Virus record (IMG/VR): IMGVR_UViG_3300037674_000896
Span: 1-29,610 of that record
From: a virus
Length of the DNA: 29,610 nt
Direction: 5' to 3' (one strand)
In this document: piece after piece, positions 1-29,610 of the stretch
Layout: the number at the start of each line of letters is the position of its first letter
Numbering within the stretch: the stretch's first letter is position 1
Notes under the pieces: model-generated
Seen by the model: only the letters and a program-made list of their open reading frames with translations
Databases searched by the model: none
Told to the model about the DNA's origin: nothing
Program-made: the position numbers and the translations under genes

Positions 1-2
1 CA

Positions 3-1805
3 GTTGATAGCTGTCCTGAATCAACGGATGGAGACGGACCAGAAGAACAGTTGAAAGCAGATGAAGATGGAAACAAACCTGCAGATCAATCTAAAGATGA
101 ATCTCAAGAAGAAGCTAAACCGAATAACCAAGCTGGTAGATCAGAAGGTGGAGATGATGCATGGTATGATGAAGATCCTTGGAAGTGGAATAAGCCTGAA
201 CCACAATCAATTACTGATCAAGAGTTTAGAGCCCATGAAGAAGAATTAGTTCATGAAGAAGCGATCGAAATTCGATATTTTAATTCACCGAAACTGCATA
301 TCAAAAACAATGGTTTGATTGTCACTTATAAAGAGTTGATGAAAGACCACAAGATCAGAATCGAAAAGAAGGTGGCGGATTATGAAGTTGAATCACAACT
401 TCCATTTGAATATGCACGCAAGTATTTGAAATTAGTTGATAAGGATAATAAACCAGTTGTTAATTATCTCGCAAAAGAATTTGAGATGAAGAAGAAAGCC
501 GCGGAATATAAAAGATCACAGACTGCTAATTCCGGACTCATATCTTTATCAGATATTCACAAATACAAATATTCAGATAATATTTTCAAGAAAGTCACGA
601 TCGTTCCAGAAGGAAAGAATCACGGATTATATATGTTGTGTGATTGGTCAGGATCGATGCACGATAAGATGATTCCAACATTTATTCAGTTGTTGCAATT
701 AGTAGACTTTTGCAGAAAGTGCGCAATCAAACATGAAGTATATGCATTCGTAGATTATGCTTATGATGAAGAAGGGAATGACGTATTAGTAAAGAAGGAA
801 CAAAGGCCTTTAGAAGATAAGATAGCTGGAAATATTTCATCTGCAGGTAATCACCGAGCAGTTCAATTAATAGAGATCTTTTCAGATAAAATGTCAGCAA
901 AAGATTTTCGTGAGATGAGAGAACAATTGGTTGTGTCTTTACTTCGATGTGATAATGAGTTTCACCAAGCCCCTTATCAGGAAAACAAAAGAAGAGAGGC
1001 TAAGATAAAAGCAGAAGTATATGATAGAAAGCTTAAAATAATTAAAGAGACCAAGCAAGAGATTGTTTGGAATATGATGAAAGAAGAAAATCCGGAATTA
1101 TCTACATGGGATTGGAGCGCGCTCTGCTCTCGATATAATTTTCCATTATCACGACTTTGTGGAACACCATTAAATTCTGCAATTATGTTTAGTATTCCAA
1201 ATGCAAATAGATTCAGAAAAGATAATAGATTAGATATTGTTAATACAATTATTTTAACAGATGGCGAATCAAATTCAGCTCATAGTTATTGGAAAGAGGA
1301 CGAAGGTGTCATGAGGGCTTATAACATTGAAAATCAACTGGGAGGTGATCCTGTTCGTAATAAGCTGGTAGATACTGAAACAAAAAAAGTATTTGATTGG
1401 AACCGTAGAAGTAATTGGAGTGAAACCCGTAATACACTTGAGTATTACAAATATAAAACTTTTTCGAATGTGGTTGGATTCTTCCTTTGTACTAGTGGAG
1501 ATACGGCTGGTAGGATAGGATCAAGGGATATTCAATTGAAAACCGGATCAACGTTCAATCAAGAATCATATACAGTTGCAAAATCAGAATATAATAGGAA
1601 CGGATTTTTTATAAGTAAGAACTTAGGATATTCAGAATTGTATGTGATCAAAGCAAATAAATCAGTTCAGACGGAAGATGAGATTGATCTTGATACTGAT
1701 AAGGAATTGTCCACGGCACAGATAACACGTGCATTTAAAAAGTTTCAGAAAGGAAAACTTGAGAAGCGCGTTCTGCTTAATCGATTTGCCGAGATGGTTG
1801 CGTAA
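3..1805 (+). CDS. cobT: CobT-like von Willebrand factor A domain protein (5' partial)
   Basis: The reading frame is open from the first bases of the window, so the true start lies outside. The in-frame TTG at 51 has no Shine-Dalgarno (SD) sequence and is unlikely to be the start. The visible N-terminal part is a very acidic, low-complexity linker, followed by a charged helical region. A VWA fold then shows the metal-ion-dependent adhesion site D-W-S-G-S at bases 642-656 and the T-D-G element near 1258-1266. This acidic-linker-plus-VWA layout is that of CobT, the VWA subunit that partners the AAA+ CobS in aerobic cobaltochelatase. The next gene is a CobS homologue, which supports a working pair. 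No large CobN-type catalytic subunit is in the window, so actual cobalt insertion is uncertain. A MoxR/VWA-like chaperone pair is an alternative. Confidence 0.75.
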   Translation, partial: VDSCPESTDGDGPEEQLKADEDGNKPADQSKDESQEEAKPNNQAGRSEGGDDAWYDEDPWKWNKPEPQSITDQEFRAHEEELVHEEAIEIRYFNSPKLHIKNNGLIVTYKELMKDHKIRIEKKVADYEVESQLPFEYARKYLKLVDKDNKPVVNYLAKEFEMKKKAAEYKRSQTANSGLISLSDIHKYKYSDNIFKKVTIVPEGKNHGLYMLCDWSGSMHDKMIPTFIQLLQLVDFCRKCAIKHEVYAFVDYAYDEEGNDVLVKKEQRPLEDKIAGNISSAGNHRAVQLIEIFSDKMSAKDFREMREQLVVSLLRCDNEFHQAPYQENKRREAKIKAEVYDRKLKIIKETKQEIVWNMMKEENPELSTWDWSALCSRYNFPLSRLCGTPLNSAIMFSIPNANRFRKDNRLDIVNTIILTDGESNSAHSYWKEDEGVMRAYNIENQLGGDPVRNKLVDTETKKVFDWNRRSNWSETRNTLEYYKYKTFSNVVGFFLCTSGDTAGRIGSRDIQLKTGSTFNQESYTVAKSEYNRNGFFISKNLGYSELYVIKANKSVQTEDEIDLDTDKELSTAQITRAFKKFQKGKLEKRVLLNRFAEMVA

Positions 1806-1812
1806 ATAAACC

Positions 1813-1841
1813 TTGACATTTTGTCAAACTTATGGTATAAT
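1813..1841 (+). promoter_or_regulatory. Consensus sigma70 (early) promoter for the cobS-like gene
   Basis: TTGACA at 1813-1818 and TATAAT at 1836-1841 are separated by exactly 17 bp, with an extended -10 TGG just before TATAAT. The -35 hexamer is the left arm of a perfect 6-3-6 inverted repeat (TTGACA TTT TGTCAA, 1813-1827), which could be an operator. The site lies just after the upstream stop codon and 38 bp before the ATG at 1879. Confidence 0.85.
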
Positions 1842-1878
1842 ATATCATAATGAAAATAATAACGAGAGAGAGTATATT

Positions 1879-3036
1879 ATGACACACCGAGACCAATTAG
1901 TTGAAGCCTGGAAGCAAGTACATGGAGATTCAAAAGTACTTGATAGATCTGAGGTAAATAGAATAGCCGTTGATGCGGGACTCAAAGAACCGAATCAAAA
2001 TTTTCTGAGTAAAATCAGAGTAGGTCGAAATCAGTTTTCGATCGCAAATTATGGACAAGTAGCAGTAATGCCACAAGCAAAATGGGGTGATCGTTATCGT
2101 AAGCCTAAAGCAATTGACGTACGTGAAGTACAACATGAGACAGCAATTAAAAAGGTTAGCGAAGAAGTTTCATTTGTGCCTGATCATGATCCCAATTATG
2201 TTAAAGCAGGTTATTTTACAGAACTTGTAAGAATCATAAATTCCGGAATGTTCATTCCAACATTCATTACTGGTCTTTCTGGTATGGGGAAAACCAAAGA
2301 GGTTTTCGAAGCAGCAGCAAAAACTAAACGTGAATTAATTCGAGTCAATATTACAATTGAAACTGATGAAGATGATTTACTTGGACACTATACTCTTAAA
2401 GATGGTGAAACTGTTTGGGAAGACGGTCCTGTTATCGTTGCAATGGAAAGAGGAGCAATTCTTCTTCTTGATGAGATTGACCTTGCATCAAATAAGATCA
2501 TGTGTCTACAACCAGTACTTGAAGGTGGAGATATCTTCTTGAAGAAGATTAACAGACTCGTTAAACCAGTACCTGGATTCAATATTATTGCGACAGCGAA
2601 TACTAAAGGAAAAGGATCTGAAGATGGAAGATTCATTGGAACAAACATTCTTAATGAAGCTTTCCTTGATCGTTTCCCATTGACATTCGAACAAGATTAT
2701 CCAAATGCGTCAACAGAGAAAAAGATTATTACTAAGATCCTCGCAAATTATGAAGTCAAGGATGAAACATTTGTTGATCACTTAGTACAGTGGACCGATG
2801 TAATTCGTAGGACTTATGATGACGGTGGTATTGATGAGATCATCTCAACACGTCGTTTGGTAAACATTGTTAATTCGTATATGGTATTCAGAGACAAGAT
2901 GAAAGCGATCGAATTTTCGATCAATCGTTTCGATGAAGATACTAAAAATGGTTTTATGGATCTATGGAGCAAAGTGGACCCTGCAGCAACCCCCGAAACA
3001 GATGAAGAACCTGCCGAAGAAGCAAAAGAAGAATAA
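1879..3036 (+). CDS. cobS: CobS-like AAA+ ATPase
   Basis: This 385-aa AAA+ ATPase belongs to the CobS/MoxR group, the ring ATPase of cobaltochelatase. Walker A GLSGMGKT is at residues 132-139, Walker B LLLDEID at 195-201, sensor 1 ATANT at 238-242 and an arginine-finger DRF at 264-266. The first 100 residues look like a small helical phage-specific domain rather than the usual CobS N-terminus, and the C-terminus is an acidic Pro/Glu tail. I chose ATG 1879 because an in-frame codon further upstream at 1813 lies inside the promoter. A purine-rich GAGAGAG precedes the ATG. cobS is common in marine T4-like phages. Here it follows a CobT-like gene directly, as in bacterial cobST pairs, but it has its own promoter. 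The substrate in the phage is unknown. Confidence 0.85.
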   Translation: MTHRDQLVEAWKQVHGDSKVLDRSEVNRIAVDAGLKEPNQNFLSKIRVGRNQFSIANYGQVAVMPQAKWGDRYRKPKAIDVREVQHETAIKKVSEEVSFVPDHDPNYVKAGYFTELVRIINSGMFIPTFITGLSGMGKTKEVFEAAAKTKRELIRVNITIETDEDDLLGHYTLKDGETVWEDGPVIVAMERGAILLLDEIDLASNKIMCLQPVLEGGDIFLKKINRLVKPVPGFNIIATANTKGKGSEDGRFIGTNILNEAFLDRFPLTFEQDYPNASTEKKIITKILANYEVKDETFVDHLVQWTDVIRRTYDDGGIDEIISTRRLVNIVNSYMVFRDKMKAIEFSINRFDEDTKNGFMDLWSKVDPAATPETDEEPAEEAKEE

Positions 3037-3050
3037 AAACAAAATAGTCC

Positions 3051-3079
3051 TTGACATTTTAAACGTTATCTTCTATAAT
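3051..3079 (+). promoter_or_regulatory. Consensus sigma70 (early) promoter upstream of the replication gene cluster
   Basis: TTGACA at 3051-3056 and TATAAT at 3074-3079 are spaced by 17 bp. The flanks (CTTGACATTTT and TATAATATA) match the promoters at 1813 and 15877. It would drive the glycosyltransferase-like gene and the 45-44-62-regA operon. Confidence 0.85.
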
Positions 3080-3106
3080 ATACAATATAAATAGATGATA
3101 ACGTTT
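3061..3106 (+). promoter_or_regulatory. Perfect 10-bp inverted repeat bracketing tandem early and late promoter elements
   Basis: AAACGTTATC (3061-3070) is exactly complementary to GATAACGTTT (3097-3106). The 26-nt spacer holds the early -10 box and the late promoter TATAAATA. Upstream TCCTT (3048-3052) is complementary to the SD core AAGGA (3125-3129) of the next gene, so a read-through transcript could fold with the SD paired. Transcripts starting at either internal promoter would lack the left arm. Confidence 0.55.
3086..3093 (+). promoter_or_regulatory. T4-type late promoter TATAAATA
   Basis: This exact match to the T4 late consensus TATAAATA lies 48 bp before the ATG at 3134 and 6 bp after the early -10 box. 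The next gene may therefore be expressed both early and late. Confidence 0.6.
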
Positions 3107-3133
3107 TCTGTTTATTTAATATGAAAGGAGTGA

Positions 3134-4132
3134 ATGCAGATCGAAGTACCAATAGCTGAGTTAAGAAAGAAACGTATATTTGTTGCTACACCAATGTATG
3201 GTGGAATGTGTAGTGGAATGTATACTAAAGCTTGTTGCGACCTAGCAACTACAGCCACCAAATATCAAATCGATTTAAAATTCTTTTATCTATTCAATGA
3301 ATCTTTAATTACAAGAGCACGAAATTATTGTGTTGATGAGTTCTTGAGATCTGAATATACACATCTCATGTTCATTGATGCAGATATTTGTTTCGATCCG
3401 AATTACGTTCTTACATTAGCAGCACTATGTGATAGTACGAAACCAATCGTTGGTGGAATATATCCTAAGAAGTGTATTGCTTGGGAGAAGGTTCGTAATG
3501 CTGTTGATAAAGGATTAGCTGATGATGATCCGACGATGCTTGAAAGGTTTACAGGCGATTTTGTTTTCAATCCAGTAGGAGGTCAACAAACTATTTCATT
3601 ATCAGAACCAGTAGAAGCTTTGGAAATTGGAACTGGATTTATGATGCTTCAACGTGAAGTGTTAGATAAGTTCGCAAAAGAATATCCTAAGTTTCGATAT
3701 AAACCAGATCATAACCGTTCAGAACACTTTGACGGTTCCAGATACATTCATGCATTCTTTGATACTATTATTGATAATGATCAATGGATGGGTGAAGGTA
3801 AATCGGAAAATTCCGATCGTTATCTATCAGAAGATTATATGTTCTGTCAATTAGCACATAAGATAGATATCAAAACTTTTCTATGTCCTTGGATGAAATT
3901 ATCACATGTTGGAACATATGTATTCTCCGGTAACTTACCAGATATGGGTGCATTGGAATATGCAGCGCATGGATATGATACTGAGAGTAGACCTTTCTTA
4001 GAAGACAGAAAAAAGAAAAAGTCTTCAGAAGGCATGAATAGAAAAGAACGTAGAAAACTCGCTGCGGCAAAACGCAAAGAGGATAAGAAGTCAGGGAAAC
4101 CTGATTATTCAAAAAGTCCTAACCATTTATAG
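3134..4132 (+). CDS. GT-A-type glycosyltransferase-like protein
   Basis: This 332-aa protein has the look of a GT-A-fold glycosyltransferase. It has an N-terminal beta-strand VATPMYGG, then LITRARNYCVDEF and the acidic metal/nucleotide motif FIDADICF (around residues 77-84), and later an SEDYMFC segment like the catalytic acidic region of these enzymes. The C-terminal 45 residues form a lysine/arginine-rich tail with an NRKERRK core, which may bind nucleic acid or a membrane surface. An AGGAG SD precedes the ATG by 3 nt. The gene leads the clamp/clamp-loader operon and sits behind both an early and a late promoter. The acceptor is unknown: it could be phage DNA, a virion protein or a host envelope glycan. 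Confidence 0.6.
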   Translation: MQIEVPIAELRKKRIFVATPMYGGMCSGMYTKACCDLATTATKYQIDLKFFYLFNESLITRARNYCVDEFLRSEYTHLMFIDADICFDPNYVLTLAALCDSTKPIVGGIYPKKCIAWEKVRNAVDKGLADDDPTMLERFTGDFVFNPVGGQQTISLSEPVEALEIGTGFMMLQREVLDKFAKEYPKFRYKPDHNRSEHFDGSRYIHAFFDTIIDNDQWMGEGKSENSDRYLSEDYMFCQLAHKIDIKTFLCPWMKLSHVGTYVFSGNLPDMGALEYAAHGYDTESRPFLEDRKKKKSSEGMNRKERRKLAAAKRKEDKKSGKPDYSKSPNHL

Positions 4133-4138
4133 GAAAAC

Positions 4139-4825
4139 ATGATTATACATAATGAGACTGTTGAATATTTAAAAAACTTTGCTGAGATTAATCAAAGCCT
4201 GGTTATCGAAAAAGGTAAAGTCATTAAGACAGTTAGTGAACAGACAAATGTAATGGCAAAAGCAGAACTCGGACAAGAGTTCCCACAAGACTTTGCGATC
4301 TATGATCTCAATAAGTTTCTGGGTGTTCTTTCTTTATTCGTTGAGCCACGATTTGAATTTAGTGAAAAATCTGTAAAAGTTCAATCAAGTGTTGATGCAA
4401 ATAATTATACAGCTGGAGATCAGATAGCTGAATATCAATTTGCCAACATGTCTTTGTTTGAAAACGAAAAAAAGATTCTTGCAAAAGATATTGAGTTGCC
4501 AGAACCGGAAGCTTCATTTAAACTTGAAGAGAAGTATTTCGTTTCTATTATGAGAGCAGCTTCAGTTATGAGTCTACCAGAAATTGCTGTTATAGCAAAA
4601 GATGGAAAGATTAAATTGCAAGCAATTGATTCCAAAACATCCGTCGATAGTTATGCAGTTGACTTGGGTAATTCTGATTCTAATTTTAAAATGATTTTCA
4701 AACTTGAAAATCTTAAATTAATGAAAGGGACTTATGATGTGAGAATATCAAATAAGGGTCTCGGACATTTTAAGAACACAGAGAAAAAACTTGAGTATTG
4801 GATTGCAACTGAACAGACAATATAA
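4139..4825 (+). CDS. 45: DNA polymerase sliding clamp (T4 gp45-like)
   Basis: This 228-aa protein has the length of T4 gp45, the trimeric PCNA-fold ring that tethers gp43 to DNA and, in T4, also activates late transcription. The assignment rests on length, on its place directly before gp44 and gp62 as in T4, and on the two-domain alternating strand pattern with an N-terminal segment like that of gp45 (ETVEYLKNFAEINQSLVIEKG). An AGGAAA SD precedes the ATG. The start region AACATGATTATACATAATG is AU-rich and could be a RegA target, as the gene 45 leader is in T4. NATAAATA late promoters in this window fit a clamp-activated late transcription system. Confidence 0.85.
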   Translation: MIIHNETVEYLKNFAEINQSLVIEKGKVIKTVSEQTNVMAKAELGQEFPQDFAIYDLNKFLGVLSLFVEPRFEFSEKSVKVQSSVDANNYTAGDQIAEYQFANMSLFENEKKILAKDIELPEPEASFKLEEKYFVSIMRAASVMSLPEIAVIAKDGKIKLQAIDSKTSVDSYAVDLGNSDSNFKMIFKLENLKLMKGTYDVRISNKGLGHFKNTEKKLEYWIATEQTI

Positions 4826-4830
4826 GGATT

Positions 4831-5769
4831 ATGACAGATAATATATTATGGGTTGAGGCGTATAGACCTCAAAAGGTAGCAGACTGTATTCTTTCTGATC
4901 ATCTAAAGAATCCATTCCAATCATTTGTAGAAAAAGGAAATATTCCTAATCTATTATTGACTGGAGGACCTGGTGTTGGTAAAACAACAATTGCGAAAGC
5001 AATGTGTAAGGAGATTGGATCTGATTATCTTGTTGTGAATGGTTCTCAAGAATCTGGTATTGATTTATTGAGAGTCAAACTAGAAAATTATTGTAGTAGT
5101 GTTTCATTACTGGGTGGTAGAAAAGTTGTTATAATTGATGAGGCAGATTATTTAAACCCACAATCTACACAACCAGCTTTAAGAGGATTTATTGAACAGT
5201 TCTCTGAAAACTGTAGTTTTATTTTTACTTGTAATTATTTACATAGGATTATTGAACCAATTCATTCCAGATGTTCTGTAATTGAATTTAAGATAGATAA
5301 AAAGGATGCGCCTGTGATTGCTCAATCTATGTTAGATAGAGCAAAGCAAATCCTTGACGAGAATAATGTTAATTATAATGAAAAGGTTCTCGTTGAATTA
5401 ATAATGAGATATTATCCAGATTTTAGAAGGACATTAAATGAATTACAACGTTATAGTGCTACAGGTGATATTGATAGTGGGGTTCTCGGTCAATTGGGCG
5501 ATGCTAACTTTCTCGCTCTTATTAATGCATTAAAAGAAAAGAACTTTACAAAGGTTCGTAAATGGGTAAATGATTCAAGTCATACAGATCCAAGAAACAT
5601 ATATAGACAATTATATGATAACTTACATGAACATTTAACACCTAACACATTACCACCAATTATTTTATTATTGGCTGATTATCAATATAAATCTGCATTC
5701 GCAGCAGATCAACAAATCAATCTAACCGCATGCTTGATCGAAGTAATGGTTGAAGGGCAATGGCAATGA
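4831..5769 (+). CDS. 44: Clamp loader large subunit (T4 gp44-like AAA+ ATPase)
   Basis: This 312-aa protein is close to T4 gp44 (319 aa). Walker A GGPGVGKT is at residues 45-52, Walker B IIDEAD at 101-106, sensor 1 FTCNY near 132-136 and the clamp-loader SRC motif at 146-148. It loads the gp45 clamp with gp62. The gene begins 5 nt after the clamp stop codon behind a weak AAGGA SD, and its end overlaps the gp62 start as ATGA, consistent with translational coupling of the complex. The leader is AU-rich, as in T4 where RegA represses gene 44. Confidence 0.95.
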   Translation: MTDNILWVEAYRPQKVADCILSDHLKNPFQSFVEKGNIPNLLLTGGPGVGKTTIAKAMCKEIGSDYLVVNGSQESGIDLLRVKLENYCSSVSLLGGRKVVIIDEADYLNPQSTQPALRGFIEQFSENCSFIFTCNYLHRIIEPIHSRCSVIEFKIDKKDAPVIAQSMLDRAKQILDENNVNYNEKVLVELIMRYYPDFRRTLNELQRYSATGDIDSGVLGQLGDANFLALINALKEKNFTKVRKWVNDSSHTDPRNIYRQLYDNLHEHLTPNTLPPIILLLADYQYKSAFAADQQINLTACLIEVMVEGQWQ

Positions 5770-6185
5770 ATCCATTCGATTTTGTAAAAGATATAAACTA
5801 TAAGAAAAAAGATTTGTTACAAGATGATCCCGATGGTCATATAGAACGGGATTATAAACCCTTTTTAATTAATAGAACATTAAGTTTTACCTCTGATACG
5901 GCGCTTCATGCTAACGAAATGAACGTAAGACCGTTTCTAGATAACAAGCTTCAATACCACTATTTGCTAAATATCATTAGACCCAAGAACAGATTTGGTC
6001 GATGGTTAAAAGCCGAGAAGTACGAAGCCATAGATCTTATCGTTGAATATTATGGTTACTCCTTGCAAAAAGCTAGGGAAGTCGTTGATATATTCACGGA
6101 TGAGGACTTACGTACTCTCAAGCAAAAATTATTTACAGGTGGATTGAAGGAGTTAAATGAGTATAGAGGTCGAAGCGCTCGTTGA
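5766..6185 (+). CDS. 62: Clamp loader small subunit (T4 gp62-like)
   Basis: This 139-aa protein sits between 44 and regA, the T4 position of gene 62, whose product forms the clamp loader with four gp44 subunits. The core FLDNKLQYHYLLNIIRPKNR and following RFGRWLKAEK resemble the FNYLMAAVPRGKRYGKW region of T4 gp62. It is shorter than T4 gp62 (187 aa). ATG 5766 is preferred over ATG 5760 because the AAGGG SD at 5753-5757 is well spaced from it and it forms an ATGA overlap with the gp44 stop. The 3' end overlaps regA by 29 nt. Confidence 0.8.
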   Translation: MNPFDFVKDINYKKKDLLQDDPDGHIERDYKPFLINRTLSFTSDTALHANEMNVRPFLDNKLQYHYLLNIIRPKNRFGRWLKAEKYEAIDLIVEYYGYSLQKAREVVDIFTDEDLRTLKQKLFTGGLKELNEYRGRSAR

Positions 6186-6582
6186 AATCAAGCTGAAACA
6201 ACCTGATGATTTTTTAAAAGTAAAAGAGACTTTAACAAGAATTGGTGTGGCATCCAAGAAAGATAAGACTCTATATCAGAGTTGTCACATTCTTCATAAA
6301 CAAAGTCGGTATTACATAGTACATTTTAAAGAGTTGTTCATGCTAGATGGGAAACCATCTAATTTTTCAGATAATGATGCAGCACGGCGTAATACAATAG
6401 TTAATCTATTAGCAGAATGGGATTTAGTACAAATTGTGGATAACGATAAAGTTAATGACAATATTGTTCCCATTAATCAACTAAAGATTATATCGTTCAA
6501 AGAAAAGGACGAATGGAATTTAGTGGCAAAATATAATATTGGAAATAAGAAAAGTGACGACACTAAAATTGAAAGTACATAA
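6157..6582 (+). CDS. regA: RegA translational repressor
   Basis: This 141-aa protein matches T4 RegA (122 aa) very closely: PDDFLKVKETLTRIG, KDKTLYQSCHILHK, YYIVHFKELFMLDG and the C-terminal ISFKEKDEWNLVAKYNIGN all align. RegA is an RNA-binding protein that blocks initiation on early phage mRNAs, including those for clamp and clamp loader. It has a few extra N-terminal residues and a short polar C-terminal extension. The ATG lies inside gene 62 behind an AAGGAG SD (6147-6152), so regA is translated from the same operon it is expected to control. Confidence 0.96.
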   Translation: MSIEVEALVEIKLKQPDDFLKVKETLTRIGVASKKDKTLYQSCHILHKQSRYYIVHFKELFMLDGKPSNFSDNDAARRNTIVNLLAEWDLVQIVDNDKVNDNIVPINQLKIISFKEKDEWNLVAKYNIGNKKSDDTKIEST

Positions 6583-7063
6583 ATTATTTGATGATGTTCA
6601 AATTCCCCAATTTTCCACAAAAGGTTCAGCATGCTTTGATATACATGCATACTATAGACCTGAAGCTGGATATAAGGTTTGGAATGAAGATAAAAAAACA
6701 TTTATAGAAAGAAAAGATTCTTCTATAACAATTCATCCATTTCAAAGGGCATTGATTCCAACAGGATTGATTTTAGATATCCCAAATGGATATTCAGTAA
6801 GAATACACCCTAGATCTGGAACAGCAATTAAACAGGGCATGAGCTTAATTAATTGCGAAGGCGTAATCGATTATGATTACGTAGAACCATTGTTTATTGC
6901 TTGTGTGAACCTTTCAGAAGTTCAAACAATCATTATAAATAATGGCGACAGAGTCGCTCAGGGCGAACTTGTCGAAATGACTCATTACGAAATTGAGGAG
7001 TCGTCTACTAAGCCTACTCAAAAGACTGACCGCGACGGTGGTTTTGGAAGTACTGGCAAATGA
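6554..7063 (+). CDS. dut: dUTP diphosphatase (trimeric dUTPase)
   Basis: All five motifs of the trimeric dUTPase family are present: the SACFDIHAY segment (motif 1), PRSGTA (2), the GVIDYDYV segment (3), GDRVAQGEL (4) and the glycine-rich C-terminal DRDGGFGSTGK (5), which closes over the active site. The enzyme hydrolyses dUTP to dUMP and diphosphate, keeping uracil out of phage DNA and feeding dTMP synthesis. The start is not certain: GTG 6554 gives 169 aa and is my choice, with an in-frame TTG at 6539 as the alternative. Either way the gene overlaps the end of regA. A roughly 20-residue insert after motif 1 is longer than in minimal dUTPases. Confidence 0.92.
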   Translation: MTTLKLKVHKLFDDVQIPQFSTKGSACFDIHAYYRPEAGYKVWNEDKKTFIERKDSSITIHPFQRALIPTGLILDIPNGYSVRIHPRSGTAIKQGMSLINCEGVIDYDYVEPLFIACVNLSEVQTIIINNGDRVAQGELVEMTHYEIEESSTKPTQKTDRDGGFGSTGK

Positions 7064-7254
7064 GTAGATTTAAAGTTTTAGGGCACAGTTACGACTTAGA
7101 AATATACGAAGAAGTTTTAACTGATCCTGAAAAAGGTACTATTGAATTCGACGAGGTCGGAGTGTATAGTGCCAAATCCATACTAGAGTTAGTATGGATT
7201 GTTCTTAAACATCGGTTTGAACATCTGCTCGCTGGTGAGGGATGGAGAGACTGA
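7060..7254 (+). CDS. Small protein of unknown function (64 aa)
   Basis: The ATG overlaps the dUTPase stop as ATGA, so the gene is part of the same translationally coupled operon. The product is 64 aa: a mixed beta-like N-terminus (FKVLGHSYDLEIYEE), an acidic middle, and an amphipathic helix around residues 37-58 (KSILELVWIVLKHRFEHLL) with a C-terminal tryptophan. I recognise no family. The helix is not hydrophobic enough to call a membrane span with confidence. Confidence 0.7.
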   Translation: MSRFKVLGHSYDLEIYEEVLTDPEKGTIEFDEVGVYSAKSILELVWIVLKHRFEHLLAGEGWRD

Positions 7255-7280
7255 TAATCTTGCTTTTATAAGGAGATAAT

Positions 7281-7748
7281 ATGTTATATACAAACGCCGC
7301 ATCACTGTTTACAAATCCCAAACATTTACAACACTTGACTCAGTCCGCAATTGGATTAGATAATCTGTTTGAAAGAGTGTTTGGAGAATTGTCTAATTTT
7401 AATCAAAATCAAACTTCAAGTTACCCACCTTATAACTTGAAAAAAGATGGAGATGATTATATAATAGAGTTAGCAGTTGCAGGACTCAATGAAGAAGACA
7501 TTACAGTGAATGTTGAAAACGGTGTATTAACCGTCGAATCAACAACAGATAAATCAGATGAAGATTTTCTTTATCAAGGGATTGCAAAGCGTTCTTTTAA
7601 ACGTTGTTGGACTCTCTCTGATGATATAATTGTTAAAGAAGCAGCATTAGACGCTGGGATGTTAACAATTACAATGGAGAAGATTATTCCTGAGGAAAAG
7701 AAGGCAAAGCAGATTAAGATTGTAACAAATCAAAAGAAGCTTTCCTAA
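7281..7748 (+). CDS. hsp20: Hsp20 family small heat-shock protein
   Basis: This 155-aa protein has an alpha-crystallin domain from about residue 47 to 147, with PYNLKKDGDDYIIELAVAGL (first strands), the VENGVLTVES element, RSFKRCWTL and the conserved GMLTITM near the end (the A-x-x-x-n-GvL signature of sHSPs). An N-terminal DNLFERVFGEL helix is typical of IbpA-like proteins. Such chaperones bind unfolding proteins without ATP and are a hallmark of marine T4-like phages. An AAGGAGATAAT SD precedes the ATG. The last codons of the gene (7742-7747) also form the outer strand of the hairpin that can mask the next gene's SD. Confidence 0.92.
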   Translation: MLYTNAASLFTNPKHLQHLTQSAIGLDNLFERVFGELSNFNQNQTSSYPPYNLKKDGDDYIIELAVAGLNEEDITVNVENGVLTVESTTDKSDEDFLYQGIAKRSFKRCWTLSDDIIVKEAALDAGMLTITMEKIIPEEKKAKQIKIVTNQKKLS

Positions 7749-7804
7749 TTTCGACGGGGTCGTTGAAGATAAATACTTTCTAACCAGCGACCCCATAATA
7801 GGAG
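7742..7804 (+). promoter_or_regulatory. RNA hairpin that would mask the endolysin SD in read-through mRNA
   Basis: The inner stem is GGGGTCGTTG (7756-7765) with CAGCGACCCC (7785-7794), 10 bp with one G-U pair and a 19-nt loop. The outer stem pairs TTCCTA (7742-7747) with TAGGAG (7799-7804, one U-G pair), which contains the SD of the M15 peptidase gene. A few extra A-U pairs are possible between them. The late promoter GATAAATA (7768-7775) lies in the loop, so late transcripts start inside the structure and lack its left half. T4 lysozyme gene e and some other T4 late genes use this arrangement. Confidence 0.7.
7768..7775 (+). promoter_or_regulatory. T4-type late promoter GATAAATA
   Basis: GATAAATA followed by C matches the T4-like late -10 element and recurs at 10976 with the same flank (GATAAATACTT at both). 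It sits 36 bp ahead of the GTG start at 7811, within the hairpin loop. Confidence 0.7.
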
Positions 7805-7810
7805 TGAAAA

Positions 7811-8296
7811 GTGAATGAAGCTGAAGATATTAGGGTAGCACCGAACTTTACCCTACCTGAATTACTAAAAAGTTCAACAGCAGATAGAATGGGCTTAGAT
7901 AATACACCTGCCACAGATCAAGTTTTAGTTAATCTTACCAATGTAGCAAATCATATTTTACAACCAGTTCGAGAAAAATTTGGACCAGTTCGTGTAAATA
8001 GTGGTTACAGAGGACCTGCTTTAAATAAGGCAGTTGGAGGATCTAAGACAAGTCAACATTGCCATGGAGAAGCAGCAGACTTTGAATGTTCAAGAGTTGG
8101 TAACGATGAGTTGGCAGAATGGGTCAGAGACAATTTAGAATTTGATCAGTTAATCTTAGAGTTCTATCAACAAGGAAAACCATCAAGTGGATGGGTTCAT
8201 TGTAGTTTTAAAACAAATGGTAAAAATCGTGGAAAGATTACGACTGCTTTGAGAGTTAATGGTAAAACTCAATATAAAGAAGGACTAATCAAATGA
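7811..8296 (+). CDS. M15-family peptidase, probable endolysin
   Basis: This 161-aa zinc peptidase is of the M15 type (D-Ala-D-Ala carboxypeptidase or L-Ala-D-Glu endopeptidase). The VNSGYRGPALN segment precedes zinc ligands His83 and Asp90 (SQHCHGEAADFE), and the C-terminal ligand is His130 in GWVHCSF. The FTLPELLKSSTADRMGLDN start is typical of phage single-domain M15 proteins that cut the peptide stems of peptidoglycan. There is no signal peptide, so release would depend on a holin. The start is GTG 7811 with SD AGGAG at 7800-7804; the nearby ATG at 7815 is out of frame. It is likely a late lysis gene embedded in the early replication region. Confidence 0.85.
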   Translation: MNEAEDIRVAPNFTLPELLKSSTADRMGLDNTPATDQVLVNLTNVANHILQPVREKFGPVRVNSGYRGPALNKAVGGSKTSQHCHGEAADFECSRVGNDELAEWVRDNLEFDQLILEFYQQGKPSSGWVHCSFKTNGKNRGKITTALRVNGKTQYKEGLIK

Positions 8297-8311
8297 GAGG
8301 GAGAATGGAAG

Positions 8312-8476
8312 ATGAAACTTCTTATTTTAATTTACCTACAGTTCCTTTATACAATAGGAGCATTTACAGGTAGGTGTTGGATAGACCAACAGATATTATG
8401 GTGTTATAAAACACTAGAATCAAAGGGACATAAAGTAGAACATTATTATAGCATTCCTGAAAAACAAAATAAATGA
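8312..8476 (+). CDS. Small membrane peptide (54 aa) coupled to the polymerase start
   Basis: An ATG at 8312 opens a 54-codon frame that ends exactly on the polymerase start (ATGA at 8473-8476). A purine-rich SD (AGGGAG, 8297-8302) precedes it. The product begins MKLLILIYLQFLYTIGAF, a hydrophobic span of about 18 residues, followed by GRCWIDQQILWCYKTLESKG and a polar tail. It could be a secreted or single-span membrane peptide. The family is not recognised. The polymerase ATG has no SD of its own, so translation of this frame probably delivers ribosomes to it. It fills most of the gap between the endolysin and polymerase genes. Confidence 0.65.
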   Translation: MKLLILIYLQFLYTIGAFTGRCWIDQQILWCYKTLESKGHKVEHYYSIPEKQNK

Positions 8477-10977
8477 AATTTTACACTAATGTTCATCAAA
8501 TTGGTGATCATATATTAGTAAGAGGATATGAGAATGGTCAGAAGTTCGATGACCGTGTTGAATATCGGCCTACCATTTTTATACCTTCTAGAGAGAAGTC
8601 AAGTCATACAACTATTGAGGGGAAATATCTATCCCCTGTTAAACCTGGAACAATAAAAGAAACAAGAGATTTTATTCGTAGATATGAAGGTGTTGATAAC
8701 TTTCAAATTTATGGAATGAATACTTATAGGTATAGTTGGATCTATGATAACTTTCCAAAAGACAAAGGTATAGAATATGATTTTGGTTTATTGTCAATCG
8801 CGTCTATTGATATTGAGGTTGGTTCAGAACATGGCTTTCCTGATCCTATATCTGCAATTGAAGAAATACAAGCAATCACCGTTGGTAATAATGGGAAGTA
8901 TTATGTTTTCGGTTGTGGGGATTATAAAGCCCATGAAGATAACATAGAATATTTTCAATGTTCTGATGAGAATCATTTACTTCAAGAGTTTCTTGGCTTC
9001 TGGGAAAAGCTAGCTCCAGATATTATTACAGGTTGGAATATTCAAGGCTTTGATATTCCTTATTTGTATAATCGCATAGTCAGGTTATATGAAGTTAAAG
9101 AAGCCCGCAGGCTATCTCCGTGGAGGTTAATACATGAGCGAGTTACTCAGTTTCGTGGAAAAGATGTTACTTTTCATGATATTATTGGCATTTCTGTTAT
9201 TGACTATATTGACGTTTACAGACGTAATAGTCCCCCTGCTGAATCTTATCGGCTCGATTACATCGCATCAATAGAACTAGGAGAAAGAAAATTATCATTT
9301 GAAGAGTATGGTAATCTCTATACATTATATAAAGAAAACTTCCAACTGTTCATTGAATATAATATTAAAGACGTACAATTAGTTGAGCGATTAGAAGAAA
9401 AGAAAAAGTTAATCGAAATGGTAGTCGCTCTTGCATATGAAGCAAAAGTAAATTATCAAGATACATTTGGAATGGTTATGATGTGGGAAGTGATTCTCGC
9501 AAACGATTTAATGAATAGAAATATTGTTGTCCCACCAAAGAAAGATAATACAAAGAATAAAGCTTATGTAGGTGCGTATGTAAAGGAAGTACAAACAGGT
9601 ATGCATAATTGGGTTGTTAGCTTCGATTTAAACAGCCTATATCCTCATTTAATTATGCAATACAATGTTAGTCCTGAAACTATTTTAACAGGTATTACAC
9701 AGCAATGTGGCATTGATAACCTATTAAATAAGAAGATCGATTTAGATAAGTTCTATGAAAAAGATATTACTATTGCAGCAAGTGGTCAAGCATTCAGAAA
9801 AGACACACAAGGATTCTTGCCTAGATTAATGCAAGAGAAGTATAATAATCGTGTCATCTTTAAAAAGAAGATGATTGAAGCAAAGAAGAAGTTAGAAAAA
9901 GAAACAGATCCAAAGAAGATTGATAAACTGCAGAAGGAAGCAGATTCGTTTGGTAATAAGCAGACCGCCATGAAGTTAATGCTTAATAGTGTTTATGGCG
10001 CTTTCGGTAATCCATATTTTAGATTTTATGATTTAAGAATTTCTGAGGCAATTACATTAGGAGGGCAGCTCAGTATCAGATGGGCGGAAACCACTGTCAA
10101 TAATTATCTCAATCAAATATTGGAAACAAAGGAGGTTGATTATGTATTGGCATCGGATACTGACTCCCTCTATATTACTTTGGATGCTTTAGTTAAAAAG
10201 GTATTCCCAGAGGATGTGGAGACAACAAAGGTTATTGATTTTCTAGATAAGGTTTGTGAAGAGAAGATAACAAAGATAATTGATACAGGATATGCTGATT
10301 TAGCAAAGTATATGAATGCTTATGATCAGAAGATGTTTATGAAAAGAGAATGTCTTGCTGATAAAGGAATATGGACTGGTAAGAAACATTATATTTTAAA
10401 TGTTCATGATAATGAAGGTGTTCGATATACAAATCCTCGAATTAAAGTTATGGGAATTGAATCTGTTAAATCTTCAACACCAACATCTTGTAGAGATAAA
10501 TTAAAAAAGTCTTTTGATATTATCATTAATAAAGATGAATTAGCCATACAACAATTTATTGCGGATTTTAGAACACAGTTTGAAAAAGAACCTATCGAGA
10601 ATATTGCATTTCCTAGATCTGTAAAAGGAATTGAAAAGTATAATGGTGGACATACTTTATATGCTAAAGGAACACCGATACATGTGAAAGCAACACGTTT
10701 ATATAATCATTTTTTAAAAGAGAAAAAGTTACAAAATAAACATCCTTTAATTCAAGAGGGTGAGAAGATTAAGTTCGTTTATTTAAAACAACCTAACCCT
10801 ATTAGGGATAGTGTGATAGCCATGATGGAGGGGCTACCTGAAGAGTTTGGTCTCCATGATTACATTGATTATGAGAAGCAATTTGAGAAATCATTTAGGG
10901 GACCATTGAATGAAATACTGAAAGTAATTGGTTGGTCACCAGAGAAGGTAAGTTCTTTGGAAGCGTTTTTTGTTTGA
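8473..10977 (+). CDS. 43: DNA polymerase, family B (T4 gp43-like)
   Basis: This 834-aa replicative polymerase has an intact 3'-5' exonuclease: DIE at residues 113-115, the NIQGFD segment at 189-194 and YNIKDVQLV for Exo III. Polymerase motif A is FDLNSLYP with Asp385, motif B is KLMLNSVYGAFGNP starting at Lys501, and motif C is SDTDS with Asp562 and Asp564. T4 gp43 is 898 aa. The C-terminal SLEAFF resembles the clamp-binding tail of T4-type polymerases, which contacts gp45. It has no SD and starts in an ATGA overlap with the small upstream frame. The stop codon overlaps a late promoter for the next gene. I see no intron or inserted endonuclease. Confidence 0.97.
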   Translation: MKFYTNVHQIGDHILVRGYENGQKFDDRVEYRPTIFIPSREKSSHTTIEGKYLSPVKPGTIKETRDFIRRYEGVDNFQIYGMNTYRYSWIYDNFPKDKGIEYDFGLLSIASIDIEVGSEHGFPDPISAIEEIQAITVGNNGKYYVFGCGDYKAHEDNIEYFQCSDENHLLQEFLGFWEKLAPDIITGWNIQGFDIPYLYNRIVRLYEVKEARRLSPWRLIHERVTQFRGKDVTFHDIIGISVIDYIDVYRRNSPPAESYRLDYIASIELGERKLSFEEYGNLYTLYKENFQLFIEYNIKDVQLVERLEEKKKLIEMVVALAYEAKVNYQDTFGMVMMWEVILANDLMNRNIVVPPKKDNTKNKAYVGAYVKEVQTGMHNWVVSFDLNSLYPHLIMQYNVSPETILTGITQQCGIDNLLNKKIDLDKFYEKDITIAASGQAFRKDTQGFLPRLMQEKYNNRVIFKKKMIEAKKKLEKETDPKKIDKLQKEADSFGNKQTAMKLMLNSVYGAFGNPYFRFYDLRISEAITLGGQLSIRWAETTVNNYLNQILETKEVDYVLASDTDSLYITLDALVKKVFPEDVETTKVIDFLDKVCEEKITKIIDTGYADLAKYMNAYDQKMFMKRECLADKGIWTGKKHYILNVHDNEGVRYTNPRIKVMGIESVKSSTPTSCRDKLKKSFDIIINKDELAIQQFIADFRTQFEKEPIENIAFPRSVKGIEKYNGGHTLYAKGTPIHVKATRLYNHFLKEKKLQNKHPLIQEGEKIKFVYLKQPNPIRDSVIAMMEGLPEEFGLHDYIDYEKQFEKSFRGPLNEILKVIGWSPEKVSSLEAFFV

Positions 10978-10983
10978 TAAATA
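10976..10983 (+). promoter_or_regulatory. T4-type late promoter GATAAATA
   Basis: GATAAATA overlaps the polymerase stop codon (TGA 10975-10977) and lies 21 bp before the ATG at 11004. Its flank GATAAATACTT equals that of the site at 7768. It probably starts a short late unit ending at the terminator at 11741. Confidence 0.65.
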
Positions 10984-11003
10984 CTTAATAGTGGAGATTT
11001 GTT

Positions 11004-11501
11004 ATGAATAAATTATGGTACACTTGGCAGGAAATGTGTCTTGATGTTAATCAACTCTGTAGAGAGATTACATTAGATAACTTTACGCCGGACGTGATCG
11101 TGGGTTTAAGTAGGGGAGGTCTAACGCCTGGCGTTATGATGTCTCATTGGTTAAAAAAACCTTTTAAGCCCGTGAAGAGCTCTCTTAGAGATTTTCCAGA
11201 ATGGGAAGATTATCTTCCTAGAAAATCAGATGAGAGGGTTTTAATAGTAGATGACATATGCGATAGTGGTGAAACGTTTGAACGTATATCATCTTTTATT
11301 AAGGGCCCAAGAAAGGATCAGCCCTTAGAAATCAGTTGTGATGTAAAATTTGCATCCCTCTGGTGGAATAATGAAGTTAAATTCGAACCTCATTATTACG
11401 TAAGGGAGGTAGCAAAAGATACCGAGAATCTCTGGATTCATTTTCCATGGGAATCATGGTGGTCTGCGCCTCTTACTTTTCAAAACAATTTAAAAGGATA
11501 A
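11004..11501 (+). CDS. Phosphoribosyltransferase, xanthine/guanine (Gpt)-like
   Basis: This 165-aa type I phosphoribosyltransferase has VIVGLSRGGLTPG (diphosphate-binding loop, residues 31-43) and the PRPP motif VLIVDDICDSGET (79-91). The late WIHFPWE segment resembles the base-binding region of enteric xanthine-guanine phosphoribosyltransferase (WVVFPWE, from memory). It would convert a purine base plus PRPP to the nucleoside monophosphate. SD GGAG lies 7 nt before the ATG. It begins the accessory block after the polymerase, is preceded by a late promoter, and forms a short unit with the membrane protein that follows. Guanine, hypoxanthine and xanthine cannot be told apart by eye. Confidence 0.85.
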   Translation: MNKLWYTWQEMCLDVNQLCREITLDNFTPDVIVGLSRGGLTPGVMMSHWLKKPFKPVKSSLRDFPEWEDYLPRKSDERVLIVDDICDSGETFERISSFIKGPRKDQPLEISCDVKFASLWWNNEVKFEPHYYVREVAKDTENLWIHFPWESWWSAPLTFQNNLKG

Positions 11502-11504
11502 TTT

Positions 11505-11726
11505 ATGTTAGATAACGTGCTCGGTTGGATTAGAGGTATAACCGAATTAGGTCTTGCAATAATTGCTCTTGGCGTTGTTCTTCAAGTAATTTTTGGTGCA
11601 GCTGTACCATTTCTCGGAATGGATATCGTGGGTTCAGTAGTGTCACTCGTAAAACAATTAGGTGCAGAAGGATTAATCGGCCTAGTTTCAATATGGGTAC
11701 TTTGGGGAATCTACTCTAAGAGGTAA
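11505..11726 (+). CDS. Small membrane protein, two predicted spans (73 aa)
   Basis: This 73-aa protein has an amphipathic start (MLDNVLGWIRGITEL), a first hydrophobic span at about residues 15-37, a short loop, and a second at about 52-70 ending in a basic YSKR. An AAAAGGATAATTT SD precedes the ATG. It begins 3 nt after the phosphoribosyltransferase stop and is the last gene before a strong terminator. Its size and topology are compatible with a class II holin, which would suit late expression with the M15 endolysin, but no family is recognised and a role with the neighbouring transport genes is also possible. Confidence 0.7.
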   Translation: MLDNVLGWIRGITELGLAIIALGVVLQVIFGAAVPFLGMDIVGSVVSLVKQLGAEGLIGLVSIWVLWGIYSKR

Positions 11727-11740
11727 GATAACTAAAAAAT

Positions 11741-11765
11741 AAAAGGCCTCTTCGGAGGCCTTTTT
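11741..11765 (+). terminator. Rho-independent terminator
   Basis: AAAAGGCCTC (11741-11750), loop TTCG, then GAGGCCTTTT (11755-11764) plus one more T. The GC-rich stem, stable UUCG tetraloop and U-tract are textbook. The A-rich 5' side could make it bidirectional. It closes the phosphoribosyltransferase/membrane-protein unit. Confidence 0.95.
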
Positions 11766-11768
11766 ATA

Positions 11769-11824
11769 CGCGAGAGCGGTGAAGGGGTTGGAAGACCCGT
11801 TAATGATGAGCGAGAGAGATTAAC
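11769..11824 (+). promoter_or_regulatory. Structured 5' leader upstream of the binding-protein gene
   Basis: Three short hairpins fit this 123-nt gap after the terminator: CGC-GAGA-GCG (11769-11778, GNRA loop); GGGTT-GGAA-GACCC (11785-11798, GNRA loop, one U-G pair); and, directly adjoining, GTTAAT/ATTAAC (11799-11804 with 11819-11824) around the loop GATGAGCGAGAGAG. The blocks GGAAGACCC (11790-11798) and TGAGCGA (11807-11813) recur in the leader at 29131-29211. No clear promoter was found between the terminator and the gene. It could be a cis-regulatory RNA or a processing site. It does not match the purine riboswitch core. Confidence 0.45.
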
Positions 11825-11849
11825 ACACACTTTTCTTGGAAGGAGAAAA

Positions 11850-12941
11850 ATGAAAAAATTAATTTCAATTTTTATAATTTTGGTTGCAGGTGCAACCTTA
11901 TTTGGTATTACGGCAGTTAGTAAAAAATTGCCTTCAGTTGGTTATGTTCTAGTGGGACCAAAAAACGATGGCGGATGGTCAATGAGACATTATCATGGAT
12001 TCATGTCATTAAAAAAACATGGTTATAACGTAGCTGGTGTCGAAATGGTACCAGAATCAGAATCAACAAAAGTATTTCGTAAACTTGCCAGAAAACATGA
12101 TATTGTCTTTGCAACTTCATTCGGTTATATGGATGGAATGGTAAAAGCTGCAACGAAAGACCCAGATACAATTTTCATGCATGCCACAGGTTACAAGGGT
12201 AATGATACAAATATGGACAACTACGTTTGTCACTCATTTCAAGCACGATACCTAACAGGGATTGCAGCTGGAATGTTGACAAAGACAAATAAGATTGGTG
12301 TAGTTGGCTCACACCCTATTCCTGAAATTATTCGTAATATTAATGCACTTACACTTGGTGCACAAACAGTAAATCCTGATATTGAAGTTTCTATAGTATG
12401 GATAAATTCTTGGTTTGATCCACCTAAAGATATGGATGCGGCCAAGGCTCTTCTTGATGCAGGAAATGATATACTCTATACAACAACCGATTCACCTAGT
12501 GTAGTTGCTCTTGCTCAACAAGCATGGAAAACTAATGGTAAAGAAGTTTGGAGTATGGGTAATGATGCACCTATGGGAAGTAACGGCCCAGACCGATACA
12601 TCACAGGAATGATGTTCAACTGGAATGTTCTTTACAAACATATCGTTGACCAACTTGCAGCTGGAAAACTCAAAATGAACCAGAGATGGAATTGGGGCTT
12701 ACAAGAAAATTGTGTAGGTCTATCTCCATGGGGTAAGAATGTTCCGGGTGAAGTTGTTAATAAAGTTGAAACCGTCAAGATGCAATGGATTCAAGATGAT
12801 CTGGATACATTCTTTCCTTTTGATCAAGGAATCACAAAAGCTGATGGAAGCACAGTTGGTAAAGGTGAAATTGCTAGACCTCAAATAGAAACTATGCAAT
12901 ATTTTGTTAAAGGGGTTGTTTCCCGATTTCCCTCAAAATAA
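11850..12941 (+). CDS. BMP-family substrate-binding protein (PnrA/Med-like)
   Basis: This 363-aa protein has an N-terminal signal sequence (MKKLISIFIILVAGATLFG, no lipobox Cys) and a BMP-family periplasmic-binding fold, seen in VGYVLVGPKNDGGWSMRHYHG, the VFATSFGYMDG segment, ARYLTGIAAGMLTKTNKIG, and the later GNDAPMG and MMFNW segments. The family includes purine-nucleoside receptors of ABC transporters. The product would be exported to the periplasm and capture a nucleoside or base. A strong GGAAGGAG SD precedes the ATG. No ABC ATPase or ABC permease is in the window, so it would have to feed host components or work alongside the permease encoded next. A substrate-binding protein is an unusual phage gene, comparable to PstS in cyanophages. 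Confidence 0.85.
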   Translation: MKKLISIFIILVAGATLFGITAVSKKLPSVGYVLVGPKNDGGWSMRHYHGFMSLKKHGYNVAGVEMVPESESTKVFRKLARKHDIVFATSFGYMDGMVKAATKDPDTIFMHATGYKGNDTNMDNYVCHSFQARYLTGIAAGMLTKTNKIGVVGSHPIPEIIRNINALTLGAQTVNPDIEVSIVWINSWFDPPKDMDAAKALLDAGNDILYTTTDSPSVVALAQQAWKTNGKEVWSMGNDAPMGSNGPDRYITGMMFNWNVLYKHIVDQLAAGKLKMNQRWNWGLQENCVGLSPWGKNVPGEVVNKVETVKMQWIQDDLDTFFPFDQGITKADGSTVGKGEIARPQIETMQYFVKGVVSRFPSK

Positions 12942-12958
12942 TATAATGAAAGGTATAT

Positions 12959-14092
12959 ATGGAAGGCTTATTTGAAAGCATTCTGACCGCAGTAGCGGTT
13001 GTTATTAATGGTATCCCTCAGGGAATTTTGGCGTTAAGCTTTGGCTTCGCAGCTTTTCCTACGGCAATAGCATTTGTAATTGGTATCATTGGTTCGGCAT
13101 TCTTTATGTCTGTCGCAACTATATCCTTTCAAGCAGAAACAATCACGTTAGCTGGTACTCTAGGTAATAATATAAAAGAAAGACTTTCTCTTATATTTTG
13201 GGGTGCCACCCTACTGTTGATTCCCTCTTTGCTTGGAATGAATGAAGCGTTAGTTAATTTTATTGGTCCCCTAGTTGTCACATCAATGATGGCTGGAGTG
13301 GGTATTATGTTAGCGAATGTTTCTGTAGATTTGTTTAAGTCAGAAAAATGGACAGGAGGAGTATCTTTAATTAGTGCTTTACTTGCTTGGTTTTGGACTA
13401 AAGACTTAGCACAAACAATTATATGGTCCGTGAGTTTATCTACACTTTTTTATGTTGCATTAAAGTTTTATGCTCCATTACGCGAAAAGTTAGGTGTCGT
13501 ACTAGAAGAAATTGTAGTAGACAGCTCACGCGAAAAGTTTACAACGGGCAACATTGAGTGGAAGTTTTGGACTAATAGAAACATCGTTATTGGTGCTTTA
13601 TCATTAGCATGTTTAAACATTGGGGCCAATATTTCATTTGGTAAAATTACTGGAAGTATTGCAGGGACTAATACAAATATAGATCATCTTGCAATTTATT
13701 CTAGTCTTGCAGATATGGGCTCAGCATTCTTTGGTGGTGGTCCAGTTGAAGCGATAATTTCTGGAACTGCGGCCGCACCTATGCCAATAGTTGCATCTTG
13801 TATTATGATGGGAATTATGGCAGTTATTCTATTAAGCAAAGCATTGCCTTTGATCGGGCAGTATGTACATAGAGCATCTATTGCAGGTTTTCTTTTTGTA
13901 TTAGGTGTATTCGTTACCTTTGCTACAAATATTGCTGGTGCTATTAGCATTGGTGGAACCTTTGCTGGACCATATGGATTTGGAGCAGCAGGAATGGTAA
14001 TTGGCGCTGCAGCATTTGTAACTGCAAAATTTAATCCTTTTTATGGTTTGCTTGCAGGATTTGCTACAAGCCTAATCATGATGGGGGCTTAA
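12959..14092 (+). CDS. Multi-span permease, probably purine/xanthine-uracil type
   Basis: This 377-aa protein is very hydrophobic, with roughly ten to eleven predicted spans and one larger hydrophilic loop at about residues 175-200. The re-entrant-like glycine-rich segments (LNIGANISFGKITGS; SSLADMGSAFFGGGPVEAI; SIGGTFAGPYGFGAAG) resemble the nucleobase-binding region of NCS2/AzgA purine permeases, which use an ion gradient. It is somewhat short for that family (usually above 400 aa). An AAAGG SD is present. Its position between a purine-nucleoside-type binding protein and a phosphoribosyltransferase supports nucleobase uptake. The family call is by motif feel and context, so another transporter class is possible. 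Confidence 0.65.
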   Translation: MEGLFESILTAVAVVINGIPQGILALSFGFAAFPTAIAFVIGIIGSAFFMSVATISFQAETITLAGTLGNNIKERLSLIFWGATLLLIPSLLGMNEALVNFIGPLVVTSMMAGVGIMLANVSVDLFKSEKWTGGVSLISALLAWFWTKDLAQTIIWSVSLSTLFYVALKFYAPLREKLGVVLEEIVVDSSREKFTTGNIEWKFWTNRNIVIGALSLACLNIGANISFGKITGSIAGTNTNIDHLAIYSSLADMGSAFFGGGPVEAIISGTAAAPMPIVASCIMMGIMAVILLSKALPLIGQYVHRASIAGFLFVLGVFVTFATNIAGAISIGGTFAGPYGFGAAGMVIGAAAFVTAKFNPFYGLLAGFATSLIMMGA

Positions 14093-14093
14093 T

Positions 14094-14684
14094 ATGGCTT
14101 GGGGAGAACCTTTTACAGATGAGTTCTACGAATTAAAAGTCGCAGGACTTACACGTAAGTTACCCAAAGTCAAAATCAATGACGAGCTCGCTATTGCGAG
14201 CTTTGTCATATTGGGTGATACAGAATTAATAGAAGAATGTGCTGAAGCAATGATTCTTCTGAATAATTTTCCAAAGAAAGATGAAATTGATATTTTTTGT
14301 ACACCAGAAGCAAAGGGAATACCGTTGGTACATACCATTGCAAGAAGGTTAGAAAAAGATTATGTCATTGCAAGAAAATCTATCAAAGGATATATGAATG
14401 ATCCTATGATAGAAAAAGTTCAATCTATCACTACAATCGGCGCACAAACACTTGTCCTTGATAGGAGTGATGTTAAGAAATTAGAAGGAAAGAGAGTAGG
14501 TATTATTGATGATGTAGTATCTACAGGGGGCTCTTTGATAGGACTTCAGACAATGTTAGAAAAAATTGATTGTTCTATTGTATGTAAAGCAGCTGTTTTA
14601 TTGGAAGAGGCTGGATATGCCAAAGGTGATATACTTTATTTAGAAAAACTCCCAATTTTTAAACCAGATGATTCCGATAATTGA
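14094..14684 (+). CDS. Phosphoribosyltransferase, adenine/xanthine (Apt/Xpt)-like
   Basis: This 196-aa type I phosphoribosyltransferase has the PRPP motif VGIIDDVVSTGGSLI (residues 136-150), the diphosphate-loop region IFCTPEAKGIPLVHTIARRL (67-86) and the ARKSIKGYM flexible-loop segment (93-101). This motif order fits adenine or xanthine phosphoribosyltransferases. It starts 1 nt after the permease stop, so its translation is probably coupled to it, and its end overlaps the oxygenase gene by 17 nt. Together with the separate enzyme at 11004 the phage would encode two different purine salvage activities, one probably for 6-oxopurines and one perhaps for adenine. Confidence 0.82.
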   Translation: MAWGEPFTDEFYELKVAGLTRKLPKVKINDELAIASFVILGDTELIEECAEAMILLNNFPKKDEIDIFCTPEAKGIPLVHTIARRLEKDYVIARKSIKGYMNDPMIEKVQSITTIGAQTLVLDRSDVKKLEGKRVGIIDDVVSTGGSLIGLQTMLEKIDCSIVCKAAVLLEEAGYAKGDILYLEKLPIFKPDDSDN

Positions 14685-15564
14685 TTTGAAAAGTGATACT
14701 TGCGAAGCGCAGATGTATGACGCTTATACAACTGTGGGATTCGCAGTATTCACTAATGTTTATGATGAGTGGCTATCAGAATTTCAAGACTGGAAGCAAC
14801 TCATGGACGAGTTCTTCCAACTACCATTAGATGTGAAAAAGAAATATGTATATAATGGAGTAAAGGGTTCCTCAACATGTCGTGCCGGCTGGGGCGAGAT
14901 GGGTTATATTCAGAGTCGAGATGGTGATTCGAAAGAATCATATAATTGGATTGAACCAGCAAGAATGCAAGAACAATATTGGCCTACAGAAATTCCAGAG
15001 TTTAAACCATTAGCTCAATCTATCCTTCAGATCTCTCAACGTCTTTCTTATCAATTTTTCAATAAGTTTGAAAGTATGTTCAAACATAAAAAAGGATATT
15101 TAATAGATAAGCATACGAATGGTTATGTTAATATGAGAATGCTTCATTATCCAGCGCACAAGAAGCAAGAGGATCACGAGTTCGGAGGAGAACATACTGA
15201 TTATGGTTCTATCACTTTACTCTTTCGTTTCGATGATGTTGGAGGTTTACAAGTACAGGATAGAAAAACAGATGAATGGATTGATGCTCCTGTAGTGAAA
15301 AATTCAATAGTATTAAACATTGGAGATATGTTTCAAAGATGGTCTAATGATACGTTAAAATCAACTAATCATAGAGTTGTTAATACAGTTCATACAAACT
15401 CTAGATATTCAATGCCGTATTTTGTAGATCCCGGTAGAGATGTATTAATTAAGAATTTCACAGATGAACCAGATAAACATTTACCAATTTCTACCGATGA
15501 ATATTTTAAACAGACACTAGCTCTACACAATGTTGAACAGAGTTGGGAACAACAGATTAATTAA
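14668..15564 (+). CDS. 2-oxoglutarate/Fe(II)-dependent oxygenase, isopenicillin N synthase-like
   Basis: This 298-aa protein shows the full IPNS/DAOCS family layout: N-terminal IPIIDL and GFAVFTN segments, the iron ligands His176 and Asp178 (GEHTDYGSITLLF) and His235 (STNHRVVN), and the co-substrate-binding Arg246-x-Ser248 (RYSMPYF). These enzymes hydroxylate or oxidise small molecules using 2-oxoglutarate and oxygen. Family members include fungal thymine 7-hydroxylase, so a nucleobase substrate would fit the salvage neighbourhood, but this is inference. The ATG lies inside the preceding phosphoribosyltransferase gene without a clear SD, implying translational coupling. 2OG oxygenases are frequent in marine T4-like phages; their substrates are mostly unknown. 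Confidence 0.9.
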   Translation: MIPIIDLKSDTCEAQMYDAYTTVGFAVFTNVYDEWLSEFQDWKQLMDEFFQLPLDVKKKYVYNGVKGSSTCRAGWGEMGYIQSRDGDSKESYNWIEPARMQEQYWPTEIPEFKPLAQSILQISQRLSYQFFNKFESMFKHKKGYLIDKHTNGYVNMRMLHYPAHKKQEDHEFGGEHTDYGSITLLFRFDDVGGLQVQDRKTDEWIDAPVVKNSIVLNIGDMFQRWSNDTLKSTNHRVVNTVHTNSRYSMPYFVDPGRDVLIKNFTDEPDKHLPISTDEYFKQTLALHNVEQSWEQQIN

Positions 15565-15574
15565 AAAGGAAAAT

Positions 15575-15880
15575 ATGTTACCAGTATTATTATTTAATGT
15601 GATTTCAGGACTTGTTATGGACAAAGCTCAAGACCTTGCGAAAGAACACGTGGAAGCAATGATTGATAGTATCATTCCAGATGATGCAAAAGAAGAGTTA
15701 GATGATCTCGTTAAATCAGATCCTACTCACATGTTTGAAACAGCAAAAGATGCTTTAGTAGGTGCAGTCGAAGGAAAGCTTCCTATACCATTAAAAGATG
15801 GAACTATTAAACCTATAGAACTTATTATTAAAGTGAAATTCGATCCTACCACTATGGATTTAGATATCGAAAAAGCTTGA
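15575..15880 (+). CDS. Conserved-looking small protein of unknown function (101 aa)
   Basis: I chose ATG 15575 because AAGGA lies 5-9 nt before it. An in-frame ATG at 15530 sits inside the oxygenase gene. The 101-aa product starts with a short hydrophobic stretch (MLPVLLFNVISGLV), followed by an acidic helical middle (residues 20-55) and a C-terminal two-strand segment with the pattern IELIIKVKFDPTTMDLDIE. The family is not recognised. The hydrophobic start is too short and weak to call a signal peptide confidently. Its stop codon lies inside the -35 box of the uvsX promoter. Confidence 0.65.
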   Translation: MLPVLLFNVISGLVMDKAQDLAKEHVEAMIDSIIPDDAKEELDDLVKSDPTHMFETAKDALVGAVEGKLPIPLKDGTIKPIELIIKVKFDPTTMDLDIEKA

Positions 15881-15905
15881 CATTTGTTTTAACCTGTGGT
15901 ATAAT
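15877..15905 (+). promoter_or_regulatory. Consensus sigma70 (early) promoter for uvsX
   Basis: TTGACA (15877-15882) and TATAAT (15900-15905) with a 17-bp spacer and an extended -10 TGG. The -35 box overlaps the upstream stop codon TGA (15878-15880). It is nearly the same as the promoter at 1813 (CTTGACATTT, TGGTATAATATAT). Confidence 0.85.
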
Positions 15906-15932
15906 ATATAATGATTAAAGTGAAAGGATTAA

Positions 15933-16997
15933 ATGAGTTATTTTGATGAAATGTTGAAAGTAGCGAACAACACTTATGGTTCAAAAGTGAGTGATGGTGT
16001 TGAAGCTGGAGATGTCGAAAGTTATATCGACACAGGATCATACATATTAAATGGATTATTATCTGGGAGTATCTATGGAGGATTACCTTCTAATAAAATC
16101 ACTGCGTTCGCTGGTGAAAGTTCTACAGGAAAAACTTTCTTTGTCTTGGGTTGTGTCAGACAGTTTCTTGCAGATAATCCTAGCGGCGGTGTTATTTACT
16201 TTGAGTCTGAATCCGCTTTAACAAAACAGATGATAGAATCAAGAGGAATTGATTCTAACCGAATGATTATCCTGCCCGTTGCAACAGTTCAAGAATTTAG
16301 AACACAAGCAACAAAAATTTTAGAAAAACATTTAGAAGAATCTGAAAAAGATCGACCACCAATGATGTTATGTTTAGATTCATTAGGTAATCTTTCTACC
16401 TCTAAAGAGATGGAAGATGTTAGCGATGGTAAAGAGACCAGAGATATGACCAGAGCTCAAATGGTTAAAGGAACATTTAGAGTTCTTACTTTGTTAGGAG
16501 GTAAAGCAAAGGTTCCTCTTGTTGTTACTAATCACACATATGATCAAATAGGGACACTGTTTCCTCAAAAGATTATGGGTGGTGGAACCGGTCTCCATTA
16601 TGCCGCATCTAGCATAGTATTCCTGTCTAAGAAGAAAGAAAAGGATGGGACTGAGGTAATTGGTAATATAGTCCATTGTAGAAATTTTAAATCTCGGCTC
16701 ACTAAAGAGAATAAGATGATTGATGTTCTTCTTACTTATAAAGAAGGATTAAATCGTTATTATGGTTTAGCAGAATTAGCTGAGAAGTATGGAATCTTTA
16801 AAAAGGTTTCTACTAGATTAGAAATGCCAGATGGTGAAAAAGTTTTCTTGAAATCAATTCTAAAAAATCCTACTAAGTATTTTACCAAAGAGATTTTAGA
16901 TAAAATAGATGCAGTAGCCCATAAAGAATTTCTTTATGGTGAAGTCGGTCTTGAAGAAGAAGCAGCAGAGGAAGAGGATGTCGAACGAACTGACTAA
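15933..16997 (+). CDS. uvsX: UvsX RecA-like recombinase
   Basis: This 354-aa RecA-family protein (T4 UvsX 391 aa) has Walker A GESSTGKT at residues 61-68, the catalytic-glutamate region VIYFESES (87-94) and Walker [10 protein letters not shown] (144-152). TNHTYDQIG and the [15 protein letters not shown] segment correspond to DNA-binding loop regions of RecA-fold proteins. It catalyses strand exchange for phage recombination-dependent replication and repair. An AAGGA SD precedes the ATG. The acidic C-terminus (EEEAAEEED) is typical of the family. The next gene starts inside its last codons. Position before the gp41 helicase matches T4. Confidence 0.95.
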
Positions 16998-17397
16998 AGA
17001 AGATTATGTTAGGATTAATACTTATTATAGATTAGTCCCTCATCCAGAATATCCTGATGATATTGCTAATCAATGCATAGAGATGACAACCGGACCTTTT
17101 AAAGGTGTCATTTATAAGTATGGTAAATTTCAAGTAGCCCCGCCAGATGCAGAAGATGAAAGTACTGCAAAGTATGAATATGATGTAATACTAGTTCCAC
17201 CTGAATTAGAAGGAGTTGAACACTCTGATGAAGAAGGTGAAGAATTTGAATTTATGATTGGTGAAATATTAGTGAAATTATTATGGGACAGATATTTAGA
17301 ACAAGACAACGCAGAAATGACAAACCCAATAACCTTTGTGGAGGACGATGAATCAACGGATAGAGCACCTAATACTATCTCATTTGATACACAATGA
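16978..17397 (+). CDS. Acidic protein of unknown function between uvsX and 41 (139 aa)
   Basis: ATG 16978 overlaps the uvsX 3' end by 20 nt and is preceded by purine-rich GAGGAAGAGG. The 139-aa product is strongly acidic: a beta-rich N-terminal half ([35 protein letters not shown]), a central EDE-rich region, then a helical [19 protein letters not shown] segment and a polar tail. It occupies the position of T4 gene 40 but lacks that protein's membrane segment and does not look like it. Its length is close to UvsY (137 aa), but I see no UvsY similarity. Its 3' end overlaps the helicase gene by 50 nt, an unusually long overlap. Confidence 0.75.
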
Positions 17398-18757
17398 ACC
17401 TTTTTCCCGAAAGGTTTCCCCTTATATAAGGCAAGAATATTTTGATGATAATTCAGAAAAACTTATCTTCAAACAAGTACAAGACTATATTGTTAAACAT
17501 AATAGTCTACCTACAAAGCAAAGTCTTCTAATTGATTTAGATCAACAAGAAGGTTTGCATGAGAATGAATATCAAAAAGCTACAGAAATAATTAATACCT
17601 TAGATAAACCTGAGGATAAAGATGTAACTGCTTGGCTTATTGAACAATCAGAAACCTTCTGCCAAGATAAGGCAATTTATAATGCGGTTGTTGATGCAAT
17701 TGCTATTTTAGAAGGTAACGAAAATAAATCAAATTTACAAAAAGGTGCTATTCCATCTTTATTGTCAGATGCGTTAGCAGTATCATTTGATCCCCATGTA
17801 GGTCATGATTTTATTGAAGATGCAAATGAAAGATTTGATTTTTATCATAGAATCGAAGAGAAGATTGAATTCGATCTTGAAATGTTTAATAAGATCACTA
17901 AAGGAGGGTTACCTAACAAAACCCTTAATATATGTCTTGCTGGAACTGGTGTCGGTAAGTCTCTTTTTATGTGCCATCATGCTGCTAGTTGTTTATCCAT
18001 AAACAAGAATGTTCTTTATATTACTTTGGAAATGGCTGAAGAAAGGATCGCTGAAAGAATAGATGCAAATCTTTTAGATATACCTATTAGTCAATTAGAA
18101 GAACTTTCAAGGGATATGTATCAAAAGAAAATTGATAAGATAAATGCAAAGACTAAGGGTAAAATTATTATTAAGGAATACCCCACTGCTGCAGCAAGTG
18201 CAATGCATTTTAAAAATCTTTTATCAGAATTAAAGTTGAAACGTAATTTTACTCCTGATATAATATTCATAGATTATTTGAATATATGTTCAAGTGCAAG
18301 AATCAGAACAGGAGCAAACGTAAATTCGTATACTTATATTAAATCAATTGCTGAAGAGTTAAGAGGATTAGCGGTAGAATTTAATGTTCCCATTGTATCC
18401 GCGACGCAGACCACAAGATCAGGTTTTACAAGTACAGATATTGGATTAGAAGATACTTCTGAAAGTTTTGGTTTACCAGCAACTGCTGATTTTATGTTTG
18501 CTATAATATCCTCTGATGAAATGGAAGAATTAAATCAATTACTTGTAAAACAATTAAAGAATAGATATAATGATCCCACATCTTATAAGAAGTTTATTAT
18601 AGGTATAGACAGATCTAAGATGAGATTATATGACGTAGAACAAAAGGCCCAAGATGATATTGCAGATAGTGGGCAAGATGATGAACCATTATTTGATCAA
18701 TCCACCGGCAATAGAATGCGCAATAAAGTAGACTTTGGTACTTTTCAATATGAATGA
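17348..18757 (+). CDS. 41: Replicative DNA helicase (T4 gp41-like, DnaB family)
   Basis: This 469-aa protein (T4 gp41 475 aa) has a helical N-terminal domain (about 1-130) and a RecA-like ATPase domain. Walker A LAGTGVGKS is at residues 197-205, YITLEMAEERIAERID at 224-239 is the DnaB-family catalytic-glutamate region, and Walker B IIFIDYLN is at 305-312. SATQTTRSG gives the sensor segment. It forms the hexameric 5'-3' helicase of the phage primosome. ATG 17348 is preferred over the in-frame TTG at 17336 because GGAGG (17339-17343) sits just before it. The start lies inside the acidic unknown gene, implying coupled translation. Confidence 0.95.
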   Translation: MNQRIEHLILSHLIHNEPFSRKVSPYIRQEYFDDNSEKLIFKQVQDYIVKHNSLPTKQSLLIDLDQQEGLHENEYQKATEIINTLDKPEDKDVTAWLIEQSETFCQDKAIYNAVVDAIAILEGNENKSNLQKGAIPSLLSDALAVSFDPHVGHDFIEDANERFDFYHRIEEKIEFDLEMFNKITKGGLPNKTLNICLAGTGVGKSLFMCHHAASCLSINKNVLYITLEMAEERIAERIDANLLDIPISQLEELSRDMYQKKIDKINAKTKGKIIIKEYPTAAASAMHFKNLLSELKLKRNFTPDIIFIDYLNICSSARIRTGANVNSYTYIKSIAEELRGLAVEFNVPIVSATQTTRSGFTSTDIGLEDTSESFGLPATADFMFAIISSDEMEELNQLLVKQLKNRYNDPTSYKKFIIGIDRSKMRLYDVEQKAQDDIADSGQDDEPLFDQSTGNRMRNKVDFGTFQYE

Positions 18758-19367
18758 TTTAGATTTTGTTAAAAATTCATTAGGATGTATAAACGAAGCC
18801 TTTAAAGAATTTAAGAGTTCTTATAATACATTGGAATTCGGCTTCCGGAAACCTATTTCTCATTGGCATGTCTGCGCCAACAGAATGGAAGAAATATTAG
18901 AAGAAGAATTAGATTTTTCTTGTTATGTTACTATACGAAAAGATAGAAGCCATGCTTTATATGAAATGACCTTTGATGGAGCCGCTAATGTTCCCGAAGA
19001 ACATATTTCAGAATCTGAATTAGAAATAACAATTAACTTATCACCAGAATTTTATACGCAACAACTATCTATTCCGGACGATACTTGGGAAAACTATAAA
19101 CAACAACTTACCCTCACTTTCATTCATGAATTAACACATTCTTTACAATTAGATGACGGCAAAAAGAAAAAAGATAATGATTATTTTTCAAGCCCATTTG
19201 AAATAGATGCGTATAGTTCTGAACTCGCCTTTGATATGTTTCTTTATAATAAAGAAGAAAAAACTTGCGATTCGTATGCAAGGTATGCTACAATAGATTC
19301 TAAGGTTTCTAATAAAATGAAAACCTTGGCAAAAGAGAAATATCAGTATCTTAAAAATACTAAATAG
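18750..19367 (+). CDS. Putative HExxH zinc metallopeptidase
   Basis: This 205-aa protein has an HELTH zinc-binding helix (His126, Glu127, His130) in TLTFIHELTHSLQ. Glu151 in PFEIDAYSSELAF is a good candidate for the third ligand in the usual downstream helix. Upstream strands LEITINLSPEFY and a Lys-rich insert (GKKKKDND) complete a small gluzincin-like domain. ATG 18750 overlaps the helicase end by 8 nt. An in-frame TTG at 18735 is less likely. No signal peptide is visible, so it would act in the cytoplasm, perhaps on a host protein or during head maturation. The exact peptidase family is not recognised. It is the last gene before the packaged-protein-like block. Confidence 0.7.
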   Translation: MNDLDFVKNSLGCINEAFKEFKSSYNTLEFGFRKPISHWHVCANRMEEILEEELDFSCYVTIRKDRSHALYEMTFDGAANVPEEHISESELEITINLSPEFYTQQLSIPDDTWENYKQQLTLTFIHELTHSLQLDDGKKKKDNDYFSSPFEIDAYSSELAFDMFLYNKEEKTCDSYARYATIDSKVSNKMKTLAKEKYQYLKNTK

Positions 19368-19393
19368 AGTATAATTCTAATAATTGGAGAAGA

Positions 19394-19420
19394 ATGGATT
19401 ATACGGTAGAGAAAAAATGA
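19394..19420 (+). CDS. Possible 8-codon leader peptide
   Basis: ATG 19394 has a good GGAGAAG SD (19386-19392), encodes MDYTVEKK and stops in an ATGA overlap with the next gene's ATG 19417, which itself has only a weak SD. It may deliver ribosomes to the downstream gene. It is too short to assign by coding evidence. Confidence 0.3.
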   Translation: MDYTVEKK

Positions 19421-20922
19421 AAACATATACAACTTTCATGGCTCCAATTGAAACTAAATCGGAAATTAGAACCCTTTTAGAGAGAGTAACACCAGAACTT
19501 AAAAAACAAGTGCTTGATCAAATCGAAATGATTGACAAGGACGAGGTGTTAAAAAATGTATTAGAGGCCATTCAAAAAGATGTGATGGGCAACATGCTAA
19601 GAGTGAAAGCAGCTGACGCCAAAATCACTATGAATGTAGATCTGTTTATTGATTCTATAATATCTATAATTAATAAAACAGGTGATAGTGCAGAAGACCA
19701 AGTTACTTTTCTTAAAGACCTACTTGATGGCAAAGTAATAGATTGTATCAAAATGGTCAAAGATAGTTTGAATAAAGTAGTTAAAATGGATTCATATGTT
19801 AAGACAAAGAGTCCATTATGGTCCAAGGTTAAAGATAAATTAATCGCTTTAGATATAAAAATTGATAATCAAAATATAGGTCCTGGTGAAATTCTTTATA
19901 TAATATCAACACCAGGAGGCAAAAAAGGCGATGAAGAGAATAAAGGTGATTGTTGGTTAGCACAAGGTGTTAATGTTGAATTAAAGAAAGATGGAGGAAC
20001 CTTTTCAAAACCAACTAAATTTGCTGATGCCAGATTAGCATGGATTAATGCATTTAAAGACTTAGGAAGAGATTTAAGTGGTGCAGATGCAGATACAATG
20101 GGCCTTGGTGGAACAAGTATATACGGCGAATCAAATAAAGGTGGTGGTATAGCTAATGCATTATCCATAGGAAGTAAAGACTATACAACATTGTATATGG
20201 ATAACAAAGGCGTTACTCAAAGACTAGCAGACAAAGCCTGTGAATCATTATATGCTAAAGTTTGTGCTATAGCTTGTCCTAATAACGGCGCGCTTCCATA
20301 TACATTTAATAAAACAGTAAAAAATGGATTAACTGACCCTAATGAATTTGTAAGACAATGGAATGCTAATGCCTTACATGATTATAAAGTACATGGTTGG
20401 GATTACTTAACATTATTTAATGCTGATTCAGGTGATACAATTTCATTTATGAGTGCACAGGATTTATATAAGTCTAAACAATGGAATGTGGGTTCTGAAT
20501 GGATGTTAAGATGGACTGGAGGCGGAGGTTTCGGAGGTACTGGGTCTTCAACAAGAGTTTATGCTGGCACATTTAAAAATATAGCTACATATGATCCTGG
20601 TGATACCGATTTTGAGAAAAAGGTAGCAGAAAAAAATAATATAAGAAAAGCTTTAGAGCACGCTTTCGGACAATTAAGCAACAAGAAAAATTCAGGAAAA
20701 ATAAAAGCGGCATTTAGTAAAGCTAATGATTTAAAAGGTCCTATGAACGATCTTTCAAAGAATAACGAACCTAAAGATTTTAAACCTCTTGTAGGTCAAA
20801 TAGGACAAAAAATAAGTGACTATTTTCAGGCTAAGAATGAACTTAATTTTGGGAGAGATAAATCAGATAGAGATCTAGGAAAAAGCTTCGCGGATATGAA
20901 ACGGAAATTGGGAGTAAGGTGA
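19417..20922 (+). CDS. Uncharacterised protein with internal-head-protein-like N-terminus (501 aa)
   Basis: I chose ATG 19417 rather than the in-frame TTG at 19384. The start then reads MKTYTTFMAPIE, close to the MKTYQEFIAE capsid-targeting peptide of T4 internal proteins. Residues about 15-110 are helical (TPELKKQVLDQIEMIDKDEV and following). The centre (about 130-390) is a mixed domain with Gly-rich loops, for example a GGGGFGGTGSSTRVYAGTF segment, WxxF/Y aromatic patterns and several cysteines. The C-terminal 110 residues are charged and helical. No family is recognised. It opens a run of seven genes joined by ATGA, GTGA or TAATG overlaps, so it is probably coexpressed with them as head-associated protein. 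Confidence 0.75.
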   Translation: MKTYTTFMAPIETKSEIRTLLERVTPELKKQVLDQIEMIDKDEVLKNVLEAIQKDVMGNMLRVKAADAKITMNVDLFIDSIISIINKTGDSAEDQVTFLKDLLDGKVIDCIKMVKDSLNKVVKMDSYVKTKSPLWSKVKDKLIALDIKIDNQNIGPGEILYIISTPGGKKGDEENKGDCWLAQGVNVELKKDGGTFSKPTKFADARLAWINAFKDLGRDLSGADADTMGLGGTSIYGESNKGGGIANALSIGSKDYTTLYMDNKGVTQRLADKACESLYAKVCAIACPNNGALPYTFNKTVKNGLTDPNEFVRQWNANALHDYKVHGWDYLTLFNADSGDTISFMSAQDLYKSKQWNVGSEWMLRWTGGGGFGGTGSSTRVYAGTFKNIATYDPGDTDFEKKVAEKNNIRKALEHAFGQLSNKKNSGKIKAAFSKANDLKGPMNDLSKNNEPKDFKPLVGQIGQKISDYFQAKNELNFGRDKSDRDLGKSFADMKRKLGVR

Positions 20923-22145
20923 AACAATATAAACAATTTCTTACTGAAGCTTCTGGAAAAAATCTTCATATGGAACATCTCGAAGATGAGGTGTTAAATG
21001 GTGGGGTTAATGGTACTAGAGGTGCTATTGATTTTTTAAGATCTTTAAGAAACATGTTAGCCGGTCATAATAAAGAAGCAGTTAATGTTACTGTTAAATG
21101 GGATGGTGCTCCTGCTATATGCGCCGGTATTCATCCTAATGGAAAATTCTTTGTTGATTATAAGTCAATGAGACGTCCATGTTTTATTCAAGCCGATGTT
21201 GATGAACATTTCAGTGGTGGCCCCCTTCATTCTAAAATGAGTGCTTTATTAGAACATTTACCTAAGTTAAAGATTCCAGGTAATATTTTTCAAGGTGATG
21301 TTCTTTGGACAGAGGATAAAGATAAGAAGATACAGACAATTGATAAGGAAAGACAGATTACGTTTACACCTAATACGATAACTTATGCCGTTCCTTTAAA
21401 TACAGAATTAGCAAATGCCATAATTAGAGCAAAGATTGGAATTGTTTTTCATACAACATACAGAACAGCGGGACAAGAAGACTTAGCAGATTTGAAAGCC
21501 GAGTTTGGTGCAGATGTAAATCAATGGACATCACATAAGGATGTTTGGGCTGTTAATGCGGACTTTACAGATGTAAGTGGAACAGCAACATTTACAAAGG
21601 CAGATGAAAAGAAAGTAACAGATATGTTATCTCAGTTAGGAAAAGATTTTAATAAAGTCAATGGTCGTTTTCTTGATGGTATCAAAGATGATAATATATT
21701 AAAAGTTCATATTAAGACCTATATAAATTCTAAAGTCAGAGAAGGTGAATTTATAGAAGAAAGGTTAGCAAGAGATTGTGTAAAATTTATTAAAGCTAAG
21801 TTAGATAAGGATGTTGCAAAGTTAAAATCAGAAAAAGGTCGTACACGAAAACAAATGACTGTTGATGAATACTTAAAGAAATTAAATGGTAATATAGATC
21901 AGATAGGTACTGTTTTTCGTATAATGGCTTTAATAAATAATATTAAGCTATATATTGTAGAGAAATTAGAAGAGGTAAAAGGTTTAACTTCTACCTTTAT
22001 TAAAACCTCAACAGGTTATAAAGTAACAAAACCAGAAGGGTTTGTTGCTATTGACTCATTTGATTCTGGTAAGGGATTAAAATTAGTTAACAGAATGGAA
22101 TTTAGTAGAATAAATTTTACCGCAGAAAAGGATTGGGACCAATGA
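20919..22145 (+). CDS. Ligase-like covalent nucleotidyltransferase with capsid-targeting-like N-terminus
   Basis: This 408-aa protein starts at GTG 20919 (GTGA overlap, GGAG SD) with MKQYKQFLTEA, strikingly like the T4 internal-protein targeting peptide MKTYQEFIAEA. The motifs of the ligase/capping nucleotidyltransferase superfamily follow: Lys60-Trp-Asp62-Gly63 in VTVKWDGAPAI (motif I, nucleotidylated Lys), IFQGDVLW at 123-130 (motif III-like, Asp in place of the usual Glu), IGIVFHTTY at 173-181 (IIIa-like), PEGFVAI at 372-378 (motif IV) and LKLVNR at 387-392 (motif V). An RNA or DNA end-joining or NMP-transfer role is inferred; the long helical insert between IIIa and IV is unusual. Similar WDGAPA proteins occur in marine T4-likes as uncharacterised proteins. 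Confidence 0.65.
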   Translation: MKQYKQFLTEASGKNLHMEHLEDEVLNGGVNGTRGAIDFLRSLRNMLAGHNKEAVNVTVKWDGAPAICAGIHPNGKFFVDYKSMRRPCFIQADVDEHFSGGPLHSKMSALLEHLPKLKIPGNIFQGDVLWTEDKDKKIQTIDKERQITFTPNTITYAVPLNTELANAIIRAKIGIVFHTTYRTAGQEDLADLKAEFGADVNQWTSHKDVWAVNADFTDVSGTATFTKADEKKVTDMLSQLGKDFNKVNGRFLDGIKDDNILKVHIKTYINSKVREGEFIEERLARDCVKFIKAKLDKDVAKLKSEKGRTRKQMTVDEYLKKLNGNIDQIGTVFRIMALINNIKLYIVEKLEEVKGLTSTFIKTSTGYKVTKPEGFVAIDSFDSGKGLKLVNRMEFSRINFTAEKDWDQ

Positions 22146-22408
22146 AAAATTACAAAGAATTCTCAAAGCGCGACCTGAAAGAATCTAAGTATTCTGATCA
22201 GTTGATTGATGCATTACGTGATTGCATTGATTCCGCGCCTGATAGAACTAAAAATAAACTAGCACAAGTATATGAGGACTATGTTCATAAGTTTATGAGA
22301 CGTCCACAAAAATTACCATATATGTTACAAGGGTTCTTAGATGCTATCGAAGAAGGTACCGATGCAAGAATAGAATGGAAGGGTGGCGGAGATAGGAGCG
22401 ACTGGTGA
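22142..22408 (+). CDS. Small protein with internal-head-protein-like N-terminus (88 aa)
   Basis: ATG 22142 (ATGA overlap with the ligase-like gene, AAAGGA SD) is preferred over TTG 22133. The product begins MKNYKEFSKRDLKES, again like the T4 internal-protein targeting peptide, with a possible processing site after LKE. The remainder is a helical, charged small domain (QLIDALRDCIDSAPDRTKNK, then KLPYMLQGFLDAIEEG) ending in a glycine-rich tail. The family is not recognised. Confidence 0.7.
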   Translation: MKNYKEFSKRDLKESKYSDQLIDALRDCIDSAPDRTKNKLAQVYEDYVHKFMRRPQKLPYMLQGFLDAIEEGTDARIEWKGGGDRSDW

Positions 22409-23154
22409 AAACATATAAAGAATATACAGAATCTCCAGTTAATGAAGTTGATTCATCCGGCATAGATATGTATGATAATAAAAGAAAAGAATCAGAGAGG
22501 AAGAAGAAGGCTCGGGAAACTCCTTCTTCTCCAGAAACTCAAGCTAAGCTTAAAAAGGTAAGAGCAGGGGAAACTGTTGATGAATATGTGGGATCAGTAG
22601 AGTATAAGAAAAGAATGAAGAAAAAGGGTTATCCCGAACATAAGAAAGACAGGTCTTCTGGTTATGTTGAAGATATTAAGAAGACTTTCGCTGAAATTAC
22701 AACTGGTCTTTTAAACCGCGCCGCAGGTGCAGCAAAGAAGGATGCCGCAACACAAAGAGACGCGCAAGATTGGGCGACGAGAGTGAAAGGTAAAGGACAT
22801 GCTTTTGGTGCTGCAGAAGCCGGCAAAAAAGCAGCAAAGAGAGAGAAACAAGCTGGAAAATTCAGTGCTGCCGCCGATGTCAAACAACGGAATACAGCCT
22901 TTAAAAAGGAAGGTGTCATGACTGGATATGTTGATGAACTTTCAAAAGGCTTATTACAACGCGCGCAACAATCAGCTAAAGCGAAAGCTGGACAACAAAG
23001 AGCCGTATCGGCTAAAGCCGCTTCAAGAGTTGGTGACACTAGTCAACCACCAGGACAAAATCTTAAATCGAAACGTGCAGATTTCAAAGCAGCAAAAAAA
23101 GATTATCAAGCATTTAAATTTAAGAAAGCAGCAGACAAGAAAGAAGAGGAATAA
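22405..23154 (+). CDS. Lys/Ala-rich basic protein, probable internal or core head protein (249 aa)
   Basis: GTG 22405 (GTGA overlap, AGGAG SD) starts MKTYKEYTES, close to the T4 internal-protein targeting peptide. The protein is rich in Lys, Ala, Gln and Arg with little hydrophobic core, as in DNA-associated head proteins. It contains a degenerate repeat: GYVED...GLLNRA...QR (86-118) and GYVDELSKGLLQRA...QR (174-199), separated by Gly/Lys/Ala-rich linkers. Such proteins could sit with DNA inside the capsid or scaffold the prohead core. No enzymatic motif is visible. The minus-strand frame over the same bases is a compositional shadow. Confidence 0.72.
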   Translation: MKTYKEYTESPVNEVDSSGIDMYDNKRKESERKKKARETPSSPETQAKLKKVRAGETVDEYVGSVEYKKRMKKKGYPEHKKDRSSGYVEDIKKTFAEITTGLLNRAAGAAKKDAATQRDAQDWATRVKGKGHAFGAAEAGKKAAKREKQAGKFSAAADVKQRNTAFKKEGVMTGYVDELSKGLLQRAQQSAKAKAGQQRAVSAKAASRVGDTSQPPGQNLKSKRADFKAAKKDYQAFKFKKAADKKEEE

Positions 23155-23363
23155 TGTCTAAAGATAAACATGATTATTTTGGTGAAGGCCCATTTTCAGG
23201 ACCACAAAGCGATCTAGTCGCTTCGGTTATGAGAATAGCAGAAAAAGCAGAAAAAGAAAAGCCTGAAGAAGAAGAAGTAAAAGGTTTTGAAAAAATGTCT
23301 AACGACAAATTAAATCAGTCTGTTAAAGACGCATATCTCGATAAGGTTCGAGGGGGAATGTGA
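23154..23363 (+). CDS. Small acidic protein of unknown function (69 aa)
   Basis: ATG 23154 overlaps the previous stop as TAATG, and the end overlaps the GTG of the next gene. The 69-aa product has a Gly/Pro-containing N-terminus (DYFGEGPFSGPQSDLV), a Glu/Lys-rich helix (RIAEKAEKEKPEEEEVKGFE) and a short C-terminal helix ending KVRGGM. No family is recognised. Its tight overlaps on both sides argue that it is real and coexpressed with the head-protein-like block. Confidence 0.68.
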   Translation: MSKDKHDYFGEGPFSGPQSDLVASVMRIAEKAEKEKPEEEEVKGFEKMSNDKLNQSVKDAYLDKVRGGM

Positions 23364-24805
23364 TTTCATTTACTCAATTACGGGAAGGGTCGTTAAAAAC
23401 AGCAGTATTTGCTTTTGGTCGGTTTAATCCTCCCACAATTGGACACGAGATTCTAGTTAATAAAGTAACTACAGTTGCTAAACGCAATCGTGGTGATGCT
23501 TTTATATTTCCTAGTTCCACACAAGATTCTAAAAAGAATCCATTAGATTATAAAGAAAAGATTAAATGGATGAAAAAAATGTTTAAACCGAAAGGCGAAG
23601 ACATTTTTAAGTATTCCGAAGATCAACCTAAAGAAGTACTGAAATCTCTTTCATTATTACATGATGAAGGATATGAAGAAGTTATTATGGTTGTAGGAAG
23701 TGATAGAGTAAATCAATTTAAAAAACTATTGCCTCAATATAATGGTGTTGATGGTAAAACACATGGTTTTTATGATTTCAAAAAAATAGAAATAGAAAGC
23801 GCTGGTGAAAGAGATCCAGATGCAGATGATGCTACAGGAATGTCAGCATCTAAATTAAGATCACTTGCTGTTGATGGTGATTTTGATAAGTTTAAAGAAG
23901 GGTTACCAGATATCTTATCTGATAAAGATAAACGTTCATTATATCAATCATTACGAAAAGGTATGAGACTATCCGTTATTGAATCCCAAATGAAAGAAAA
24001 ATTGGGTCCTGGTGCACCAATTGGAAAAATGAAAAATAGTGTATCGGATCCTAAAAAGGCAATGGGAAAATTTGTATCTAAAACTGCTCCACCAAGAGCA
24101 AACGATGATGCAGGAATAGATGATATAATGCAAAAAGCAGATTCAGGAGTTAAACCATCGAGCCCATCTACTAAAATAAAAAATAAGCAGACGCAGTTAA
24201 AGCCACCATCGTCTTCATCAGTAGATAAAGAATCATTATGTATGGATAAACTATATTATGAAGATGATGTTTATCATTTAGAAACTGAAACGAAAGAATT
24301 ATTTAAGTATTTGGAACAATTCGCTACAACTAAACCCAAACAAGAATATTATAAACGTGCTTTAAAAGAAACAGAAGAATTTTGGAGTAAATATGAAATG
24401 GCATTCGGTGGATCTGTTAAAGTGGCACTATGGGAAATATCCCGATTAAGAGAACATACAAAGAAAGCTGCTGATTTTATTACATTGTTAGGTGAAGATG
24501 TTGATTATAACGTAGCAAACCTTTCTTATATGAATGAACGAATAGATGAATTGCCTACAAATAACATAGATATTAATAAACCAGTAAGTTCTAAATTACA
24601 AGAAATACTTGGTTTAAAGGAATGGCACAAGGATAGAGCCAAAGAAGGTCAACAGTTAGAAATCGGAACCGATAAATATAGACAGTACCTTGTAGATTTG
24701 ACTCCGGGAGAGGAGTTTAAATCAGAACAAAATAAAAAACGCGAACAACAAGCGGAAAGAGTCAGTAAGATGATTTCCAAAATTATTGCCAACAGGAGCA
24801 AATAA
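23360..24805 (+). CDS. Cytidylyltransferase/NMNAT-like nucleotidyltransferase with C-terminal extension (481 aa)
   Basis: The GTG start overlaps the upstream stop. After an N-terminal MISFTQLREGS (possible targeting/processing peptide), residues 14-200 form a nucleotidylyltransferase domain of the HxGH superfamily: FGRFNPPTIGHEILV (19-33; the motif is T-x-G-H), the IMVVGSDRVNQF segment (109-120) and the second signature GMSASKLR (160-167). NMN adenylyltransferases and related cytidylyltransferases share this layout. Residues about 200-300 are a Pro/Ser/Lys linker, and the last 180 residues are a helical domain of unknown role (YYEDDVYHLETETKELFKYL onward). It lies in the packaged-protein-like block, so the enzyme might be carried in the virion. 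The substrate is not determinable by eye. Confidence 0.8.
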   Translation: MISFTQLREGSLKTAVFAFGRFNPPTIGHEILVNKVTTVAKRNRGDAFIFPSSTQDSKKNPLDYKEKIKWMKKMFKPKGEDIFKYSEDQPKEVLKSLSLLHDEGYEEVIMVVGSDRVNQFKKLLPQYNGVDGKTHGFYDFKKIEIESAGERDPDADDATGMSASKLRSLAVDGDFDKFKEGLPDILSDKDKRSLYQSLRKGMRLSVIESQMKEKLGPGAPIGKMKNSVSDPKKAMGKFVSKTAPPRANDDAGIDDIMQKADSGVKPSSPSTKIKNKQTQLKPPSSSSVDKESLCMDKLYYEDDVYHLETETKELFKYLEQFATTKPKQEYYKRALKETEEFWSKYEMAFGGSVKVALWEISRLREHTKKAADFITLLGEDVDYNVANLSYMNERIDELPTNNIDINKPVSSKLQEILGLKEWHKDRAKEGQQLEIGTDKYRQYLVDLTPGEEFKSEQNKKREQQAERVSKMISKIIANRSK

Positions 24806-26688
24806 TGGATTGGTCAAAATATTATCCCGCGAATTACTCGGCGATAACAGAAGCAGACATTGAGATGATAAGGGAGAAACGAAAGTTAGAAACTCCTGTT
24901 GAAGACAATACTAATGATGAGCCAGATGACGGCGAAGGAATGGATAAAGTCCAACCTAAAGCGCTAAAGAAAAAGTTTGATAAACGTAAAGATAAAGATA
25001 TCGACAATGATGGCGATACAGATGATTCTGATGAAGTTATTCACGCTAAAAGAAAAGCTATTGGTAAAAATATTGCTAAGCAAGATGAATCTAAAGGCGA
25101 AATGTGTCCGGAAGAGTGTTGTGGTGTACCAGTTAGTGAATGTACATGTCCACCAGATTGTCCACATTGTGATTGTAATGCTATTAATGAAATGTCTAAG
25201 GATGAATATAAAGATGATAATATGAAAAGACAACAGGCGAAGAAGAAAAAGAAAGATGAGCCTGAAGAAACAGAATTTTCCAAACAACAGGATACAGTTA
25301 CAGATATGGAATCAGTCTCTCATGGAAAACCAGGAGTAATTGATATCTATAAAGAAACATTAGCATTAGCAAAAGTAACAAGAGGTAGAGATAAGTTGTC
25401 TCTTGAAGGCGCAGCCAAGTTAATAAAGCAACGTTCTTATGATAAGTTAGCACCTTACTTAGATAGTATGGAAGAAGAGCCACGACAATCTGTTTTAATG
25501 ATCTTAATGAATGATCAAAAGATTGCAGATAAAGTCATGAGGAAGATGAAGACAGAAAAGTATCATGGTTGGTTGATGTCTGAAATGCATCAGAAGTATG
25601 ATGGCCTTACATGGGCAGAGATTGGGGAACGTTTAATTAGAACACCAGAACGTAGATTAGTTTCTCTTGCATATGCTACTAAGATGGGAACAATTGATGC
25701 ACCTTCACCTGAAGTCCAAAAATTAGCAGATGATTGTTCGTTGGAAGATTTAGAAAAAGCAGCCGGGGAAATTATCGGTGAAGATGATGAACTAGAAGAG
25801 GCAAAATCAGATGCGGAAAAGATTGCTGATAAACAAGCTAGCAATAATAAGATAAAACAAAAGTCATCTAATCAGGACAATCAGGCAGACGCAAAAAAAG
25901 CAGATAAAGCTCGTGAAACACAAGCTAATACAAATGATAAAGAACAGGAAAAACGACAGGCTCAATCAGATAAAGAAAGAGCAGCAAAGAAAAAACAACA
26001 AGCTGCTGCCCGTGCTAGAGAAACTGATGATCCTACAGTCAAGAGAGACGGCGGTCCAACTACAATGCGTTCAAAAATTGCAAATATAGCATTTTCTGCA
26101 ATGGAAGACGCCGAAGATGTTCCTGAAACTATTGATGCAAGACGTAGAGTATTTAAAGAAAAAATTAGAAAGCTTGCTTATGAGAAGGCCAAAGAATTAA
26201 TTGCAAAGCAACAATCAGTGCCTGATCCAACTTATGATGAAGCTAAAAAAGAAGAAGAAGAGGATTCTGAAGAAATCGGATCCAAAGTTAAAGAGACTGG
26301 TAAGGTCGATAACAAAATAAAGATGGAGCCAACAGTGAAAGAAAGTACAGGTGTTTCCTTTGTGCGGAAGTATAAGAATAAAATGTCAGCGGAACAGCGA
26401 GATGCAACTCTCGAAAATAATATACTTGAATATCTAGCAGGTGGTAGTTCTTTTGGTCGTGTAAAAAGGGCAGTACCTGTTGGTGCCGAATTTGCTTCTG
26501 ATGATTCGCCAGCTTCAGCTACTTCAATTGCTCGTGCATTGAAGTGTAGTCCAATGCAAGTACAAAAGTTATTGGATGATATGTTAGAAGCAGGACAGAT
26601 ATCACGTGTAGGCGATGCATATTCATATGCTTCCCCTAGACCAGCTGATCCACAGGGTGAAAAAGAAGAGTCCGGACTAGAAGTATAA
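24805..26688 (+). CDS. Large charged protein with EF-hand-like loop, eight-cysteine cluster and C-terminal winged helix
   Basis: This 627-aa protein starts in a TAATG overlap. The N-terminus MDWSKYYPANYSAITEADI has an ITE|A sequence that suits prohead-protease cleavage. Residues 63-76 read DKDIDNDGDTDDSD, a calcium-loop-like (EF-hand/dockerin) pattern. Residues 101-124 contain eight cysteines (101, 105, 106, 113, 115, 119, 122, 124) plus His121, likely binding metal. A helical domain spans about 165-330, then a long Lys/Gln/Ala/Glu low-complexity region about 330-470. The last 75 residues (SATSIARALKCSPMQVQKLL, then MLEAGQISRVGDAYSYASP) look like a winged helix. I infer a structural or internal head protein; the function is unknown. 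Confidence 0.75.
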   Translation: MDWSKYYPANYSAITEADIEMIREKRKLETPVEDNTNDEPDDGEGMDKVQPKALKKKFDKRKDKDIDNDGDTDDSDEVIHAKRKAIGKNIAKQDESKGEMCPEECCGVPVSECTCPPDCPHCDCNAINEMSKDEYKDDNMKRQQAKKKKKDEPEETEFSKQQDTVTDMESVSHGKPGVIDIYKETLALAKVTRGRDKLSLEGAAKLIKQRSYDKLAPYLDSMEEEPRQSVLMILMNDQKIADKVMRKMKTEKYHGWLMSEMHQKYDGLTWAEIGERLIRTPERRLVSLAYATKMGTIDAPSPEVQKLADDCSLEDLEKAAGEIIGEDDELEEAKSDAEKIADKQASNNKIKQKSSNQDNQADAKKADKARETQANTNDKEQEKRQAQSDKERAAKKKQQAAARARETDDPTVKRDGGPTTMRSKIANIAFSAMEDAEDVPETIDARRRVFKEKIRKLAYEKAKELIAKQQSVPDPTYDEAKKEEEEDSEEIGSKVKETGKVDNKIKMEPTVKESTGVSFVRKYKNKMSAEQRDATLENNILEYLAGGSSFGRVKRAVPVGAEFASDDSPASATSIARALKCSPMQVQKLLDDMLEAGQISRVGDAYSYASPRPADPQGEKEESGLEV

Positions 26689-26697
26689 ACAAACAAT

Positions 26698-27441
26698 ATG
26701 AATGTAGTGATTGGAAACGGTGAAAGTCGTAAGGCTTTTAATCTTAATTTATTATTGGATCATACAACATATGGATGTAATGCGATGTATAGGGATTGGA
26801 ACCCTACACATCTTATATGTATAGACAATAAGATGCTGCATGAAATAGTAACATCACAGTATCCAAAGTTACATCATTGTTGGTTTAGAAATTTTCAGTT
26901 ACTGGATCCTGATATGTATCCAGTTTTCAGGTCAACAGTTACGCCTGATATTGAAGTAATAGAGAATAAGAATACAGGATATAAATTCGCCTATTACGGA
27001 CAAGAAATAAGTAGAGTTTATCATGATGATACTCATACAATGGATCTGCTAGATAAACCGGTTCATTATTTTACATGGGTATCAGAACAAGATAAAATAG
27101 ATGTGGTGGACGATTTAAAACATATACCAATGTTAGATTCAGGACCACTCGCAACTTGGATATGTTGTGAACAAGAAAAACCGGAAACGGTTTATTTAAT
27201 GGGTTTTGATTTTAACATAAATGATGGAAAAGTAAACAATATATATAAAGACACAGATTGTTATGCTCCTAATTATGCATTGCCAGTGAAAGCGGCAGGG
27301 TGGATTCAGAATTTTGAAGTTATGTTTACTGAACATTTTCCTGAAGTCAATTTTGTACATATTCAGGAAGAAGAGTGCTTTAATAAAGAAATTCCAAACA
27401 TAGATACAATATCTATGGATGAGTTTAAAGAGTTGTTATAA
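26698..27441 (+). CDS. Rossmann-like protein of unknown function (247 aa)
   Basis: The N-terminus MNVVIGNGESRKAFNLNLL gives a glycine-rich nucleotide-type loop (IGNGESR), followed by TYGCNAMYRDWNPTHLICID. The middle has DSGPLATWICC and VYLMGFDFN. This pattern, a GNGxS loop, a YGCNA strand and a late GFDF strand, recalls DUF115/MptE-like or sialyltransferase-like proteins, which act on sugar nucleotides or pterin diphosphates. No catalytic residue can be assigned. No good SD is seen; the gene starts 9 nt after the previous stop. Its own stop overlaps the late promoter for the structural gene downstream. Confidence 0.7.
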   Translation: MNVVIGNGESRKAFNLNLLLDHTTYGCNAMYRDWNPTHLICIDNKMLHEIVTSQYPKLHHCWFRNFQLLDPDMYPVFRSTVTPDIEVIENKNTGYKFAYYGQEISRVYHDDTHTMDLLDKPVHYFTWVSEQDKIDVVDDLKHIPMLDSGPLATWICCEQEKPETVYLMGFDFNINDGKVNNIYKDTDCYAPNYALPVKAAGWIQNFEVMFTEHFPEVNFVHIQEEECFNKEIPNIDTISMDEFKELL

Positions 27442-27444
27442 ATA
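27437..27444 (+). promoter_or_regulatory. T4-type late promoter TATAAATA
   Basis: An exact TATAAATA overlaps the stop codon TAA (27439-27441) and lies 24 bp before the ATG at 27469, which has an AGGAG SD. It introduces the virion gene group. Confidence 0.75.
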
Positions 27445-27468
27445 TTTAAAAATTAATAGGAGAAATTC

Positions 27469-28038
27469 ATGCCTCTATGGGGAAAAGCCGCTGCTGGTAC
27501 TCAGGCACAAAAACCAAAATGGGTTGGTACCACAGAAGGTGCACAATACAATAAACAAGATATCTATGGCGCTAACAATGGCTGGGTTATTAATACTAAA
27601 GCCAGTAAAAATGCTTCAGCTGCCCCAGAGATTCTAGTTGCAATGGGCGAACTTGGTACCGCTCTTGCCGCACCAACTGTTACATCAATGAGATTTACTG
27701 CATCAGCAATCACAGGTGGATCAAGAACAATTGCTGTTCAGGTCACTTGGGATGAAAGAGTTACAGTTACTGGAACACCACAAGTTGCTATTGCAAACGG
27801 TAACCAAGGAACTGGATCTGGTCGAGGACCACATACAGCTTCATACGCTTCAGGTTCTGGAACAAACAGACTCACTTTCAGCGTAGCAAGTCAAACAGTT
27901 GCAACAGATGACGTTCTTACATTGGGTGGATCTAATGTGGCACTAAATAGTGGTACAATTAAAGATACAACTGATGGATCAACTGTAGCATTGTTAGTTC
28001 TTTCAGGATTAACTGCGGTAACATTGACAGTAACTTAA
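27469..28038 (+). CDS. Virion structural protein with Ig-like beta domain (189 aa)
   Basis: The product begins MPLWGKAAAGTQAQKPKWV, an N-terminus common among marine T4-like virion proteins, with a GANNGWVINTKASKNASAAPEILVAMG-type docking segment in which nearly every residue is small or polar. Residues about 68-189 form an Ig-like repeat module (PTVTSMRF, TVTGTPQVAIANG, ASYASGSGTNRLTFSVAS, VATDDVLTLGG), the type seen in bacterial and phage surface proteins. It is likely a decoration or tail-surface protein. A strong AGGAG SD 6 nt before the ATG and an upstream late promoter support late expression. Confidence 0.75.
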   Translation: MPLWGKAAAGTQAQKPKWVGTTEGAQYNKQDIYGANNGWVINTKASKNASAAPEILVAMGELGTALAAPTVTSMRFTASAITGGSRTIAVQVTWDERVTVTGTPQVAIANGNQGTGSGRGPHTASYASGSGTNRLTFSVASQTVATDDVLTLGGSNVALNSGTIKDTTDGSTVALLVLSGLTAVTLTVT

Positions 28039-28053
28039 TAGTTAACTGATATT

Positions 28054-28278
28054 ATGGAATATGTGGAAAATATAAATGTTGCTATAGTATTACAGCAACT
28101 ACAGTCATACAAAGCTGAGAAAGAAAAACTTACCCAAAAACTTTCTCAGCTTAATGACGAAGCAGAAAAAAGTAAACGTGGTATACATAGTTATGACGGC
28201 GCTATACAAGCCCTTGATGCATTACTACAAACAGCTGAATCTAAAGAGATTGATGTTCCTGAATTGGAAGAAAATTAA
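28054..28278 (+). CDS. Small coiled-coil protein (74 aa)
   Basis: The product is almost entirely a heptad-patterned helix (NVAIVLQQLQSYKAEKEKLT, then KLSQLNDEAEKSKRGIHSYD and ALDALLQTAESKEI), so a coiled-coil oligomer is likely. It lies between two virion-type genes and its stop overlaps the next start (TAATG), so it is probably a small structural or assembly factor. No SD is obvious. No family is recognised. Confidence 0.7.
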   Translation: MEYVENINVAIVLQQLQSYKAEKEKLTQKLSQLNDEAEKSKRGIHSYDGAIQALDALLQTAESKEIDVPELEEN

Positions 28279-29120
28279 TGGCAGATAAAACGATACCCGC
28301 TTTAAATACACATGATAGTCCTACAGCGGAAGACTTATTAATTATAGTTGATGATCCTTCGGGTAATCCTGTAAATAAGAAAATACGTGTAGACACATTA
28401 CTATCAGCACTTTCTACAGATACAACAACTAGAAGTGTAGCAAATAAGGTTCAATCTAGAGCTGATACTAATATTGCAAGAGATTTAAATTTACGAAATT
28501 CTAAAACTGTTTTACAGCCAGAAGTATTGAAAGGTGAACAGGATGATATGACTGTCATTTTGGGGACCTTAGATATGGCAGAAAATTCTGTATGGCATGT
28601 AGAGATTGATGGAACATCTTCTTCAGCAAATGATACATTTAAATGGTGGAGAGATGGAAATACTCAGACCGGTGCAGCAACTGTCACTATTGACGGAACT
28701 ACGCAAGCATTAGCAAATGGTGTAAGTATTAAATTTGATGGTGTTACAGGACACAAAGTTACAGATAAATGGCAAATTGTCGGTTTAATAGAATCCAGAA
28801 TTGATTTTCAGGGAAGTATTTTAGTTGAAGATAGTGTTCCGGAAAATGGTTCTTTTACCAGTACCTTTTCAGAAACTGGTAATTTGCAATTAGAATCTGG
28901 AATAGATATGGCGTTTGAAGATGGTACAGAAAAAGATATGTACATATCTGCAAATACCACAGTAATAAGATTTGTGGGTGGTCTACAATTAGGTGAATCC
29001 GCGGATCCAGTTGGATTTTTTGGTACTACACCAGTATCAGCCAATGCAACATTTGTCGCAGGTGCTAGCACCGCGGCACATATTATAGCCGAATTAGAAA
29101 GATTAGGTTTAGTATCATAA
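28278..29120 (+). CDS. Tail-fibre or virion-surface protein with shared N-terminal head (280 aa)
   Basis: The N-terminus MADKTIPALNTHDSPTAEDL continues into IVDDPSGNPVNKKIRVDTLL, a short docking module that recurs at the start of the gene at 29224 and resembles the first residues of many marine T4-like fibre proteins. A beta-rich middle (about 85-200, e.g. VWHVEIDGTSSSANDTFKWW) follows. The C-terminus GFFGTTPVS...AAHIIAELERLGLVS is typical of fibre proteins that repeat per-unit Gly-Phe-Phe-Gly motifs and end in a short helix. It is likely an adhesin or fibre component. The stop codon overlaps a late promoter. Confidence 0.75.
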   Translation: MADKTIPALNTHDSPTAEDLLIIVDDPSGNPVNKKIRVDTLLSALSTDTTTRSVANKVQSRADTNIARDLNLRNSKTVLQPEVLKGEQDDMTVILGTLDMAENSVWHVEIDGTSSSANDTFKWWRDGNTQTGAATVTIDGTTQALANGVSIKFDGVTGHKVTDKWQIVGLIESRIDFQGSILVEDSVPENGSFTSTFSETGNLQLESGIDMAFEDGTEKDMYISANTTVIRFVGGLQLGESADPVGFFGTTPVSANATFVAGASTAAHIIAELERLGLVS

Positions 29121-29123
29121 ATA
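29116..29123 (+). promoter_or_regulatory. Probable T4-type late promoter CATAAATA
   Basis: CATAAATA overlaps the upstream stop TAA (29118-29120), the same arrangement as at 10976 and 27437. It would give the next gene a 5' leader of about 95 nt. Confidence 0.55.
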
Positions 29124-29130
29124 GTTTTTG

Positions 29131-29211
29131 GATGTCTGAGGAAGACCCTTCGCAAGAGTGAGCGATTCTCAGCATGATTTTAACTGGTGATGAGTCCCAT
29201 CACGACGCCAG
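29131..29211 (+). promoter_or_regulatory. Structured 5' leader of a late virion gene
   Basis: Foldable elements: GTCT/AGAC (29134-29137 with 29143-29146), or alternatively CTGAG/CTCAG (29136-29140 with 29168-29172); GTGATG/CATCAC (29187-29192 with 29198-29203) with outer CTG/CAG. CCTTcGC (29147-29153) can pair with GCAAGG (29211-29216), covering the SD AGGAG. It shares GGAAGACCC (29140-29148) and TGAGCGA (29159-29165) with the leader at 11769-11824. Unlike the endolysin hairpin, the late promoter lies upstream, so late mRNA keeps the structure. Confidence 0.45.
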
Positions 29212-29223
29212 CAAGGAGATAAG

Positions 29224-29610
29224 ATGGCTGATAAGAAAATAACGGCTTTAACTGCTGCATCAGAAGCAGCAAGTGAAGACCTTTTACATATAATTGATGA
29301 TCCTTCAGGATCTCCAGTTAACAAAAAGTTAACTGTTAAATCATTTGTAGGTAATGTAACACATACAATTACCGGAACCGCACAAGCAACAACAGAGGTA
29401 ATTCATAAAACTCTACACACCGCTAATTTAGCCCCATCGACTGCAAATGTTTTTGATAGTATTGTAACATCAGATGTTACAGTTGATGTTAAAGCAACAG
29501 GCTTAAATCAAGGTAATGTTGCTGTATTAACAGCTTCTTCAGGAACAGCAAAAATCCATGATGGAAACGTTGCTTTTACTTCAGAAGTGTCAGCTGTTAA
29601 AGGTGTTCTA
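29224..29610 (+). CDS. Tail-fibre or virion-surface protein (3' partial)
   Basis: ATG 29224, with SD AGGAG at 29214-29218, opens a frame that runs 129 codons to the window edge without a stop. It begins [20 protein letters not shown] and continues [19 protein letters not shown], clearly paralogous over about 45 residues to the gene at 28278. After the shared head the sequence diverges into a Thr/Val/Ala-rich beta-type region ([20 protein letters not shown]). It is likely a second fibre or adhesin using the same attachment module. Confidence 0.75.

Follow-up and report, generated by a model that had tools for sequence, protein, structure and literature searches.

Why should a run of adjacent viral genes, encoding proteins of unrelated sequence, begin with variants of one short peptide? 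The genes lie in a stretch of 29,610 nucleotides (the window) from IMG/VR record IMGVR_UViG_3300037674_000896. We consider it likely that the shared N-termini are capsid-targeting leaders on an enzyme-bearing cassette, and that the proteins are packaged in the head, where they would lose the leader by cleavage before being ejected into the host. The phage, a T4-like marine phage, probably ships its cassette proteins in the particle and injects them with its DNA. This analysis establishes the motif, the excess of it over chance, its use on unrelated bodies and the occurrence of gp21 in near relatives. Presence in virions is known from relatives only, for a leader-bearing cytidylyltransferase; binding to the core, cleavage, ejection and the task of the enzymes are inferred.

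Layout of the cassette

The cassette is encoded on the plus strand, downstream of replication genes, and groups its larger proteins in one coupled unit, every gene from 20919 onward overlapping the end of the gene before it (translational coupling). Its opening gene, 19417..20922, encodes 501 residues with leader MKTYTTFMAPIE (19417-19452). The next, 20919..22145, begins with GTG and encodes a DUF6267 protein (PF19782, E 6e-90) of 408 residues, with leader MKQYKQFLTE (20919-20948) followed by Ala. An 88-residue protein with no assigned function (22142..22408) carries MKNYKEFSKRDLKE before Ser (22142-22183), and a lysine-rich protein of 249 residues (22405..23154, GTG start) begins MKTYKEYTES, its leader MKTYKEYTESPVNE preceding Val (22405-22446). 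A small coupled gene (23154..23363, 69 residues) without a leader of the usual form separates it from 23360..24805, where a GTG start opens a protein of 481 residues resembling HIGH-type cytidylyltransferases and NMN adenylyltransferases; it begins MISFTQLREG, with leader MISFTQLRE before Gly (23360-23386). Last comes an acidic protein of 627 residues (24805..26688), whose N-terminus MDWSKYYPANYSAITEA holds a loose leader at most, MDWSKYYPANYSAITE before Ala (24805-24852).

In a search for a late promoter upstream of the cassette, ATAAATA had eight matches in the window, a number below chance. CTAAATA occurs at 19360, and also in the corresponding place of the related record G001, and is too short to serve as promoter evidence. 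A PADLOC search of seven proteins matched no defence system.

The leader motif at gene starts

The reading frames and N-termini on which the initial annotation had based a family of MKxYxxF...E starts are as it described. In five of the six named genes (19417, 20919, 22142, 22405 and 23360) the product opens on M-x-x-[FY]-x-x-[FYL]; the aromatic residues stand near positions 4 and 7, although 23360 has F4 but L7. The sixth, 24805, had been put forward as a looser member; its ITE fits the expected (L/I)-x-E, but it has no aromatic residue at position 4, and it is a weak member with a loose likeness only. The leader ends LTE (20919), LKE (22142) and LRE (23360) also fit (L/I)-x-E, VNE (22405) is a near fit, and PIE in 19417, which holds Glu12, does not fit. 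Because the leaders use different synonymous codons for their aromatic residues (TAT, TAC, TTT, TTC), the shared element is a peptide and not a DNA element.

A regular expression fixed beforehand matches four of 36 ORFs in the window, against a mean of 0.09 after shuffling (300 shuffles, maximum 2), where residues 2-16 were permuted within each N-terminus so that composition was unchanged. It does not find 22142 because the Glu sits further along. Over the full set of ORFs there are 44 matches in 2,033 against 7.0 expected (300 shuffles, maximum 15). Matches occur at 29 of 1,599 ORF starts versus 2 of 5,515 internal Met positions. As a control, the expression recovers IPII and IPIII from T4 and misses IPI, because there too the Glu comes later. 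With the same expression the motif is not in excess in S-PM2 or DLP_6. In S-CREM2 gp12, a leader-like stretch follows a CTG codon at residue 17 rather than standing at the start.

One leader on unrelated bodies

The bodies behind these leaders have no Pfam or PHROG family in common, as the initial annotation had supposed; the exception is phrog_455, which covers both DUF6267 and the cytidylyltransferase, as separate parts. Depending on the phage, the DUF6267 body is preceded by MKQYKQFLTE, MFSFKGFFTKE, MLTLINFSKYITE, MYNDLLVE, MMKFTQFLAE or MMLDFKNFITE, or by no such leader, as in the cyanophages S-SZBM1, S-SM1 and S-CREM2. Two of these variants depart from the general form, MFSFKGFFTKE lacking (L/I)-x-E and MYNDLLVE the aromatic pattern. 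Within the near-relative group the DUF6267 leader is conserved as MK[QS]Y[KR]QFL[TAVI]E, and differently worded leaders occur in Melnitz, DLP_6 and C48C1. Proteins elsewhere that carry similar leaders include an adenylate kinase, a kinase resembling zeta toxin, and a HAD-like protein whose PHROG match is to polynucleotide kinase. Leader-bearing bodies in relatives fall into 48 unrelated clusters, a count made with a loose regular expression and including some chance matches. By these comparisons the leader is a modular unit used on unrelated bodies.

The likeness that the initial annotation drew to the capsid-targeting peptides of T4 internal proteins is supported: the N-termini behave as a modular leader of that kind, with 24805 a weak case. 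In T4 IPIII, positions 4 and 7 are reported to matter for targeting, and positions 8 and 10 for processing (PMC9026906); that the aromatic residues of the leader fall on the two targeting positions is counted here as support for capsid targeting.

Head protease and candidate cleavage sites in relatives

The gene for the gp21 protease, proposed as the enzyme that removes the leader, was not found in the window or in four contigs of 60-105 kb (five of 17 records searched). It is present in three of the seven relatives' records, the longest ones (G001, G002 and G003), and in nine of nine reference phages, T4 among them. G001 and G002 each also carry a DUF6267 protein 98% identical to the product of 20919. 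An L-x-E site is retained in gp23 at the point where T4 is cut, as placed by eye, in G001, Melnitz, HTVC008M, DLP_6, C48C1 and S-PM2; examples are LLFE before SSPTN and FLSE before AAPTN.

Leader-bearing proteins in published virion proteomes

Virion proteomes published for relatives agree with this picture in part. Mass spectrometry places a leader-bearing cytidylyltransferase related to 23360 in purified virions of four cyanophages. The leaders are MKKFSAFLNEA in S-SM1, MKNFSSFLTEA in S-CREM2, MRFRQFIIEA in S-SZBM1 and MKSFLQFLKEA in S-SCSM1. The leaderless S-PM2 enzyme, which follows the C-terminal half of DUF6267 in one frame, was not detected in the virion. Leaderless DUF6267 is likewise absent from the virion tables of S-SZBM1 (_141) and S-CREM2 (gp87), although in S-SZBM1 its neighbours _139 and _140 are listed. 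The correspondence of _139 with the product of 24805 is one of position.

In S-CREM2 the pre-fixed expression matches three proteins, and all three were detected in the virion: gp6, a SAM hydrolase beginning MKDFDSFLEE; gp14, an APH-like kinase beginning MKRFDAFLTEE; and gp154. In S-SZBM1 it matches only _191 and _192, neither of them detected. A similar expression has three matches in S-SCSM1, of which _91 is a virion protein; neither _30 (MKTFKQFMSES) nor _104, matched at an internal start, carries that annotation. We also computed a leader score, trained on 36 hand-picked leaders from other phages and built after the S-CREM2 N-termini had been seen. Seven of 195 non-structural S-CREM2 proteins score above 8, and five of the seven were detected (p = 0.00075); among the high scorers of S-SZBM1, one of three is in the virion table (_140, and not _191 or _192). 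Thresholds of 8, 7, 6 and 5 were tried, giving p of 0.00075-0.0018 for S-CREM2 and 0.09-0.12 for S-SZBM1. Over its full range the score predicts detection weakly (AUC 0.60 and 0.55, respectively), and it was rejected as a general virion predictor, its information lying in high scores only.

Individual cassette proteins

In the body of 19417, E158, D178 and E188-x-K190 are invariant among nine aligned homologues, a pattern that, judged by eye, resembles a putative PD-(D/E)XK nuclease signature. The window protein has no match in Pfam, NCBIfam or PHROG, nor by tblastn against the phage collection at E 0.01, and a Pfam search of the nine homologues gave none with a convincing match. Its structure model has a pLDDT of 57.5, with much of the part bearing the conserved acidic residues below 50, too poor for judging the fold. 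The lysine-rich 22405 has no convincing family match.

Two cassette proteins had been called putative nucleotidyltransferases. For 23360 that assignment is family-supported: the protein matches CTP_transf_like (PF01467, 26.3 bits, cut-off 21) and phrog_3041 (7e-63), and carries FNPPTIGH, the T-x-G-H form of the HxGH-type motif, as expected of a cytidylyltransferase-like (HIGH) nucleotidyltransferase. Its score against the NMN adenylyltransferase equivalog TIGR00482, 22.3 bits, does not reach the cut-off of 112.45, and one PDB sequence search returned chance-level matches only. The catalytic domain is 36-45% identical to those of the cyanophage virion relatives. For the DUF6267 product of 20919 the call stays unplaced by profile or fold searches. 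KWDGAPA is invariant in 13 aligned DUF6267 sequences (the divergent S-CREM2 gp87 has KIDG in place of KWDG), and the motif suggests a putative nucleotidyltransferase. To read KWDG and PEGFV as ligase motifs is conjecture and not a result. Neither an hhalign comparison with T4 Rnl2 nor a PDB search with a profile gave a match, Foldseek with the AlphaFold model (mean pLDDT 62.5) had no match at E < 0.001, and the listed VIA-align matches, all at Z < 7 and of helical-bundle appearance, offer no usable fold match.

Proposed mechanism and its alternatives

In the mechanism we propose, the products of the cassette, probable enzymes among them, are packaged in the head, and the signal that targets them to the capsid is the leader, some 9-14 residues long (M-K-x-[F/Y]-x-x-[F/L/Y]-x-x-E). 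The two aromatic residues of the leader would bind the scaffolding core during prohead formation, so enclosing the protein. A gp21-type protease would cut after L/I/V-x-E, and the mature protein, freed within the head, would stay with the packaged DNA until both enter the next host as infection begins. The enzymes would most likely act, at time zero of infection, on nucleotides, NAD or the ends of nucleic acids.

It is improbable that the leader does no more than direct binding to the core (scaffold), on proteins that serve head assembly or DNA condensation and deliver no enzyme function, as may hold for part of what T4 IPIII does. T4 IPIII mutants are slower in head assembly (PMC9026906), and the lysine-rich 22405 could bind DNA; against this, known enzyme families carry the leader (cytidylyltransferase, adenylate kinase, zeta-like kinase and SAM hydrolase), and DUF6267 occurs both with and without it. 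Slightly less improbable, and still unlikely, is that packaging is confined to the cytidylyltransferase and to proteins encoded behind it, DUF6267 and 19417 acting in the infected cell with leaders that are remnants. The undetected leaderless DUF6267 proteins of S-SZBM1 and S-CREM2, and the poor cleavage site of the 19417 leader, would fit such an arrangement. The retention of the DUF6267 leader throughout the near-relative group, and the differently worded leaders that Melnitz, DLP_6 and C48C1 have on this body, speak against it.

We give very little credence to an explanation unrelated to capsids, in which the N-termini are ordinary amphipathic lysine-rich start peptides, owed to a translation or folding effect or to descent from one duplicated gene, and the mass-spectrometry detections are contaminants. 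That such enzymes could be contaminants of the CsCl preparation is a warning given in the S-CREM2 and S-SCSM1 papers themselves, and the listing of one in three leader-bearing proteins of S-SZBM1 agrees with it; yet composition-preserving shuffles yield far fewer matches than observed, the bodies fall into many unrelated clusters (some of them due to chance), and the same kind of leader-bearing enzyme recurs in virion studies of four phages.

Beyond head packaging and delivery of the cassette proteins, we offer tentatively a broader reading, which we think possible though on balance doubtful: in T4-like marine phages that infect several bacterial hosts the capsid-targeting peptide may have become a general shipping label, and a rapidly changing set of coupled genes, in which the label is acquired and lost again, may deliver a pre-made enzyme kit against host defences or RNA before phage gene expression. 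That kit might comprise nuclease-like and ligase-like proteins, a cytidylyl/adenylyltransferase, a polynucleotide-kinase-type phosphatase and P-loop kinases, acting on nucleic-acid ends and on nucleotides or NAD.

Significance and comparison with known systems

Packaged enzymes are a recurrent report from cyanophage virions, and authors were unable to separate cargo from contaminant. With an N-terminal label that can be read, the head-shipped proteins of ocean phages could be told from sequence by rule; the label makes the cargo question testable by N-terminomics and points to a first-minute effector role for many uncharacterised proteins. Foreign proteins can also be loaded into heads by means of the T4 leader, a tool that natural leader variants would broaden.

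The virion enzymes of S-CREM2, S-SZBM1, S-SCSM1 and S-SM1 (cytidylyltransferase/NMNAT-like, SAM hydrolase, APH-like kinase) are a close parallel, with a related cytidylyltransferase and the same leader form; they differ in that no targeting leader is named in the available portions of their papers, and in that DUF6267 of S-SZBM1, S-SM1 and S-CREM2 is leaderless. In phage P1, DarA and Hdf are head proteins with propeptides that a head protease removes by cutting after Glu. Ejected head proteins of the phiKZ/SPN3US type are comparable in such cleavage, reported for phiKZ (PMC9026906), with a different cut motif, S/A-x-E in phiKZ. T4 Alt, an ADP-ribosyltransferase, is also a packaged and injected enzyme with an N-terminal propeptide, of seven residues (PMC9026906), but it begins MMELITELFDE or MELITELFDE, without the MKxYxxF wording, and its enzyme class is another. 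IPI, IPII and IPIII of T4 (MKTYQEFIAE / MKTFKEFTST...ITE) share with the cassette the aromatic residues at 4 and 7, unrelated bodies and a Glu motif that here is a predicted cleavage site; T4 and the window's relatives both have a gp21-type protease. The T4 proteins are small and basic (PMC9026906), whereas those of the cassette are larger and some are enzyme-like. In T4, ipII and ipIII adjoin the lysozyme gene and ipI lies apart near tRNA genes, whereas here the genes form one coupled cassette.

Layout and affiliation of the cassette

The 29,610-base virus record that makes up the window groups with the T4-like marine phages on the basis of the replication-type genes before the cassette and of its protein relatives. 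The DUF6267 protein (gene 20919; genes are named by their starts in the window) matches 269 phage records, including 188 named for Synechococcus, 47 for "Cyanophage" and 20 for Prochlorococcus, with Methylophilales phage Melnitz the best match (43.9%). Megablast of bases 17,000-29,610 returned six records, with 7% coverage for the best, a result from which very near records were possibly left out. Re-reading of the cassette genes bore out the reading frames and N-termini of the initial annotation. Because every gene from 20919 onward overlaps the end of the preceding gene, the cassette genes are probably translationally coupled. Three of them, 20919, 22405 and 23360, have GTG start codons; a leaderless 69-residue gene (23154) separates the last two. 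Synonymous codons vary among the leaders. Immediately before the cassette, 18735-19367 encodes a protein carrying the zinc-protease motif HELTH (its match to NF038122 is weak, E 0.004); near the equivalent spot, the near relative G001 has a leader-bearing gene (MKTYKDLTLEG).

Excess of the leader at gene starts

The motif search that the initial annotation had proposed, across the whole window and other phages, found the leader commoner at gene starts. With one fixed regular expression, it occurred at 29 of 1,599 ORF starts vs 2 of 5,515 internal methionines in the window plus seven reference phages. When residues 2-16 were permuted at every candidate start (300 shuffles, ten genomes pooled), 44 matches in 2,033 ORFs compared with a shuffled mean of 7.0 and a maximum of 15; for the window alone, 4 of 36 ORFs matched vs 0.09 shuffled. 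T4, the positive control, gave 5 matches in 265 ORFs vs 0.94 expected, including internal proteins IPII and IPIII; IPI was missed because its Glu is residue 19. S-PM2 (1/249) and DLP_6 (1/231) showed no excess with this expression. A 54-residue T4 frame (18966-19130, minus strand) starts MKTFKEFIKEDM, close to the capsid-targeting sequence.

A looser expression matched 103 of 2,005 distinct ORFs vs 38 of 7,938 internal methionines. BLAST grouped the bodies into 48 clusters, of which 37 contain a single protein; many must be chance.

The leader as a module

Comparison of 104 DUF6267 loci (42 distinct stretches, some loci being overlapping copies of one record) indicates that the leader is a module, gained and lost on this body, which starts near N[TL]H[LM]EHLED throughout. 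The leader reads MK[QS]Y[KR]QFL[TAVI]E in the window's group, MFSFKGFFTKE and variants in a group about 40% identical, MLTLINFSKYITE in Melnitz, MMKFTQFLAE in Stenotrophomonas phage DLP_6, MMLDFKNFITE in C48C1, and MYNDLLVE, without the aromatic pattern, in HTVC008M; S-CAM9, S-SZBM1, S-PM2 and S-SM1 have DUF6267 without such a leader. Near relatives of the window hold additional leader-bearing genes inserted in the same cassette: in one (L092), MKKYKEFITEASG on a 113-residue protein and MKNYKEFTEE on a 341-residue protein; in another (L093), MKSFLQYLEE on a HAD-like protein. Named leader-bearing bodies comprise an adenylate kinase (PF00406, 1.6e-45), a P-loop kinase resembling zeta toxin (1.7e-11), a HAD-like protein (PF03767, 5.1e-5, under its cut-off; polynucleotide-kinase PHROG, 3.4e-9) and a cytidylyltransferase.

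Leader-bearing proteins in published virions

The proposal that leader-bearing enzymes enter the capsid gained partial support, from relatives only. Cytidylyltransferases related to 23360 (36-45% identity over about 190 residues) are reported, in the available portions of the sources, from four virions: S-SM1 (T4-GC190; PMC3037559), S-CREM2 (ORF154; PMC10665884), S-SZBM1 (_140; PMC9146016) and S-SCSM1 (ORF91; PMC9602691). Their N-termini are MKKFSAFLNEA, MKNFSSFLTEA, MRFRQFIIEA and, from record MK867354, MKSFLQFLKEA. In the part of PMC3037559 available, the S-PM2 cytidylyltransferase is undetected in the virion; it is leaderless, in the same frame after the DUF6267 C-terminal half. Neither virion table, as available, lists the leaderless DUF6267 protein of its phage: _141 for S-SZBM1, the divergent gp87 for S-CREM2. 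The gp87 gene (8890-9777 of S-CREM2 stretch L181; shorter, KIDGIPAVV) adjoins long tail fibre genes, distant from the cytidylyltransferase.

In S-CREM2 the fixed expression has three matches, a SAM hydrolase (MKDFDSFLEE), an APH-like kinase (MKRFDAFLTEE) and the cytidylyltransferase, each of them detected. Of its two matches in S-SZBM1 (_191 and _192) neither was detected, which counts against the proposal. A leader score was trained on 36 hand-picked leaders of other phages, after the S-CREM2 N-termini had been seen. For S-CREM2 (219 proteins, 52 detected; 24 detected structural proteins excluded), 5 of 7 proteins scoring at least 8 were detected, compared with 23 of the remaining 188 (Fisher p=0.00075; AUC 0.60); for S-SZBM1 (218 proteins, 30 detected; 24 excluded), 1 of 3 (p=0.09; AUC 0.55). 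A similar expression matches three S-SCSM1 frames: virion protein _91, plus _30 and a start inside _104, the latter two without virion annotation. Authors of two of the cyanophage virion papers warn, in the text available, of contamination.

A second S-CREM2 group with leader-like N-termini is virion-detected: kinase gp14, small gp13 and gp15, and SAM hydrolase gp6. Genes gp12-gp15 and gp6 (10310-13331 and 3837-5081 of stretch L180) are distant from the cytidylyltransferase; in gp12, annotated Cas9-like, the leader-like stretch begins at residue 17. A strong-leader family, MK[ST]F[KN][QS]F[LM]SES, lies near terminase genes in S-SZBM1 (_191, record 122311-122628) and S-SCSM1 (_30, 716-1036 of L219), with a member in S-CAM9 (85876-86184), and is absent from the available virion lists of two studies. 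Two small annotated virion proteins of S-SCSM1, _93 and _97 (21627-21836 and 23122-23307 of L206), have the leader-like stretch at the end, not the start (KKRTFKEFLEYIE; PKTYKQWVKSLDSK), perhaps a C-terminal targeting form.

Proposed targeting and cleavage, and the prohead protease

The proposed mechanism is that of T4. According to the available part of PMC9026906, the N-terminal 10 residues of IPIII are enough for packaging, residues 4 and 7 chiefly governing targeting and 8 and 10 processing; gp21 cleaves after L/I-x-E. With one representative per looser-expression cluster, 35 of 48 have an aromatic at 4, and among these residue 7 is F/L/Y in 31, residue 8 L/I in 15 and residue 6 E/Q in 18, the expression itself having required the aromatic at 4, limited choices at 7 and a later Glu, with 6 and 8 unconstrained. 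Among the window's putative cleavage sites, LTE, LKE, LRE and ITE fit this pattern and VNE (22405) nearly does, but PIE (19417) does not.

The proposed check for gp21 found the gene in some relatives and not in the window. Of 17 records searched, 12 have gp21 (all nine reference phages, plus the long relatives' records G001, G002 and G003); none was found in the window or in four contigs of 60-105 kb. By-eye placement finds L-x-E at the T4 cut position in gp23 of G001, Melnitz, HTVC008M, DLP_6, C48C1 and S-PM2. In the portal-gp21 interval, the place of core genes 67 and 68 in T4, genes with leader-like starts lie in DLP_6 (MKTWNQFKSQLPIHEA) and C48C1 (MRTFKELREA, from an upstream GTG unused in the annotation).

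That the targeting sequence may be a general device among T4-like phages is suggested in the same partial text of PMC9026906, the sole open-licence PMC paper found to join capsid targeting with cyanophages; none was found for pelagiphages, or for DUF6267 by name. Two papers surveying NAD and conflict systems in phages (PMC9503650, PMC7824862) deal with packaged enzymes and, in the portions available, make no mention of this cassette. The novelty lies in the leader's reach into marine T4-like phages, probable enzyme cargo within one coupled cassette, leader gain and loss on one body, and partial agreement with virion proteomes.

Predicted enzymes

Of the two putative nucleotidyltransferases in the initial annotation, 23360 stands as cytidylyltransferase-like, missing the NMN-adenylyltransferase equivalog cut-off; for 20919, KWDGAPA, invariant in aligned DUF6267 (KIDG in S-CREM2 gp87), is suggestive of a putative covalent nucleotidyltransferase. 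Since one PHROG, phrog_455, covers both proteins, a shared pathway is suggested. An invariant E...D...ExK pattern in homologues of the 19417 protein is suggestive of a putative PD-(D/E)XK nuclease. Our best guess is that the cassette enzymes would perform nucleic-acid-end or nucleotide/NAD chemistry at the moment of entry.

Elsewhere in the window, all eight ATAAATA matches are on the plus strand, in total fewer than chance, one (27438) lying just 5' of gene 27469. At 11004-14684, a substrate-binding protein of the PnrA/Bmp type of ABC transporter (PF02608, 1.2e-45) precedes a membrane permease-like protein (no Pfam match), the pair flanked on each side by a phosphoribosyltransferase-domain gene; these are possibly a nucleoside uptake and salvage set, odd for a phage.
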